Below are positions 1-64,000 of a stretch of DNA of 64,000 bases, one piece after another; the stretch's first letter is position 1, and each line of letters begins with the position of its first letter. A model generated the notes under the pieces. It saw nothing but the letters and a program-made list of their open reading frames with translations. It was not told the origin of the DNA and searched no databases. The DNA lies in contig JABLXL010000011.1 in the NCBI GenBank assembly GCA_013178005.1, forward strand, positions 1 through 64,000, written 5' to 3'. This stretch comes from Actinomycetota bacterium. Lineage in GTDB: Bacteria > Actinomycetota > Geothermincolia > Geothermincolales > RBG-13-55-18. The position numbers were made by a program, and so were the translations under genes.

Positions 1-213
1 CCCCACCAGCCTGACGATGGCTTGCCGGTTGGGGAAGATGCCCACCACGTCGGTGCGCCGCCTGATCTCCCGGTTGAGCCGCTCCAGCGGATTGTTGGAC
101 CAGATCTGCCGCCAGTGTGCCTTGGGGTAGGCGGCAAAGGCCAAGCCTACGCGGTTCCGCTCGTTCACTTTTCCGCCCTCTATGCGAAGCTCGCGTCGCG
201 CCTTGGCGAACTT
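1..213 (-). mobile_element. IS256-family transposase remnant (C-terminal part, window edge)
   Basis: The minus strand reads a typical IS256/mutator transposase C-terminal block, including the family motifs [18 protein letters not shown] and [14 protein letters not shown]. Upstream, the same frame reaches a stop codon at 214-216 and similarity to the family fades, so the 5' two thirds of the gene are missing or scrambled. The true C-terminus lies beyond the left edge of the window. I read this as a decayed insertion sequence, not an active element. No inverted repeat could be identified. Confidence 0.8.
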
Positions 214-339
214 TCAAGCGCCCTCCGCATCCGGGTCGAACACCTGCCTCGCGAGGCCCTCATAAGAATAGGCTGGGAACCATCTTCCTCATGGGACAAC
301 CGGCAGCCCAGCCCTCAGAAAAGGCGCAAATGCCCTCGG

Positions 340-909
340 TCAATCGTCCAGTCGGTATTCTTCGCGCAGGAAATCCACCCAGGGCTTGAAGGATTCGATC
401 TCCTCCGGGGTCATCTCGTCCAGGTAGATGGTGGGAATCCCGGCGACCAGGTCAACCAGGCGCACCGCGGCCTTGTTGTAGCGCACGATGGTGGGAAGGT
501 GCCCCTTTAGCTTGATCTTTCCCTGCATGAGCGCCTTAACCACGTCGAGCTCCTTGGTCATCACCTGCTTCCAGCGGTCGTAGCTCGCGGTGAGCACGTA
601 ATCCCCCGTCTCGCCCACCCCCTTGGGAACCAGCCGCACCGACCTGCAGTCGCCGTGCCAGAGGTCGATGAGCAGGTACATGTCTTCATCCAGACCAACC
701 GAGGGTTCTGCGATGATATGGATCACCACCGTTCCCTCCCAACCCTGAGCCAGCTTGCGGTATTCCTCGTCGTTTCTTATGAGTGATTCGTAGGTGGCTA
801 TCCATGCGGGAGTGCCCATTATATAGGGCTCCCTCTCCACCTCGAGAAGATCCGCCATCAAGGCGGTAAATGAATCCTCCCACTCCTTGGTGCCGTAAGC
901 GTAGGACAT
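340..909 (-). CDS. SCP2 sterol-binding-like domain protein
   Basis: A 189-residue soluble protein with an SCP2-like core: an N-terminal helical part, then beta strands around GDCRSVRLVPKG (residues 87-97) and the family's hallmark ALMQGKIKLKGHL (about 127-138). SCP2-fold proteins bind acyl-CoA, sterols or other lipids in a hydrophobic tunnel and are often found beside beta-oxidation genes, which fits the acyl-CoA dehydrogenase, thiolase and dienoyl-CoA reductase-like genes that follow. No signal peptide or membrane segment is seen. The ATG at 909 has GGGAGG seven bases upstream. It appears to be a single-gene unit followed by the IS256 remnant. The ligand cannot be told from sequence. Confidence 0.75.
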   Translation of the reverse strand: MSYAYGTKEWEDSFTALMADLLEVEREPYIMGTPAWIATYESLIRNDEEYRKLAQGWEGTVVIHIIAEPSVGLDEDMYLLIDLWHGDCRSVRLVPKGVGETGDYVLTASYDRWKQVMTKELDVVKALMQGKIKLKGHLPTIVRYNKAAVRLVDLVAGIPTIYLDEMTPEEIESFKPWVDFLREEYRLDD

Positions 910-1212
910 GCCGACCTCCCTTTCTCCGGGTCGCTGCCGCGCCCATCCACTATAAGGATTTACCCTAGGTATGGAATGATAGCATCATCATGAAAGCGAT
1001 GATGACACGGAGGCCTTCGCGAGCCGACAGTTGAACGGCACGCCTCGCGGCCACAGCCTCGGTGTTCGCCGCGCTAGATGATTGCTCAGGTGAAAATAGC
1101 CCTAAATCTGTTATCCCGCCCCACCCACGCAAGGCGTGCGCGGGTATGGAATATACTGGCATAACGTCCTGCTGACAATTTTGACCCTCACTCCTGACAG
1201 CACCCCCAAAAT

Positions 1213-1246
1213 GGGGTCGTATCTTGAATTATTCCTCGCTTTGCTT
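1213..1246 (+). repeat. REP-like repeat, family A copy 1
   Basis: A 34-bp sequence beginning GGGGTCGTATCTTGAATTAT and ending TTTGCTT, repeated almost exactly at 20588, 20728, 29450 (inverted) and 29491 (inverted). This copy lies 108 bp beyond the stop of the 3-hydroxyacyl-CoA dehydrogenase gene. The GGGGTC start resembles the ends of REP elements moved by REP-associated tyrosine transposases (RAYT), but no such transposase is in the window. Confidence 0.8.
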
Positions 1247-1282
1247 TGTCCGAGACGCTTCCGCCACTCCGCTGTTTTTCAT

Positions 1283-1321
1283 CCGGGCCGCATCGAGACT
1301 TCGTCTCAAGCCCGGTTTTTC
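1283..1321 (+). terminator. Stem-loop with T-run beside REP copy 1
   Basis: CCGGGC (1283-1288) pairs with GCCCGG (1310-1315), with an inner GAGAC/GTCTC stem around a TTC loop, followed by a run of five to six T on the plus strand. This looks like a rho-independent terminator for plus-strand transcription, yet no plus-strand gene precedes it; it may instead be the hairpin part of the adjacent repeat. The rest of 910-1353 holds no recognisable gene. Confidence 0.45.
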
Positions 1322-1353
1322 CTCAAGAAAGCAAGGCAGGCTTTCCCAGAACC

Positions 1354-2307
1354 TCATACCGGCTCGAAAGCGCCTATTTCCTCAAGACGATCGAGCATCT
1401 GCAGGTAACGGCGGTCCCGCTCTGCCAGGATCTCGGCCTCCGAGCGCTCCCCATAGTCGTAGATGCCCCTGGCGGTCTTGGCTCCGAGGTGCCCCGCCTC
1501 CACCTTGTCCGCGATAAAGCGGTTGGTGAGCCCGTAACTCTTCATCAGGTCAAGAACCAGGTCCAACCCGGTGAAATCCAGACTCTGCACCACCCCCACC
1601 ACCGGGAGGCGTATCCCCAGGCTGCTCTTGACCGCGCGATCGATGTCCTCCGGGGTAACCAGCCCGCTGCCGAGCAGCTCGAAGACCGCCAGGGAGATCA
1701 TGTTCTGGATCTTGTTGACGATGAAGGCGCGGGTGAACCCCTTCATCGCCACTGGCGCCTTGCCCAAGCGTTCCAGCAGCGCCACGGTCGCGGAGACCGC
1801 CTCCGGCGAGGTCTCGGCTCCCGGAACCACCTCCACCAGGGGGATGATATGAGGGGGCAGGAACCAGTGGGCGATGAGCAGCCGCTGCGGCCTCTCGACC
1901 TCCGCGAACTCGAATATGTCCAGCCCGGAGGTATTGCTGGCGATGATCACGTCCTCGGGGCACAGCGCGTCCAGTCGGGAGAAAAGCTCCTTTTTCACCT
2001 CCGGAACCTCGGGGACCGCTTCCACCACGAAGTCCACGCCCCGCGCCCCATCCTCCAGATCGGTTGTGGTGCCTATGCGCGCGATTATCGCGGAGGTCTC
2101 GTCTTGCCCCAGCTTGCCGCAAGCGGACATCACGCCTAGGCTTGCCTCGATAAGCCTTGTGGCCCGGTCCAGCACATCCTCGCTCACGTCGATGAGCCTG
2201 ACCTCTATTCCCGCGCGCGCGAAGACGAGGGCGATCCCGTGCCCCATCTGTCCCGCGCCCACCACCGCCGCGCTCTTGATCTGCTCACGATACCCGGAGT
2301 CGTTCAT
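1354..2307 (-). CDS. 3-hydroxyacyl-CoA dehydrogenase family protein
   Basis: This NAD-dependent dehydrogenase (317 residues) should oxidise a 3-hydroxyacyl-CoA to the 3-ketoacyl-CoA, the third step of beta-oxidation, or run in reverse. The N-terminal Rossmann motif is GAGQMG (17-22). Catalytic residues typical of the family are present: His147 in HWFLPP, Glu159 in LVEVV, and Asn199. The HWFLPP motif differs from the usual HFFNP and resembles the lambda-crystallin/gulonate dehydrogenase side of the family, so a non-fatty-acid hydroxy substrate is possible. The C-terminal helical domain is complete. It starts one base after the stop of the DUF169 gene, so the two are probably co-transcribed and translationally coupled. 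Confidence 0.88.
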   Translation of the reverse strand: MNDSGYREQIKSAAVVGAGQMGHGIALVFARAGIEVRLIDVSEDVLDRATRLIEASLGVMSACGKLGQDETSAIIARIGTTTDLEDGARGVDFVVEAVPEVPEVKKELFSRLDALCPEDVIIASNTSGLDIFEFAEVERPQRLLIAHWFLPPHIIPLVEVVPGAETSPEAVSATVALLERLGKAPVAMKGFTRAFIVNKIQNMISLAVFELLGSGLVTPEDIDRAVKSSLGIRLPVVGVVQSLDFTGLDLVLDLMKSYGLTNRFIADKVEAGHLGAKTARGIYDYGERSEAEILAERDRRYLQMLDRLEEIGAFEPV

Positions 2308-2308
2308 C

Positions 2309-3088
2309 TCAATCGCCCGCTCCCTGCCCGAACTTCGCCACCAGGTCCACGAAGGGAAGATGGTAATCCATGAAGGTCGGAACGGGGTAGCGGACGCCCC
2401 TGGAAGCGGTGGCCTCCAGCCCTTCGAGAACCCTCTCCGCCCACGAGGCCGGAAACGCGAATATCATCTCGTCGTCCTGGGTGGCGGCGAAGACGCGATC
2501 CCCGTTTCCCGGGAGCGCAGCCCTGGGCATGTCGGCGAGAAAGGTCCCGATCAGCCCCTCGTTACAGGAACCGCCGATACCCCCGAAGGCCGCCTGTACT
2601 CTCTCTCCCGTCCACCTCGACGTGGCCTGCACCAGACGCATGACCTGCGCGGGTGTGCCGTACACCATCGCCAGGTGCGGCTCGACCCGGGCACGCGTAA
2701 GGGGGAAAATGACCAGGGCAGGGTACCTGCCCGCCTCCAGCTTCGCCATCCCCCCGGACTTTTTCCTTGCCGTCTCCTCGTCGCGCGCGTAGTTCATCAC
2801 CTGCAGGAAGGATGCCATGAGAGCCTCCTCTCCTCCCTGCCCCCAACCGAGGGCTGCCGAAGCCAGGGGACAGCTCGACTGTTCCCGGTCGAAGTACAAG
2901 GTGAGGCCTCGACGCCTGCTGATAGAGAAGGCCTGGCAGATGGCGATGGGACAACCAGACTCGTCGATGGGCCGCCGCGCCCTCTCGGGCGCCGCTTCCC
3001 CCTCGGCAAGAAACCTTATGCCCAGGGGAAAGGTCGCAGGGCGGAGATGTTCCTCCAACTTCTTCCCCACTTCAACCCAGTTCTCCAT
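2309..3088 (-). CDS. DUF169 family protein
   Basis: A 259-residue protein of the DUF169 family, recognisable from the N-terminal LGIRFLAEGEAAPE segment and the cysteine-containing CPIAICQAF and SSCPLASAALGWG blocks. The biochemical role of DUF169 is not established; members are common in anaerobes. The cysteines could bind a metal or cofactor, which is inference. I chose ATG 3088 (protein begins MENWVEVG) over an upstream start at 3148 because AAGGAGG sits five bases before it and the upstream 20 residues are low-complexity. It is the first gene of a two-gene operon with the 3-hydroxyacyl-CoA dehydrogenase. Confidence 0.8.
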   Translation of the reverse strand: MENWVEVGKKLEEHLRPATFPLGIRFLAEGEAAPERARRPIDESGCPIAICQAFSISRRRGLTLYFDREQSSCPLASAALGWGQGGEEALMASFLQVMNYARDEETARKKSGGMAKLEAGRYPALVIFPLTRARVEPHLAMVYGTPAQVMRLVQATSRWTGERVQAAFGGIGGSCNEGLIGTFLADMPRAALPGNGDRVFAATQDDEMIFAFPASWAERVLEGLEATASRGVRYPVPTFMDYHLPFVDLVAKFGQGAGD

Positions 3089-3327
3089 CCCAACCTCCTT
3101 CGGCCGTGCCGGCAAGGCGCCGGCGCCAGCACCCGAGCCGTCTATCAAATTATACCTTCATGAAAGCGCGGGTATTCCTCCGGCTCGAAAGGGGTCACTC
3201 TAAGGAAACATGGACCTCGCCCTACCCATGGCGCGCAAGAGATCTGGTAAGAACGCGATCAAGAGGCCGAATCAACAGTGGTTCAGGCTCGCCTTCCCCA
3301 CATAAGCAACGCACCAACGCCACCACT

Positions 3328-4404
3328 TCAGGGACGCGCCGCCCAGTATTCGAGATAGCAGCGCATCACGGACCAGTACCATTCCTCGTCAAAACCCATG
3401 AAGGCGCAGTGAGATCCGGTGGGAAGCACCCAGACATCCAGGTTGGGATTGTCGCGCCCAGCCTGGCGCAGCTCCTCCATCTCCCCCACCGGGCAGACGG
3501 GATCGTCCTCGGCGTGCACCAACAGCACCGGGCTATCGATTTCAGCCACGAAGTTCCTGGGGCTGGAGAGAGCGTATATGGCCTCCTCGCTCTTGCCGTA
3601 GTGGGGCGCGACGACCTCTCGCACGTAACGCCTGAAGTCAGGAGAGAAGGGCTTGTCTCCCAGCGATGAGACGGCTTCCTCCACCTTTCCCTGGCGCCGC
3701 ATCTCCAGGCGCCGTATCTCGGTCAAGAGGATGAAGGCCGCGTAATAGGGGAAGAAGGGATCTCCCACGGGGGGACGGCGGCTGAAACGGGAGACGATTT
3801 CCTCCATGGAGGCGAAACCGCTCCAGGCCATGACCCCCCCGGTGATATAGTGGTGCACCTCGTTCTGGTGAGCGGCGTTCATCACTGAGCTAGCTCCCAG
3901 GCTGTAGCCCACGGCGGCCACGCTGGTAACTCCTTCCATCTTACCCAGGTAACGGCACGCCCCCAGGATGTCCTGGCCTTCCTTCCACCCTCCGGTGGAA
4001 GGCGCATGGGAGAGGTCCCGGCTCTCCCCGAAATCGCGCAGGTCCAGCGCCAGCACGTTGAAATCCCATTCCGCGTAGGCTTTGAGGGCTGCCTCCATGA
4101 TGTAGTTCTTGTTCTTGGAGCCGTGGAAGCCGTGGCAGAAGACCACCCCGGGGCGCATGGCGCCGTCCCGGTGCAGCCCCAGGACCCCCACGAGGGGAGT
4201 GTCGTCGAGGCTGGGAAAGACGACCTTTTCAAAGGTATCGGGATAGGGACGAGGGCCTTCCGGCCTGTTCCCCAGAATGTCCATGCTTATGCGCGAGAAA
4301 TCGGGCGCGTAGGCACCCGCGAGGGCGAGGAGATAAGGCCTGCGCGGCGAGAAGGGAACCTCTCTAAGCATCCCGCCGATTTCCCTCATATCTTTGCCCG
4401 CCAT
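3328..4404 (-). CDS. alpha/beta hydrolase (esterase/acylaminoacyl-peptidase-like)
   Basis: A 358-residue alpha/beta-hydrolase fold protein. Ser168 in GYSLGAS is the likely nucleophile, Asp300/301 in HAEDDPVC the acid and His332 in TGSHCAF the base; the HGFHGSK segment at 91-97 supplies the oxyanion-hole loop. A cap-like insertion (about 205-275) is present, so the enzyme probably has a selective acyl or ester substrate. No secretion signal. An AGGAGG-like site (GGGAGGCAGG) precedes the start. It is followed on the same strand by nothing closely spaced; the MarR regulator is upstream (start at 4959) and could control it. The substrate is unknown. Confidence 0.8.
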   Translation of the reverse strand: MAGKDMREIGGMLREVPFSPRRPYLLALAGAYAPDFSRISMDILGNRPEGPRPYPDTFEKVVFPSLDDTPLVGVLGLHRDGAMRPGVVFCHGFHGSKNKNYIMEAALKAYAEWDFNVLALDLRDFGESRDLSHAPSTGGWKEGQDILGACRYLGKMEGVTSVAAVGYSLGASSVMNAAHQNEVHHYITGGVMAWSGFASMEEIVSRFSRRPPVGDPFFPYYAAFILLTEIRRLEMRRQGKVEEAVSSLGDKPFSPDFRRYVREVVAPHYGKSEEAIYALSSPRNFVAEIDSPVLLVHAEDDPVCPVGEMEELRQAGRDNPNLDVWVLPTGSHCAFMGFDEEWYWSVMRCYLEYWAARP

Positions 4405-4494
4405 CTCGAATTCCTGCCTCCCGTCCTGTTTCGCTCCTACAACCGCCTCTCCTGCATCACCGGCCGCAGGGTTTTTCCCGCTCTTACCTCGACA

Positions 4495-4959
4495 TCAACG
4501 GATCTCGCCGATACCTTCGTTGAGTTTACCGAGAGCCCCCAGGAGAGCCGCGGCCTCCGTCTCCGTCAGCCTGGCCATGATCCTCTCGCCCAGCCTGGTT
4601 ATCTCCGGGACCACCTTTTCCCTGAGCTCCTGAGCGAGCTCCTTTCCCTTGTCGGTCAGGGAGACGTACACCAGGCGGCGGTCCTCGCGGCTCCTTTTCC
4701 TCTTCACCAGGCCCTTAGCCTCCAGCCTGTCCACAAGCCCGGTCACTGTGCAGCGGGCGCGGGAAAGCCCCTCGCTGAGCTGGCCCAGGGTCTGTGAACC
4801 GGCCTTGCTGAGCAGGAGGATGGCCTTGAACTGGGCGAAGGTGATGGAGTTCTCGCGCAGCCACTTGCCGGTCTTCTCGTTCCAGGCCTCCGCTATACCC
4901 ATGGCCGCGTCGATCACCTTGTCGAACCCGTTTTTCCTGTTTTCCGCCTCCTCGGCCAC
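4495..4959 (-). CDS. MarR-family transcriptional regulator
   Basis: A winged-helix regulator of the MarR family. The body shows ITFAQFKAILLLS, QTLGQLSEGLSRARCTVTGLVDRLEAKGLV (helix-turn-helix) and the beta-wing RKRSREDRRLVYVSLTDKG, followed by the C-terminal dimerisation helix. I place the start at GTG 4959, which has GGAGGG four bases upstream and gives 154 residues, the usual family length; reading further upstream would run translation through the promoter-like AT-rich repeats at 4990-5015. It sits between two lipid-type enzymes and probably responds to an aromatic or acyl ligand and represses itself or its downstream hydrolase gene. Confidence 0.85.
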   Translation of the reverse strand: MAEEAENRKNGFDKVIDAAMGIAEAWNEKTGKWLRENSITFAQFKAILLLSKAGSQTLGQLSEGLSRARCTVTGLVDRLEAKGLVKRKRSREDRRLVYVSLTDKGKELAQELREKVVPEITRLGERIMARLTETEAAALLGALGKLNEGIGEIR

Positions 4960-4989
4960 TATTCCCTCCGCGGTTTCCACACATAATGT

Positions 4990-5015
4990 TTGTATAAAAA
5001 CTATTTGTATAAAAA
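4990..5015 (-). promoter_or_regulatory. Direct-repeat operator/promoter of the MarR gene
   Basis: TTGTATAAAAA occurs twice, at 4990-5000 and 5005-5015, 15 bp apart, in an otherwise GC-rich stretch just upstream of the MarR start. On the minus strand it yields TATACA-like -10 elements. The spacing and position suggest an autoregulatory operator overlapping the promoter; binding is inferred. Confidence 0.45.
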
Positions 5016-5149
5016 TCGCATATCCACGCATGGATGTCAACGTCAGCGAATGTTTAGCTTTCACTCAGGAACAACTGGGCGGCCTCTCCTCTTTGCTTCT
5101 CAGACCTTCCCACGAAAGAATCGCAGCAGCGATTGCTTTGTTTATTTGC

Positions 5150-5878
5150 CTAACGATTCCTCCGCAGAAGCCCCAAAAGCTTGGTGGATTTCGCCATGGC
5201 GCGAAACGCGCGGCTGTCTTCGCGGGGCAGGATGCCCACGGACTGCATAGCGTCCAGGATGTCGTAGAGGGTCTCCCCCTCGTACATTCGCCTGTCCGCG
5301 TTGAAGTGGTAGCGGTCCACCGCCGCACACTGCACGAAGGCGCCGGTCCCGTGGATAGCGGGAGCTGTCTCATCGTATGGATACAGTCGGAGCGGTCCAT
5401 CCCAGTGTCCGCTGCCGATGTAGCGCACCACGATGCGCACCTCTCCGTCGGGAGCTATATCGAGGTATATCTGGCCCGGAAGGGGGTCGTACCTCCAGTC
5501 GGGGATGGCGTCGAAGAAGGCGAAGTTGTACTTAACGAATTCGTCCAGCCCGACTATGGTGCGGCCGAGAGAGGATACGTCCTTATAGCGCAGGTCCGGC
5601 TCATATAACTCGTGGTTGAGGGACATGTCGCGCATGAGCCAGCTCCACCAGTACTTTTTCGCCCACTCCAGGGTCCAGCCCACGTCGATGCCTCGCTCCG
5701 CGTAGTACTGGATCTTGCGCTCGTAGTCCACGAACCACTGCCTGGTCATGGCGTTGAGCTCGGGCTCGGTGATGACGCGGACTTTTCCTCCACCGCGATT
5801 GCCGGGCAGGTACTCCGGCAGCGGCTGCCGCAGCCTCGGCGTGGCCAGGGCCTTCTCGAACTCCGCCTCGTCGAACAT
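5150..5878 (-). CDS. SnoaL/ester-cyclase-like (NTF2-fold) protein
   Basis: A 242-residue soluble protein whose central part (about 100-205) resembles the SnoaL-like polyketide cyclase/NTF2 superfamily: FVKYNFAFFDAIPDWRYD, followed by IVVRYIGSGHWDGPL and a final strand AAVDRYHFNADRRMYEG. Members act as small-molecule cyclases, isomerases or binding proteins. An N-terminal extension of about 90 residues rich in Trp and Arg is unusual and its role is unknown. A GAGGGGGAG site lies just upstream of the ATG. The gene stands alone between the MarR gene and a 550-bp intergenic stretch. The fold call is moderate; no catalytic residues can be assigned safely. Confidence 0.55.
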   Translation of the reverse strand: MFDEAEFEKALATPRLRQPLPEYLPGNRGGGKVRVITEPELNAMTRQWFVDYERKIQYYAERGIDVGWTLEWAKKYWWSWLMRDMSLNHELYEPDLRYKDVSSLGRTIVGLDEFVKYNFAFFDAIPDWRYDPLPGQIYLDIAPDGEVRIVVRYIGSGHWDGPLRLYPYDETAPAIHGTGAFVQCAAVDRYHFNADRRMYEGETLYDILDAMQSVGILPREDSRAFRAMAKSTKLLGLLRRNR

Positions 5879-6433
5879 GCCGCACTCCCCCTCCCTGTCT
5901 CTTCCTGGGATATCCTCCCAGGATCCCTATCTCCCCGCTTCCCGTTGAGGCCGGGACCACGCGCATTGCGGCGCTTGCGAAAAAGACCCAGGCGCACATG
6001 TTGCGTACCCGAGCTCCCGGCCCGGTTCCAATTATACATGCGTGCGGCGCGCAGCAGCGTAGCGGAAGCGAGTCGAGCCGGCGTTCGGCGGCGGATCGGA
6101 AACGGGTCGCTTTATGCGCACGGCAGCAGGCCAGGGCAGGTCTATCCCGACCTGCGGCTGATGGTCGAGGCGGCGCCTGAGAAAGGCCGGTCCCCACTCT
6201 CGCCCTCCGAGCGAATCGATGGGGCGGGCAAGCTGCAAGTCCAGGCGGCGCCCGAGAAAGGCCGGGCCGCGAAGGCTAACTCGAAGCCGGTTTTGGAGAG
6301 GTCTTGGAATCCCCAGGCGGCCCTGGACGGCCATGCCTTTTATAAGACGGATCAGACGGCGGCCGTGAGCCTTCCCGAGACCGGTGCCCCCACGCAGCGA
6401 ATGGCACGGATGCAGATCTTCCGCTCCCGCCTA
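5879..6433. other. Intergenic stretch with a short direct repeat
   Basis: No gene is supported here. A segment of about 27 bp around GAGGCGGCGCCTGAGAAAGG (from 6164) recurs from 6239 with few changes, a period of 75 bp. The base composition is that of the surrounding genes, so this may be an eroded coding region; I cannot identify it. Confidence 0.4.
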
Positions 6434-7207
6434 TCAGGGGAATCCCCAGTACCCCCCGGTAATGCAGCCGCCGTCCACAGCGATGATGGCCCCGTTCACG
6501 TAGGCGGCCTTCTCGGAGCTGAGGAAGAGGATCACGTTTCCTATATCCTCGGGCACGCCTATGCGACCCGCAGGTATCTGCAGCTCGACCTTGGCGTAAA
6601 CCTGCTCCACCACGCTGCGCTCAAAACCGGCCCGTTCGTAGATGGGGGTATCCACCCAGCCCGGCATTATGCAGTTGGCACGGATGCCCTTAAGATCCCT
6701 CGCCAGGTGCTTGGTGTACTTGAGCACCGCCGCCTTGGCGGATGAGTAAAGAAAATGGTGATCGAAGAACTCCACCACCGCTGCTCCCGAGGAGATGTTG
6801 ACGATGGATGGGTTTGAGGACGCCTTGAGCAAGGGCAGGAAGTTCGTGACCATGAGCATGGTCCCCTTTACGTCCACCTCGTAGTGGTAGTAGAAATCCT
6901 CTTCGGTCATGGCCTCCACGGGGGTGAGCCTGCCCGTGGCTGCGTTGTTGACCAGGACGTCCAGCTTCCCGAACTCACCCCTCACAAAGTCGGCAAGCGC
7001 GCGCACCTTTTCCGCGTTGGATACGTCGCACACCTTTCCGATATATCTCTCCCCCAGCTCCGCCGCAGCCTTTTTCAGCCCTTCCTCGTCGATGTCGGGC
7101 GAGATGACCGTGGCGCCCTCCTCGATGAACAGGCGAGCCGTCCCCAGGCCTATACCCGAGGCTGCGCCGCTGATGACCACTACGAAATCCTTGAACTCCG
7201 GGTACAT
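6434..7207 (-). CDS. SDR-family NAD(P)-dependent oxidoreductase
   Basis: A classical short-chain dehydrogenase/reductase of 257 residues. The cofactor motif is SGAASGIG (13-20), the strand-4 motif NNAA (87-90), and the catalytic set Ser139/140, Tyr154 and Lys158 (YSSAK) is intact. Asp at the end of beta-2 (SPDIDEE) favours NAD over NADP. The C-terminus reads VDGGCITGGYWG, the usual substrate-loop and dimer end. It probably acts on a hydroxyl or keto group of a lipid, steroid or 3-hydroxyacyl compound, in keeping with the acyl-CoA genes around it. A GGAGGAAATGA leader precedes the ATG. Confidence 0.88.
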   Translation of the reverse strand: MYPEFKDFVVVISGAASGIGLGTARLFIEEGATVISPDIDEEGLKKAAAELGERYIGKVCDVSNAEKVRALADFVRGEFGKLDVLVNNAATGRLTPVEAMTEEDFYYHYEVDVKGTMLMVTNFLPLLKASSNPSIVNISSGAAVVEFFDHHFLYSSAKAAVLKYTKHLARDLKGIRANCIMPGWVDTPIYERAGFERSVVEQVYAKVELQIPAGRIGVPEDIGNVILFLSSEKAAYVNGAIIAVDGGCITGGYWGFP

Positions 7208-7380
7208 GATTCATTTCCTCCTTTCACGGATCCGATCCAAAAAACATGCCCCAAATCAGCAAAGCGCTCGCTTCGCCAGAATATTCTCGAAACGCTATCG
7301 AGAGAGGCGGCTGCCCTTTGAAAACCCCGGCTCCGAAGCCCGGACATGGGACAAAGGCCGTGCCCATCATCCGCTTCGCC

Positions 7381-8568
7381 TCAATCCACCACCGCCTCAT
7401 GCACCAGGTCCGAGAGGCGCTGATGCCTCTCCACGCTGGGCCCCTCCTCCATGAGGCCGGCGGAGAGGAAGACGTAGGTGAGGTCGCGCTCCGGGTCCAC
7501 CCAGAAGATGGTGCTGCCGGCCCCGAGCCCCGCGAAGCTCCCCGGGGAGGCCTTGAGCCCCAGCGGCGTGGGGAATTCGCCCTCGCCGCGCAGGAAGAAA
7601 GTGAGCCCGAGGTAAGCGGGGAAGTCGGGCCAGCCGTACATCTCGCGCGCGTAATCCCAGAGGCGGTTGACCATCTCCCCGGTCTGGTTGGAGGTGGCCT
7701 CGCGCACCGTCTCCGGCGAGAGGACGCGGACGCCGTCGAGCTCCCCGCCGCGGCGTATCATCTCCGCGAAGCGGAAGACGTCCGCGGCCGTGGACACCCC
7801 ACCGCCCGCGGGAAGCTCGGTCTCCTCGTTGGCCAGGAAGTTGAGCGCCTCCAAGAGCACCGGCTCGAATAGGCCGGGGGTACGGTCCCTTACCACCACC
7901 GGCACTACCCTTTCCCTGAGGCGGTCGGGCAGGCCGATTGCCGTGTCCTTCATGTTCAGGGGATCGAAGAGGTCCTCCTTCATGATCTGGCGGAAAGGGC
8001 GCTTGGCCTCGTCCAAGCGCGTGACCATGGTGGCGACCAGGGAGTGAGCGGTGATGGGATTGTAAGATACCACGGTGCCCGGACGGGCCAGGATGCGCTC
8101 ATTGCTCATGAAGGTGGTCACCGTCTCGATGTCGGCGAGCTGGTCCACGGGCAAGCCGTAGGGGATCTCGGTGTTGAGCCCGCTGGTGTGGGTGAGGACG
8201 TGCCTCACGGTGACGTTCTGCTTGCCTTTGATAGCGAACTCCGGGATGACCTCGGCGATGGGCGTGTCCAGGCGGAACTTGCCCTTCTCCACGTCCATGA
8301 GCACCCGCACCGCGGTCAACTTCTTGGTGATGGACATGATGAAGAAGACGTCGCCCAGGTCGGCCCGGCGCCCTTTCTCCAGGTCCGTCTTGCCCACCGC
8401 CTCGTGCAAGACCACCTTGCCGTGGCGGGCCACGACGAAGACAGCCCCGTCGTAAAGCCCCTTGTTGGTATCCTCCTCGACCGCCCGTTTCAGGCGCTGC
8501 AGACGCTCCGCGTCCATCCCCACCTCGCCGGGATCGACGAGGTCCATGGATAATATTTCCTCTGCCAT
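7381..8568 (-). CDS. Serine hydrolase, class C beta-lactamase/esterase family
   Basis: A 395-residue member of the beta-lactamase-related serine hydrolase family (EstB/LACTB-like). The SxxK motif is Ser79-Ile-Thr-Lys82, the family signature LTHTSGL is at 125-131, and the second catalytic motif appears as SYNP (168-171) where YxN is usual. No signal peptide is seen, so it is likely a cytoplasmic esterase or amidase, not a secreted beta-lactamase. GGAGGTCAGCC precedes the ATG at 8568. It lies 124 bp downstream of the dienoyl-CoA reductase-like gene and may be in the same transcript. The substrate is not predictable. Confidence 0.82.
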   Translation of the reverse strand: MAEEILSMDLVDPGEVGMDAERLQRLKRAVEEDTNKGLYDGAVFVVARHGKVVLHEAVGKTDLEKGRRADLGDVFFIMSITKKLTAVRVLMDVEKGKFRLDTPIAEVIPEFAIKGKQNVTVRHVLTHTSGLNTEIPYGLPVDQLADIETVTTFMSNERILARPGTVVSYNPITAHSLVATMVTRLDEAKRPFRQIMKEDLFDPLNMKDTAIGLPDRLRERVVPVVVRDRTPGLFEPVLLEALNFLANEETELPAGGGVSTAADVFRFAEMIRRGGELDGVRVLSPETVREATSNQTGEMVNRLWDYAREMYGWPDFPAYLGLTFFLRGEGEFPTPLGLKASPGSFAGLGAGSTIFWVDPERDLTYVFLSAGLMEEGPSVERHQRLSDLVHEAVVD

Positions 8569-8692
8569 GGCTGACCTCCTCCCCTAAAACTTCCCTTTGC
8601 GAATCGCGCCGGCGCCTCTGCGCGGTCGCGGCCGCCCCCCGTCTGGAATAACCTTGACATGTCCCGCCCCTGAACCATTCCGCTCCCTCTGT

Positions 8693-10627
8693 TTACCCCT
8701 CGGAACCCATCAATTCCCAAGCGGCCCAGTAAGCCTCGTGCACCGCCTCCAGCACGCGCCTGGGCTCCACGGCGTCCCCTACCGCCTTGGCCCCCACGCC
8801 GGCCCTTTCGGCCGCCTCGCGCAACGCCCCCTCGGGTCGCGAGCCCACCGCCCAGACCACCGTGTCCGCCTCCATCTCCCTCTCCTCGCCCGCGGTGGAG
8901 AGCAGCGCTCCTCTGCCGGTCACTTCCAGCACCCGCGTACCCAGGAGAAGCCGGCCCTTTTCGCCCAACACGCCGTGCAGGTGGTGGCCGTGGGAAGTGA
9001 GGGGCAGGACGGGGGTGTATTCCAACTCCTCCACCACTGTCACCTCGCATCCCCTGTGGATGAGATAATCCGCCGTCTCCATGCCCACCAGCCCGGCCCC
9101 CACCACCAGGACGTGGTCCCCGGGGTCCCTTTCTCCCAGCAGCACCTCCCTGGCCTCGGCGCATTTCGCGGAGCGCGCTCCCGGGATGTCTGGTATCAGC
9201 GGTCGGGCGCCGGTGGCGTCCACCACGCCCTGCCACGACCGCGCTAGCAGCGTCTCCTCCCCCGCCTCCACGCCGAGCTCTACCTTCGTGCCCAAAGAGC
9301 TCAGGCGCCTCACCGCCCAACTCACCCAGTCCGCGTAAGGCTCCTTTCCGTCCGGCCGCGAGCATGCCCGCAACTGCCCCCCGGGCTCCGCTTCCCTCTC
9401 CACCACGCGCACCTCCGCCCCCGCCTCGCGCATGGTCAAGGATGCCTGCAGGCCGGCGGGACCGGCGCCCACCACGAGGAAGGGCCCCCTGTTTTTGGTC
9501 TTGAGCTTTTCCGTCCTCCATTCCTCGCCGCACTCGGGGTTGATGGAGCAGGTGGCGGGCATGAACTCGAGCATGAGGCGCTCCAGGCACCCCTGGTTGC
9601 AGGAGAGGCAGAAGCGGATGTCGTCGTACCTCCCCTCCGCGGCCTTGCGCAGGAAGAGGGGATCCGCGAGGTGCTGCCTGCCGAAGGCGACCAGGTCCGC
9701 CTTGCCGGCGGCCAATATCTCGTCCGCCATGCGGGGGTCGTGTATCTTACCCACCACGATCACCGGCACCCCCACGGCTTCCTTGACCCGGGCGGCCCTC
9801 TCCACGTTTATCCCCGCGGGATGGTGCATGCCCGGACAGGTGGGGTTGCCCGGCGCGTCGTAGATCCCGCAGGAGACGTGGAAGGCATCCACCCCGTCTC
9901 CCTCCAACTGGACCAGGAGGGGGAGGATGTAATCGAGGTCGTATCCCTCGGCGAGCATCTCGCTGGAGGAAAAGCGGAAGAGGATGGGGAAGTCCTTCCC
10001 CACCTCCCTTCGCACCTCCCTGACTATCTCCCTGGCGAAACGAAAGCGCCCCGCATCGTCGCGCCCGTACCCGTCCTCCCGCCGGTTGGAATAGGGGGAG
10101 AGGAACTGGTTCACCAGGTAACCGTGGGCGGCGTGTATCTCCACCGCGTCGAAACCCGCCTCGCGGGCCCTCCTGGCCGCCGCGGCATGGCAACCCACCA
10201 GCTCCGCGATCTCCTCCCCGCTGAGGGCGCGGGGCACCTGCCCCAGGGTGCGGCTGGGTATGGGGGAAGGTGCCACCGGCTGCGCCCCGATCAGGCTCTC
10301 GAAGGTCTCCCTCCCGGCGTGGCCGATCTGTGCCGCGACCGCCGAGCCCCCCGCTTTCACCGTCTCCGCCAGTCTTTCCAGGCCGGGCAGGAAGGAATCG
10401 TCGTAGATGCCGAGCTCGAGGGCGAGGCATTTCCCCAGGGGATGGACGGCGCAGACCTCGGTGATGATCAGCCCCGCCCCTCCGGCCCTCCTCTTGTGAT
10501 AGGCCAGCAGGCGCTCGGTCACCTCTCCCTCCATGGAACAGTACCCGGTGCCCATCGCTGGCATCACCGCGCGGTTGGCGAGTCTCAAGCTCCCTATGCT
10601 CACCCCGTCCCAGATGGATGCAGGCAT
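8693..10627 (-). CDS. 2,4-dienoyl-CoA reductase-like NADH:flavin oxidoreductase
   Basis: A 644-residue three-part flavoenzyme of the FadH/Old Yellow Enzyme type. Residues 1-335 form the FMN TIM barrel, with EIHAAHGYLVNQFLSP (163-178). A four-cysteine [4Fe-4S] motif follows (Cys340, 343, 347 and 360). The C-terminal half holds an FAD site VVGAGPAGLQAS (385-396) and an NAD(P) Rossmann motif VVGAGLVGMETADY. Such enzymes reduce dienoyl-CoA or other enoate/enone substrates with NAD(P)H. Context (thiolase, 3-hydroxyacyl-CoA dehydrogenase, SCP2) supports unsaturated acyl-CoA or alicyclic substrates. Length and domain order match the family. Confidence 0.88.
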   Translation of the reverse strand: MPASIWDGVSIGSLRLANRAVMPAMGTGYCSMEGEVTERLLAYHKRRAGGAGLIITEVCAVHPLGKCLALELGIYDDSFLPGLERLAETVKAGGSAVAAQIGHAGRETFESLIGAQPVAPSPIPSRTLGQVPRALSGEEIAELVGCHAAAARRAREAGFDAVEIHAAHGYLVNQFLSPYSNRREDGYGRDDAGRFRFAREIVREVRREVGKDFPILFRFSSSEMLAEGYDLDYILPLLVQLEGDGVDAFHVSCGIYDAPGNPTCPGMHHPAGINVERAARVKEAVGVPVIVVGKIHDPRMADEILAAGKADLVAFGRQHLADPLFLRKAAEGRYDDIRFCLSCNQGCLERLMLEFMPATCSINPECGEEWRTEKLKTKNRGPFLVVGAGPAGLQASLTMREAGAEVRVVEREAEPGGQLRACSRPDGKEPYADWVSWAVRRLSSLGTKVELGVEAGEETLLARSWQGVVDATGARPLIPDIPGARSAKCAEAREVLLGERDPGDHVLVVGAGLVGMETADYLIHRGCEVTVVEELEYTPVLPLTSHGHHLHGVLGEKGRLLLGTRVLEVTGRGALLSTAGEEREMEADTVVWAVGSRPEGALREAAERAGVGAKAVGDAVEPRRVLEAVHEAYWAAWELMGSEG

Positions 10628-11131
10628 TCTTTTCCTCCCTCATGACTGCCCGGACGGCTTTTCATGCGTGAACGCGCCACCATCCCGTCTAGCCGAAAAA
10701 GGCCGAGCAAAGACGTCAATAGAGGCGATAAAGGCTTAAGACAACCATCCGTTTCCCACTTTAATGCCGGCCCCCCGATATTTCCCCACCCCATGGTGTG
10801 GTTCCAAGGGTGGGAAATGAGGGTGGTGTGTGAAGATCAGCGCATATCATGGCCGGCACCCGGGCAAAGCGGCGGCAAGTGCCTGCGGAAAGCGGCCTTT
10901 GCGGGTACGACGAGAAGATCGGCATACCCTCGCCGTCATTTATGATCCCTCCGGCAAGACGGGGTCGTTATGCGGAAAGGCCGGGCTCATGGGGCTTGCA
11001 GGCCTACACGCAGACAGCCCGGCCTTCACGCCGCCCTTCCGCCTAAACGTGTGGTTTTCAGGCTTGCCATCCCTCGCGCGAAGACACGGGGAGGCAGAGG
11101 GCCGTCGCCGGAAACGCCCCAAGCCAAGGCC
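10628..11131. other. 500-bp intergenic region
   Basis: This stretch separates the start of the flavoenzyme gene (10627) from the end of the response-regulator gene (11132). I see no supported gene, no clear terminator and no repeat shared with the rest of the window. It probably carries the promoter of the flavoenzyme, but I could not pick out convincing -35/-10 boxes. Confidence 0.4.
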
Positions 11132-11797
11132 TCATGGCCGCTGTGCCCCGGGTGGACATCCGAAGCGGAGCTTGCGCAGAGCTTCCTCGCGTCCGTGGAC
11201 GCCAAGTTTCGCATAGATGTTTTTCTGGTGAAACTTCAGGGTGTTGACCGATATAAATAGGCGACTCGCAAGTTCCGCGCCCGCGAGGCCTTCCTGCATC
11301 AGCTCCAGCACCTCGATCTCCCTTGAGGTAAGCCCATATTCCGAGTATTGATTTCCGGGAAGGTGTCCGCTGGCCAGTTCCTGGAACTTCTTGCCAACCC
11401 GCTCATCGAGCACCATCTCCCCGCGGAAAACCGCTTCGATGGCGTTGACCAAGGTGTCGGCGTCTATCTCCTTGAGAAGGTAGCCGTGCACACCTGCCCT
11501 GATCGCCTCCAGCATGTACTCCTCCTCGTCGTACGCCGTGAGCGCCACCAGCCTGGCGGCGGTCCCGGAGGACAGCGCTTTACGCACGGCTTCGATTCCT
11601 CCCACTCCCGGCATGCGCAGATCGACCAGTACCACGTCGGGCTTCTTGTCTTCCATCTCGGACAACAACTCCCGGCCGTCCCGGGCTTCTCCCACCACCT
11701 CGATACCCGGCTCAAGCTCGAGCATGCTCCTCAGGCCATGCCGCACCACGGGGTGATCGTCGGCGACGATCACGCGTATTCTCGTCTCTCCAATCAT
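11132..11797 (-). CDS. NarL/FixJ-type response regulator
   Basis: A 221-residue two-domain regulator. The receiver domain has the acidic pair in VADDHP, the phospho-acceptor Asp59 in LVDLRMPG, Thr/Ala in LVALTAYD and Lys in YLLKEID. The C-terminal LuxR-type helix-turn-helix reads LTSREIEVLELMQEGL with the recognition helix in NTLKFHQKNIYAKLG. I use the ATG at 11797 because it overlaps the kinase stop as ATGA and has GGGGAGGA in front, showing translational coupling to the sensor kinase. It should act as a phosphorylation-dependent DNA-binding activator or repressor; the flavoenzyme gene downstream is a possible target, by position only. Confidence 0.92.
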   Translation of the reverse strand: MIGETRIRVIVADDHPVVRHGLRSMLELEPGIEVVGEARDGRELLSEMEDKKPDVVLVDLRMPGVGGIEAVRKALSSGTAARLVALTAYDEEEYMLEAIRAGVHGYLLKEIDADTLVNAIEAVFRGEMVLDERVGKKFQELASGHLPGNQYSEYGLTSREIEVLELMQEGLAGAELASRLFISVNTLKFHQKNIYAKLGVHGREEALRKLRFGCPPGAQRP

Positions 11798-13218
11798 TCC
11801 TCCCCCCACGCGCTCGGCCGCACCGGGATCTCGGCCGTTATCGTCGTCCCCATCCCGAGTTCGCTATCCACATATAACCTTCCCCCCAGGGCCCGCACCC
11901 TCTCTCGCATGCCGTACAACCCGAAGCTCTCCCTCGCGCGCTCGACATCAAGAGGGACGGCGGCACCCCCCGGCAGGCCGCAACTGCCGGTCTCGCCGGT
12001 GTCGCCGTCGCGTGCAGCGTTGCCATTGCCGGCGCGAGCCGCTTCATCCTGGTCCCCGGCGTCCTCCGTGTCCTCGTTCGCCACCTCGCTGCCTTCGGAT
12101 CCCATGGCGTCTTCGCCGACTTCACAGACGCCCTCAACCCGGTAATCGCCTTCGTATCCGCGGGCGCTGATCGCGCCGCCCTCGAACCCGCCTCCGTCGT
12201 CGCGCACCCTGAGCACCACGGTCTCCTCGACCATGCCCAGGCTCATCTCCACATGCGACGCGTCGGCATGTTTCACCACGTTAACCAGGGATTCCTGGGC
12301 GACGCGATAGAGACATGTCTCGACCTCGGGCGGCAGGCGCATCATGTTTTCGTCCACAATGAGATCCGCGCTCAAGCCCACGGTCTCCCGGAGTTGTCGG
12401 GCAAGCAGGTGCAACGCCGGGACCAGGCCCAGGTCGTCCAGGACAGCCGGCCTCAAGTTGCGCAGGATTCGTCGCAGCTCGGAAAGGCCCCGGTCTATGC
12501 GGTTCTTGACCACCGCGAGGTCCCCCTCCACTCCGACGCCGCGCGCCAGCTTCCTCGCCACGACTTCCACCTGGTAGCGTAACCCGAAAAGAAGCTGGAT
12601 AAGCTCGTCATGTATATCTTGCCCGATACGCTTTCTCTCTTCCTCCTGCGCCGCCAGCAATCTCTGCGCGAGCCGCTCCAACTGCGCCTCTTTCACGTTC
12701 AGCTCGCGCTCCCTGGCCAGGATGAAGCGGCGCGCAGTCATGGCCGAGGTCGCGTCGATGAACTTCTCCAGGATGCGTGATCCAATGGAAAGGGAGAGCA
12801 ACTGGTCCGGCGTGGCGGCGGACTCGAGCAAGGCGCGCATCAATCCCTCGCGGACGCAGTCCATGAGCGCTTCCACTTCCGCCAGGGAGACTCCCTCCCT
12901 GGCATAATCTTCCACCTGTTCCGCCTGGTATGCCAGGAAAGGTTCGGGGTCGCCGGAGCGCAGCGTGGCGGAAAGCGCCTCCAGGAACAGGGCGACGCGT
13001 TCCTCTCCTCCCGCGATCTTGCTCGACAGGCTTGGGGAAATCCCGCGCTCGACGCCTGCCAGGATCTCTGCGCGGAGGGATTTCATATTTCGCTCGATCA
13101 AGTCCGCGAGCTCAGGCGACGGGAAAGGGATGAGGTGCCTCTGTACAGCCTCGAGGTCCAGTCCATGCCCTTCGCCACGTGCGCTTCCGTTCGATCCCGC
13201 GCATGCACTCTCGCCCAT
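11794..13218 (-). CDS. Cytoplasmic NarL-family sensor histidine kinase with lid insertion
   Basis: A sensor kinase with a HisKA_3 dimerisation domain and HATPase_c domain. Numbered from the ATG at 13218 (474 residues), the phospho-acceptor is His203 in RKRIGQDIHDELIQL, the N box has Asn313, and the D box is RDDGGGF (339-345). The N-terminal 160 residues are helical and lack membrane segments, so the signal is cytoplasmic. Between the D box and the G2 box (GLYGM, 433-437) there is an insertion of about 80 residues, acidic and low in complexity (EVGEDAMGSEGSEVANEDTE); most relatives have only a few residues there. An AAAGGAG site lies upstream; a TTG three bases earlier is an alternative start. 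It overlaps the response-regulator gene. Confidence 0.9.
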   Translation of the reverse strand: MGESACAGSNGSARGEGHGLDLEAVQRHLIPFPSPELADLIERNMKSLRAEILAGVERGISPSLSSKIAGGEERVALFLEALSATLRSGDPEPFLAYQAEQVEDYAREGVSLAEVEALMDCVREGLMRALLESAATPDQLLSLSIGSRILEKFIDATSAMTARRFILARERELNVKEAQLERLAQRLLAAQEEERKRIGQDIHDELIQLLFGLRYQVEVVARKLARGVGVEGDLAVVKNRIDRGLSELRRILRNLRPAVLDDLGLVPALHLLARQLRETVGLSADLIVDENMMRLPPEVETCLYRVAQESLVNVVKHADASHVEMSLGMVEETVVLRVRDDGGGFEGGAISARGYEGDYRVEGVCEVGEDAMGSEGSEVANEDTEDAGDQDEAARAGNGNAARDGDTGETGSCGLPGGAAVPLDVERARESFGLYGMRERVRALGGRLYVDSELGMGTTITAEIPVRPSAWGEE

Positions 13219-13353
13219 CAACCCGTGGCTCCTTTCCAGGTAAACGCCACGTCGTCCTCCGCCTCACCGTCGCCGAGCCATAGCCTGATTATACAATCGC
13301 CGTATGCGCTCGGGCCTTACGCACCTTGATCCGGGCGCGTCGCGTGCCAGGGG

Positions 13354-13959
13354 TTAGCTTGAAGGTCCGGCGAGGAGGCCGTGCAGGAAGAGTTCCAGGA
13401 CGTTTTCGAAAAGCTCCTCCACGCGCTCGTCGTAGGCCTTGGTGTAGGTGGTCAGGATAAGGAGCTTGAAGACCTCGTGCATGGTCACCGCGACCCGGCG
13501 GTAATCCATGGGGCGAAATATCCCCGCCTCCGCGCACTCCCTGAGCTTGGACGCCAGGAAGTTGACCCCCCTTTCGGTGATGTCCTCGAAACGATCGCTT
13601 GAGAAGATGAAGACCAGGGGCCCCGCGCGCAGGAATTCCCTCGTCTCGTCGTCCCGAGCCAGGTAGAGGAAAGCCTCGCGGCAGAGGGTCATGAAGCTCG
13701 CCAGGAGGTCCTTCTCCGCGCTTGCTTTTTCCACGAACCAGCGGTGCCATCCCTCCACCGCGTCGCGACATGCCTGGTGGTACAGCTCCTCCTTGTCGGC
13801 GAATTGAGAACTGAGGTCATCAAGGCTCACTCCGGCCCGGCGAGCGATCTCCTCGAGAGCGGCGCCTTGGTATCCATGCTCCTTGAAAACGGACATGGAC
13901 GCGCGGATTATCCTCTCGCGGGTGTTCTCCGGCGCGGTTTCGCCTCCACTTCCGCTCAA
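13354..13959 (-). CDS. TetR-family transcriptional regulator
   Basis: A 201-residue TetR-type repressor. The N-terminal DNA-binding domain is clear: TRERIIRASMSVFKEHGY, then GAALEEIARRAGVSLDDLSS as the helix-turn-helix, then DKEELYHQACRDAV. The remaining 140 residues are all-helical and form the ligand-binding and dimer domain. It is transcribed away from the thiolase gene, with about 390 bp between the two starts, so control of the divergent thiolase is a reasonable guess. TetR regulators beside thiolases commonly respond to acyl-CoA. I could not find a convincing palindromic operator in the intergenic stretch. Confidence 0.88.
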   Translation of the reverse strand: MSGSGGETAPENTRERIIRASMSVFKEHGYQGAALEEIARRAGVSLDDLSSQFADKEELYHQACRDAVEGWHRWFVEKASAEKDLLASFMTLCREAFLYLARDDETREFLRAGPLVFIFSSDRFEDITERGVNFLASKLRECAEAGIFRPMDYRRVAVTMHEVFKLLILTTYTKAYDERVEELFENVLELFLHGLLAGPSS

Positions 13960-14346
13960 CTAAGTCCCCCCGCCTGCATTCTTCCGAAGAATCCTTCTCA
14001 AGGGCCTCGTGCCACCATATGCGCGCAAATGCAGCCACCGGATTTCCCGCCGTCATTATACATGCCCGGGAGATCACCTTCATTTATCGGCTTCGTGCAA
14101 CCCATACCGGAAGTGACCTGAGCCACTTCCAACCCCCGAGACATTCACTTGCCCGGGAAGCGCGTAAAACGCGACGAGAAAGGCGATTCCCTCATTCACC
14201 ATGTGCCCCATACCCAGACATCAAACAAAGGCCGTCCCCATATGCCCGGTACCGGCTCTAGACAGCTTGCCCCGAACCCTTCATTTCTGATAATTTCTTG
14301 GAGACTTAATTCCGGTAAAAGCCAGCCAAGAGCAGGGAGGTAGAAC
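13960..14346. other. Divergent promoter region between tetR-type gene and thiolase
   Basis: No gene is supported. The only firm signal is the thiolase ribosome-binding site, GGGAGG, six bases before the ATG at 14347. No operator or sigma-70 promoter stands out by eye. Confidence 0.4.
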
Positions 14347-15543
14347 ATGGCCGAAGTAGTGATCGTCGACATGCTGCGCGTCCCCTTCTCGCGCTCCCGC
14401 CCCAACCAGCCGGAACGGGACGCCTATAACAAGCTGCGCATGGACGACATGTGCGCCATGCTGGTGGAGAAGATCATCGAAAAGAACGGGGTCAAGCCTG
14501 AGGAGATCGGCGACGTGATCACCGGCTGCGCCCTGCAGATGAAGGAGAACTACCTCATGGGCGGGCGCACCGTCGCCCTCCTTGCCGGGCTGCCGGTGAC
14601 CGTGCCGGCCCAGGCCACGGACCGCGTGTGCATCTCCGGTATGTCCGCCCTGCACCAGGGGGCGATGGAGATCATGCTGGACATGTCGGACATCGTGCTC
14701 GCCTGCGGCATGGAGCACATGACCCACGTGGCCCTGGACCCGCGCTTCAACCCCGACCTGATGATGGCCAACCCCCGCCTGTTCACCGACGAGCGTCTCA
14801 AGCCCCTGGAGATGCAGACGGCCATGAGCATGGGGCTAACCGCGGAGAAGCTCTTCACCATCACCGACTGCACCCGCGAGGACATGGACCGCTGGTCCGT
14901 GGGCAGCCACCTCAAGGCGGCCAAGGCCATCGAGGAAGGCTACTTCGACGACGAGATCGTCCCCGTGGAGGTCACCCTGGAGAGCGGCGAGACCCAGGTG
15001 GTAAAGCACGACCTCTCCATCCGGCCCGACACCACCCTGGAGGGCCTCGCCGAGCTCAAGCCGGCTTTCAAGGAGGACGGCGTGATCACCGCCGGCAACT
15101 CCTCGCCCCTTAACGCCGGTGCGGTTGCCCTGCTCATCATGGGCGCGGACAAGGCAAAGTCCCTGGGGCTGAAGCCGTTGGCCCGCATCATCGGCATGGC
15201 CGTTGCGGGGGTTGAACCCAGCATCATGGGCGCGGGACCGGTCCCGGCCACCGAGAAGGCCCTGGCCAAGTTAGGGTTGAAGGTCGAGGAGATCGACGCC
15301 TGGGAGATCAACGAGGCCTTCAGCGTGGTGCCCCTCTACGCCATCGAGAAACTTGGTATCGACCCCGACAAGGTGAACATCAAGGGGGGCGCGGTGGCCA
15401 TCGGCCATCCCCTGGCCTGCTCCGGCCCCCGCATCACCGGCACCCTGGCCCGCATCCTCAAGGAGACGGGCGGGAAGTACGGGGTCGCCACCATGTGCGG
15501 CGGAGGCGGACAGGGCGGGACCACGGTCATCGAGCGCCTGTAA
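14347..15543 (+). CDS. Acetyl-CoA acetyltransferase / acyl-CoA thiolase
   Basis: A 398-residue thiolase with the full catalytic set: Cys95 in DRVCISGMSA (acyl acceptor), His354 in GHPLACSG and Cys384 in TMCGGGGQGG. NEAFSV upstream is the usual active-site asparagine loop. It should cleave 3-ketoacyl-CoA with CoA, or condense two acyl-CoA molecules, closing the beta-oxidation set together with the dehydrogenase at 1354-2307 and the dienoyl reductase. Chain-length preference cannot be read from sequence. The gene is a single plus-strand unit with a GGGAGG ribosome-binding site and a terminator about 110 bp downstream. Confidence 0.92.
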   Translation: MAEVVIVDMLRVPFSRSRPNQPERDAYNKLRMDDMCAMLVEKIIEKNGVKPEEIGDVITGCALQMKENYLMGGRTVALLAGLPVTVPAQATDRVCISGMSALHQGAMEIMLDMSDIVLACGMEHMTHVALDPRFNPDLMMANPRLFTDERLKPLEMQTAMSMGLTAEKLFTITDCTREDMDRWSVGSHLKAAKAIEEGYFDDEIVPVEVTLESGETQVVKHDLSIRPDTTLEGLAELKPAFKEDGVITAGNSSPLNAGAVALLIMGADKAKSLGLKPLARIIGMAVAGVEPSIMGAGPVPATEKALAKLGLKVEEIDAWEINEAFSVVPLYAIEKLGIDPDKVNIKGGAVAIGHPLACSGPRITGTLARILKETGGKYGVATMCGGGGQGGTTVIERL

Positions 15544-15653
15544 ACGCACAGGCAAGAGGGAAGCCAGGAAGAAAGCGAGGAGCGCGTTTCAGCCGCTTTC
15601 CACCGCCATCGCCAGGCTCCAACGGCATATGCGGCAAAACGTTGAAGAGTATT

Positions 15654-15692
15654 GAGGGGCGACTCCCCCGGGGCCGCCCCTCTTTGCTGTGT
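15654..15692 (+). terminator. Rho-independent terminator after the thiolase gene
   Basis: GAGGGGCG (15654-15661) pairs with CGCCCCTC (15675-15682) around a GC-rich loop, followed by a T-rich tail (TTTGCTGTGTTT). Position and orientation fit termination of the thiolase transcript. The T-run is interrupted, so strength is uncertain. Confidence 0.6.
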
Positions 15693-15777
15693 TTGACGTC
15701 AACTAGATTTCCCTTCCGGCGACAACTAGAATACCCGTTTCTTAAGGTGGCTTATTGCTGCATTCTTCAAACCACGA

Positions 15778-16119
15778 TCACGGCTCATCCAACAACGCCG
15801 CCACTTCACTTCGCAGAGTGGGCAACTTTGATTCGGCTATATCCCAAACAATGCGGTGATCGACCTCCATATAACCATGGATAAGTATATTGCGGAAAGA
15901 AATAATGCGACGGTAATCGGATATTCTTTTCGCCAATGTTTCATCTACGCGCGTGAGTTTCGCCAGTGCCTCCCCCACGATCTCGAACTGGCGTTCTACG
16001 GCAGATTGAAGCATGACGTCTTCTTCGTACTCCGCAAGACTCTTGCCGGCGATAAAGTTCGCTATCAGCTCGGATGCACGTTGAATATCATAGAGAAACT
16101 TCTTCGCTTCCACTTGCAT
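15778..16119 (-). CDS. HepT-like toxin (HEPN domain, DUF86)
   Basis: A 113-residue HEPN-domain protein. The RX4HXY motif typical of HEPN ribonucleases is present as Arg76 to His81 and Tyr83 (RNILIHGY). HepT toxins cleave RNA, in studied cases tRNA, and are neutralised by AMPylation by the partner MntA. I start it at ATG 16119, which lies inside the 3' end of the MntA-like gene (32-bp overlap), the usual arrangement of this toxin-antitoxin pair. The gene is more AT-rich than its neighbours, suggesting recent transfer. Confidence 0.85.
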   Translation of the reverse strand: MQVEAKKFLYDIQRASELIANFIAGKSLAEYEEDVMLQSAVERQFEIVGEALAKLTRVDETLAKRISDYRRIISFRNILIHGYMEVDHRIVWDIAESKLPTLRSEVAALLDEP

Positions 16120-16417
16120 ACAGCAACGCCTTGGTCTTATCAACGGTTTTACGAAAATATGGATTTCTTATCGCCGAACTCACGACCAGATCCACCGGAC
16201 GCCCGAACAACGCCTCAAGTGATTCCAGCAATCCGAAATAACGATCGGCATAACCCGGGACCTCCGGAGCCTCTAATTCCACCAGGAAATCAAGGTCGCT
16301 CTTATCGGACTGAAACGTGCCCCGAGCAGCCGACCCGAAAACCTCAAGCCGCTTCACGCCAAATCGGCGGCAAAGGACCTCGATCTCGGCCAGGCTACGC
16401 TCAATCTCAGGATTCAT
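16088..16417 (-). CDS. MntA-like antitoxin (minimal nucleotidyltransferase)
   Basis: A 109-residue minimal nucleotidyltransferase with the motif Gly28-Ser29 and two metal-binding aspartates, Asp41 and Asp43 (GSAARGTFQSDKSDLDF). In the MntA/HepT system this enzyme adds AMP to the HepT toxin and blocks it. ATG 16417 is chosen because GGGGAG lies upstream; an earlier ATG at 16477 would add 20 residues unlike the family. It is the first gene of the pair, as expected for antitoxin-before-toxin expression. Confidence 0.85.
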   Translation of the reverse strand: MNPEIERSLAEIEVLCRRFGVKRLEVFGSAARGTFQSDKSDLDFLVELEAPEVPGYADRYFGLLESLEALFGRPVDLVVSSAIRNPYFRKTVDKTKALLYASGSEEVSL

Positions 16418-16559
16418 GTAGCTCACTCCCCTCTCGGAAGCCAAGCTTCCCTTGATTATTATAGCTTCCCTGAACATTCATACGTTATAGTTCGCCCCTA
16501 TGACGGGATGATTCATCTGTTTCTATTTCGACTGACTTCTTTTCTTGCCATGGCTCCCT

Positions 16560-17618
16560 TCAGCCCCGCATGACCTTCTTCAGCCATGCGGCTATGGGAG
16601 GGACGATCTCGTCCACGTTGTCCAGCATCACCCCGTGCGCGGCGTGCGGCAGATAGAGGAACTCCTTCTCGCACCTGAGGCGGCCGTAAACGCGCCGCAC
16701 GTAGTCCTCGGGGAAGATGATGTCCTTCGCGCCGTGGACCACCATGACGGGGACCTCGATCTCCTCCACCCTTCTCGCCATGGGGGTGGTGTCCAGGGAA
16801 GAGATTGCGGCGAAGCTCACCGCGCTCAGCTGCACCGGATCCTCCTTGAAGTACCTGTACAGGTCGGGGAAGGTCTCGCTCTCCTCCGCCTTCAGGTCCA
16901 GGTAGGCGGTTACGGGAAGCATGAGGTGGCCCAAGGGCGTGTTGAGCACGGGTTGCGTCAGCGGCCGCGTCGCCGCCAGCATCTTATAGAACCCGGGCCA
17001 GCGGGTCATGCGGGTGTTGTCTGGCTCGTCGGGGGCGATGAGGCTGTGGCAGACCGCCGCTTTCAGGCGCGGCTCAGCGGCCGCGCAGTAGAAGGCGGTC
17101 ATGCCTCCCTGGCTGTCGCCACAAACCGCGACCTCGTCGCCGTAGGCCGCGATGGCGTGGTCGATCACCGCAAGGGCGTCTTCGACCAGCTCGCCCAGCG
17201 TGTATATCCCGCGCTTTCCGCTGCTCGCGCCGTGGCCGCGAGGGTCGTACCCCACCACGTTGAATCCCCGCCGGCTCAACGCGTGCAGGTACTTCGCGTA
17301 CATGATCGCGTGGCTGCCCGTCCCCGGCGCGTGGACCACCACGGGATCGCCCGGCTCGCTCGCGAAATGGTAGAGGCGGAGTTCCCTGCCGCCAAGCGAC
17401 AGCGCCTCCTCCCTCCACGTGTCCGCAAGCTCCGGGACGCCCATCTTGGCGAGCAGGGACCTCCTGTGGGCTCTCGCCTCCTCCCCGGTGAGGATCGGCT
17501 GGTTCATCATGCGGTGACTGTAGGCCACCCACCCCGCCATCCCCGCCGCCGCGACCATACCGGCGAATCGAGCCCCGCGTGTCCGTTTCGATCCTTGATT
17601 CCGACCTGCATCGACCAT
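16560..17618 (-). CDS. Membrane-anchored alpha/beta hydrolase (S33/lysophospholipase-like)
   Basis: A 352-residue protein with a hydrophobic N-terminal segment (about 17-34) that could be a signal anchor, then an alpha/beta-hydrolase domain. The nucleophile is Ser169 in GDSQGG, the acid Asp299 in VVHGAKD, the base His328 in LPHAAHG; YDPRGHGASSG (124-134) is the family's loop motif. It resembles the serine aminopeptidase S33/monoacylglycerol lipase group, suggesting ester or lysolipid hydrolysis. ATG 17618 is preferred because AAAGGGG lies upstream. It is a single-gene unit. Confidence 0.82.
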   Translation of the reverse strand: MVDAGRNQGSKRTRGARFAGMVAAAGMAGWVAYSHRMMNQPILTGEEARAHRRSLLAKMGVPELADTWREEALSLGGRELRLYHFASEPGDPVVVHAPGTGSHAIMYAKYLHALSRRGFNVVGYDPRGHGASSGKRGIYTLGELVEDALAVIDHAIAAYGDEVAVCGDSQGGMTAFYCAAAEPRLKAAVCHSLIAPDEPDNTRMTRWPGFYKMLAATRPLTQPVLNTPLGHLMLPVTAYLDLKAEESETFPDLYRYFKEDPVQLSAVSFAAISSLDTTPMARRVEEIEVPVMVVHGAKDIIFPEDYVRRVYGRLRCEKEFLYLPHAAHGVMLDNVDEIVPPIAAWLKKVMRG

Positions 17619-17869
17619 GCCTACCCCTTTCACATTCGTGGATCCAGCTGATTAAAAACGATGATACGAGATCAGCCCGTGTAAGCTCGCCGCGCCCTCC
17701 GCGCCGATATCATACTTCGAGGCTTTGACGGGTTTCAACGCTCCCTCCGCCTTGCGCCGCGTATGGGGTCAGCCCCCAAATTTCAAATTCTTAACGCTAG
17801 GTTTTTAATATCAGTGCCACCCCTCAACTCTTGGCCGACTGATCATGCACCGAGAGCGTATGACTATGC

Positions 17870-18028
17870 TCAACCAAAGATCGCTCTCACGGCCAAATAT
17901 CCCAGGCAGATGGCCAGCCCTGACCCCAAGGCCAAACTCAGGCAGATGGCCAGCCCTGACCCCAAGGCCATGACCACTAGTCCACTGACCCCCAGGCCTT
18001 CGTGTCTCGCATTATAAAACGGTGTCAT
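17870..18028 (-). CDS. Possible small membrane protein with internal repeat
   Basis: From ATG 18028 the minus strand encodes 52 residues that are strongly hydrophobic and contain ALGSGLAICL twice, followed by GYLAVRAIFG. The repeat is the protein image of a 31-bp direct repeat (17904-17934 and 17940-17970; period 36 bp). Hydrophobic, glycine-rich content fits a single or hairpin transmembrane peptide, but there is no clear ribosome-binding site and the GGGGTCAGG core of each unit resembles the REP-like repeats elsewhere. It may be a non-coding repeat whose translation happens to look membrane-like. Confidence 0.25.
   Translation of the reverse strand: MTPFYNARHEGLGVSGLVVMALGSGLAICLSLALGSGLAICLGYLAVRAIFG
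17904..17970. repeat. Two-copy 36-bp tandem repeat
   Basis: AGGCAGATGGCCAGCCCTGA and the following 11 bases occur at 17904-17934 and again at 17940-17970 without visible change. The segment lies between the divergent starts of two hydrolase genes. Confidence 0.75.
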
Positions 18029-18125
18029 TCGCGCGATGTCGATCCTATAATCGTTCCCGAGGGTGTTCCCCGCGGCGAGCGTCGCCGGCCGGGGACGGGC
18101 TGCTCGTGATGCGAAGGGGGATGAA

Positions 18126-20585
18126 ATGAAAAGGGAATCCTTGGGAAATCTCGTCTGGACATACCCGAAGCACAAGCGCAACGCCAGGCTATTCTTCTTC
18201 TGGGCCTTCTCCAAAGTCCACAAGGCGGTGATGGTCCTCGCGTGGGGGCTGGTGAAAATCCAGAACGCGGTCACCACCAGGAAGCCCCCCTCCTCCGTCC
18301 CGCGGCAGCTGGACCGTTCGTACCCGGACGACGGGCGCTACGACTACGGCCTGAGCCAGCCGGCGGGCCACGGGGTGAGGTGTGAGCGCAACATCGAGAT
18401 CCCGGTGCGTGACGGGACCAGGCTGCGCGCGGACGTGTACCGCCCCGACGGGCCCGGCCGCTTTCCGGTGATCATGGCCGAAGCGCCCTACCCCCGTTAC
18501 CAGAAAATACATGTCGGCGTGGACGACAACGGTGGCGTGGGCACCAGGTACTGGTTCTTCGAGCAGGCCAACCCCGAGTACTGGGTGCCGCGCGGCTATG
18601 CCTACGTCTCGGTGAGCGCGCGCGGCTACGGCGGCTCGGGGGGGCTCACCTCCGTCCTGGACTACCAGGAGATGGAGGACTATTACGACGCCATCGAGTG
18701 GGCGGCGGAGCAGCCCTGGAGCGACGGCAACATCGGCCTCTACGGCATCTCCTACTATGCGGTTTCCCAGTACTGGGTGGCCGGGCTGCATCCCCCCCAC
18801 CTCAAGGCCATCGTCCCTTGGGAGGGCCTGGTGGAGCCCTACCGCGACATCGGCTACCGCGGCGGCATTCCCTGCCTGTTCAGCCTGCTCTTCGCGGCGG
18901 GAGGACAGGTCATCTCCAACAACATCTTCAAATCCCGCGATTACCTGAGGTCATTCCTCGACAACCCCTTGTTCAACGACATCTGGGACTACGGCATCGG
19001 CGCGCCCTCGCGGCCACGGGGCAGCACCCCGGCCGTCCGCGACGGCCTGGTCGACATCGACATCCCCATGCTCTCCGTGGGCAACCTCAACGACCCCGAC
19101 CTCCACCTCCAGGGCAACGTGTACGCCTTTAAGACCATGCGCAGCCCGCACAAGAAGCTCCTCCTCTACACCGGCACCCACTGGGGCTCGGCCTACCAGC
19201 CCTGGGCCAACCGCACCGTGCTGCGCTTCTTCGACCGCTGGCTCAAGGGCGCCGACACCGGCGTGGACAGGGAACCGGCGGTGGACGTCCAGCTCCGCAC
19301 CGGGCCGGACACCTTCACCCACGTCTACGGCGACGCCTGGCCGCTGGAGCAGACGCGGTGGACCAAGTACTACCTGGACGCGGAAAAGAAATCCCTGAGC
19401 ACGGAGGAGCCGCGGGAGGAGAGTTCGGTGACGGCGGAATACGCGAAAGACCCCGTCGCCGGCAACAGCGACCAGGTCACCTTCTTAAGCGATCCCCTCC
19501 CGGAGGACCTCCAGGTCGCCGGCCCCTTGAGCGCCCGCCTGTGGGTCTCCAGCAGCGAGAGGGACGTGGACCTCACCGTCGAGGTGCGCGACTTCGGCCC
19601 TGACGGGCGGGAGACGCGCTTCGCCTACTACATCCCCGGCAAGCCAGACGAGCCGGTCACCCGCGGCTGGCAGCGGGCCTCCCTGCGTGCCCTGGACCCC
19701 GAGCGCTCGGAGCCCCACCAGCCCTACCACCTCTATACCCGCAACGACTGGCTGACCCCCGGCGTCCCCGTGCCAGTGGACGTGGAGATCTGGCCCACCG
19801 CCATGCTCTTCAAGGCCGGCCACCGCATCGCGCTCACCGTGCACTGCGGGCCGCATCACCGCCCGGGCGAGGTCGTCTTCAGCGGCAAGCTCTTCCCCTT
19901 CTCGCGCAGGGAGAGGGACATCAAGGCCCCCGCCTACCAGACCTTCTCCCCCGAATCCGGCGTCACCCGCATCCACACCGGGGGCGAGCTTTCCTCGTGG
20001 CTGGACCTGCCGGTCATCCCCACGGACCCCTCCCCCACCCACCGCGTCGCCATCCGCGACAGTGCCTTCGCGCCCCAAAGCGTCAACGGCGACATGGGGG
20101 ACCGCTTCGCGTGGAGCAACGAGGGGGAGGACTACCACTCCGTCACCGAGTCCAGCGGCCTGGGCCTGTGGGACTCCCAGCTGGTGCGCGGGAAACGCTC
20201 GCACAACCCCGAGACCTGGTGGATCAAGATCCCCTGGGCCGGCACCTTCGGCTACCGCGACATGGTCAGCGGCTTCGAGGGCAGCGTCGGGATACCCGCC
20301 CGCGTGCCCGAAAGCGTCCCCGCCGGCGGCGCGATCGAGGTGGAGCTGGGCGTCGCTCCCCCGCCCGAGGGGACGGGGTTCGACCTCCAGCTCCAGGCCG
20401 GCGAGGGAGAGTGGGAGACAACCCGCGAGGGGATCCGGGATGTCCGAGTCGCCCTGGGCCCGCTCACGCCCGGGAGCTACGCGATCCGCTCCCGCCTGCG
20501 CCGCCTGGACGCGACGAAAGCGGACGCGACGGAACCTGCCGCCGCCACCGGTTGGTCCCCACCCGCGCGCTTCGAAGTGGAATAA
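18126..20585 (+). CDS. CocE/NonD-family hydrolase (X-Pro dipeptidyl-peptidase S15-like) with cupredoxin-like tail
   Basis: A large hydrolase of 819 residues. The alpha/beta-hydrolase core covers about 85-370, with nucleophile Ser209 in YGISYYAVSQ (S15 pattern GxSYxx) and ARGYGGSGG upstream. A beta-rich X-Pro peptidase C-terminal jelly roll follows (about 400-620). The last 190 residues add a segment shaped like a cupredoxin (GDRFAWSNEGEDYHSV then WAGTFGYRDMVSGF), but the copper-binding Cys and second His are missing. Such enzymes hydrolyse esters or acyl-prolyl peptides. A basic, hydrophobic N-terminus (17-48) may associate with the membrane. ATG 18126 has GAAGGGGG upstream. Confidence 0.85.
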   Translation: MKRESLGNLVWTYPKHKRNARLFFFWAFSKVHKAVMVLAWGLVKIQNAVTTRKPPSSVPRQLDRSYPDDGRYDYGLSQPAGHGVRCERNIEIPVRDGTRLRADVYRPDGPGRFPVIMAEAPYPRYQKIHVGVDDNGGVGTRYWFFEQANPEYWVPRGYAYVSVSARGYGGSGGLTSVLDYQEMEDYYDAIEWAAEQPWSDGNIGLYGISYYAVSQYWVAGLHPPHLKAIVPWEGLVEPYRDIGYRGGIPCLFSLLFAAGGQVISNNIFKSRDYLRSFLDNPLFNDIWDYGIGAPSRPRGSTPAVRDGLVDIDIPMLSVGNLNDPDLHLQGNVYAFKTMRSPHKKLLLYTGTHWGSAYQPWANRTVLRFFDRWLKGADTGVDREPAVDVQLRTGPDTFTHVYGDAWPLEQTRWTKYYLDAEKKSLSTEEPREESSVTAEYAKDPVAGNSDQVTFLSDPLPEDLQVAGPLSARLWVSSSERDVDLTVEVRDFGPDGRETRFAYYIPGKPDEPVTRGWQRASLRALDPERSEPHQPYHLYTRNDWLTPGVPVPVDVEIWPTAMLFKAGHRIALTVHCGPHHRPGEVVFSGKLFPFSRRERDIKAPAYQTFSPESGVTRIHTGGELSSWLDLPVIPTDPSPTHRVAIRDSAFAPQSVNGDMGDRFAWSNEGEDYHSVTESSGLGLWDSQLVRGKRSHNPETWWIKIPWAGTFGYRDMVSGFEGSVGIPARVPESVPAGGAIEVELGVAPPPEGTGFDLQLQAGEGEWETTREGIRDVRVALGPLTPGSYAIRSRLRRLDATKADATEPAAATGWSPPARFEVE

Positions 20586-20587
20586 TA

Positions 20588-20862
20588 GGGGTCGTATCTT
20601 GAATTATTCCTCGCTTTGCTTAGCACGCGGGTTATTACGGGCTTTTCGCCCTGCCGAAGCGAGAAACGTTTCGCGGAGCGGGTGATCAGCGGTGGTCGGG
20701 GCACTTGTCGAAGAACGACCTGAACAAGGGGTCGTATCTTGAATTATTCCTCGCTTTGCTTAGCACGCGGTTTATTACGGGCTTTTCGCCCTGCCGAAGC
20801 GAGAAACGTTTCGCGGAGCGGGTGATCAGCGGTGGTCGGGGCACTTGTCGAAGAACGACCTG
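20588..20862. repeat. Tandem duplication: REP-like repeat plus the 3' end of the nuoG-like gene
   Basis: Two units of 135 bp (20588-20722 and 20728-20862) differ at only one visible position. Each begins with the GGGGTCGTATCTTGAATTAT repeat, continues through two small hairpins (GGGC/GCCC and a GCGA...TCGC stem) and ends with the last 12 codons and stop of the nuoG-like gene. The second unit contains the real gene end; the first is a displaced copy with no gene attached. The array begins three bases after the stop of the CocE/NonD gene. Confidence 0.9.
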
Positions 20863-21554
20863 TCCTTGCCCGTCCTCTTCACTATCCAGTCCACCTGGGC
20901 TTCCGGGATGTAAGGGGTGCCGCAGACGCTGCACCTCACCATGGGGAAGTCCTTGCCCCATATACGGCGCACGCCGTCCTTCTCCTTCAAGGTGATGGCC
21001 CCGGTGGGGCAGGCGTAGGCGCAGGCGCCGCAGCCGATGCACACGTCCGATGGCTTGAGATAGGGGGTGGCGGGCTTCTTATCAGCCCCGCGGTTGATCA
21101 TGGATATGGCATAGACGCCCACCACCTCGGCGCAGACGTTGGTGCACAGCGCGCACGCTATGCACTTGTAGCGCTCGTTCTCGCCCGTGTCTTCGCGAAA
21201 GCGGACCTCGGTGAGCCCCTCGGCGGCGGCCATCTCCCTGATCACCTCCGAGTCCGGGACGCGTGCCATGAGCAGCTCCAGCACGCCCCTGCGGATCCTG
21301 CGCACCAGGGGGGTGTCCGTCTTCACCTCCAGGCCCTTGCGCACCGGGTAATTGCAGGCGGTGACCAGCCGCATCCTGCCGCCCTGGTGGGCCTCCACCA
21401 GGCAGACGCGGCAGGAGCCTCCGCTGCTCGTCACCTCGCTGTTGTAGCAAAGCGAGGGGATGTAGATGCCGTTCTCGTGCGCTACCTCCAGCACGCACTT
21501 GTCCTTGACGGCCTCGAAGGTCCTTCCATCGATGGTTACGTTTACCTTTTCCAT
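20826..21554 (-). CDS. NuoG/HoxU-like iron-sulfur subunit (2Fe-2S + two 4Fe-4S)
   Basis: A 242-residue electron-transfer subunit like the N-terminal part of NuoG or HoxU. It has a ferredoxin-type [2Fe-2S] site (Cys36, 48, 51, 67) and two [4Fe-4S] motifs, CIACALCTNVC (131-141) and CIGCGACAYACP (172-183). A further CSVC (208-211) and a terminal CPDH (238-241) could bind another metal. The catalytic molybdopterin domain of full NuoG is absent. It is the last gene of the por-nuo-like operon and begins one base after the NuoF-like gene, so it should pass electrons between ferredoxin and the NADH-linked flavin subunit. Confidence 0.88.
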   Translation of the reverse strand: MEKVNVTIDGRTFEAVKDKCVLEVAHENGIYIPSLCYNSEVTSSGGSCRVCLVEAHQGGRMRLVTACNYPVRKGLEVKTDTPLVRRIRRGVLELLMARVPDSEVIREMAAAEGLTEVRFREDTGENERYKCIACALCTNVCAEVVGVYAISMINRGADKKPATPYLKPSDVCIGCGACAYACPTGAITLKEKDGVRRIWGKDFPMVRCSVCGTPYIPEAQVDWIVKRTGKDRSFFDKCPDHR

Positions 21555-21555
21555 G

Positions 21556-23418
21556 CTACGAGATCCTCACCGCGTCGAAGGTGCACACGTCCTTGCAGAC
21601 GCCGCACTTTATGCACTTGGACGTGTCGATCACATGGGCTTCCTTGCGTTTGCCCGTTATGCATTCCTGCGGGCAGTTCTTGGCGCACAGGCGGCACCCG
21701 GTGCACGCCTCCGGGTCTATGGAGTAGGTAATGAGGGCCTTGCACACCCCGGCGGGACACTTCTTGTCCCTGATGTGGGCGTCATACTCATCGCGAAAGT
21801 ATTTAATAGTAGAAAGCACCGGGTTGGCGGCGGAAGTCCCCAGGCCGCAAAGCGCCCCCCAGGTCAGCAGGTCGCAAAGCTCCTCCAGCAGAGCCACGTG
21901 CTCTTCCCCTCCGCGTCCCTCGGTGATGTCAGTGAGCAGGTCGAGTATGCGCGGCAGGCCGTCCCGGCAGGGGGTACACTTCCCGCAGGACTCGTCCACC
22001 AGGAAGTTGGTGAAGTACCTGGCCACGTCCACCATGCAGGTTTCCTCGTCCATGACGATGATGCCCCCTGATCCCATCATGGACCCGGCCTCGGTCAGGC
22101 TGTCGAAGTCTATGGGCAGGTCCGCGAGGCGCTCCGGTATGCAGCCGCCTGAGGGCCCCCCGGTCTGGACCGCCTTGAACTTCTTGCCGCCCAGGACGCC
22201 GCCGCCGATGTTCTCGACCAGCTCGCGGATAGAGATGCCCATGGGCACTTCCACCAGGCCGGTGTTGTTGACCTTGCCCACCAGCGAGAATACCTTGGTG
22301 CCCTTGGAGCCCTCGGTTCCCATGCTCGCGTACCAGTCGGCGCCCTTGAGGATGATCTCGGGCACGTTGGCCCAGGTTTCCACGTTGTTGAGGACCGTGG
22401 GTTTGTCGTACAATCCCTTTTCCACCGAGCGGATGTACTTGGCGCGAGGCTCCCCCACCTCACCCGCCACCGAGCGCATGAGGGCCGAGGACTCGCCGCA
22501 CACGAAGGCACCGCCTCCCCGGCTGATCTTGATGTCGAAGGAGAACCCGCTCCCCAGGATGTTCTCTCCCAGCAGCCCCTTCTCGCGCGCCGCCTCGAGG
22601 GCGATGCTTAAGTTCTTGACCGCCAGGGGGTATTCGTCGCGCACGTAGATGTATCCCTGGTGGGAACCAAGAGCGAAGGCGCCGATGATCATGCCCTCGA
22701 TGACGGAGTGCGGGTCGCCCTCCATGATGGAGCGGTCCATGAAGGCGCCCGGGTCGCCCTCGTCGCCGTTGCACAGCACGTAACGTACGTCGCTCTCCAC
22801 CGCCAGGCAGGAGCGCCACTTGGTGCCGGCGGGGAAGCCGGCGCCGCCGCGCCCGCGCAGGCCCGAGCGCTCCACCTCGGAGACGATCTCCTCCGGATCC
22901 ATGGCGAGCGCCTTGGCCAGCCCGGCGTACCCTCCCGCCAGGATGTAGTCGTCGATATCGGTGGGGTCTATGGAGCCTATGTGCCGCAAGGCGATGCGGT
23001 GCTGGTGCTTGTAGAAGGGGATCTCGCTGTAGCGCGCGACGACCTCGTCGGTGGCCTTGTCCCTGTAGACCAGCCGCTCCACGGTGCGGCCCCCCTTGAT
23101 GGTCTCCTCAACGATCTCCGGGACGTCCTCGGGTTTCACCTTGAGGTACAGGATGTCCTGCGGCCTGATCGCCACCAGTGGCCCGTTCTCGCAGTAGCCG
23201 TGGCAGCCCGTGGTCTTGATGCCCAGGTTGACGTCGAGCTTCAGGCCTTGCTCGTCTATGACCTTCCTGAAGGCCTCCGCCACCGGCCCGGCTCCGTTGG
23301 CCTGGCATCCGGTGCCGAAGCATACCAGCACCGTGGGCATGTCCGCCTTGGCCTCTGCCGCCTCGGCGAGCTTTCGGCGGTAGGCTTCCAGGCCCCCTAT
23401 GGAATCGATGGGTGCCAT
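21556..23418 (-). CDS. NuoF/HydB-like NADH-binding flavoprotein subunit
   Basis: A 620-residue diaphorase subunit. The N-terminus has a thioredoxin-like [2Fe-2S] domain (Cys33, 38, 72, 76). The NADH/FMN domain shows GLRGRGGAGFPAG (about 190-202) and CNGDEGDPGAF (about 214-224). A [4Fe-4S] motif ESCGKCTPCRDG lies in the NuoF C-terminal helical domain, and two more clusters (CTGCRLCAKNCP and CIKCGVCKDVC) end the protein. This build matches HydB of electron-bifurcating hydrogenases and NuoF-type subunits of NADH-dependent reductases. In this operon no hydrogenase subunit is present, so NADH/ferredoxin electron transfer linked to the 2-oxoacid oxidoreductase is the likely role. Confidence 0.9.
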   Translation of the reverse strand: MAPIDSIGGLEAYRRKLAEAAEAKADMPTVLVCFGTGCQANGAGPVAEAFRKVIDEQGLKLDVNLGIKTTGCHGYCENGPLVAIRPQDILYLKVKPEDVPEIVEETIKGGRTVERLVYRDKATDEVVARYSEIPFYKHQHRIALRHIGSIDPTDIDDYILAGGYAGLAKALAMDPEEIVSEVERSGLRGRGGAGFPAGTKWRSCLAVESDVRYVLCNGDEGDPGAFMDRSIMEGDPHSVIEGMIIGAFALGSHQGYIYVRDEYPLAVKNLSIALEAAREKGLLGENILGSGFSFDIKISRGGGAFVCGESSALMRSVAGEVGEPRAKYIRSVEKGLYDKPTVLNNVETWANVPEIILKGADWYASMGTEGSKGTKVFSLVGKVNNTGLVEVPMGISIRELVENIGGGVLGGKKFKAVQTGGPSGGCIPERLADLPIDFDSLTEAGSMMGSGGIIVMDEETCMVDVARYFTNFLVDESCGKCTPCRDGLPRILDLLTDITEGRGGEEHVALLEELCDLLTWGALCGLGTSAANPVLSTIKYFRDEYDAHIRDKKCPAGVCKALITYSIDPEACTGCRLCAKNCPQECITGKRKEAHVIDTSKCIKCGVCKDVCTFDAVRIS

Positions 23419-23422
23419 GTCC

Positions 23423-23884
23423 CTAGCTCCCTACCTGCTTCTTGACTATGTCCATTACCTTGGAGGCGCGGGTCTGGCCGTGGTATACCTCGTCCACCAG
23501 GGTCACCGGCGCCATAGCGCAGGCCCCCACGCAGTTGACGCACTCCAGCGTGAACTCCCCGTCCTCCGTGGTGCCGTTGCGCTTTACCTTCAGCTCCCGC
23601 TCCAGCGTCTCCAGGATCAGCGGCGCTCCCTTGAGGTGGCAGGCCGTCCCCGTGCACACCTTGATGGTGTGGCGGCCGCGCGGGGTGAGGGAAAGGGCCT
23701 TGTAGAAGGTGCCCATGGCGTAGATCTTGCTCTCGGGGACCTCCATGACCTCGCTCAGGCGGCGGATGCCCTCTTCGGGGACGTAATGGAACTCGCGCTG
23801 GAAGTCCTGCAGGATGGCCAGCAGCGACTCCTCCGTTTTCTCGTAACGTTCTATGATGCGGTCGAACTGAGCAACATCCGTCAT
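23423..23884 (-). CDS. NuoE/HydC-like 2Fe-2S subunit
   Basis: A 153-residue thioredoxin-fold [2Fe-2S] protein of the 24-kDa NuoE type. Ligands are Cys77 and Cys82 (CTGTAC) and Cys118 and Cys122 (CVGAC). The N-terminal helical domain (FQREFHYVPEEGIRRLSEVM) is standard. It partners the NuoF-like protein encoded four bases downstream and forms the entry or exit of NADH electrons. It directly follows porB with a one-base gap, which shows that the diaphorase and the oxidoreductase are made together. Confidence 0.9.
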   Translation of the reverse strand: MTDVAQFDRIIERYEKTEESLLAILQDFQREFHYVPEEGIRRLSEVMEVPESKIYAMGTFYKALSLTPRGRHTIKVCTGTACHLKGAPLILETLERELKVKRNGTTEDGEFTLECVNCVGACAMAPVTLVDEVYHGQTRASKVMDIVKKQVGS

Positions 23885-23885
23885 T

Positions 23886-24824
23886 TCAACAAACCTCTTC
23901 GCTGAGCTTCACGAGCCTCTCGTACTCCGCCATGGTCCGTTCCTGTATGGCCTCGATGTCCTCGGGCGTCAGGTGCCGGAAGCGGCCTTGCCCCTCGATG
24001 TATTCCCGCACGGGAAGGATGGGGTTCGGCCTGTAGGTGAGCCGGTATTTCCCGTACTCGCATTCGTAGAGCGGGAAAACGCAGGTGTTCACGGCAAGGC
24101 GCCCGTACCTGATGGCCTCCTCCGAGGGGATGCGCCAGCCCGTGGGACACACCGACAGTATGTGCAGGTACGCCGGCCCCGGGATGGCCGCGGCCTTCTC
24201 CACCTTCTCCATGAGGTCGAAGGGGAAGCTGGGGCAAGCCGTGGCCACGTAGGGGATGTTGTGGGCGATGGCGATCTTGGGCATGTCCTTCTTCTGGGTG
24301 TGCTGGCCCTTGGACAGTTTGCCCGCCGGGCTGGTGGTGGTGCTGGCCCCCCAGGGGGTGGCGCTGGAGCGCTGGATTCCGGTGTTCATGTAGGCCTCGT
24401 TGTCGTAGCACACGTAGATCATGTCGTGCCCGCGTTCCAGGGCTCCGGAGAGCTGGCCCATGCCGATGTCGGCGGTAGCCCCGTCCCCGCCCATGGCCAC
24501 GAAGTTGATCTTCTTGGGGGAAAGCTTCCCTTTGCGCATCATGGCCTTCATGCCGGACTCGCAGCCGCTGATGACCGCCGAGGCGTTCTCGAAGGCCACG
24601 TGGATCCAGGGCACTTCCCAGGCCGTGGTGGGCAGGGGCGAGGAGACGATCTCCATGCAGCCGGTGGCCATGGCCACGATGGTGTTGCGTCCCAAGGCCT
24701 TCATGACCAGGCGGACCGCCAGCGCCTCGGCGCACCCCTGACAGGAGCGGTGGCCCTGGGCGAAGAACTCGCCCTTCTCGACCAGCCTCGCCGAATATAC
24801 CGAGTACTTGTCCATATCTTTCAC
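23886..24824 (-). CDS. porB: 2-oxoacid:ferredoxin oxidoreductase beta subunit
   Basis: A 312-residue thiamine-diphosphate subunit. The TPP/magnesium motif is GGDGATADIGMG with DNEAYMNTG completing the site; the [4Fe-4S] cysteines start with HRSCQGC (27-31). With alpha, gamma and delta subunits upstream it forms a four-subunit enzyme that oxidatively decarboxylates a 2-oxoacid to acyl-CoA, reducing ferredoxin. The GIQRSSATPWGA segment is typical of pyruvate-specific PorB, so pyruvate is the favoured substrate, though branched 2-oxoacids cannot be excluded. Confidence 0.88.
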   Translation of the reverse strand: MKDMDKYSVYSARLVEKGEFFAQGHRSCQGCAEALAVRLVMKALGRNTIVAMATGCMEIVSSPLPTTAWEVPWIHVAFENASAVISGCESGMKAMMRKGKLSPKKINFVAMGGDGATADIGMGQLSGALERGHDMIYVCYDNEAYMNTGIQRSSATPWGASTTTSPAGKLSKGQHTQKKDMPKIAIAHNIPYVATACPSFPFDLMEKVEKAAAIPGPAYLHILSVCPTGWRIPSEEAIRYGRLAVNTCVFPLYECEYGKYRLTYRPNPILPVREYIEGQGRFRHLTPEDIEAIQERTMAEYERLVKLSEEVC

Positions 24825-24825
24825 C

Positions 24826-26004
24826 TCACCCGCGCACGCCGTACAGCGTGAAGCCGGACGTGTCGCCCGAGGCGGCCTTGGCCTTTCCCTCGAGGATGAT
24901 CGCCTTGAAATCCTCCAACCTCACGTCCCTGCTAGCCAGCCCCGCCACGTAATCCACGATCACCGGGGCCTGCGGCTTGCCGCACATGGCGCTCCTTATC
25001 TCCAGGGCCACCGGGCCGCCGGGACCGCCGAAACTGATGGCGCGGTCCAGCACGATGAGGGCGCTCTTGCCCGCCACCGCCCGGTGGAGGTCCTCGAAGG
25101 GGAAGGGGCGCCAGAGCCGGATCTTGATCACCCCGACCTTCTCCCCCTGCTCCCTCAGCTCGTCCACGGCCGCCATGGCCGTCTCGCCCAGGGAGCCCAT
25201 GGTCACTATGCAGTATTCGGCGTCGTCGGCACGATAGGTCTCGATGGGGTGGTAGCGCCGACCGGTTAGCTCGGCCCACTCATCCCACGCCTTGACGCAG
25301 GTGGCGTAGGACCCCACCAAGGCTTTCTCGCGCGCCATCTGCGCCTCCGTGTAGATCTCGGGCATCCCGAAACAACCCATGGAAACCGGGTTGTCCGGGT
25401 GCAAGGCTTTTTCCATGTGGTATTCGGGAATGTAACGCTTGATCAGCTCGTCGTCCTCGAACTCGATGGGCTCGATCATGTGGGTCATGATGAAGCCATC
25501 GATGTTTAGGGCCACCGGCAGCCGCACCTCGGGGTCCTCGGCCACGCGGAAAGCCCAGAAGACGTGGTCGTAGGCCTCCTGGCCGTTCTCGGCGAATATG
25601 TGGATCCAGCCTCCGTCGCGCACCATCATGGTGTCCGTATGGTCGTTCCAGATGGACAGCGGGGCGGAGAGGGAGCGGTTGGCGAGGGCCATGACCACGG
25701 GAAACCTCATGGCCGAGGCGATGAAGAATATCTCCGCCATCAGGGCCAAGCCCTGCGAGGCGGTGGAGGTGAAGGTGCGGGCCCCCACGGCGGCGGCGCC
25801 GCAGCATACGCTCATGGCCGAGTGCTCGCTCTCCACCGGCACGAATTCCGCGTCCAGGTGCCCGTCGGCCACCAGCTCCGAGAGGTGCTCCACGATGTGG
25901 GTCTGCGGCGTGATGGGGTAGGCGGCCACGACATCGCAGTCCGCCTGCGCCACCGCCTCAGCTATGGCCAGCGATACCTCTATTCCCTTGCGTTCCCTGG
26001 CCAT
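24826..26004 (-). CDS. porA: 2-oxoacid:ferredoxin oxidoreductase alpha subunit
   Basis: A 392-residue alpha subunit. The N-terminal pyrimidine-binding domain shows AYPITPQTHIVEHLSELV and FVPVESEHSAMSVCCGAAAVGART, the hallmarks of PorA, followed by TSTASQGLALMAEI. The C-terminal domain ends with the usual ISFGGPGGPVALEIRSAM strand. I set the start at ATG 26004, one base after the stop of the ferredoxin-like subunit and behind GAGGAAGG; reading farther upstream would overlap that subunit in another frame. It pairs with PorB one base downstream. Confidence 0.9.
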   Translation of the reverse strand: MARERKGIEVSLAIAEAVAQADCDVVAAYPITPQTHIVEHLSELVADGHLDAEFVPVESEHSAMSVCCGAAAVGARTFTSTASQGLALMAEIFFIASAMRFPVVMALANRSLSAPLSIWNDHTDTMMVRDGGWIHIFAENGQEAYDHVFWAFRVAEDPEVRLPVALNIDGFIMTHMIEPIEFEDDELIKRYIPEYHMEKALHPDNPVSMGCFGMPEIYTEAQMAREKALVGSYATCVKAWDEWAELTGRRYHPIETYRADDAEYCIVTMGSLGETAMAAVDELREQGEKVGVIKIRLWRPFPFEDLHRAVAGKSALIVLDRAISFGGPGGPVALEIRSAMCGKPQAPVIVDYVAGLASRDVRLEDFKAIILEGKAKAASGDTSGFTLYGVRG

Positions 26005-26005
26005 G

Positions 26006-26299
26006 TCAACCTTCCTCGATCTCCATGGTGATGCAGCCCACCGGGCATTCCCTGGCGCATATGCCGCATCCCTTGCAGTACTCCAGGTCGGCCTGGAAAT
26101 GCCCTTCCTCTGAGCGATCGATGGCCATGTCCGGGCAATACAGCCAGCAGACACCGCAGCGGATGCACTGGCTCTTATCAACCACCGGGCGCATCGAACG
26201 CCAGCTTCCCGTCTTGTACTCCCTGGAGCAGCCGGGCTCGCTGACCGCAGCACCTATTTCCAGGTCCTGCCATCTTATCTCTTCCATCGGCTTGGCCAT
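26006..26299 (-). CDS. porD: 2-oxoacid:ferredoxin oxidoreductase delta (ferredoxin-like) subunit
   Basis: A 97-residue protein carrying two [4Fe-4S] motifs, CIRCGVCWLYCP and CKGCGICARECP, as in PorD. It relays electrons from the TPP subunit to external ferredoxin or, here, possibly to the NuoEFG-like module of the same operon. The gene lies six bases downstream of porG. Confidence 0.88.
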   Translation of the reverse strand: MAKPMEEIRWQDLEIGAAVSEPGCSREYKTGSWRSMRPVVDKSQCIRCGVCWLYCPDMAIDRSEEGHFQADLEYCKGCGICARECPVGCITMEIEEG

Positions 26300-26305
26300 T
26301 TCCGC

Positions 26306-26857
26306 CTACTCCTTTAACACCAGCTCGTTATAGGCTCTCTCCAAGGCCTTCATGTTCTTCTCCCCCAGCTTGGGCCCGAAGCGCGCGAGCATCGGCTCGC
26401 GCATGTCCTCGACCTCCAGGAGCCCGGTAGCCCTCATGACCGCGCCCAGCATGGTGGTGTTCACGATGACCCGCCCCAGCTCCTCCCTTGCGATCTGGTC
26501 GGCGTTGACGATGCCGACGCGGCAGGAGAAGTGGCACTCGTTCATGATCTCCTCGTAAGACTTCTTTGAATTGATGATGAGTATGCCGTTGGGCTTCAAG
26601 CCCTCGACGGGATCGATCAACTTTAAAAGCCCCGAGTCCAGGATGACCACCACGTCAGGCTCGTACACCTTGGCGCGGGCGAGTATCCTCTTGTCATCGA
26701 CCCGGCAGAAGGCCACCACCGGGGCGCCCCTGCGCTCGGGCCCGAAGCTCGGGAAGGCCTGGGCGTATTTACCCTTGTTTATGGCGGCGGTGGCGATCAG
26801 CTCGGCCGAGGTGACCGCGCCTTGTCCGCCTCTCCCGTGAAACCGTATCTCCAGCAT
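26306..26857 (-). CDS. porG: 2-oxoacid:ferredoxin oxidoreductase gamma subunit
   Basis: A 183-residue gamma subunit with the family start IRFHGRGGQGAVTSAELIA and FPSFGPERRGAPVVAF, then NTTMLGAVMRATG near the end. It closes the PorGDAB enzyme and is the first gene of the seven-gene operon porG-porD-porA-porB-nuoE-nuoF-nuoG-like. A strong sigma-70-like promoter lies 66 bp upstream. Confidence 0.9.
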   Translation of the reverse strand: MLEIRFHGRGGQGAVTSAELIATAAINKGKYAQAFPSFGPERRGAPVVAFCRVDDKRILARAKVYEPDVVVILDSGLLKLIDPVEGLKPNGILIINSKKSYEEIMNECHFSCRVGIVNADQIAREELGRVIVNTTMLGAVMRATGLLEVEDMREPMLARFGPKLGEKNMKALERAYNELVLKE

Positions 26858-26922
26858 ATAGGCTCCTGTCCGGCTTTATAAGTCGAATTTATCGGTCTCG
26901 CTTTCCCGGCTAGATTTTTTCT

Positions 26923-26950
26923 ATTATATCCGAAACCCTCAAGGGTTCAA
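26923..26950 (-). promoter_or_regulatory. Sigma-70-like promoter of the por-nuo operon
   Basis: On the minus strand TTGAAC (26945-26950) and a perfect TATAAT (26923-26928) are separated by 16 bp. The spacer contains AACCCT and AGGGTT arms (an inverted repeat with a two-base gap), a possible operator that would block the polymerase. Confidence 0.7.
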
Positions 26951-26990
26951 GCATATTTGCCAGTTTTTTTACACAATTGCGGCCTCCCGA

Positions 26991-27388
26991 AAAGCAGGTG
27001 TCGGGTCTCAAAAAGCGAAAGCCATAACAGACTCTTCTCGGATGTTCGATTTTCCAGGCCTTGCCCACTTATGCTACATGTCGCCCAGCGCCATCTCGGC
27101 GGCGCTCACCCCGGTGGCGAAGGCGCCCTCCGTGCACGCGATGAGGAAGAGGTACTCCCCCGCCAGGTATAGGCCTTCCACGTCCCGGTAAAGCAGGGGT
27201 CGGGTCTCGAAAATCGAAAGTTTCGACAGGCTCTTCTCGGATGTTCGATTTTCCAGGCCTTGCCCACTTATGCTACATGTCGCCCAGCGCCATCTCGGCG
27301 GCGCTCACCCCGGTGGCGAAGGCGCCTTCCGTGCACGCGATGAGGAAGAGGTACTCCCCCGCCAGGTATAGGCCCTCGACGTCCCGGT
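26991..27388. repeat. Tandem duplication: repeat plus the 3' end of the amine-oxidase gene
   Basis: Two units of 199 bp (26991-27189 and 27190-27388). Each starts AAAGCAGG followed by GGGTCTC, carries a partial inverted repeat (TCGAAAATCGA against TCGATTTTCCA in the second unit), and ends with the last 38 codons and stop of the flavin amine oxidase gene. The right unit is the real gene end; the left is a displaced copy. The gene-tail halves are almost identical while the repeat halves differ more. The remaining part of the 26858-27272 gap holds the por operon promoter. Confidence 0.9.
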
Positions 27389-28619
27389 AATGGTGCTTCA
27401 GGAACTCGTGGATGGCGGGAAACTGCCCTGGTGATTCCAGGTTGATAGCCCGGTCCCAGCGTATGCACTCGGTGAAGTAGGGCTCGTCGGGGAACTGCGG
27501 CCAGAACTTCTGCACCTCCCTGATGACGGCCCTGCGCCTCTCGTCCTCGGACAGCGAGGCGAGCGCTTCGTCGTGCCATCCACCCGTGAAGCAGTAGAAC
27601 AGCCCTGCCCCCTCCGGCGCCGTCTTCATGTCCCCGCCGGCTATCTCGAAGATGGTGGAGAGGATAGACCCCTCGCTTCCCGGGATGCAGGTAGCCACGA
27701 AGTAGTCGGGGGTGATCTTTTTCTCCAGGGCGAAGATATAGTTGTAGGTCGAGCTGTATTCACAGGTCTCGAGGGGCTTGCGGATGGTGTCGGGCAGGTC
27801 GGGGATGATCTCCCGCGCCACCACGGCGTCGGTGGCGCAGATCACCTGGTCCGCCTCGATAAAGCCTGTCGGCGTCTCCACGCCCTTGACACGCTTGCCC
27901 TCGATGACCACCTTGTTGACCGGCGTGGACAGGCGCACCACGTCCTTGACCCTCTCATATAGCCCTTCGTTGATCGAACCCATGCCGTTCTCCATGACGC
28001 ACACCCCGCCTGCGAGGAAAGCCAACGCGATGAGGTGCGAGATGGTGACCTCCTCCGGCCGCGCCAGCACCATGGTGCCAAGAACGGGAGCGACAAAGTG
28101 GTCCAGGATCTCGGGGCCGCCGTGCTCGAGGGCGAACTGCGCGGAGCTGACGTTCCCCAGCTCCAGCAGCGGCTCGAAGTCCCTGGTGACCGGGTCGAGC
28201 TTGCGCATCTGTCTCCACATGGCCAGCCCCAGCTTCGCCGCCTGGGGGTAGGCCTTGAGGGGCCATCCCCTGAACCTGAGCGTCTCGGGGATATTCCTTA
28301 TCATCTGCAATGGGGTGCCCTTGAGGATGAAATGCAACCTGCCGTTGCGCCAGAAGCCTACCCTCATGGTCTTTACATCGTGCGCCTGGCCCGCCATCCC
28401 CAGCTCTCTCACGAACCTGTGCGTGACGGCCCATTGCGTCTCGGTGAGCCCGGCGCCGATGGGAAGCAGGAAACCCTCTCGGCGCATGCTCCAGCATCGA
28501 CCACCCGGCCGGTCGCCCGCCTCCAGGACCAACACGTCGGCCCCGGCGTTCTTGAGCGTGTAGGCGGCCGCCAACCCGGCACAACCCGCTCCGATGACTA
28601 TGACAGGCTTGTTTCCCAT
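27273..28619 (-). CDS. FAD-dependent amine oxidase/phytoene-desaturase-like protein
   Basis: A 448-residue flavoprotein starting with VIVIGAGCAGLAAAYTLKNAG and the GG-doublet motif EAGDRPGGRCWS, which bind FAD. The C-terminal motif LYLAGEYLFLIACTEGAFATGVSAA is the usual FAD-binding end of the protoporphyrinogen oxidase/amine oxidase/carotenoid desaturase superfamily. The substrate cannot be assigned; no carotenoid or haem genes are nearby. ATG 28619 is chosen because GGGAGGGAG precedes it. Its last 38 codons are duplicated downstream. Confidence 0.82.
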   Translation of the reverse strand: MGNKPVIVIGAGCAGLAAAYTLKNAGADVLVLEAGDRPGGRCWSMRREGFLLPIGAGLTETQWAVTHRFVRELGMAGQAHDVKTMRVGFWRNGRLHFILKGTPLQMIRNIPETLRFRGWPLKAYPQAAKLGLAMWRQMRKLDPVTRDFEPLLELGNVSSAQFALEHGGPEILDHFVAPVLGTMVLARPEEVTISHLIALAFLAGGVCVMENGMGSINEGLYERVKDVVRLSTPVNKVVIEGKRVKGVETPTGFIEADQVICATDAVVAREIIPDLPDTIRKPLETCEYSSTYNYIFALEKKITPDYFVATCIPGSEGSILSTIFEIAGGDMKTAPEGAGLFYCFTGGWHDEALASLSEDERRRAVIREVQKFWPQFPDEPYFTECIRWDRAINLESPGQFPAIHEFLKHHYRDVEGLYLAGEYLFLIACTEGAFATGVSAAEMALGDM

Positions 28620-28923
28620 GGTCTCCCTCCCTTGAAACAAACCCCTCCGCAAGGATTCTAGCATGGCGGCATGGGGTCAGGGCACTGGGCGTACAGCCGA
28701 GCTTCCCTCACCTAGTCTCATTGGCGGGCATGTAGCGGATCAAGCTATGAAGCCATAAGCTGCCGGCAGCCCTTGAACGAGGATCTGGCACCAATGCGGA
28801 GGCCCCTGACTTGGGCTCACTTGCAGCGGCACGTAAGCTGGATCGTCTTGTCGCCCCCGTAATATATAAGATAAGTGGTGAGTTAGACGGGCGATATGGG
28901 TTAGAATCAAGGAAAGGCAGCGG

Positions 28924-29196
28924 ATGGTGGATCTCGTTTTCACGGGGCATGCCCTCGATATGCTTGAGGAACGCAAGATAAAGAGCGATTGGGTAAACTT
29001 GACCCTGGAGGACCCGGAGAGAAAAGAACGAAAAGAGGATGGGACGGTGGATTATCTCAGGCCAATCGAGGAGTTCGGCGGGCGCTATCTGCGCGTCGTT
29101 ACGGATTCCAAATCGCGACCGCTCAAGATCATAACCGTCTTCTTCGACCGACGGTTTGGGAGGAAAAATGAGGTTGAGAATCGACCAACAGAATGA
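28924..29196 (+). CDS. DUF4258 family protein (putative toxin partner)
   Basis: A 90-residue protein of the DUF4258 type: FTGHALDMLEERKIKSDWV at the start, then the strand pair YLRVVTDSKSRPLKIITVFFD, a BrnT/RelE-like RNase-fold pattern. DUF4258 genes are commonly paired with DUF2283 genes, as here, where the next gene overlaps by 29 bp. A toxin-antitoxin role is commonly suspected but not shown for this pair. Base composition is less GC-rich than the metabolic genes. Confidence 0.75.
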   Translation: MVDLVFTGHALDMLEERKIKSDWVNLTLEDPERKERKEDGTVDYLRPIEEFGGRYLRVVTDSKSRPLKIITVFFDRRFGRKNEVENRPTE

Positions 29197-29368
29197 CGCG
29201 CTATATTTTCGCCTCGATGAATCGGAGATAGTTGAATCGGAAGAGGTACAGCCCGGGGTGATATTGGATTTCGACGCCAAAGGCAAGGTGATCGGGATCG
29301 AGATTCTCGACCTCAGCAAGAGGGTGTCCAGCGAGAACCTCAAGAGCCTGCAATTCGAGACCTCCTAG
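29168..29368 (+). CDS. DUF2283 family protein (putative antitoxin partner)
   Basis: A 66-residue DUF2283 protein starting MRLRIDQQNDALYFRLDES and containing VQPGVILDFDAKGKVIGIEIL, the core of the family. ATG 29168 follows GGGAGG within the end of the DUF4258 gene, so the pair is translationally coupled. It is probably the partner or antitoxin of the preceding protein. Two inverted REP-like repeats follow 82 bp after its stop. Confidence 0.8.
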   Translation: MRLRIDQQNDALYFRLDESEIVESEEVQPGVILDFDAKGKVIGIEILDLSKRVSSENLKSLQFETS

Positions 29369-29449
29369 CCCGATCAGGTTCTCATCTCGCTTCTTTGCTC
29401 TGTAGCATGACCATTTATGACTGAAGAGACGATCCCATTTCTTAGAAGA

Positions 29450-29524
29450 AAGCAAAGCGAGGAAAAATTCAAGATACGACCCCATTTAGAAAGCAAAGCG
29501 AGGAATAATTCAAGATACGACCCC
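29450..29524 (-). repeat. REP-like repeat family A, two inverted copies
   Basis: The minus strand carries two copies of the GGGGTCGTATCTTGAATTAT repeat, at 29491-29524 and 29450-29483, 41 bp apart. The second has a two-base change (TTTTTC for TTATTC). They lie after the DUF2283 stop and just before the SDR gene. Confidence 0.85.
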
Positions 29525-29549
29525 AAAGGACGCAAAGGAGGGAGGAGGT

Positions 29550-30449
29550 ATGGAGATACGGGGGAAGAAGGCCCTGGTCACCGGGGCGGCGAGCGGCATC
29601 GGCAGGGCGACGGCGCTGGCCATGGCGGAGCGGGGCGCCAGGCTTTTCATCACCGACATCGATTCCCAGGGGCTGGAAGAGACGCGGCGGGAAATAGAGG
29701 CGAGGGGCGGCGAGGTCTGCCTGTGCAGGCCCCTGGACGTCTCCGACTACGAGGCGATGAGGAACCTGGCGGAAGAGATCCACGCCGGCTTCGGCCCCCT
29801 GGACATCCTCGCCAACATCGCCGGGGTGGCGCTGTTCTCGCAGGTCGAGGACATGACCCACGAGCAGTGGCGGCGGGTGGTGGACGTCAACCTGTGGGGC
29901 CCCTACCACGCCATCGAGTGTTTCGTGCCCGAGATGGTGCGCGCCGGCAGGGGCGGGCACGTGCTCACCGTCTCCTCCACCGCCGGGATCATCGGCCTCC
30001 CCTGGCACGTGGTCTACGCCGGCACCAAGCACGCGCTGGTTGGCAGTTCCGAGGTTCTCCGCTACGACCTGCGCAAGCACGGCATCGGGGTCAGCGTGAT
30101 CCTTCCGGGGGCCGTGAACACCGGCCTGGTGCGGACCACGGTCATCAACGCCGACGAGGACGCCTGCGACCGCGGGCGCCGCATCTTCGCCCGACACGCC
30201 ATCCCCCCCGAACGGGTCGCGCGCTTCATCGTCGACGCCATCGAGAAAAACAGGTTCATGGTCATCACCAACCCGGACATCAAGCTGCTCTACTTCCTCA
30301 AGCGCTTCTTCCCTCCTGCGTACGAGCTCATCATGCGCGCAATGACCTGGTTCGTAGACCACACCCTCACCAGGAAGACCATGTGCCAGCCATCGCATCC
30401 ATATTCGAGTTCGACAAAACATAAAGATCACGGACTTTCCCATATTTGA
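29550..30449 (+). CDS. SDR-family oxidoreductase
   Basis: A short-chain dehydrogenase with TGAASGIG (11-18), catalytic Ser142/143, Tyr156 and Lys160 (YAGTK). The stretch after residue 230 (VARFIVDAIEKNRFMVITN, LLYFLKRFFPPAYELIMRAM) matches the long-chain SDR group with a C-terminal amphipathic helix that may touch the membrane. The last 20 or so residues read into a broken ADP-ribosylglycohydrolase copy (30386-30553) in another frame and look non-native, so the original C-terminus has probably been replaced. AAGGAGGGAGG precedes the ATG. Confidence 0.85.
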   Translation: MEIRGKKALVTGAASGIGRATALAMAERGARLFITDIDSQGLEETRREIEARGGEVCLCRPLDVSDYEAMRNLAEEIHAGFGPLDILANIAGVALFSQVEDMTHEQWRRVVDVNLWGPYHAIECFVPEMVRAGRGGHVLTVSSTAGIIGLPWHVVYAGTKHALVGSSEVLRYDLRKHGIGVSVILPGAVNTGLVRTTVINADEDACDRGRRIFARHAIPPERVARFIVDAIEKNRFMVITNPDIKLLYFLKRFFPPAYELIMRAMTWFVDHTLTRKTMCQPSHPYSSSTKHKDHGLSHI

Positions 30450-30553
30450 GGCGGGGTGCGGCTGGACCGACGACAGTGTGCACACCGTAGCCTTCTCTGA
30501 CATTATCCTTAGCGGAAGCGATTACATGAGGGAATCGAAGGAGAAACTCTAGC
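30386..30553 (+). pseudogene. Broken ADP-ribosylglycohydrolase fragment
   Basis: Translation of this stretch gives SIFEFDK and, after a frame change near 30420, ITDFPIFEAGCGWTDDSV and HTVAFSDIILSGSDYM, matching residues 12-53 of the intact ADP-ribosylglycohydrolase at 31793-32578 at roughly two thirds identity. The 5' start and everything after residue 60 are missing. The fragment overlaps the end of the SDR gene. It is old or of separate origin, not a fresh copy. Confidence 0.8.
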
Positions 30554-30589
30554 CTGCATGCCGTGGTTAAGAATCGTAATTCGGTGAGG

Positions 30590-30627
30590 TTGTAATTCAT
30601 CAGCATTTCCGATAATCTGATATTCGG
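30590..30627 (+). promoter_or_regulatory. Promoter and possible operator of the AbrB/PIN pair
   Basis: TTGTAA (30590-30595) and TAATCT (30613-30618) are 17 bp apart. An imperfect palindrome CCGATAAT-CTG-ATATTCGG (30609-30627) overlaps the -10 box and touches the ribosome-binding site, as expected for autoregulation by an AbrB-type antitoxin. Confidence 0.45.
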
Positions 30628-30638
30628 AGGTGTTTAGA

Positions 30639-30935
30639 ATGAACAGAGGAGAGGCTATCAAGGTAGGTAAGCGCGGAACGGTGGTTATCCCCGCCTCTCT
30701 CCGCAAGGCCTATCACCTGGATGAAGGCTCTTTGCTGGTAGTAGAGCCCCGCGAGGAAGGGATCATGCTCAGGCCGGCCATAGCGTACCCCATCGAGATA
30801 TACACGCCGGAGAGGAAGGCGGAGTTCTTCCTCAACAACGCAGTTACCAAAGAAGACTATGCCTGGGCTTTGAAACAGGTTGAGGACATGGGCCTCGACC
30901 CCCAGCAGATACCTCATAAGAAACCGGGCAAATGA
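30639..30935 (+). CDS. AbrB/SpoVT-type antitoxin
   Basis: A 98-residue protein with an N-terminal swapped-hairpin AbrB domain: AIKVGKRGTVVIPASLRKAY followed by EGSLLVVEPREEGIMLRPA. The C-terminal 45 residues would wrap the toxin. ATG 30639 follows CGGAGG by six to seven bases; a GTG at 30630 is possible but overlaps the ribosome-binding site. It sits three bases upstream of a PIN toxin gene, the standard VapBC-like order. Confidence 0.88.
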   Translation: MNRGEAIKVGKRGTVVIPASLRKAYHLDEGSLLVVEPREEGIMLRPAIAYPIEIYTPERKAEFFLNNAVTKEDYAWALKQVEDMGLDPQQIPHKKPGK

Positions 30936-30938
30936 GAG

Positions 30939-31340
30939 ATGGATCGCCTGTTCCTGGACGCCAACGTGCTTTTCTCCGCGGCATACGGAAGCCCTTCCCT
31001 GAACCGCCTCTGGGACCTTGCCTCAAATAAGAAAGCGATTTTGCTCACATCGGCCCACGCCATTGAAGAGGCCAGAAGAAACCTGGAAAAGAAGTCCCAC
31101 CTGGATCGACTGGAACATTTAATCAATGAAGTCATAACGGTGCCGGAGCCGGTGGCAGAACAGACTTGCCCCATATCCCTTGACAGGAAAGACGTTCCGG
31201 TTTTCATGGCTGCCCTATCATCCAAAGCCACCCACTTCATAACCGGAGACATCCGCCATTTCGGCAAATATTTCCAGAAAGTCATCGAAGGCGTACTCGT
31301 CTGCACCCCCGCCAACTACTTGAATAAGCAGTGCTCATAA
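30939..31340 (+). CDS. PIN-domain ribonuclease toxin (VapC-like)
   Basis: A 133-residue PIN-domain protein. Asp8 in FLDANVLFSA begins the acidic active site; further acidic residues include Glu44 in HAIEEARRNL, Asp87 in DRKDVPV and Asp105 in FITGDIRHFG, consistent with the magnesium-dependent ribonuclease site. VapC toxins cut tRNA or rRNA and are held by the co-expressed AbrB antitoxin. The cassette lies between a broken and an intact ADP-ribosylglycohydrolase gene. Confidence 0.87.
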   Translation: MDRLFLDANVLFSAAYGSPSLNRLWDLASNKKAILLTSAHAIEEARRNLEKKSHLDRLEHLINEVITVPEPVAEQTCPISLDRKDVPVFMAALSSKATHFITGDIRHFGKYFQKVIEGVLVCTPANYLNKQCS

Positions 31341-31356
31341 GCAGCAGGCAAGGCAA

Positions 31357-31420
31357 AGGTCTCGAAAATCAAATACCTTGACACACTCTTCCCAGGAGCT
31401 CGACTTTCGAGACCTGACCC
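31357..31420. repeat. Palindromic repeat, family B
   Basis: GGTCTCGAAAATC near the start and GACTTTCGAGACC near the end form inverted arms, followed by TGACCC. The sequence resembles the repeat part of the duplication at 26991-27388 (shared GGTCTCGAAAATC, GACA, CTCTTC). It lies 17 bp after the PIN toxin stop, again at a gene 3' end. Confidence 0.65.
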
Positions 31421-31460
31421 ATTCCTGCATAATGGTGATAAAACCGGGAAAGGGGGAGAT

Positions 31461-31610
31461 ATGGCTCGAAGGGCGAGTTCCTACCTCTACCGGATGGCGC
31501 GCTGGACGCGGGACCTGGAGGTCCTCTCCTCGGGGAACCCGAAAAGAATCGCGCGCCGGGCGAAGAACAAGCTCCTGGGCAGGCGGCTCTCCCGCATCTT
31601 CCGCTGGTGA
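31461..31610 (+). CDS. Small basic protein of unknown function
   Basis: A 49-residue, very basic reading frame (Arg/Lys-rich: PKRIARRAKNKLLGRRLSRI) beginning MARRASSYLYRMARW. GGGGGAG lies four bases before the ATG. The composition and amphipathic helix pattern resemble small conserved basic proteins seen in Gram-positive genomes, possibly nucleic-acid or membrane-binding, but I do not recognise a named family. Confidence 0.5.
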   Translation: MARRASSYLYRMARWTRDLEVLSSGNPKRIARRAKNKLLGRRLSRIFRW

Positions 31611-31690
31611 AGCTGGTGGGCCAGGGCACGCCCGCCTCGGCCGCCGACCGCCGGGCTCGCGGCGAACCAGGCTCCGGTCGGGGCGAGGGC

Positions 31691-31792
31691 GTGAAATCGA
31701 AGAGGTGAGTTCTTGGGATGACATGATGGGGGACACTGCCCCTGGAGCGCTGTCCTTCCCTCGGGCGGGAAATCGAGGAGGTGAGCTTTGGG
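31691..31792 (+). repeat. Duplicated leader of the ADP-ribosylglycohydrolase gene
   Basis: GTGAAATCGAAGAGGTGAGT and the following TTGGGATGA (from 31691) recur in similar form just before the gene start (GGGAAATCGAGGAGGTGAGC then TTTGGGATGA, from about 31768). The second copy contains the ribosome-binding site and the start codon; the first leads to no supported gene. The stretch between 31610 and 31691 shows no other feature. Confidence 0.6.
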
Positions 31793-32578
31793 ATGATCGG
31801 GGCGATAGCCGGAGACATCATCGGTTCCGTCTACGAGTTCAACGACATAAAGACCACGGATTTCCCCCTTTTCGGGCCGGGATGCGGCTTCACCGACGAC
31901 AGCGTGCACACCGTGGCCCTGGCAGACAGCATCCTGAGCGGTACCGATTACACGGGCAAGTTAAAGGAATATTACGCGTACTACCCCCACGCGGGCTACG
32001 GGGGCATGTTCCGGCGCTGGGTATCCTCCCCCAAGACCGCGCCTTACAATAGCTTCGGCAACGGCTCCGCCATGCGGGTGAGCCCGGTGGGTTACGCTTT
32101 TTCCACCCTGGACGAGGTGCTCCGGCAGGCTGAAGCAAGCGCCGCCGTGACCCATAACCACCCGGAGGGGATCAAGGGCGCCCAGGCCACCGCCGCTGCC
32201 ATCTTCCTTGCCAGACAGGGCGCGAGCAAGGACGAGATCCGCGAATACGTGGAGAACGTCTTCGCCTATGACCTCAGCGAACCCCTGGAAAGCATAAGGG
32301 AGTGGTACCGCTTCGACGAGACCTGCCAGGGGACCGTCCCCCAGGCCATCATCGCCTTCCTGGAATCCGAGGACTGCGAGAGCGCCGTGCGCAACGCCGT
32401 CTCCCTCGGCGGGGACAGCGATACCCTCGCCTGCATCACCGGGGGCATAGCCCAGGCCTTCTACGGCGGCGTACCTAAAGACATTACGGAGAAAGCCCTG
32501 GAGCTCCTCGACGACAGGCTGCGGGGAATAACCGTCACGTTCATGGACAGGTTCTGCCCCGGCTGGCTAACGGCGTGA
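31793..32578 (+). CDS. ADP-ribosylglycohydrolase family protein
   Basis: A 261-residue member of the ADP-ribosyl(dinitrogen reductase) hydrolase/ARH family. The di-magnesium site is intact: FTDDSV (33-38) and GGDSDTLA (206-213). N-terminal MIGAIAGDIIGSVYE is typical. Such enzymes remove ADP-ribose from proteins, nucleic acids or small molecules; in a toxin-rich region it might reverse an ADP-ribosyltransferase toxin, though none is visible in the window. ATG 31793 is favoured over GTG 31781, because AGGAGGTGA lies seven bases before the ATG and directly abuts the GTG. Confidence 0.87.
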   Translation: MIGAIAGDIIGSVYEFNDIKTTDFPLFGPGCGFTDDSVHTVALADSILSGTDYTGKLKEYYAYYPHAGYGGMFRRWVSSPKTAPYNSFGNGSAMRVSPVGYAFSTLDEVLRQAEASAAVTHNHPEGIKGAQATAAAIFLARQGASKDEIREYVENVFAYDLSEPLESIREWYRFDETCQGTVPQAIIAFLESEDCESAVRNAVSLGGDSDTLACITGGIAQAFYGGVPKDITEKALELLDDRLRGITVTFMDRFCPGWLTA

Positions 32579-32641
32579 CAGGCTCCCGCGACAAACGGGG
32601 ACCGACCTACTCTCAAGCACTCGAGCCATTACCTGGGGCCT

Positions 32642-33733
32642 TTATAGCAGCCCCGCGACTTCCATGATGCTGTCGGCTACCTCCCCGGGCTTGACCTCAT
32701 CGATGAAATGGCCCACGCCTTCAAAGACCTTCACGTGTCCCTCGAGTTGCGGCAGATTATCTACCCACTGCTTTATGACCTCGTCCTTGCCGAGCGCGTC
32801 CCATCGCCCCAGCACCGCCCTGACCCGGATATTCCGCCCCTCCGGCCCCCACGCTCTCCCGACATTCTCCTGGATGAACCTGTAGAACGGGGCCGTATCC
32901 TGCGTTCCCAGGGTGGGCTCTTTGAACCTGTTGCCATGACCCCAGACCGCCGACTGCCGCACGAACCGCTTCGATGCCGAGACGTTGGGTTTGGACCTGA
33001 ACTGTTCCTTGAACAGGCGCCTGGCTTTCTTCTCGTCTTCCCTGCCCGGGAATATGCCGACCTCGGCTTTCAACATGTACAGCAGCAGCTCCGCGATCAG
33101 CCTGAACGGTTTCGCGGGCGTCCGGAAAACGGCGTACGAGGAATAGGAGCCCCAGAACCAGTTGGGCATGATCAACGGCACCTGTGACCAACCGAGCCAG
33201 GTTATGGGGTAATTCCTGTAGGTGGGTCCCTGCTCGGGCATGGGAAACACCGTGCTGTTCGTCACCACGAGGTTCGATACCCGCTCGGGTTCCTTCAGGA
33301 ACGCTCCGATGCCGATCGGCCCGCCCCAGTCATGCACCACCAACGTCACATTCCGCAGGTCCAATTCCCTTACCAAGAGCAGGAGGTTTTCGGCATGGTT
33401 CAGGCATTCCATGCGATAACTCGCCTGGTCCGAGAGTCCGAATCCTATATGGTCCATGGCCAGGACGGCGAAGGGCCCCCTGGCCCTCGTGGTTATCTCC
33501 TTGATGACGTTTCTATATATATATGACGACTCGGGATTGCCGTGAACGAAGACGATGGTGCTTTCCGGAGCGCCCTCACCGTGGGTGCTGAAACGATAGA
33601 ACAGCTTCTTGCCCGCATCCGGCCCTTCCGGCAACACATACCAGAAGCCGCACCCTTTAGGATAATAATCGTCCGGAACGTTGCGGACCGGGGAGTTCCC
33701 CGGCGTGGTGGTAATATTGCTATCCATTATCAT
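32642..33733 (-). CDS. Haloalkane dehalogenase-like alpha/beta hydrolase
   Basis: A 363-residue alpha/beta hydrolase with an aspartate nucleophile, Asp135 in VVHDWGGPIG, as in haloalkane dehalogenases and epoxide hydrolases. HGNPESSYIYR (64-74) matches the halide/oxyanion motif of dehalogenases, and His342 in VGHFIDE is the base. The W in HDWGG is one of two halide-stabilising residues; the second (Asn of HGNP) is also present. The cap domain is larger than usual. Hydrolytic dehalogenation is plausible, with a related ester or epoxide reaction as the alternative. ATG 33733 follows AGGAAAGGAAG. Confidence 0.75.
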   Translation of the reverse strand: MIMDSNITTTPGNSPVRNVPDDYYPKGCGFWYVLPEGPDAGKKLFYRFSTHGEGAPESTIVFVHGNPESSYIYRNVIKEITTRARGPFAVLAMDHIGFGLSDQASYRMECLNHAENLLLLVRELDLRNVTLVVHDWGGPIGIGAFLKEPERVSNLVVTNSTVFPMPEQGPTYRNYPITWLGWSQVPLIMPNWFWGSYSSYAVFRTPAKPFRLIAELLLYMLKAEVGIFPGREDEKKARRLFKEQFRSKPNVSASKRFVRQSAVWGHGNRFKEPTLGTQDTAPFYRFIQENVGRAWGPEGRNIRVRAVLGRWDALGKDEVIKQWVDNLPQLEGHVKVFEGVGHFIDEVKPGEVADSIMEVAGLL

Positions 33734-33837
33734 TAGCACGCTTCCTTTCCTGAAACACGCTCAAAGTACACACGGCAAGAAGGGCGGTCGGGCGGCGCTT
33801 CCGAAACGGCCCCGAAATCCCGTTCATGTGGCATGTG

Positions 33838-35682
33838 TCAGAAGCCGTAGAAGGTCCTATATGACGCAGCCTCGATAAGGTAGTCGTCGAGTTGTGGGTC
33901 GCTCTTCCAGAACAGCAAATGCTTCAAGATCCACAACCCGGCCGCGACCCTCTTGAACCTCTCGAACTCCCTCAACCTCTCGAGGTTGGTCCTCAGCCCC
34001 AGGGAACGGCCGTATTCCGTCCTGTATGGCACAGCACCGTTCGTGTTCTGCTTGTCATATATGTAGCGCTTGAAGGGCTCCTCCTTCGGGTACTGGTTGA
34101 AGGGGTCGAAAAGATCCTTCTTTTTCCATCTCCTTGACAGCCTCATCACGTACCACGAGGCGGCCTTCATGGCCGGCGTGGGCTCCCCGATCAGGTCCCT
34201 GTATCTCTGCTGCAGTTTTTCCACCCTGTGCCGGACCACGCCGTTGGGGGCAAACCGGTATATGACCGGGGTGATGACCATGGTAAGGGACGCCTGCTGC
34301 CTGAAGAGCTTGGTCTTGTGTTCCCTCATCACCTTGTTATCCGAGTTCATCCAGTACTCGTACCCGTTGAGCAGCACGTCGAACCTGCGCAGGAGAGAGG
34401 GCCCCCATGTCTCGTAGAGCAGCTTGTAGCCGTATTCCGTGAGGTTGAGCGTCTCGTGGGTTTCGAGATAAGTGTTCACCTGGGCGTTGCTCCAGAAATG
34501 GACGTCATCCCAGGGGACGTTGCGCACCCTCCCTTCCTCCTTGAGCTTGTCGTAAAGGACCGTCCCCGGGAAGGGAGACATGCGCGTGAGCTGCTCGAAG
34601 GTGGGGTAGCATGCCACGAAATAGTTCAGGTCCTCGAGCATGTTCTGATGGGTGTGAAAATCCCAGCCGCATATCCACGCGCCCACCGTGCGTATGCCGC
34701 GTTTGTGAAGTTGGTCGAAAACCTCGCGCGCGTCCACCCTGTCGCGCTTGTCGTATCCGTGTTCGCCGGCGAATTTCGATTCCACCCCGATGAATATCGA
34801 GCCGATGCCGATCTCGGAGATGTAATCCCACCCGTACTTATCCGCGAAGTCGGCGATGTTGTCGACGGAGCCGAACGCGAACCAGTCAAGGCGCTCGATT
34901 ATGTCGGGGTGTGACAGCCAGTAATCGCGTATCTTGTGGAGGTAATCGTGCTGGCGGAAGTGGTCCTCTTCTATCACGAATATGTTCTTTACCCGCGGGA
35001 AGTTCTCATAGTAAGCGCGCACGTGTTCCACGAACGAATCCGGCGACAGCATCTCGATGCGCTTGCCGTTGAACATCGCCGTGGTCGAGCAGAAGTCGCA
35101 TCCGCCCGGGCATCCCAGCCCCGATACGAAGAACCCGATATTCCCTCCCGCGTACTTGCTGATGCAGATAGGCCCGCCTCCGCACTTGGGCATCAGTTTC
35201 TGCTCTATGGGGCGATCGAGGTCATCCTCCCCCAGGAACTCCCGCAGCCACCTGACCCCCTCGCCCAATACCACGTGGTCCACGTTCCTTAGCGTCGGGT
35301 CCTCACCGTATCTGGCCGCATAAGCCTGTGCGGCATAGCTCCCCAGCAGGATGGTGGTTTGCGGCGACTTCTCCTTGATGTATTCGCACATCTTCATGAC
35401 GCTGTCCATGTGCACGGGAAAGGCGCTTATGCCGACGATGGCATATTGTTTGTCTACTTCCTTTGTAAAGTCCTTCCATCTGGGATACTCCAGAAGGATG
35501 CATTTTTTCCTTATGTTCTGCGCCAGGATGTGGTTCGCGTAGCAATGCGTGTGCGAGATCAGCGTGAACATGTCGTCCCCATGCGTGAATCGTTGGCCCA
35601 TGGCATCCGTCAGCGAATCGTTCGGCGGTAAAGTCGGGTACGGGTACGTCGGAGTGGTAAGCAGGATGGTGTCTTCGATCAT
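33838..35682 (-). CDS. B12-binding-like/radical SAM protein
   Basis: A 614-residue protein. Residues 30-160 resemble a cobalamin-binding Rossmann domain (YAIVGISAFPVHMDSVMKM, ILLGSYAAQAY, VDHVVLGEG), but the DxHxxG motif for base-off B12 is not visible. The radical SAM core follows with the [4Fe-4S] motif CPGGCDFC (Cys191, 195, 198), FVIEEDH and IFIGVES. The C-terminal 170 residues are basic and unassigned. Such proteins modify lipids, nucleotides or antibiotics by methyl transfer, C-C bond formation or rearrangement. ATG 35682 follows AAAGGGGG. It is a lone gene, so context does not point to a substrate. Confidence 0.82.
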   Translation of the reverse strand: MIEDTILLTTPTYPYPTLPPNDSLTDAMGQRFTHGDDMFTLISHTHCYANHILAQNIRKKCILLEYPRWKDFTKEVDKQYAIVGISAFPVHMDSVMKMCEYIKEKSPQTTILLGSYAAQAYAARYGEDPTLRNVDHVVLGEGVRWLREFLGEDDLDRPIEQKLMPKCGGGPICISKYAGGNIGFFVSGLGCPGGCDFCSTTAMFNGKRIEMLSPDSFVEHVRAYYENFPRVKNIFVIEEDHFRQHDYLHKIRDYWLSHPDIIERLDWFAFGSVDNIADFADKYGWDYISEIGIGSIFIGVESKFAGEHGYDKRDRVDAREVFDQLHKRGIRTVGAWICGWDFHTHQNMLEDLNYFVACYPTFEQLTRMSPFPGTVLYDKLKEEGRVRNVPWDDVHFWSNAQVNTYLETHETLNLTEYGYKLLYETWGPSLLRRFDVLLNGYEYWMNSDNKVMREHKTKLFRQQASLTMVITPVIYRFAPNGVVRHRVEKLQQRYRDLIGEPTPAMKAASWYVMRLSRRWKKKDLFDPFNQYPKEEPFKRYIYDKQNTNGAVPYRTEYGRSLGLRTNLERLREFERFKRVAAGLWILKHLLFWKSDPQLDDYLIEAASYRTFYGF

Positions 35683-36136
35683 GGCGGTTCCCCCTTTTCT
35701 GATGTGCCCCATATAGGATTTTAGCCCCTAGCATCCTCGCCATATACGCAACCATAAGCTCTTGTACGTGGCTAGGCTGCTCTCATGTGGATATATTACT
35801 ACAGGGTATAGTCAACTTAAAGCCTGAAATACAGGTTTTTTCCGGGGAGTTTGGGTGATCGTTTTGTCCCGCGTTCATCCGTAAAGGCGATCCAGGATAT
35901 CCACGCCATGGCAACAACCCCCTTTTTGCCTCATGGATTCCGGCGGTTGCCCGCGCGTTCCCTTGGTGCTTGGAGAACCACGCGCAAAGGCAGGCCGGCC
36001 GCCGGCCCTTTAGCATCCTTACGCCAATAATATACATCCCGCAAGTGACATCCTGGCAGCCTATTCCAGCTATTACCTTTAATTGTCACCGGGGGGTGCT
36101 ATAAAGAATCCGTGATCTTCAGAAGGGGTGATGAAC
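35683..36136. other. Divergent intergenic region
   Basis: This 450-bp region separates the radical SAM gene from the plus-strand ARPP-1 gene. TTGACT on the minus strand near 35810 is followed by AT-rich TATATC-like sequence, a possible but poorly spaced promoter. A TATAAA at about 36101 could be the -10 of the plus-strand gene, with GGGG ribosome-binding sequence at 36125. No small gene is supported. Confidence 0.35.
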
Positions 36137-37120
36137 ATGGAAAAGGCAGTGCTCGACTACGTGACGACCCTGGAGCTGGGAGAGCTCCAGACCTATGAGA
36201 ACATGGCGGTGGCGCCGCTCTTCTCGCCGGTGAAGGGAGGCCCCTCCTACGTGACCATGAAGGAGGCGCTGGAGGCCGGGGTCCTCCTGGTGACCGAGGT
36301 CGGCGAGGGGGGATCCGTGCCCGAGCTCAAGGTGAGGAACTTGGGGGACAAGCCCGTGCTGCTCCTGGACGGAGAGGAGGTGTCCGGCGCCAAGCAGAAC
36401 CGGGTGCTCAACACCACCATCCTCATCGCGGCCCAGGCCGAGGTGATCATCCCAGTGAGCTGCACCGAGGCGGGAAGGTGGCACTACACCTCCAGGGAGT
36501 TCTCGGCCTCCGGCAACATCATGGCCTCAACCGCACGGCGGGAAAAGGCGTACTCGGTCACCCGCAACCTTGAACACTACCAGGCGTTCCATTCGGATCA
36601 GGGGCGCGTCTGGGAGACCATCGACGAGATGGCGGGGGCCGCCGCCGTTTTCTCTCCCACCCGGGCCATGAGCGACGTGTTCGAGAGCAAGGCCGCGGAC
36701 CTGGAGGACTACCTGAAGGCCTTCGCCTGCCTGCCCGAGCAGAGGGGCATGCTGGTGATGGTGAACGGCGAGGTGGTGGGCCTGGACATGCTCTCCCTCG
36801 CCCCCGCCTACGAAATCCTCCACCCCAAGCTGCTCAAGAGCTACGCCATGGAGGCCCTTCTCGACAGGAAAGCGAAGGCGCCCAAGGCCGGCCGCAAGAA
36901 GGCCGAGGCCTTCATCGCCGCCACAGCGGAGTGTGAGGAGAAGAAATACAACTCGGTGGGCATGGGCTGGGACTACCGCTTCGAGGGCAAGAACCTGGTG
37001 GGCTCCGCCCTCGTTTACCGGAAGAAAGTGGTGCACATGGCTTTCTTCAAGATGGACGAAACTGAGAGGGCGGGAAGGATGGCGGACTTCCGGACGAGGA
37101 GAGGCCATAGGATCTACTGA
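36137..37120 (+). CDS. ARPP-1 domain protein (DUF6569-like)
   Basis: A 327-residue protein matching the ARPP-1 family (associated with ADP-ribosylglycohydrolase and rhodanese-phosphatase genes). Recognisable pieces are LGELQTYENMAVAPLF, LLLDGEEVSGAKQNRVLNTT, IIPVSCTEAGRWHY and HMAFFKMDE near the end. Its biochemical activity is not known; family members are linked by genomic context to ADP-ribose processing, and an ADP-ribosylglycohydrolase gene lies 4 kb upstream. ATG 36137 is preferred to GTG 36128 and ATG 36131, which lie on the AAGGGG ribosome-binding site. It is a single-gene unit. Confidence 0.78.
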   Translation: MEKAVLDYVTTLELGELQTYENMAVAPLFSPVKGGPSYVTMKEALEAGVLLVTEVGEGGSVPELKVRNLGDKPVLLLDGEEVSGAKQNRVLNTTILIAAQAEVIIPVSCTEAGRWHYTSREFSASGNIMASTARREKAYSVTRNLEHYQAFHSDQGRVWETIDEMAGAAAVFSPTRAMSDVFESKAADLEDYLKAFACLPEQRGMLVMVNGEVVGLDMLSLAPAYEILHPKLLKSYAMEALLDRKAKAPKAGRKKAEAFIAATAECEEKKYNSVGMGWDYRFEGKNLVGSALVYRKKVVHMAFFKMDETERAGRMADFRTRRGHRIY

Positions 37121-37282
37121 TCGGAGGCAGAGGAATGAGCAGGATAGTCTTCATATCATGCGTCATGAGTCGCAACACTTATCTTTCGTTTCCACCAACT
37201 CGCCGTTATCATCAATCAGAAATATTGCACCGCCCATTGCTTATTCCCCCAACATTTAAACAAGTTACACCATGTTGTAACC

Positions 37283-38368
37283 CTACTTAGGGAAAGCCTT
37301 GTAAGTTTGCTTCAGAAAATCGATGAAGGCCTCGCTCTGGATGTCGAAATCTTCCTTGAGGCGTAGGATGATTCTCTCGGTTGCCTCGGTACGCTTCCCT
37401 ATGTTTACAGAACTCGGCAGACCCATCTTGTCAGCTATTGTGCCTTCCTCATCGAACTCCTCTATTTGCAGGGTTTCAGCAATCTTGGACTTATCGAATT
37501 TGCCGAGGGCAACCAGGATGAGCAAAACAAGTGAATTGGGCCTTGTTTCTACCCTAATCCAGTTATAGTTATTCAGCCTGTATGCAACATAGCCTTTCTG
37601 GCCCCACCTGGGGCCATCAACCTCGAAGTTATCACGTATGATGTCATCCAGGACTTCAAACATTTTTCTGGTCTGGGGGCTGCACCTTTTCTCCAGATGC
37701 CATTCTCTTCCGTTCACAACCCAAGGCTGCATGCCACCGCCACCCGCGGGCTTGCCTGTGGAAGTGAACCTGCTTACGGGAAGGGGGATTATCACCTGCG
37801 GCTGCATCAGGAGATTCTCACCTTCTTTGAACACCTCAACCTCTATGACTTTAATATCCACAGTGTGGTCTCTTAGCCAGAGTGCAACGCTTCCGAGCTT
37901 CTCCTTTACCTCGGAGCCGACGATGATAATACGCTGGTCTATATTTAGGTCAGGCGGCTCATCGAGTCCTGCCTCGGCGCAGAATGTCTCGTATACCTCG
38001 TTGAAATTGAAATCCGTATCGCCCACTTTACCAAAATAGTTGCGTGCCTGGTTCTCGAAATCTTCGTACCTCCACTTCGAGATGTAGCTCGCATAACGCA
38101 GCGCTTGCATATCCACGGGATCCTTGAGCTTTCCCCGTTTCAACTCTATAACAACGGCATTCCCCTGGGGATCAACCGCCAGCAGGTCGAGGCGGTCTTT
38201 CACCTCGGGTATCATCACCTGGCGCCCGATTATCAGCAGAGGCTCACCAAGGATCATGGGCTCCTTCTCGATCCATTGCTCGAGGTCTTCCTCCAGCAAC
38301 TTCTCCTGCTGGGGCTTGGTCTGAGGGAGTTCCTTGGGACCTTCTTCATTAATTATCCAGATTGCCAT
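37283..38368 (-). CDS. NucS-like PD-(D/E)XK endonuclease
   Basis: A 361-residue nuclease. The catalytic core follows the NucS/DUF91 pattern: Asp61 in DRLDLLAV, Glu75-Leu-Lys77 in VVIELKRG, and Gln88 in QALRYAS. The C-terminal part (215-361) holds a DUF5655-like region (SLVLLILVALGKFD). Unlike NucS mismatch nucleases it is in a two-gene operon with an Mrr-like nuclease (2-bp gap) inside a defence island, so it is more likely part of a restriction system cutting modified or unmodified foreign DNA. The base composition is lower in GC than that of the metabolic genes. Confidence 0.78.
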   Translation of the reverse strand: MAIWIINEEGPKELPQTKPQQEKLLEEDLEQWIEKEPMILGEPLLIIGRQVMIPEVKDRLDLLAVDPQGNAVVIELKRGKLKDPVDMQALRYASYISKWRYEDFENQARNYFGKVGDTDFNFNEVYETFCAEAGLDEPPDLNIDQRIIIVGSEVKEKLGSVALWLRDHTVDIKVIEVEVFKEGENLLMQPQVIIPLPVSRFTSTGKPAGGGGMQPWVVNGREWHLEKRCSPQTRKMFEVLDDIIRDNFEVDGPRWGQKGYVAYRLNNYNWIRVETRPNSLVLLILVALGKFDKSKIAETLQIEEFDEEGTIADKMGLPSSVNIGKRTEATERIILRLKEDFDIQSEAFIDFLKQTYKAFPK

Positions 38369-38370
38369 CT

Positions 38371-39624
38371 CTAATCACCTTCCTCTTTCGCTAACGAATA
38401 GCGATTGCCGTCCTTTCGCACAAGCCCCGTGCTCAGGAGCCACTGCATACGGTACTGCACCTGGGCCTTGGTTTCCCAATCTACCTTAAGAGTTTCCTTG
38501 AGGAACTCGCATATCTCGTCTTCATCCATGTCGCCATCAACCAAGCGCCCTAAAAGTTCCTTGATTCCGGTGATTCTTTCCTTCAGCTGATTCCCAAGCA
38601 CCTTACTCTCGTCTCCCTCTACGGCTCTCCTTCCCGCCTCCGTAACCTTGAAAGCCTGGCCATCGTAATCGACAACCCCGAGAATCCTTAGCACGCGGAT
38701 GTAGCCATCAAGGGTCTTTTCAGACTTAACCGTGGGGAATTCCTCCATTACCCAGTCTTTCAGGCTCCTCAGTCCCGGCTCGTTCTCCGCGATAAAGCTG
38801 AGCATGGTCTTGGCGGATTCAGCAAACTTGTTGACGCCTCCGGGCAACGGCCATATACCCTGATACATCCGATTTTTCCCATCATCTCCGTCGCCGTCTA
38901 CAACGATACTGGAAAGGTCCAGCTCAAGATATTGCATGTTTCGCTTGGAGATACCGATTCCGTTTTCCACCAGCAGGTCTATGAGTTTCTCCCCGTCGAT
39001 AAGGCTGATCGGGGTCTTGCCTTCGGCATAGGCTTCGGAAACGGCATCTTTAGTGAAACCTGAGGTAGTGATGATGAGACCCCTTTGATCTGCAAGCAGG
39101 CCTCCCCTCAATTCCCTCACCGTCCTGCCCGTGATCTTGTTTTTCCATCTCTTCACCTGCACCGCGGTTTTTACGTTGGTAACCCCGCCTACCGTAAGCT
39201 CTGCCTCCACATCTATGCCACCGTCACCAGAGTACCTTGTCACCTTCACGTCCTCGAAGCCGATTTCCACGAGAAGTCGACCGATCAGATTTTCAAATGC
39301 ACGAGGATCAAGTTCCATCAGCGTTTCTAGCAATTCATCGCGCGTACGCTTATTCCAATCCTCGATCTCTTTCTCCAGGCCAAACCTTGGCTTCTTGGAG
39401 AGGGCAAACCTACCTTGCCCTATCAAACTGATTTCCGGTGTCTTGCCTGCCGCCGCGGTTCTTCTAATATAGGTATAGAGCTGAGCAGCCAGTGTCTGCT
39501 CCGGCGTAAGGCCGCTCGATTCCAGGTACCCTTTTTCCATGGCGGTCCTGGTTATATCCTTATAGTGCATGGGTTTCCCGCCGGACTCCTCCAGTACCTT
39601 TTTAGCCGCTTCAAAGAAAGTCAT
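38371..39624 (-). CDS. Mrr-like restriction endonuclease with HARE-HTH domain
   Basis: A 417-residue nuclease. The N-terminus (1-75) is a HARE-type helix-turn-helix (MTFFEAAKKVLEESGGKPMH, KDITRTAMEKG). The central Mrr_cat domain (105-215) has GDGGIDVEAE (Asp138) and QVKRW (Gln156, Lys158). The C-terminus holds a winged-helix similar to the Mrr N-terminal DNA-binding domain. Mrr-type enzymes cut methylated DNA (type IV restriction). The start ATG 39624 follows GGAGG by seven bases. It is the first gene of an operon with the NucS-like nuclease, suggesting that the two act together. Confidence 0.82.
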   Translation of the reverse strand: MTFFEAAKKVLEESGGKPMHYKDITRTAMEKGYLESSGLTPEQTLAAQLYTYIRRTAAAGKTPEISLIGQGRFALSKKPRFGLEKEIEDWNKRTRDELLETLMELDPRAFENLIGRLLVEIGFEDVKVTRYSGDGGIDVEAELTVGGVTNVKTAVQVKRWKNKITGRTVRELRGGLLADQRGLIITTSGFTKDAVSEAYAEGKTPISLIDGEKLIDLLVENGIGISKRNMQYLELDLSSIVVDGDGDDGKNRMYQGIWPLPGGVNKFAESAKTMLSFIAENEPGLRSLKDWVMEEFPTVKSEKTLDGYIRVLRILGVVDYDGQAFKVTEAGRRAVEGDESKVLGNQLKERITGIKELLGRLVDGDMDEDEICEFLKETLKVDWETKAQVQYRMQWLLSTGLVRKDGNRYSLAKEEGD

Positions 39625-40136
39625 ATTCCACCTCCAGCTGTTCATAAACTTTGAAGATTCATTATTACTTACCAATTCACTTAGCCGACCCCATTTATTC
39701 TCTCATTACTATATTAAATCATCCCATGCTGCCCTCTATCTAATGCCTCCATACAGTTGTCCAATTAGCACCTACTTTGCCCTGTTCCCCCCTCCCGTGG
39801 TAACTGCAGGATAACCTGTAAGTGCAATGCACGATATTGAAAACACTGGTCAGGTATTGGTCTTAAGGGGGACGGATTTACAGTCCGGAAAACACGGTTG
39901 TTCTCGGTTTTCTACTGCGGTTCTCGGCGTCTCTGAATTGCGCTTTACCTGCCCTTTTTCAAGAAACGAGTTATTCTCGGTTGCCCTCGGTTTTCATCGC
40001 TTGCGCTCAGCCATATTGACCATTTGTTGATCGAAAGCACCACTGATTAACTCAAGACGTTGCTCCTGGAGATTCCTATTATTTCTATGAGTCAATTGAT
40101 AATCGCCTCACACTCCAATCACTATCGAGCTCCTCT
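39625..40136. other. AT-rich intergenic stretch in the defence island
   Basis: No gene is supported. The stretch is visibly more AT-rich than the rest of the window and contains TTCTCGGTTTTC-type short repeats around 39900-40000. It probably marks a junction between separately acquired defence genes. Confidence 0.4.
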
Positions 40137-41912
40137 TTATTGCTTCTTGCTCGAAGCAATTTCTTCGTAAATCTTTCTTACGTCCTCCGCAATCCTTCTC
40201 CTGTTGATTTGCCTTATCAGTTGAGCTTCCGTAATGTCCACGCCATACTCGTCATGAACAAGTTGTCTGAAATCTTTCAGCGTTTCCTTCCCTGGGAAAT
40301 ATTTCACAATGTTTCTTTCTTTTCTCCAATCAATCTTGTCAAACCACTCATCGACGTCCATCTCAACTCTTCTATCATCAAGGTCATCTGGCCTTTCACA
40401 AATCCGATTTACATTCTTGGCTTGTTCCCTTATATGACGACGAGCATTTTGCTTCTCATTTTCTGCAGCTTTGACGAGTAATGATCGAACATCTCTTTCT
40501 TTTGCTTCAACCCCCTTTTCTCTTAAAGCACTTAGCATATATTTTACGTCCAATATGTAGTTCTCGATTTCGTGTCTCTCTAGGATATGTACATTCATTT
40601 TCTTCCTATTGTAGAACTGCTTAATGTATTCTACGTATTTATCAGGAAGCCCATCTCTGTCTTGAAGGAAATGTATCTCTATTTTCTTGCCGATTACCGA
40701 TTGAACTGTCTCGTAAAGCTGGTAAATAGCCTGGAATTTCGTTACTCCGCTAGCACATCGGTATCTGCTTTTTTCATTCATAAGCCCTGTCCTTAAGGCT
40801 TTGTCGATTTCACGGTGTATATCTTCCTTCTTATCTTCAATAACAAAACAATTAGGCATGATGGCAATACGTGAAAGTGAGGAGAGCGTCAAGACACCCG
40901 CGCTGAAAAGGCCTGATACATATTCATTTTCATCCTTCACTGCACTAATCGTCTTCTTGCTTGAGTCGATGAAATATATGTTTTCTGGAGAGAAACCATC
41001 AATTACTTCTGGCGAGTGCGTAGATAGAAAGACCTGGGCACCAAGATCTTCTGCCATCTGTTGTATTATCATCGCAACTTTTATTTGTAGCTCCGGGTGA
41101 AGATGTGCATCTGGCTCATCGATTAGTATTACCTCAGGTTTGTGCAGATATATATAAGATAGCAACTGTATTATTTGCTGCATTCCTGATCCAGCGGAAA
41201 CTAAATCGTGTTCCACCCCATTTTGCTGATAAAGGACTTGTACATATTCGTCTTTATCAGGATCGAACGATATTCTTACAATTTCGACATCGAGAGTCTC
41301 CTTCAATATCTTATTGATTCTATTTATAGACTGCCTACTGCTCTTCTGTAGATGGTAAAGCGACGAGCGAAACATCTCTGGATATCGCGCTTCCGCAGAC
41401 AATGCTAGTCTACGAGCAGGTGTTACATATGGCTCCTGAACAAGCATTCCAACTAAGGCGGGAATGAAAGCATGCTTTTGCCTAAGAAAGGAATTTATCT
41501 CACTGCTAACCAATCCCGGATTCTTTAAGAGTTCTGCAGATGCGTGAATCTGTCCAAATTGATACTTAAGTTTCAATTCTATTTCGATTCCTATATCAAA
41601 ACTAATTCTCATGACAATTGGACTTTTAGTTTTTTTTCCATCCGTCCATAATTCATCAGGTTTGGGTATATACCCAATTTCTGAAATGGGGATGTATCTT
41701 CTATGAAACTCAATTCTTCCAGCCTTGTCTTCAAAGCTATCCGATGTAATCGACAAGAGTAGCCTTATTGCATGAAGAATGCTTGTCTTGCCACAATTAT
41801 TTGGGCCAACGAGAATGTTAAAACTTCCAAAAGATATTGTGGTGTTACTAAATGCTCTAAAATGTTCAAGGCTTAACGACGATATTCTCATTTTCCCAAC
41901 ATTATTGGTCAC
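40137..41912 (-). CDS. AAA ATPase with DUF4435/TOPRIM-like C-terminus (OLD-like)
   Basis: A 591-residue protein. The ABC/SMC-type ATPase has Walker A GPNNCGKTS (36-44), signature SAGSGMQQ (239-246), Walker B VILIDEPDAHLHP (261-273) and the switch His in STHS (297-300). The C-terminal part shows FVIED (356-360), QDRD (417-420) and EIENYIL (448-454), the pattern of DUF4435, related to TOPRIM nucleases. OLD-like ATPase-nucleases act in anti-phage defence. The gene is markedly AT-rich compared with neighbours, pointing to recent transfer. GTG 41912 follows AAAGGAGG. It ends the minus-strand cluster of defence genes and lies 36 bp after the methylase gene, so it may be co-transcribed with it. Confidence 0.8.
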   Translation of the reverse strand: MTNNVGKMRISSLSLEHFRAFSNTTISFGSFNILVGPNNCGKTSILHAIRLLLSITSDSFEDKAGRIEFHRRYIPISEIGYIPKPDELWTDGKKTKSPIVMRISFDIGIEIELKLKYQFGQIHASAELLKNPGLVSSEINSFLRQKHAFIPALVGMLVQEPYVTPARRLALSAEARYPEMFRSSLYHLQKSSRQSINRINKILKETLDVEIVRISFDPDKDEYVQVLYQQNGVEHDLVSAGSGMQQIIQLLSYIYLHKPEVILIDEPDAHLHPELQIKVAMIIQQMAEDLGAQVFLSTHSPEVIDGFSPENIYFIDSSKKTISAVKDENEYVSGLFSAGVLTLSSLSRIAIMPNCFVIEDKKEDIHREIDKALRTGLMNEKSRYRCASGVTKFQAIYQLYETVQSVIGKKIEIHFLQDRDGLPDKYVEYIKQFYNRKKMNVHILERHEIENYILDVKYMLSALREKGVEAKERDVRSLLVKAAENEKQNARRHIREQAKNVNRICERPDDLDDRRVEMDVDEWFDKIDWRKERNIVKYFPGKETLKDFRQLVHDEYGVDITEAQLIRQINRRRIAEDVRKIYEEIASSKKQ

Positions 41913-41947
41913 TCTTGAAACCTCCTTTCTCTTGAATATTATTGCTG

Positions 41948-44900
41948 TTAGGCTCCATCTGCTTTATTCCATTCTTCTAATACAAGGCGGCGGGTGCGGT
42001 AGAAGCCGAATTGTTTGGTTTCCTTTTCTTTGAGGACGCGGAAGGTTTCGCCGGGGAAGGTGGATGCCTCGCAGCGGGTAAGGTAAGCTTCCTCGTCCAG
42101 GGGGTCGTCCACTTCCTCGTAGTCATCGAGGATGTTTTCCAGTTCCTTTTCGGTGAGGTCGGCGGGGTCGAGGATATAGCGGAGCTGCTTGCGGTTGAGC
42201 CCGTAGAGCTTGGCATATATAGCATCGAGCTCGGCGCGGAGGTGGGCTCGACGGTCCTCGTCCCATTTGAAGGGTGGGAGGGGAATGCTGTCATCAGCGA
42301 TCTCAGCCCATTCGGGAGGGTCCCAGGTATGACCGCCGGTGACTTTTTTGTTCTCCTCCCACTGGGCTTTGATGGCTTGGCGAAGCTCCTCATCTGCATC
42401 GCACCAGATGTCGTCAGCGAAGGGTTTTATATCCCATGCTGAGTAAACAAGCTCTGTCGCTCTTACGCAAATGCGCAAAATGTCCTTTTTATTAAATGAA
42501 TCAGGAGGTAAGACGGGAAATTGCTTAACGAAGTAGAAACTCATATTGGTTCCATCATATTTTTTGGAAACGAAATAATCGAATACAATGGAACATATTA
42601 AGGTCTCTAGACAACATCTAGTGGTTGCTGAAGTGCTCGAATTTAGAAGAAATAAATTGTCGCCAACTGCACTCAATGGTATCGGAGTAGAGATAAATGT
42701 CCATTCGTCATTGCTTCTTGCGTTTCTCCTGAAACTAGATAGAGTGTTACTGTTAGTGAACACTGTTATCTTTTCATATGCTTCTGGCCGGTTAACCCAA
42801 TACCAAGGAATTAACTGGAAAGATGGATTTTGATATTCTTCAACGGAAGGAGTAGGTAGAGGAGCATTCTTAGGCCTTACCGTTATACCATAAAAGTTAC
42901 CAAACCGATGATTAAAGTGGTGTATCATTTTACCCTCATATAACGGCAACCACACTTCTTGGTTTTCGCCTTCGCCTTTGACGAAGCGGTTGCCGAAGAG
43001 GGTGAAGCCGGCTTCCTCGAGCTGTTCGCGGGTGCGGAAGAGATGGGAGTCGGATGACATGTTGAACAAGCCTTGTTTGAACGTAACCCCCCAGGGGTTC
43101 TCGCCAGTTGCTTCGTTCACCAGCACCGGCACCCTTTCATATATATACCTCGTGAGCTCGGCGTCCTGGCGGGTGCGGAAGATGGGGCAGGTGCGGGTGT
43201 TGGGGTTGAGGAGGACGAAGTCTTCCGCGGTGAGCTCGAAGACACGCTTCTCGTCCTTGAGCTGCTCGGCGCAGGTCAAGAAAAAGGCGAATCGGGCAGG
43301 CTCGTCCGTCTTATCGCCCTCTCCCTTAAGGGTGAGGAGGGAGAACTTCTGTCTGCTATCAACCGCCGGGAAGATCTTCTCCCGGTTCTCGAAATCGTAC
43401 AGGCTCGCCAATCTCCCAGATTCCACCAGGTGGGAGAAGAAACGCTTGTTGGTGTCATCGGTGGCGATGCCCGTGTCCACCACCACCCCCACCCTGCCGG
43501 AGCGGCTCATCAATTCGCTGAAGAGTTCGGAGAAGACGGAGTAGCAATTTATCCTGCCGCTAGAGGTAAGCTTGAATCTTCCCGAGGTGCGTAGGAATTT
43601 CCTTGTTGCATCTGCTAGATGCAATGCAATGCTGTATTCCTGCCAAAGGCTAGGATTGGTTTCCTCAAGCTCTTCAATGAGCCGTTTGCGAGCTGATGCG
43701 TTCGGCGCTCCAGCAATAATAGGGTCTCTCGATGCGAAGAACTCTTCCTCCTGCAATTGGATCAGTTCCCACGGAGGATTACACAACACCACGTCAAATC
43801 CGCCCGCATCGAAGACCTCGGGGAACTCCAGGGGCCAGTGGAAGAAACGGTGGCGCTGTGCCATCTCCCAGGCGTGCCCGATGTAGCGCCCGTCGATGTT
43901 CCCGGTCTCTAGGTAGGTGCGCAGGACATCCGTTGTGGGGATGGCTTTCTCCCTGTAACTCTCTTCATCCAGATTCGCGAAGAAGGCGGCTGTCCAGAGG
44001 TGGCAAGCCGTGTTGTCGCGCCACCAACGCCCACCCTCGCCCCTCAGCCTCTCGTAGGCCTCCTGTTTCTTGCGCACCTGCTCGGGGGTATCGTCGGGGA
44101 TATCCGAGAGCTTGCGGTAGGCCTCCGACAACTCCGGGATGTCGCTTGCCGCCTCGAACTCCATGGAGAGCCATCCGACTTTCTCGGTCCTCTCCGCCTT
44201 GTTGTCCTTTTTGATCGATTTGGCGAGGTCCTTGTCGTCGCCCGAGACGGGCTTGAAGGCGTCGTCCGGTATGCCTTCCTCGAGGGCCTTGAGGTCGAAG
44301 ACGCCCACCAGGGAATCCCCGCAGCGGATGCGGTGGTCGAGAAAGGTGAGGGGCCTTCCCTCGGCATGTCCCTCTATCCACAGGGCTACCTTGCAGAGGT
44401 CCACCGCCAGGGGGTTCTTGTCCACCCCGTAGATGCAATGTCCGATGACGTCGCGGATGGCGGGTCTCACTTGCTCGGGCGCGGGCTCCTCGTCGCCCGT
44501 GCGCACGCGGGCGAGCTCCTTGCCCAGGCGGCGGGCGGCAGCCAGCAGGAAGTGTCCGCTCCCGCAGGCAGGGTCGCAAACCCTGATGGAGAGAATGGCT
44601 CGCTCCTTATCCTCCCTGCCCTTTGCTTTCCTTAAGCGCTCGTCAAGAACGGGCTCGAGCGCGCTCTTGATAAGCTCGCTCACGAGCTCGGGCGGGGTGT
44701 AGTAGGAACCGGTGGTCTTGCGCTCCGTGCCGAAGACCAGGCGGAAGGCGGGCTTGCCCTCCTGCTCGATGAAAACGGGGTGGTATTCGAGCAGGCTCTC
44801 ATATACGCTGCCCAGCTCCTCCACGTCCAGGGCAGAGTAATTCACGCGACGACGGGGTGAGCGCGGGTCCTCAGCGTAGGTGGAGAGCTCCCTCAAGGCG

Positions 44901-46042
44901 GCGAGGAGGTCCCGGTTGTAGAGGGAACATCTGTCGAGCTCGGTGCTCGCGAAAAGCTCGCCGTTGAGCGGCGGGACCGCGAGCAGCGCCCCCAGCTCTT
45001 CCTTGCGGAAGAGGTCGAAGGTGGCCTGGAGGGAGATCCAGAGGTCCCGGTGGTCCTCGTCGGGCAGGCGCAGGTCGGCCAGGCGGCGCATGCGCTCCAA
45101 GCTGTAGTGCTCCAGATAGACATCGGAAGGGGAGATGAGCCCTCTCTCCTCCGCCACCATGAGGAAGAGGAGGCGGTAGACCAGGCGGAGAAGGTCGCGG
45201 TAGAAGGCCTCTGGCCTGATCTCCCCCTCGGCCACCAGTTCGCGCAATTCCCCGTTGGCAGGATGGGAAATCAGGCCATTGCCAATTATATCCAGGGCTT
45301 TTTCCACCCCGTCGCGAAGGCGTTCCCGCACCCTTCCTCCCTGCTCGACGCTTTCGGCATAGTAGCTTTCGAGCAGGCATTCGGAGGCGTCGTCCATGCC
45401 CTTTGGCAAGCGGGTTCGGTGAACCAGGCGCCACAGGAGGGCGAAGTCGGAAAGCCTCTCGCCCTCGAACATTCCCTCGAGGTCGAACTCGATGTAGGAC
45501 TGGCGGGCCAGCAGCTGGCTGTCGCGCAGCAGGCGCAGTACGCGTCCGTTGGTGACCACGCCCCAGAGGTGCTCGGTACGGTTGAGGTACTCCTGCAGGA
45601 GCGCGTGGGGGGCGAGGCGAGGGCGCCCGGAAGGCTGAAGCTTGCCCAGCTCCTGGCGCCATCCCACCACGTGAACGGGAGGCGCGTCCTCGCCGGCATC
45701 GGCCCCGTGGCTGATGGCGAAGGTGAGCCCGTCCACCAGTTGCGCCTTGGGCCGGTAGGTGAGCTCGTATCCCAAAAGGCTCATGAGGGGGATGACCCAG
45801 CCGTCGCGGGTCACGCTGGTGCCCAGGTCCTCCGGGGGCAATTGCTCCAAGCGGGACCTAAAAGCCTCCCAGTAACGGCGGGCGGCGGCCCAGGCATCGG
45901 CCACCTCATCCAGGAAGTGGGCCTTGGCGGAAAGACCGAAGTCCATAGGTTTCTGCCCCTTAGCTTCGCCTGCAGCCACGCGCTCGACGAGGTCGAAGGC
46001 GAGGAGCCCTCCTTCCACCTTAAGGCTCTGAAAGCGGCTCAT
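41948..46042 (-). CDS. N6-adenine DNA methylase, DrmMI/Eco57I-like (DISARM-related)
   Basis: A 1364-residue methylase. Motif I DPACGSGHF is at 490-498 and the catalytic NPPW at 755-758, characteristic of N6-adenine methylation. The N-terminal 440 residues contain an RE-like or helical scaffold region (GVVTNGRVLRLL). Residues 760-837 and about 1027-1200 are encoded by visibly AT-rich DNA, the latter corresponding to the target-recognition domain. Its start overlaps the preceding helicase gene by ATGA (46039-46042), so translation is coupled. Length and context resemble the large methylases of DISARM class 1 and Eco57I-type systems. It probably marks host DNA so that the helicase/nuclease partners ignore it. 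Confidence 0.85.
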   Translation of the reverse strand: MSRFQSLKVEGGLLAFDLVERVAAGEAKGQKPMDFGLSAKAHFLDEVADAWAAARRYWEAFRSRLEQLPPEDLGTSVTRDGWVIPLMSLLGYELTYRPKAQLVDGLTFAISHGADAGEDAPPVHVVGWRQELGKLQPSGRPRLAPHALLQEYLNRTEHLWGVVTNGRVLRLLRDSQLLARQSYIEFDLEGMFEGERLSDFALLWRLVHRTRLPKGMDDASECLLESYYAESVEQGGRVRERLRDGVEKALDIIGNGLISHPANGELRELVAEGEIRPEAFYRDLLRLVYRLLFLMVAEERGLISPSDVYLEHYSLERMRRLADLRLPDEDHRDLWISLQATFDLFRKEELGALLAVPPLNGELFASTELDRCSLYNRDLLAALRELSTYAEDPRSPRRRVNYSALDVEELGSVYESLLEYHPVFIEQEGKPAFRLVFGTERKTTGSYYTPPELVSELIKSALEPVLDERLRKAKGREDKERAILSIRVCDPACGSGHFLLAAARRLGKELARVRTGDEEPAPEQVRPAIRDVIGHCIYGVDKNPLAVDLCKVALWIEGHAEGRPLTFLDHRIRCGDSLVGVFDLKALEEGIPDDAFKPVSGDDKDLAKSIKKDNKAERTEKVGWLSMEFEAASDIPELSEAYRKLSDIPDDTPEQVRKKQEAYERLRGEGGRWWRDNTACHLWTAAFFANLDEESYREKAIPTTDVLRTYLETGNIDGRYIGHAWEMAQRHRFFHWPLEFPEVFDAGGFDVVLCNPPWELIQLQEEEFFASRDPIIAGAPNASARKRLIEELEETNPSLWQEYSIALHLADATRKFLRTSGRFKLTSSGRINCYSVFSELFSELMSRSGRVGVVVDTGIATDDTNKRFFSHLVESGRLASLYDFENREKIFPAVDSRQKFSLLTLKGEGDKTDEPARFAFFLTCAEQLKDEKRVFELTAEDFVLLNPNTRTCPIFRTRQDAELTRYIYERVPVLVNEATGENPWGVTFKQGLFNMSSDSHLFRTREQLEEAGFTLFGNRFVKGEGENQEVWLPLYEGKMIHHFNHRFGNFYGITVRPKNAPLPTPSVEEYQNPSFQLIPWYWVNRPEAYEKITVFTNSNTLSSFRRNARSNDEWTFISTPIPLSAVGDNLFLLNSSTSATTRCCLETLICSIVFDYFVSKKYDGTNMSFYFVKQFPVLPPDSFNKKDILRICVRATELVYSAWDIKPFADDIWCDADEELRQAIKAQWEENKKVTGGHTWDPPEWAEIADDSIPLPPFKWDEDRRAHLRAELDAIYAKLYGLNRKQLRYILDPADLTEKELENILDDYEEVDDPLDEEAYLTRCEASTFPGETFRVLKEKETKQFGFYRTRRLVLEEWNKADGA

Positions 46043-48882
46043 CCCTTGACCCCCTTGGGCACTGGTAGGAGCACTATGACGCCCAAAAGGTCCGGCGGAA
46101 GGTGCCGGGTCACGGTAACGCCCCGGCGCACCACACGGGCTGCCTGGCGCACACGCTTGTGGGAATCCTGCAGGGCGCGGGCCCTCTCCTCGAGTATCCC
46201 CCTGATCTCACCCTTGAGATCCTCGTACCACGTCCGTGCTTTCTCAAGGGCCTCCGTCCGCGCCTGTGGGCTCACGTTTTCCTCGGGTTCGGCCTCGCGA
46301 AGGAGGGCGACCGCTTCCTCGCGGTTAAGCCAGGAAACGCCGTCGGGAGGCGAGCCGGTGAAGGCTAGGGGGAGCACCTCCTCGGCCAAGAGGTCCCCCG
46401 CGTCCGGGGTGGTTAGGGTGTAGCGACAACGCAGGAGGAGGAGGGTGGTGCGTCTATCCACCCGGCTCGTACGCATGACCCCGCAGCGGGAAGCGACCGA
46501 GCCTTCCTTTGCGGCCAGCGCTTCCTCCAGGAGATGGCGCGCCAGGGCAGTCACGAAGGGGTGGTTGCGCCCGACGAACACGGAGCCCTCGGGGGCTGGA
46601 GCCTCAAAGGAGAGGCGGCGCCCGCCCAGCGTAAGCAGGGCCTCGCGCACCCGCTCGGGGAAGCGGTCGAGGGAGGAAAGCTCGTAGGTGGCGTCCCTCT
46701 TGCGCTTGCAACCAACGCCTAGGCGCTTGCAGGCCTCGAGCACGAAGTCCCGCACCGCGCCAGGGTCTCCCAGTACGGAATCGGTCTCCTCGAGCTCGCG
46801 CTCCACCTCGTCGGGCTTGATGGCCCGTTGGGCGAAGCGGGTGCGGCTCTCCTTCTCGCGCTCCGCCGCGCGATCCCAATCGCGCACCAGCTCTCGGGCG
46901 TCGGGAGCGTCGAAGAGCTGCATCTGCGAGGCGTCCCGGCCCCGGAAGAAGAGGGACTCGAGCACCGCCTCCATCACCGTCTCGCTGTCCGCGGGAACGG
47001 GCACGGATATGCCCAGGGTCTTGTGGATGTCCCTGGCCTTGCGCAGGAGCACATCGAGCACCGCCCCGTCCACCGGGTTGTCCCTGCCATAAAGGAGTAC
47101 GGCCTTGACCGTGGGGGCGGTCTGCCCGAAACGGTCCACCCTCCCCTCCCGCTGTTCCAGGCGGTTAGGGTTCCAGGGGAGGTCGTAGTGGATGACGGCG
47201 TTGAAATCATCCTGCAGGTTGATGCCCTCGCTCAGGCAGTCGGTGGCCACAAGCACCCTGTGGGGAAAAGCGGAAAGCTCTTCCACCTTCAGCTTGCGCT
47301 CTTCCTCTGAGAGGGCGCCGGTAACCGACAACACTCGCAGCTCCTTAAAGGAGCGGGAGAGCCGTCGTTCCAGCTCCGCCGCCACATAGTCCGAGGTGGC
47401 TATGTAGCGGCACCATACGATGGGGGAATATCCCTCATCAAGCAGCTCTCCCACGAGCTCGGCGCACTTCTCCACCTTGCGGTCGTCTCCACCCTTCAAG
47501 GCCTCGGCCTGTTTGGCGAAGGCGCGCATCCTTCTGGCCTCGGTGTCGGAGAGCTCGTCCGCCCCTTCCTCGATGACCTGCGACGGCTGGACGTCGCTTG
47601 CGTCCCTGTCCTCCGACTCGTAGATGGTGTGGATGGCCTGGTCGTCGCCTTCCTCCTCCGCCTCGACCAGCCCCTTCAAGCGCTTGCCGATGGCAGCCAC
47701 GGCGGCGGCGGGGCTGGACATCACGCAGCGCAAGAGCGCCAGGGCGGTCCAGTAGCGGATGCGCCGCTTCCACCCCTTGAGCGATTCTCCCGAGGCCACC
47801 AGTTCCCGGCTGAACTCGTACACGCCTTCGAAGAGCTTGCGGTAAGGGGGCGAGAGTTCGTAATAGGCTTCCGAGGCGTCGCGCTCGGGGAAGGGGGTTT
47901 TCTCACCCAGCCAGTCGACCACATCGGCGCGGCGGCGCTGTACGAAGTGCCGTGCCAGGTGATCGCGCTGCTTTTCCGTAAGTCTTTGCAGATCCAGGCG
48001 CTCGAATTCGGGATCAAGGAGCCCGAGCAGGGAAAGGAACGCTTCCTCCACCCCGCTGTGGGGAGTGGCGGTGAGGAGGATGAGGTGGCGGTCGCTGTTC
48101 TTTGCCAGCTCGCGCAGGAGAGCGTGGCGCTGCTGCTGGGTGGCAGAGCGACTGGAGGGCAGCGCTGCCCCGTGGGCCTCGTCCACGATGACCAGCTCCG
48201 GGCAGTTGGCGAGGAAGTTTTGGCGGTGGCGCTCGCTTTTCACGTAATCGATGCTCACCACCGTGAAAGGGAAATAGCTGAATATGCTGTGGTCGCCGGG
48301 GGGCAGGCGGCGTTCGAGCGAGCTCACCGTGCCGGAGTTGATGATCACCGCATCCAAGTGGAACTTCTCGCGGAGCTCCTTGTTCGCCCACTGGTCGCAG
48401 AGGTAAGGCGGGCAGAGCACGCAGATGCGCCTAATCTCCCCCCGGTCGAGGAGCTCGCGGGCGATCGCCGCCGCCTCGATTGTCTTTCCCACCCCCACGT
48501 CGTCCGAGATGAGCAGGCGCACTGGGTCGAGGCGCAGGGCCATGAGCATGGGAACGAACTGGTAGGGACGGGGCCTCACCGAGATGCGGCCAAGAGAGCG
48601 GAAGGGGCCGGCGCCTTCTCTTAAGGTGAGGCGGGCTGCGTCAAAGAGGAGCCCCGCCGATGTCGCATCCCCCGCCTCTTCTGGCTTGGGGAGCGGGAAG
48701 TCGGCGGAGGTGATGGTGTCGATGCCGTATTTCATCAGCTGCGTGGAGACGCCGCAGATCTCCTCCTCCCCTCCCGCCAGGGGGCGCAGCATGACCACGT
48801 CCTCCCGGTGGGATGGGAGGACCACCCACTCCCGCTCCCTGCAACGCACGATGGATCCCACGCCAAACGTACCGTCGCTCAT
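46039..48882 (-). CDS. SNF2-family helicase, DrmD-like
   Basis: A 947-residue SF2 helicase of the RapA/SNF2 type. Motifs: Walker A DDVGVGKTIEA (128-138), DEAH box VIVDEAHG (231-238), TATP (271-274), and motif VI QREGRVDRFGQ (577-587). An acidic linker (405-450) splits the two RecA lobes, and a 300-residue C-terminal region follows. DrmD of DISARM has this architecture. Both ends overlap the neighbouring genes by ATGA (48879-48882 and 46039-46042), meaning the three proteins are made in fixed proportions. It should translocate on DNA and recruit or drive the methylase or nuclease. Confidence 0.85.
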   Translation of the reverse strand: MSDGTFGVGSIVRCREREWVVLPSHREDVVMLRPLAGGEEEICGVSTQLMKYGIDTITSADFPLPKPEEAGDATSAGLLFDAARLTLREGAGPFRSLGRISVRPRPYQFVPMLMALRLDPVRLLISDDVGVGKTIEAAAIARELLDRGEIRRICVLCPPYLCDQWANKELREKFHLDAVIINSGTVSSLERRLPPGDHSIFSYFPFTVVSIDYVKSERHRQNFLANCPELVIVDEAHGAALPSSRSATQQQRHALLRELAKNSDRHLILLTATPHSGVEEAFLSLLGLLDPEFERLDLQRLTEKQRDHLARHFVQRRRADVVDWLGEKTPFPERDASEAYYELSPPYRKLFEGVYEFSRELVASGESLKGWKRRIRYWTALALLRCVMSSPAAAVAAIGKRLKGLVEAEEEGDDQAIHTIYESEDRDASDVQPSQVIEEGADELSDTEARRMRAFAKQAEALKGGDDRKVEKCAELVGELLDEGYSPIVWCRYIATSDYVAAELERRLSRSFKELRVLSVTGALSEEERKLKVEELSAFPHRVLVATDCLSEGINLQDDFNAVIHYDLPWNPNRLEQREGRVDRFGQTAPTVKAVLLYGRDNPVDGAVLDVLLRKARDIHKTLGISVPVPADSETVMEAVLESLFFRGRDASQMQLFDAPDARELVRDWDRAAEREKESRTRFAQRAIKPDEVERELEETDSVLGDPGAVRDFVLEACKRLGVGCKRKRDATYELSSLDRFPERVREALLTLGGRRLSFEAPAPEGSVFVGRNHPFVTALARHLLEEALAAKEGSVASRCGVMRTSRVDRRTTLLLLRCRYTLTTPDAGDLLAEEVLPLAFTGSPPDGVSWLNREEAVALLREAEPEENVSPQARTEALEKARTWYEDLKGEIRGILEERARALQDSHKRVRQAARVVRRGVTVTRHLPPDLLGVIVLLPVPKGVKG

Positions 48883-51800
48883 TGTTTCGCCTCCCCGAAG
48901 ACGTCAGGGTATGCCGCTATCTGCTCTTCCAAGTCCCTATCGTAGCGGATGACGATCACTCGATATCCAAGGTTTTCCAGCTCACGGCGGACCTTCTCGT
49001 CCTTCTCCCTCTGGGCGGGCTCGTCATGCACGGAGCCGTCGCAATATATGCAGTCGTATTTCTCATAGAAGAAATCGGGGATGGTGCCGTGGTGGTCCTC
49101 AAGAGCACGCTGGGCGTCATCGGGCAACCTGCGCCGGGTCTTGTAGATGTGGTCGAGGAACTTCCTCTCCAGCTCGGAGCGGGAATCCGTGAGGGCGCGC
49201 AACCACCGGTAATGGCTCTCGTAGTCCCTTTCATTGATAACCGGGTGGGTCTCGGAATGCGCGAGCTCGCCCAGCAGGTCCCTCACCAGGGAGCGGCTGA
49301 GCTGGGGGTAGTCCCTCTGGTTGGAATAGGAGAGGAGGCAGTCGTAGCAGGCACGCACACATTCAGGGCTTTGGTCCTCCAGGGTCTCAGGGTCGTAGTG
49401 GCATACGGCCAGGGCCTCCGCTGCCACCCTGGCCATGGCGTCCCTCTCCTCCACCAGGGCGCGCAGGATGCCGTAGCCGCCCTCGCTCGCCTCGTAGAAG
49501 AGGATGCCACGGTGGCTGCCTTTTCCAATGCGCTCCGAGGCGAGTTCCGAGGCCTCTATCTGGTAGGTCTGCTCGATGCCGCGCCGCAAGGCGTGTTCCA
49601 GCGTGGTCAGCATCTCCTCGGGCCAGTCCATGTCCTCACTGCCCGGGTAGAGGAGCATGACGTTCATGGTGTCGCGCACGAACAGGCGCACCTGGTCGAT
49701 GTTTCCTGCGGGCGCCCCCTCCTGTCCCTCCCGGTTGCGTGGCACGAACTCCCCGGTATCGAAGTCCAGGAGGTAGCCGTCCTCCCTGCTCGTCTTCCAG
49801 CGGTGATTGATGCGGTAGACGGTGGCCGAGGGGGCATAGGTGAGCTTGAGGATGGCGCTCCCGCCTGCGGCTTTCACGGTGGCAGGGATGCGGCCTTCGC
49901 TTGTCCCCCTTACCGGCGCGAACTCGAAGTGGGTGGTGATGTGGTAGCCGAGGCGACGCCTTTCCTCTTCCTCGCTGGTGATGCGCTCGCGACGGCGCGT
50001 ATAGACGTTGGTGGCCTCGAGCATAGAGGCGTAGGTGTAGTCCTCGCCGGCGAGCTTGCTTCCGCAGTTCAGGCAGAGCTCCACGCTCTCGTCAGCGTGG
50101 AGGTAGCCGCAGACGTTGCAAAGCTTGACCCGCAGGCGCCTTTTACCCAGGTCGGTGATGGTGGTCCTCAGCCCGCACACCTGGTACTTCGAGCCCTCGT
50201 GGTAGATGAAGCTCTCGGGCGCGAACTCCGAGATGGCAAGGAAGCGCGGCCTGTCCACGTAATCGCCCTTCTTCTCCCTGGGAAGGAAGGCGCTCAAGGG
50301 CAGGCGCGGGAAATTGTAGCCGGGCAGGAACCCCTCGCTGGCGAGATAACGGTAAGGGTAGAAGTCGGATTCCTGAAAGGAGGCGGTCTCGTTGCGGAGG
50401 AGGGCGATCTGCCTCTCCGCCTCGGCCCGGCTCCTCTCGGCCTTGGCCAAGTCATCCTTGCTTCCGGTGCGATAACGCAGGATGTCGTTTGCCTCTACAA
50501 ACTGCCTGTCCGCAACCTGGTAGAGCTCGCGGAAGCGGTTGAAGGCATCGTCGAATTCTTCTGGCGCTCGCTTGAGGGTTTTTTCGATCCACTCGTCTGA
50601 GTACCAGGCGGCCTTCTCGATATCCGGGGCGCAGGAGTCCAGGATGCGCTTGACCTCCTCCATGCATTCCTTGAAGTCCTTTTCGGACAGGTTGATCTTG
50701 TTCCGGACATCCTCGGTGAGGGGATATCCTTCCTGGCGCAAGTCGAGTATGTTGGCGATGGACCTCAATGGCGAGCCGTCGGTCGATGATTTCCCCAGTG
50801 AGAGGCCGGTCTTGGCGAGCCAGACGGAGTGGAGGTGTGCGGTCGCCAGGTCCTCGCTTGTGAGGTCGATGCGCGGGGGCTGGACGGCGCCCGAGACCAT
50901 CTCCCGCTGGTGGCGGAAGAAATACTGGTCGTGCCCGCTCCCGGCGAGGCAGTAGGTGAGGACCAGGGCGGGGTCCCCTTTACGGCCCGCTCGGCCGCTG
51001 CGCTGCGCGTAGTTGGCAGGTGTGGGCGGGACGTTGCGCATGTGCACGAGCTGCAGGTCGGCGATGTCTATGCCCAGTTCCATGGTAGGGGAGCAGAAAA
51101 GGCACTTGAGCTCGCCGCTGCGGAAGCGCTGCTCCCTCTCCTCGCGGTGCTCGTAGCCTATCTGGGCGGTATGCTCGCGCCCCTCCACTTCGCGCAGGAG
51201 CGCCGAGGAGCGCATGTAGAACTCCTTGAAGTACTGGTTGGCTTCCTTCTCGGCCTTGAGGTAGATGGGGTCTTCGGCACGGCGCATGTAGATGGGCTCG
51301 CTGATGGGAGTGCCGTCTCCCCTCTTCCACACCAGAGCTGCCGACTCCAGCTGCACGAAGGATACCCCTCTTTCCGAATCGCGCCGCAGTAGGCCATGGG
51401 CGCAGAGGATATCTACCAGCTTCTCCATGTTCTCCTCGTATTCCGCCTCGAAGGTAGGCAAGACCCGTTTAAGGTAGCGGTGCAGCAGGCTGCGGACTGA
51501 GAGGCTGAAGCTGTTGCCTAAATTTTCCTCCTGGCCAGGCAGGATGAAGCGGGAAGCCAGGCGCAACCTCTCCTTCTCCTCGAAACCCCAGCGCGCATCA
51601 ACGCGCTCTATGACGCGCTTTTTCAACAACGCCTCGTTTGTCTCCTGCAGGCAGGATGCATGGATAGCGAGCTGGCGGCGGAACTGGTCGAGAAAGGCCT
51701 TGAGCACCTCCAGGCGTTTTTCGGGGGAGGCATCGGCGAAGGGCTTGAGCTCTCGCCAAGCCTCCTCGTTTGCACAAAGATCACGCAGGCCCAGGTAGTC

Positions 51801-53972
51801 CATGGCGAGCAGACCACACTGCTCCAGGTTGGGCTGGACCACCCGCCAGCCGCGGCGCAGGTCTTCGTATATGCGGTACTCGACGAGGTCGGTGAAGGCT
51901 TTGGCCACTTCCTTGCCGAGCGGACTGTCGGGGAGCAGTTCCTTGTTGGCGGATATATCTCGGAAATCGAGTTTCAGGCTCTCAACCACTTTTCCTGCGA
52001 TCTGGTCGTAGCGCAGCTCCCCTGCTTCCTGGAGCGCCGCATATATGGCGGCGCGCAGCAGGGACACCTGCACGAAGTCGTTGAAGTGGCCGGCCTGCAG
52101 GCTTGCGTCCTGGCGGTTGTCGGTAAAGGAGAGGAGCTTGCGCGCCGAGGCCTCGATGTCTCCCTTGGGAGCGTTCTCCAAGGCGGAGAGAGCCAGCACG
52201 GTGGTGGCGGTCGAGCGACCTTCGCTGGAGAGACCGGTGAGCTTGCGGAACTCACTCTCCCTGCCGTAGAAGACCCCGCAATTGAGGCAGAGTCGGAAGG
52301 GCTGGGGCTGAAACCAGGCTTTTACCGCACCCTCGGCGGGACTCTCGGTATAGCTGCCGTCTGGGTGTACCCAAACCGGGCGTGGCACGTAGTCCTTGTA
52401 AGCGTTCTTCACCCTGCCTTTTTCGGTGAGCCATTCCGAGGGCAGGTTCTCCGGGCCCCATTCCACCTCGCGGTCCTCGGGGGCGAGCAGGAGGTATCCT
52501 TTGCCCTCGATTTCTTCAAGGTAGCTGAATTCGTCGCTCAACGGGTTGAACATCATTTCCTCGGGATCATGCAGCACCTCGTAGTACTCGACCCCGCAGA
52601 TGCGGCAGAACTTCAAGGGAAAGAGTGGAATGACGCCTCCCTCCCGGCTGGCGAAGGTATAGCCCTCGAGGTCGAAGACGCGCTCGGCCCGGGGCTCGAG
52701 CGAGGCGAAGACGCGGTTGCCCTGGGCGATGAACTGGTGGAGCTTGAAGGAGAGGAGCGTCTCGCCTTTCTCGGACCTTATCGCCGCCCCGGCGAGGAAA
52801 GCCCGGCTCAAAGCCTCCTTGCAGGCCTCGACACCAAGCCCTGTTTGCTCGGAAAGCGTTTCCGCTCCCTCATCAAGGCTGATGGGTGAACGGCGGCGCA
52901 GCTTTCCTCCGTCTTCCTCCTCAAGGCCGAAGTTAGCCTCTATCCATCTGGTGAGGGGATTCGCCAGGAGTTCCTCGGGAGCCTCTGGAAGCGGGGATTC
53001 CACAGCCTCGCGCAGCTCGCCGGGGTCTATCTCTCCCTCGCGCTGAGTGATGCTCTCCAAGGTCTCCTCGATGACCTGACCGGCCTCGAAGGCTGAGCCG
53101 AAGATCTGGCCCGCGAAGTTTGCCACCGCCTGGCGTCTTTCCTCAGGGGAGGTTGCTTTTCCCGCTATCATGGTGGCGCTGGTCCCCATGCAGATGAGAT
53201 TCTGCTTCTTGCTCCTCTCCTTCAGGCGCCGGATGAGGAAGGCTACGTCCGCACCCTGGCGTCCCCGGTAGGTATGGAGCTCGTCTATCACCAGGTACTT
53301 GAGGGCCGTGGTGGTGCGGTCCACGAACATGTGTTCCTCGGGCCGCACCATCATCAACTCGAGCATCACGTAGTTGGTGAGTAGGATGTGCGGGGGGTCT
53401 TTCTGGATATCCAAGCGGTCGGCCATCTCCTGGCCGGTGTATTTGCTGAAACGGACGGGGAAAGGCTGGCCGGTCCTCTCTTTGTATGTTTCCTCCCACT
53501 CCTGGAGGGCTATGTACTGGGAGTTGACCAGGGCGTTCATGGGATAGACGATGATGGCCCAGACCTTGTGGGCACCCGGATCGCCTTTCAGCACGGCGTC
53601 GATTATGGGGACGAAGTAGGTGAGGCTCTTGCCGGACCCGGTCCCGCTGGTGACCACGAAACCCTTGCCCGCGAGGGCGGTCTCGATGGCTTCAAGCTGG
53701 TGCTGGAAAAGGGTGATGGAGTTGCCTTCCTTGTCGCGGAAGATGTTGGCGCAGTCGGGGTGGAGCTTTCCCTCCGCCACCAGCTGCTCTACGGTTTCCG
53801 CTTTCCTGTAGGCGGGATTGAGCTGCAGTAGAGCGGGCGGCCAGAGGGCGCCTTTTTCGATGAGTTCCTCGGAGATATAGTCCTTGATGCGCTCGTCCTG
53901 GATAAGGAGGAAGCTGTTTATGTAGCGGCGGTATTCATCGATGACGGCGTCGCGTAGGTCGAAAATGCTCAT
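48879..53972 (-). CDS. DEAD/DEAH helicase-DUF1998-nuclease fusion (DrmA/DrmB-related)
   Basis: A 1697-residue fusion. The helicase part has Walker A SGTGSGKS (109-116), DELH box VIDELHTYRG (228-237), TSAT and motif VI QRSGRAGRKG (about 990). Zinc-type cysteine clusters appear at CRICG, CLNCG and CNVCG/CLNCG (about 1290-1305). The DUF1998/MZB hallmark CVRACYDCLLSY lies at about 1536-1547. The last 90 residues form a probable PD-(D/E)XK nuclease related to DUF559 (IPDFFYEKYDCIYCDGSVHD, then GYRVIVIRYD). DISARM encodes helicase (DrmA) and DUF1998 (DrmB) separately; here they appear fused with a nuclease. It is the first gene of the operon, with GGGGAGG seven bases upstream. Confidence 0.85.
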   Translation of the reverse strand: MSIFDLRDAVIDEYRRYINSFLLIQDERIKDYISEELIEKGALWPPALLQLNPAYRKAETVEQLVAEGKLHPDCANIFRDKEGNSITLFQHQLEAIETALAGKGFVVTSGTGSGKSLTYFVPIIDAVLKGDPGAHKVWAIIVYPMNALVNSQYIALQEWEETYKERTGQPFPVRFSKYTGQEMADRLDIQKDPPHILLTNYVMLELMMVRPEEHMFVDRTTTALKYLVIDELHTYRGRQGADVAFLIRRLKERSKKQNLICMGTSATMIAGKATSPEERRQAVANFAGQIFGSAFEAGQVIEETLESITQREGEIDPGELREAVESPLPEAPEELLANPLTRWIEANFGLEEEDGGKLRRRSPISLDEGAETLSEQTGLGVEACKEALSRAFLAGAAIRSEKGETLLSFKLHQFIAQGNRVFASLEPRAERVFDLEGYTFASREGGVIPLFPLKFCRICGVEYYEVLHDPEEMMFNPLSDEFSYLEEIEGKGYLLLAPEDREVEWGPENLPSEWLTEKGRVKNAYKDYVPRPVWVHPDGSYTESPAEGAVKAWFQPQPFRLCLNCGVFYGRESEFRKLTGLSSEGRSTATTVLALSALENAPKGDIEASARKLLSFTDNRQDASLQAGHFNDFVQVSLLRAAIYAALQEAGELRYDQIAGKVVESLKLDFRDISANKELLPDSPLGKEVAKAFTDLVEYRIYEDLRRGWRVVQPNLEQCGLLAMDYLGLRDLCANEEAWRELKPFADASPEKRLEVLKAFLDQFRRQLAIHASCLQETNEALLKKRVIERVDARWGFEEKERLRLASRFILPGQEENLGNSFSLSVRSLLHRYLKRVLPTFEAEYEENMEKLVDILCAHGLLRRDSERGVSFVQLESAALVWKRGDGTPISEPIYMRRAEDPIYLKAEKEANQYFKEFYMRSSALLREVEGREHTAQIGYEHREEREQRFRSGELKCLFCSPTMELGIDIADLQLVHMRNVPPTPANYAQRSGRAGRKGDPALVLTYCLAGSGHDQYFFRHQREMVSGAVQPPRIDLTSEDLATAHLHSVWLAKTGLSLGKSSTDGSPLRSIANILDLRQEGYPLTEDVRNKINLSEKDFKECMEEVKRILDSCAPDIEKAAWYSDEWIEKTLKRAPEEFDDAFNRFRELYQVADRQFVEANDILRYRTGSKDDLAKAERSRAEAERQIALLRNETASFQESDFYPYRYLASEGFLPGYNFPRLPLSAFLPREKKGDYVDRPRFLAISEFAPESFIYHEGSKYQVCGLRTTITDLGKRRLRVKLCNVCGYLHADESVELCLNCGSKLAGEDYTYASMLEATNVYTRRRERITSEEEERRRLGYHITTHFEFAPVRGTSEGRIPATVKAAGGSAILKLTYAPSATVYRINHRWKTSREDGYLLDFDTGEFVPRNREGQEGAPAGNIDQVRLFVRDTMNVMLLYPGSEDMDWPEEMLTTLEHALRRGIEQTYQIEASELASERIGKGSHRGILFYEASEGGYGILRALVEERDAMARVAAEALAVCHYDPETLEDQSPECVRACYDCLLSYSNQRDYPQLSRSLVRDLLGELAHSETHPVINERDYESHYRWLRALTDSRSELERKFLDHIYKTRRRLPDDAQRALEDHHGTIPDFFYEKYDCIYCDGSVHDEPAQREKDEKVRRELENLGYRVIVIRYDRDLEEQIAAYPDVFGEAKQ

Positions 53973-54070
53973 GGCTGTGCCTCCCCTTATTGCCCTCTTT
54001 CCTTCATCTCAGAAAGAAAATCCAATGCATATGCGAACGAGGTGCTTTCAGTATCAACCCTTCAAAGATG

Positions 54071-54079
54071 ATTATAGCA
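54071..54079 (-). promoter_or_regulatory. Extended -10 promoter of the helicase-methylase operon
   Basis: A perfect TATAAT preceded by TGC (extended -10 TGnTATAAT) lies on the minus strand about 100 bp upstream of the fusion helicase start. No good -35 box is visible, as is common for extended -10 promoters. It abuts the 97-bp repeat that starts at 54099. Confidence 0.5.
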
Positions 54080-54098
54080 AGCAAAGGAGACAAAACAT

Positions 54099-54195
54099 GG
54101 GGCCACATCTTCAATCTAGATTCGCGAGTAACATAGGGGCCACAACATGCGGACGCCGGAAGTTACCGAGGATTAAAGATTGAAGATGTGACCCC
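54099..54195. repeat. 97-bp element with inverted ends, family C copy 1
   Basis: The left end GGGGCCACATCTTCAATCT and the right end AGATTGAAGATGTGACCCC are near-perfect inverted repeats of 19 bp. The interior contains CGCGAGTAACAT and AACATGCGGACGCC. A second copy, same length and orientation, lies at 55845-55941, on the other side of the AbiE pair. The ends resemble the GGGGTC REP-like repeats elsewhere, giving a REPIN- or MITE-like form. Confidence 0.9.
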
Positions 54196-54214
54196 GGCCG
54201 CCACCGTGAACCCT

Positions 54215-54335
54215 CACCGGAAAGGCGTGGCGCAGCTACGGGAAAGACGTGGCGCACCCCCGGGCGGGCGTGGCGCCGCTGCCGGGAAGACCCTGCCTTG
54301 GCGCCTCCACCGGGAAGATCATGCCTTGGCGACTC
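54215..54335. repeat. Degenerate short tandem repeat
   Basis: Five imperfect units of about 22-27 bp built on CCGGGAAGA or CGGGAAAG followed by CGTGGCGC or CTTGGCGC lie between the 97-bp element and the AbiEii stop. They are non-coding as far as I can see. Confidence 0.55.
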
Positions 54336-54337
54336 CT

Positions 54338-55114
54338 TTACAGCTCCATCCCCTCGAGGTAATGGCGAAATCCGCGCACCCTCTTGGCATCGGACGGGAC
54401 GAACAGGAAGGGCTCGACCTCCCTGGCGAGCGCGTCGAAGTCGAGCTCGCGGCACCTTTTCAGCAGCCTTCTCTTCAGGTCGCCGCTATCCCTTACCCCC
54501 ATCTTCGAGCGGAGATAGTCGAGGTTCGGCCTTGCCTTTCCCAGGAGGAAAACGATGTCGTAGAAATCCCTGCCCATGGGCCTTTTACGGTTGAAGGTCG
54601 CGAATATCTTCTGGGCCAGCAGGACATCCGCCGGCGCAACGTTGACGCGCAGGAAAACGTCGAACTTGTTCAGGATGACCTTGTCGGGGGGATACGGAAA
54701 ATCCTGGGGCTCGGCGTTCAGCTTGACGAGAAGCTTCTCCTGACGGTGGCCGGAAAGCCCATAGGCGAAAAGGACGCCCGGTAATCTTATCTCGCAGGTG
54801 AAAGCCTTGCGGAAGACGTTTTTCAGCTCGACCTCGTATCCCTCGAGCGCGAGCCTCCTTTCAAACAACCCGGAAAGGCGACCGAACTCGTCCTTTCTCA
54901 TTCCAAGGTTGTCGAAATCCAGGTCTTCCGAGAAACGGGTGTTGCCGTGGATGATCCTTAACGAGGTCCCGCCCATGAAGATAAGCTTCGCCCCGAACTG
55001 AGAATCATAGATCGTCTCAAGGATCTTGTATTGAAGGTACTCTCGCAGGAGGTTCCTCTTGAAGGGCCGCAGGGATTCCGGGTAAAAGGACTCTATCTGC
55101 GCCAGATCAAGCAT
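54338..55114 (-). CDS. AbiEii-like nucleotidyltransferase toxin
   Basis: A 258-residue type IV toxin of the AbiEii/MenT family. The nucleotidyltransferase motif is GGTSLR (48-53) followed by RFSEDLDF (60-67; Asp65 and Asp67 bind metal); ADVLLAQKIFA and GRDFYD complete the active site. Such toxins add nucleotides to tRNA and arrest translation, giving abortive infection. ATG 55114 overlaps the end of the AbiEi gene by eight bases, the standard coupled order. The pair is flanked by two 97-bp direct repeats. Confidence 0.88.
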   Translation of the reverse strand: MLDLAQIESFYPESLRPFKRNLLREYLQYKILETIYDSQFGAKLIFMGGTSLRIIHGNTRFSEDLDFDNLGMRKDEFGRLSGLFERRLALEGYEVELKNVFRKAFTCEIRLPGVLFAYGLSGHRQEKLLVKLNAEPQDFPYPPDKVILNKFDVFLRVNVAPADVLLAQKIFATFNRKRPMGRDFYDIVFLLGKARPNLDYLRSKMGVRDSGDLKRRLLKRCRELDFDALAREVEPFLFVPSDAKRVRGFRHYLEGMEL

Positions 55115-55724
55115 TTTCCATGAACCTCCATAAGTCACGGACCCGCCTTGCCAGTGCCCTGCTGGCAAAACGCTCGAGGTTTTCTTTCACCCTCTCCTCG
55201 CTCACCTGCTCAAAGAAGCTATCCTTATCCAGCCTAAGGCCGCGAAAGTCCTCCAACGTCCTGAGGTGAGGCATGAGGTAGAGGTAATCGAGGATCGCCT
55301 TCTCTACCGTAGCTATCTTGAAGGTCTTGCCATCGTTCCTCACAAGCTCGTAGCCGAAAAACAAGCCCGGCTTCACGGTGCGATAGGAGAACTCGGCCAC
55401 CTCGGTCCTGAATCGGTAGGTCTTACGTGTGGTAACCGAGGTTATGCCGTAAACGCCCTCGGGGATCAGGTGATAATAGGACAGGGCCATCTCAAGCGAC
55501 ACATACGATGGCGCATAGATGCGGTTGGCTATCTCGAACAGCGTGCCCTCGTTCAACTCCAGGTCGGAGAATATGTAGTAGCCCTTGATGATCTTTCTGA
55601 TGTAGCCCTTCTCCTGCCACTCGTTCAAACGTCGGCGGTGAAACGCCTGGTCGATCGCCCTTATGTCGCGCAGCGAAAAGACGGTGAAGTCCTTGAGCGA
55701 TTCCTTGAGCTCCAGGTAACGCAT
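55107..55724 (-). CDS. AbiEi-like antitoxin/transcriptional repressor
   Basis: A 205-residue type IV antitoxin. The N-terminal winged helix (VFSLRDIRAIDQAFHRRRL, EWQEKGYIRKIIKGYYIFSD) binds DNA; the middle YVSLEMALSYYHLIPE and VYGITSVTTRKTYRF are family landmarks. It represses its own operon and counters AbiEii. ATG 55724 follows GGAGGA. Upstream, GCTATTATTAGC (minus strand) is a near-palindrome suitable as its operator. Confidence 0.87.
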   Translation of the reverse strand: MRYLELKESLKDFTVFSLRDIRAIDQAFHRRRLNEWQEKGYIRKIIKGYYIFSDLELNEGTLFEIANRIYAPSYVSLEMALSYYHLIPEGVYGITSVTTRKTYRFRTEVAEFSYRTVKPGLFFGYELVRNDGKTFKIATVEKAILDYLYLMPHLRTLEDFRGLRLDKDSFFEQVSEERVKENLERFASRALARRVRDLWRFMENA

Positions 55725-55762
55725 TTCATTCCTCCATGTTGCTAATAATAGCACTAATTAGA

Positions 55763-55791
55763 AATATATGATGGATAGACTGCGAGCACAA
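55763..55791 (-). promoter_or_regulatory. Promoter of the abiE pair
   Basis: TTGTGC (55786-55791) and TATATT (55763-55768) on the minus strand are 17 bp apart. Between this and the start codon lie CTAATTAG and GCTATTATTAGC, likely AbiEi binding sites. The promoter lies inside the interval bounded by the two 97-bp elements. Confidence 0.55.
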
Positions 55792-55844
55792 TAGCGATCT
55801 GAGCGTGATCACATTTGCTCAATTGCAATGGAAGCGTGGTTAAT

Positions 55845-55941
55845 GGGGTCAGATCTTCAATCTGCAGTCGCGAGTAGCATGGGGGCTGCAACCTGCTGAC
55901 GCTGTATGTTACAGGGGACTGAAGATTGAAGATGTGACCCC
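55845..55941. repeat. 97-bp element with inverted ends, family C copy 2
   Basis: Same length, orientation and ends (GGGGTCAGATCTTCAATCT and AGATTGAAGATGTGACCCC) as the copy at 54099-54195, with several internal changes. It lies upstream of the abiE promoter. Together the two copies delimit a 1.75-kb toxin-antitoxin unit. Confidence 0.9.
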
Positions 55942-56091
55942 AAGTTTGGGGGGGTTCCGTGCTGGGGATATAAAAGGCAGGGGTTCGAAATCCGGATTGC
56001 AGGGGCCTGGAATCCGGAAGGCGCGCGGCAAGCGAAACCGGGTGCCGGGACACACCACAAAGATCGCCTTCGCATCCTACCCGCCATCACG

Positions 56092-56345
56092 GCTCGCGCC
56101 GTTTCCCGCGGATGCCTCCGTCAGGACCCTGCCAGCCCATGGTGTGGCACGCGCGGATCCCGGCAGCCGCCCCATCAAGGCGCCGCTGAATCATCGTATT
56201 GCTCGCGCCGTTACCGGAGGCTGCCTTTGCCGGACTCTGTTAGCCCTTTGCGTGGCACGCTTGGATCCCGGCAGCCGCCCCATCAAGGCGCCGTTGGCCT
56301 TCTATGTTGCTCGCGCCGTTACAGGAGGTTCCCTCCACCAGGGCT
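56092..56345. repeat. 109-bp tandem repeat, about 2.3 copies
   Basis: CTCGCGCCGTT (about 56092, 56201 and 56310) and GTGGCACG (56143 and 56252) recur every 109 bp, including a conserved GGATCCCGGCAGCCGCCCCA. The array lies just upstream of the TPR gene. The same frame as that gene is open through it, but the composition does not look like a protein domain and the gene's best start is downstream. Confidence 0.75.
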
Positions 56346-56383
56346 CCGATCGCCCAGCGCGCGGCTCGAGGGAGTGGGAGAAG

Positions 56384-57406
56384 ATGGGAAAGAAGGCTGA
56401 CCAAGAAAAAGCGGATAAGCTTTTCGAAGAAGGATGGGAGCTGTACTTATCCGGCAAGCTGGAGGAGGCGATGCGGCTCTTTGGCCGCGCCGTGGAGACC
56501 TCGCCTCGCGATGCGGACGTTTGGGGCAGGAAAGGGCGCCTGCTCACCAGGATCGCCCGCGATTTGAAGTTCAAAAGCGAGAACGCGACGGAAGTCTTGA
56601 ACGAGGCGCTCGAATGCTTCGACCGCGCCCTTGAGCTCTCGCCAGAAAACGGGGCCCTATGGGGCGATAAAGGCAACGCCATCCTCTATCTGGGAAGGTA
56701 CGAAGAAGGTTGTGACTGCCACGATCGCGCGACGGAGATCGACCCCGAAAACAGCGAGCTCTGGCTGAAAAAAGGCATGGCCTACCTGTATAGCGAATAC
56801 AAATCCGACGCGCTTCGCTACTTCGACAAAGCGGTGGAGCTGGACCCGTATAACAGGGAGGCATGGCTGCAGAAGTATTACATCCACAGGAGCTGGGACG
56901 AGCTTTACGACGCGGCCGGCTGCCTGGACATGATCGAAAGAATCGACAGGATGGAGGAGACGAGGAGGCTGGGGATAGAGCCGGAGATCAAGAAAAGGCG
57001 CGTGAAGGGAGAGGCGTCGAAGGTCGTTTTCATCTCCAAGGAGGATCCAACCCTCTGCCTGATGGCCAAGGCCCTTTTCAACCACATGGCGAAATCGTCC
57101 ACCGCGGAAGGCGCGGTCTTGTCCCCGCGGAAGGAAGGCGCCGATCCCCTGGCCGTCCAGGTTATGGAAGAGATAGGCATCGAGCTTCCGGAAGATCCCC
57201 TCATTGATTTTTTCAAGATTCCCCAGCACGGCTTCGACTGCGCCGTCAGCTTCGGCTATCTTCATATCACCGACCGATCCGATCCGGGCTATTTCAGGGA
57301 ATGGCCTCTCGTGGATCTCTTAAAGGACGACCTGGAGAGCTATCGCGCCGTGCGCGACGAGCTGCGCTCAAGGATAGAGCAGCTCCTGGAGGAGCTGGGA
57401 GGATAG
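56384..57406 (+). CDS. TPR protein with degenerate LMW-phosphatase/ArsC-like domain
   Basis: A 340-residue protein. Residues 8-165 form tetratricopeptide repeats (KLFEEGWELYLSGKLEEAMR, ALWGDKGNAILYLGRYEEGC, SELWLKKGMAYLYSEYKSDA), a protein-binding scaffold. Residues 213-337 align in order with low-molecular-weight tyrosine phosphatase/arsenate reductase folds: VVFISKEDP, LCLMAKALFNHMA, DPLAVQVMEEIGIEL, FDCAVSFGY, and ESYRAVRDELRSRIEQLL. The catalytic CxxxxxR(S/T) loop is not conserved (SKEDPTLC instead), so it is probably a binding or regulatory pseudo-enzyme. ATG 56384 follows GGGAG and gives a protein without the repetitive upstream stretch. Confidence 0.75.
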   Translation: MGKKADQEKADKLFEEGWELYLSGKLEEAMRLFGRAVETSPRDADVWGRKGRLLTRIARDLKFKSENATEVLNEALECFDRALELSPENGALWGDKGNAILYLGRYEEGCDCHDRATEIDPENSELWLKKGMAYLYSEYKSDALRYFDKAVELDPYNREAWLQKYYIHRSWDELYDAAGCLDMIERIDRMEETRRLGIEPEIKKRRVKGEASKVVFISKEDPTLCLMAKALFNHMAKSSTAEGAVLSPRKEGADPLAVQVMEEIGIELPEDPLIDFFKIPQHGFDCAVSFGYLHITDRSDPGYFREWPLVDLLKDDLESYRAVRDELRSRIEQLLEELGG

Positions 57407-57477
57407 CGGGATCGCGTTTCCCCAAGGGCGAAGAACTCCTCCCCCCGCCGCGGCGATGGCTCGGGTCCCGCCAATCC

Positions 57478-57612
57478 CCTTTCCGAGCAGCAGGCGCTAT
57501 TTCCCCTCGCCGAGCAGCTGGTACTATTCCCCTTTCCGAGCAGCAGGCGCTATCTCCCTGCGCTTAGCAGCAGGCGCTATTTCCCCGCGCCGAGCAGCTG
57601 GCGCTTTTTCCG
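57478..57612. repeat. 27-bp tandem repeat reaching into the end of the CCG gene
   Basis: Five units of 26-27 bp start with GAGCAGCAGGCGCTAT-like sequence at 57485, 57512, 57538, 57565 and 57592. The last one and a half units encode the final 12 codons of the iron-sulfur protein (KRQLLGAGK and stop); the others lie beyond the stop. This is a third case of a gene 3' end multiplied downstream. Confidence 0.8.
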
Positions 57613-59013
57613 CTCGAGATATAACCTGTAGGCCGCGATGAGCGCCTTTACCGCCACGGCGATGGCTCTCCTGCTGGCCGGGTTCTGCACCAGGGCGCTG
57701 TGGTATATCCTTCCAAACAGCCTTATGCGCGCCGCGTCGCCGCGTCCCGCCTGCGGGAGCGGCTTCTCGACGTCCACGGGCCGGGGGGTGAAGCGCCGGG
57801 GCGAGAAGGCCCAGCGCAACAAGAGGTTGGTGGTGACGGCGAGGACGTCCCATGCCCGCTCCTCGTTGCGGTGCACGGGCGTCTCCCCCGCCGCCATCTG
57901 TATGAGCTCGATGGGAAGGTATATCTCCATCCTGCTCCCGACAAGTACCTTGATCAGGGAAAGGAAGACGTAGCAGCCCGGGCAGGGGACCACCAGGGCG
58001 TCGGCCCCGGTCGCCTCCGCTTCCTGCAGCCGGAGGTAGAGCGCCTGCAGCAGGTTGAGCAGGGTGTGCAGGGGGTTGCTCGAGGTCGGACCGTAGAGGG
58101 TGGGCACGGTTGCGGCCCAGCCACAGCAGAGGGCGTTCTCCCGCGCGTGGCGCATCTCGACCACCTCGCAGCCCGCGCGTTCCGCGATCTCGCGGGTGGT
58201 GTCCTGGAGGATCCCGTCCATGTACCTGCCGCAGCAGTTGTCGTGCACGGTGACCTTCATGCCCAGCCCGTGCTTGAGCTCGATCTTCCCGCTCCTCAGC
58301 CGCTCCAGCAGCCAGTTGTCCAGCAGCTCCACCTCGAATCCGACTTCTACCCCGAACCTCTTCGGCAGGACGTCGGTGAACATCGAGGCCTCCACCACCA
58401 TGAAGCAGTAGAGCTTCTCCACCCCCAGCTCGGAGAACTTCCGCACCGCCAGCCTGCCCAGCCGCTCCGCCTCCTCCAGGAACCCGATGCGGTAGGCATC
58501 CTCCCCCATCCCGAACATGCTGTCGCTTCCCGCGATGGCGGGCCGCAGCTCGTCGAGGAGCGAGGTCTGGGTCACGAAGGGCACCAGGTTGTTGTAGAAG
58601 CCGGTGAGCAGGATCTCCTTGCGGGGACGTTCGAGGTTCTCCTCCCAGGAGCGCAGCAGGGCGCGTTCGTCTTCTCCCATGAGGACCCTGACGTTGCTCC
58701 ACATGTTCTCGGGTTCGTTGGGGAAGATGTACTTGGCCATGTGCGGCAAGCCCTGGGCCGCGAGAGCCTGGCTGTAACGCTCCAGGATGAGCCCGTAGGG
58801 GCTAGCCTGCCGCGGGCAGGCGAACTCGCAGGCGTTGCAGGTCTCGCAGAAACCGAGCACCAGGGAGGCGTCGAGGTCGCCGCGGATGAGCGCCTCTATC
58901 TGACGCGCGGCCTCCTCCCGCGGAAGCTCGAGCACCGGGCAGAGCTCGAGGCAGGCGCCGCAGCGGTCGCACAGGTCCTCGCGGAAAAAACGAAAACCGG
59001 ATCCGGAACCCAT
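57577..59013 (-). CDS. HdrD/GlpC-like CCG-domain iron-sulfur protein
   Basis: A 478-residue protein with two N-terminal [4Fe-4S] motifs (Cys15, 18, 21, 25 and Cys56, 59, 62, 66) and CCG-type cysteine motifs at NCCGRYMDG (about 266), LCCGWAA (about 303) and PCPGCYVF (about 350). This build is shared by HdrD, GlpC and LutA-like subunits, which pass electrons between ferredoxin-type donors and thiol or quinone acceptors. No partner flavoprotein or membrane subunit is adjacent, so the electron acceptor is unknown. The C-terminus is extended by a basic tail encoded by the 27-bp repeat. Confidence 0.82.
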   Translation of the reverse strand: MGSGSGFRFFREDLCDRCGACLELCPVLELPREEAARQIEALIRGDLDASLVLGFCETCNACEFACPRQASPYGLILERYSQALAAQGLPHMAKYIFPNEPENMWSNVRVLMGEDERALLRSWEENLERPRKEILLTGFYNNLVPFVTQTSLLDELRPAIAGSDSMFGMGEDAYRIGFLEEAERLGRLAVRKFSELGVEKLYCFMVVEASMFTDVLPKRFGVEVGFEVELLDNWLLERLRSGKIELKHGLGMKVTVHDNCCGRYMDGILQDTTREIAERAGCEVVEMRHARENALCCGWAATVPTLYGPTSSNPLHTLLNLLQALYLRLQEAEATGADALVVPCPGCYVFLSLIKVLVGSRMEIYLPIELIQMAAGETPVHRNEERAWDVLAVTTNLLLRWAFSPRRFTPRPVDVEKPLPQAGRGDAARIRLFGRIYHSALVQNPASRRAIAVAVKALIAAYRLYLERKKRQLLGAGK

Positions 59014-61850
<2,837 letters not shown>

Positions 61851-61887
61851 AGGAATGCACGAATTATCATGGATTATTATTCGATTA

Positions 61888-63219
61888 TTATTCGGAAAAT
61901 CTCTGGGTTTCGAGCAGCCATGAACTTGCGAGGAGGATTTGCACGTTCTTGGGAACCTCCATCCTTGGCGGCTTCTCCAAGACAATAAGCAACGCAGCTG
62001 CCCTGGGGTATTCTTTCTTCGCCTCAAGAAGCGCCCTCACCTCGCGTTCATAAACAGTGCCATCGGAAATATCCGTGCATACCTGTATTAGGGCGGTTGA
62101 CCCCCCGGGGAACCTCGCATGGAAGTCCACCTCGTATCCGCTTGCCGTCCGCACGTATCCAACCTCAGCTCCACGGCGCTCCAATTCCAGCAGCACGCAG
62201 GTTTCAAGCGCATGCCCCAATTTGGGTTCCCCCGAACGGTCATATATGGGGATGAGACCAGGGTCCATTGGGTAAGCCTTTCGTGGATTGACCATGCGCC
62301 GCTGCTCCGACCTGGTATCGAGGGAGGCCGTTCTCAACAGGAACGCATCCTCGAGATAGCTTAGGTATTCGTGCAGGGTATTTTTGGCAACCGGGATTCC
62401 CTGCGCTTTCAGGTCATTATAGAACTTGTTTATGCTGAACGTGCCGGCTGGATTGCCCAGCAATTGCCTCACGAGATAGCGTAGCGCAACCGGGTTTGAT
62501 ACCGCGTGCCGCTCGATCACATCCCGGAGCACGGCCACATCAACGTAGGATCTCAGCAGTTCCTGCCTTGAGCGCACATCGGTACCAACGGCTTCCGGAA
62601 ACCCTCCGCACGCCAGGAAATCACGAAGATCCCTCTCAATCCGCGAGCGCCGCGAAGTGGGAAGACGACCGACATCTCCCTCTGGCTCCCGTCCCAAGTG
62701 GCGCAAGTATTCCCTGAAGCAGAACGGATAGATGCGCACTTCGAGTGCTCGTCCCCTCATGCCGCTCGCGAGCTCCCGCGAGAGCAGACGCGATGACGAT
62801 CCAGAGATAAACAACCCTACCTTATGGGTATCCAGCAGCCTGCGCGTAAAAGTCTCCCATCCCTCTATATTCTGGATCTCGTCCAGAAAGAACACCACCC
62901 GCCTCCCGTGTGATTCAGGGTATAGGTTGTAATATTCTTCCTCCACTAGCCATAGCTCGTTTTGCGTCATGCCGGATAGCCTCTCGTCCTCGAAATTGAA
63001 ATAAATTAACGCCTCGCGGGGTGTCCCAAGCCTTAGCTCTCCTTCGAGTACCTGCCACAGGAAAGTGGTCTTTCCCGAACGGCGCATCCCTATAACCGCA
63101 TACGCCTTCCTCCCGCTCACCCGGGGAAGATACACATCCCGCCTGGTGAAGTCGGGAATCTGCGCCGAGAGGCCATCTATTATTTTCTGTCTTATAAGAT
63201 CTCTCACCTGTCCTCCCAC
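61888..63219 (-). CDS. AAA_14/DUF4143 ATPase
   Basis: A 443-residue ATPase with Walker A GMRRSGKTT (44-52), Walker B VVFFLDEIQNI (108-118) and an FISGSSS sensor strand, then a C-terminal DUF4143 domain with a PD-(D/E)XK-like pattern (YVRTASGYEVDFHARF). Such proteins are common, patchily distributed and of uncertain role; some are candidates for mobile or defence functions. The gene is on the opposite strand to katG and is enclosed by two copies of the katG 3' end (61597 and 63372). The start is uncertain: GTG 63219 or GTG 63207, the latter closer behind GGGAGGA. Confidence 0.82.
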   Translation of the reverse strand: MGGQVRDLIRQKIIDGLSAQIPDFTRRDVYLPRVSGRKAYAVIGMRRSGKTTFLWQVLEGELRLGTPREALIYFNFEDERLSGMTQNELWLVEEEYYNLYPESHGRRVVFFLDEIQNIEGWETFTRRLLDTHKVGLFISGSSSRLLSRELASGMRGRALEVRIYPFCFREYLRHLGREPEGDVGRLPTSRRSRIERDLRDFLACGGFPEAVGTDVRSRQELLRSYVDVAVLRDVIERHAVSNPVALRYLVRQLLGNPAGTFSINKFYNDLKAQGIPVAKNTLHEYLSYLEDAFLLRTASLDTRSEQRRMVNPRKAYPMDPGLIPIYDRSGEPKLGHALETCVLLELERRGAEVGYVRTASGYEVDFHARFPGGSTALIQVCTDISDGTVYEREVRALLEAKKEYPRAAALLIVLEKPPRMEVPKNVQILLASSWLLETQRFSE

Positions 63220-63329
63220 GATGACCCAATTTATCAGTTATGTCCTTTTCATAATATCATATTGGCTTATATTTGTCTCTATTAAAAGGATAATATAAGG
63301 TGTCCTCAAAGTTCGCCTCCTTTCTCTAG

Positions 63330-63476
<147 letters not shown>

Positions 63477-63688
63477 AATCGCGCTCAGCAACCCAGCCAC
63501 CGCCACGGGAAGGCGATCACCTTACCGTGGAGGAAGCGAGGGGCGCTGCTCGCATGCACCTGCAGGCCCTGTATCGCCCTGGGATGTTCCTCGAGGGGAT
63601 TCTTATATCTCCGCCACGGCCACTTCCCTGCTACCCGAGCCCATGGCGGGTCCTTAAGGGGAGCGAGTGGAAGAGGAAAGGCCCGCGT

Positions 63689-64000
63689 TCACGCCCCTTC
63701 CGCGCCGGGGGCCTCCTCTCCGAAGGCGAGCTCCACGGCCTGCGGGGAGGGCCTGCGGGTGAAGAGGGAAACCAGGGGCATTACCGCCAGCGGCAGAAGC
63801 ATGGATACGGCCCCGGCGAAGGGCACCCAGGGCGTGCTCAGGGAGAAGGACTGGCCCACACTTCCCGACCACCAGGCCGAAAGCCCCATGGAAAGGCCCA
63901 GCGAGCATGCTATCCCAGATAGCATGGCGGCCCAGGCGCCGGCGCGGGTGGCCTTCTTCCAGAACAGGCCGTAGATGTAGGGCGCGATAAAGGCCCCGGT
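63689..64000 (-). CDS. Sodium:solute symporter family protein, C-terminal part (window edge)
   Basis: The minus strand encodes at least 103 residues continuing beyond the right edge: APYIYGLFWKKATRAGAWAA, then two hydrophobic segments (MLSGIACSLGLSMGLSAWW and VPFAGAVSMLLPLAVMPLVS) and a polar end. The GLFWKKATRAGA motif is characteristic of the SSS (SLC5-like) family before its last membrane helices. The substrate could be a sugar, amino acid, proline/panthothenate-type or monocarboxylate; the missing N-terminal part would be needed to tell. The interval 63477-63688 shows no gene. Confidence 0.82.
   Translation of the reverse strand, partial: TGAFIAPYIYGLFWKKATRAGAWAAMLSGIACSLGLSMGLSAWWSGSVGQSFSLSTPWVPFAGAVSMLLPLAVMPLVSLFTRRPSPQAVELAFGEEAPGAEGA

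Follow-up and report, generated by a model that had tools for sequence, protein, structure and literature searches.

The stretch of DNA analysed here (the window, 64,000 nucleotides) comes from an actinobacterial genome related to Candidatus Solincola and contains three intact, very long open reading frames of 1697, 947 and 1364 amino acids on its minus strand. We refer to their products as ArmC, ArmA and ArmB, which is also their order in the operon (C-A-B):

48879..53972, minus strand: ArmC, YprA-family helicase-nuclease (predicted), first gene, 1697 aa
46039..48882, minus strand: ArmA, RapA/BrxHII/DrmD-like SNF2 translocase, 947 aa
41948..46042, minus strand: ArmB, PglX/DrmMI-like N6-adenine DNA methylase, 1364 aa

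On inspection of the sequence both the ArmC-ArmA and the ArmA-ArmB junctions are ATGA overlaps, so that the frames and their chaining are exactly as given in the initial annotation, which had described three very large genes linked in this way. The G+C content of the trio is 58-66%, compared with 61% for the window.

ArmC carries DEAD, Helicase_C and MZB domains, all above the Pfam cut-offs, together with seven CxxC pairs. Its structure was modelled in two parts, the N-terminal 1140 residues (mean pLDDT 86.4; best fold match MrfA) and the C-terminal 578 residues (pLDDT 82.9; best fold matches MrfA and DISARM DrmB), and the following parts can be placed on the chain:

53166..53714, minus strand: RecA1 (residues 87-269), Walker A GTGSGK at 110 and DELH at 230, MrfA-like fold
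52773..53147, minus strand: all-helical insert after RecA1 (residues about 276-400), AlphaFold2 model, pLDDT about 80-96
52263..52760, minus strand: beta-rich zinc module (residues about 405-570), CxxC at 456 and 562
51321..51488, minus strand: winged-helix-like segment before RecA2 (residues about 829-884), from the secondary structure of the model
50838..51275, minus strand: RecA2 (residues about 900-1045), motif VI QRSGRAGR at 990
50397..50597, minus strand: long helical hairpin (residues about 1126-1192), model helices 7-47 and 53-73 of the C-terminal half
50064..50120, minus strand: single zinc insert in the OB region, CxxC at 1285 and 1300
49335..49601, minus strand: MZB/DUF1998 domain (residues 1458-1546), by Pfam, with a fold matching MrfA and DrmB
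48882..49193, minus strand: Vsr/DUF559-type PD-(D/E)xK nuclease domain (residues 1594-1697), E1602, D1633, D1645-G..H1649, D1658

The N-terminal part thus runs from RecA1 through the all-helical insert, the beta-rich zinc module and a series of helical and winged-helix-like parts to RecA2, and the C-terminal half holds the long helical hairpin, an OB-CON-DUF1998 canopy and the nuclease. The motifs of RecA1 are near-invariant across 61 aligned proteins, the cysteines of the zinc module are kept in about 75% of the relatives, and an MZB match is found by Pfam in all 37 of the 37 family members searched. By position and secondary structure the all-helical insert is a putative BrxA-like domain of the ARMADA/Druantia lineage and the winged-helix-like segment a putative MarR-like domain, while the long helical hairpin occupies the position of the ARMADA HTH/coiled-coil finger. 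Between RecA2 and MZB the only CxxC pairs are those at 1285 and 1300, a count of zinc inserts made by cysteine pairs and not by fold. A sequence search of solved structures with ArmC returned large helicases and MrfA and nothing closer. As modelled, the domain order is that of the published ARMADA architecture, with the putative BrxA-like and MarR-like inserts assigned by position and secondary structure.

The C-terminal nuclease domain is the part of ArmC that a single-sequence search brings out least, as the DUF559 match at residues 1631-1679 has an E-value of 0.0022 and lies below the Pfam cut-off. A Foldseek search with the C-terminal half gave no separate nuclease match, since the nuclease is a small part of that model, and we therefore examined the domain by Pfam on 37 family members and by profile comparison with Vsr proteins. 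Among the 37 relatives DUF559 is matched in 15 (best E-value 5e-7) and REase_MTES_1575 in 7. Residues E1602, D1633, D1645, G1646, H1649, D1658 and G1669 are near-invariant (about 56-60 of 61 ArmC proteins) and the region is modelled confidently, with block pLDDT values mostly of 85-93. In the profile comparison the C-terminus of ArmC is co-linear with two annotated Vsr proteins and shares with them the positions of the motifs [ST]..E, PD[F], G and D, although a single pair (P = 0.00023, probability 45%) is by itself no more than suggestive. In sequence and model the domain is Vsr-like, with its signature residues intact. The matches in the relatives, the conservation, the model and the Vsr alignment together uphold the C-terminal DUF559-like PD-(D/E)xK domain of the initial annotation, whose remaining domain list for the 1697-residue protein (DEAD/DEAH helicase, zinc clusters and DUF1998/MZB) also stands, the helicase being of the SF2 type.

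ArmA and ArmB are the SNF2-type helicase and the N6-adenine methylase that had been named at the outset. ArmA has SNF2 and Helicase_C domains by Pfam, with DDVGVGKT at 127 and DEAH at 234, and its profile finds RapA as the best match in the PDB and nothing closer. ArmB matches Eco57I/N6_Mtase in Pfam and has DPACGSG at 490 and NPPW at 755, motifs whose residues are near-invariant in 64 aligned proteins.

Searches of the defence library PADLOC give a divided picture. ArmC is matched best by DruE3 (334 bits, 4.7e-100), ArmA by DpdE (700 bits) ahead of DrmD (311 bits, 4.5e-93), and ArmB by DrmMI (285 bits, 2.4e-85) as well as by type IIG methylases. A library that lacks ARMADA models would be expected to scatter the locus over three systems in this way, and the matches to DruE, DpdE and DrmMI that PADLOC 2.0.0 (2023) returns here can mislead towards Druantia, Dpd or DISARM.

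The arrangement of the locus corresponds to ARMADA Type I, a bacterial anti-virus system named in a 2025 preprint by Bell et al. (PMC12458937). ARMADA I is defined there as a YprA homologue followed by a BrxHII-like helicase and then a PglX-like methylase, where the first helicase bears a C-terminal Vsr-type nuclease that is predicted to be active, and where the OB region holds one zinc insert as opposed to the two inserted domains of Type II (PMC12458937). At our locus we find a YprA-family helicase of the ARMADA/Druantia branch, the same gene order, the Vsr-type domain and one zinc insert. The three families, their order, the OB-CON-DUF1998 canopy, the single OB zinc insert and the C-terminal Vsr-type nuclease are all shared with ARMADA Type I; we found nothing that sets the locus apart, and its neighbours alone differ. 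For reference, a tree of these helicases included two ARMADA II proteins, from E. coli and Microvirga, and seven DruE proteins. ArmC is placed inside the ARMADA I clade (SH-aLRT 100) and apart from both reference groups, the seven DruE proteins being divided from the rest by one branch (SH-aLRT 81). The tree was built quickly, its root is uncertain and several of its Druantia branches are long; it served only to place the window ArmC. We put the probability that ArmC, ArmA and ArmB make up an intact anti-phage system of ARMADA Type I at roughly 95%. ARMADA Type II (E. coli NCTC 12900; L054) has homologues of all three proteins, but its order is A-B-C-D in contrast to C-A-B here, its fourth protein ArmD (RelE-UvrD) has no counterpart in the form of a UvrD-type gene adjoining the trio in the neighbour annotation, and its ArmC is only about 24% identical to that of the window, over part of the length.

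The initial annotation had instead read the operon as a compact DISARM variant in which DrmA and DrmB are fused, DrmD and DrmMI are kept and the PLD nuclease DrmC is replaced by a fused PD-(D/E)xK domain. Profile searches of the kind it had suggested bear this out in part: ArmA and ArmB are homologous to DrmD and DrmMI of DISARM class 1, as the PADLOC matches above attest, and ArmA scores 341.7 bits on the NCBIfam model DISARM_DrmD. However, the latter score is well under the cut-off of 610, and the match of ArmC to DrmA is weak (49.5 bits) and exceeded by that to DruE3. ArmC is also not DrmA and DrmB fused: members of the YprA family usually have helicase, OB, CON and DUF1998 on one chain, and DISARM is the lineage in which the chain is split (PMC12458937). 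DISARM class 1 has this split helicase (DrmA, DrmB) together with a separate PLD nuclease, DrmC, and neither is present here. No separate DrmB or other MZB protein was found near the locus; elsewhere in the genome MZB is matched only by a stand-alone YprA-like helicase (about 775 aa), which lies on another contig. A PLDc_2 search of the host genome, which is 97% complete, gave no match, whereas 12 of 14 control genomes were positive. A search for the DrmA family in 120 genomes of the phylum gave no match, but neither did any control genome, so that it says nothing either way. Nor is the nuclease a replacement on the same chain, because the fused chain with its Vsr-type domain is the published architecture of ARMADA I and II (PMC12458937). 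With a single-chain helicase, no PLDc_2 protein and a DrmD score below the equivalog cut-off we rejected DISARM membership and consider this reading very improbable. What stands of it is a DISARM-related defence operon; what falls is the new variant, since the trio, its order and the fused architecture are those of ARMADA Type I, and an identical trio that already bears a name is what the initial annotation had itself listed as counting against its novelty.

The score of ArmC with DruE3 raises the question of a Druantia-type system, with DruE the closest helicase family to ArmC in the defence libraries. Both are fused helicases of similar build that carry zinc modules and MZB, and the solved structures that ArmC matches best in sequence are large helicases which, at 2108 and 1970 aa, are as long as DruE. 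However, the tree puts ArmC outside the Druantia group, its constant partners are ArmA and ArmB, and no Druantia partner gene was recognised beside it. Given that its neighbours are ArmA, ArmB, AbiEi/AbiEii, an AriAB-like ATPase and an Mrr-type nuclease, and that ArmC stands outside the DruE clade, Druantia membership was rejected and can hardly be credited at all. Dpd was considered on the strength of the top PADLOC score of ArmA, which falls on one DpdE profile, and of DpdJ, a distant relative of ArmC. Against this, ArmA reaches only 203.8 bits on the NCBIfam DpdE model (cut-off 500), for which we rejected Dpd membership, and none of the proteins we examined could be assigned to deazapurine synthesis. 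The profile in question, PDLC02853 of PADLOC-DB, gives ArmA 700 bits compared with about 140 for the next best DpdE profiles; with ArmA scoring so far above its scores on other DpdE profiles, PDLC02853 was probably built from ARMADA ArmA proteins.

The trio is a recurrent unit. The ArmC helicase is present in 22 of 397 genomes of the phylum, and in every other phylum locus long enough to hold all three genes the trio has the same order. Over the combined set of loci, C-A-B occurs in 52 and A-B-C in 11, the latter being the alternative ARMADA I order reported for archaea and cyanobacteria (PMC12458937). Hosts are found in Actinomycetota, Chloroflexota, Cyanobacteriota, Planctomycetota, Bacteroidota and Pseudomonadota and among methanogens; the survey of gene order that the initial annotation had called for accordingly returns the same trio in many phyla, archaea included. 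Full-length relatives of ArmC are 35-86% identical to it, the closest (86%, L027) coming from the same family. That family includes Candidatus Solincola, and JACVJF010000054.1 (L060) bears the same trio. The source organism may be thermophilic; a trio from a mesophilic relative is that of Gracilibacillus (L109). As the same-order trio recurs in dozens of genomes at helicase identities of 35-86%, the operon is far beyond chance.

Anti-phage activity of this trio is a prediction by analogy, as the experiments in the naming paper concern ARMADA Type II only and no Type I member (PMC12458937). In ARMADA II all four genes and the Walker and NPPW motifs are required, and protection is broad and non-abortive (PMC12458937). 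Among related helicases, DruE is a helicase-nuclease that loads on 3' single-stranded DNA. MrfA, and probably DrmA, translocates on single-stranded DNA (PMC12458937). From these requirements, the loading of DruE and the translocation of MrfA and DrmA, and by comparison with ARMADA II, Druantia III and DISARM, we infer the following roles. ArmB would methylate adenines of the host DNA and so mark self. ArmA, being of the RapA/SNF2 type, would translocate on double-stranded DNA and help the complex to sample unmodified or abnormal DNA. ArmC would load where 3' single strands are exposed and translocate with the OB-CON-DUF1998 canopy as a clamp on the strand; cutting would fall to its own Vsr-type nuclease domain, and the phage DNA would be destroyed while the cell survives. 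By analogy with these relatives ArmC is very likely a DNA helicase-nuclease effector, and the self-marking scheme as a whole is somewhat favoured. Protection by ARMADA II is reported to be lost when its methylase carries a catalytic mutation (PMC12458937), which suggests that the methylase is more than a passive self-marker or is needed for assembly of the complex. We retain the earlier reading of three co-translated proteins that between them modify, translocate and cut DNA. ARMADA II, the sole type tested experimentally, needs ArmD as a fourth protein (PMC12458937), whereas ArmD is not in this locus, which counts against the ARMADA reading. A clean, intact Type I example with high-identity relatives is of value mainly as a Type I test bed, on which one could ask directly if the three proteins are enough when ArmD is missing.

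The initial annotation had also proposed looking for a defence island, and the trio does lie in one, which extends beyond the region 41948-53972:

54338-55754: AbiEi/AbiEii genes, upstream of ArmC
54099-54196 and 55845-55941: two imperfect palindromes of 97-98 bp, flanking the AbiEi/AbiEii genes
40137-41912, same strand as the trio: AriAB/OLD-like ATPase, 35 bp downstream of ArmB
37283-39675: Mrr_cat nuclease with HARE-HTH and, after a gap of 2 bp, a 361-aa PDC-S11-like protein
36128-37120, opposite strand: ARPP-1 domain protein (PF20208, E-value 1.3e-101), beside the defence genes

The ATPase matches AAA_15/AAA_21 in Pfam as well as AriA and AriAB, and has DRDG and EIENY motifs after its ATPase part. 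Its position on the same strand, 35 bp after ArmB, could mean that it is a fourth functional subunit of the system, and AAA_15/AAA_21 ATPase genes do follow ArmB directly in three further loci (L064, L072 and L079). These are, however, just 3 of the 60 loci surveyed, and a search of the other 396 genomes of the phylum for relatives (E-value below 1e-20) found none, which leaves the ATPase in 1 of 397 genomes where 22 have the ArmC helicase. Its G+C content is deviant (39%, against 58-66% in the trio), and it resembles the single-gene AriAB/OLD defence proteins. On the phylum search, the neighbour survey and the deviant G+C content we dropped a missed fourth subunit as the main reading and regard it as very unlikely; the ATPase is probably a separate, recently acquired defence gene. 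Also unlikely is a reading in which ARMADA I loci have a slot beside the methylase gene for exchangeable accessory effectors, the AriAB/OLD-like ATPase having been recruited into it here to work with the trio. At other loci the occupant would be an LmuB-like protein together with a Drt1a reverse transcriptase, a CHAT protease, or a homologue of the RelE-UvrD protein ArmD.

Of the other neighbours, the Mrr_cat nuclease and the PDC-S11-like protein are likely to form a two-gene unit. The two palindromes flanking the AbiE genes are 81% identical to each other and very stable when folded, and the genome has three further partial copies, two of which form opposed arms with 3.2 kb between them. They make up a MITE-like dispersed element, which has perhaps mobilised the AbiE cassette.

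Several further arrangements were seen at ARMADA Type I loci of other genomes. Six of them (L099, L103, L051, L128, L098 and L114) have an LmuB/DUF2326-like gene (about 655 aa) that overlaps ArmB at its end or directly adjoins it, and in L099 (17183-22829) it is followed by a Drt1a reverse transcriptase. CHAT-domain proteases come next after ArmB in two (L119:17112-19955 and L113:18278-20689). ArmD (RelE-UvrD) homologues lie inside or beside the loci at L114:7917-10007, L038:7386-9791, L052:18225-20219, L151:15219-17240, L076:19607-21694 and L065:21091-22787. Thermus and Allomeiothermus have the Type II arrangement A-B-C-D, although their ArmC clusters with Type I. A complete ARMADA I trio is also carried by IMGVR_UViG_3300005573_000072 (L138), a 95 kb sequence classed as viral, whose ArmC and ArmA are 70% and 77% identical to those of the window; the system is carried by a virus, or else a contig of the host was wrongly filed among the viral ones. 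Finally, plasmid MP1 of Deinococcus radiodurans R1 (L050, 20946-25975) has an ARMADA Type I locus in which ArmB is split into three open reading frames, with an IS630-like transposase before the third, after which McrB and McrC genes follow.
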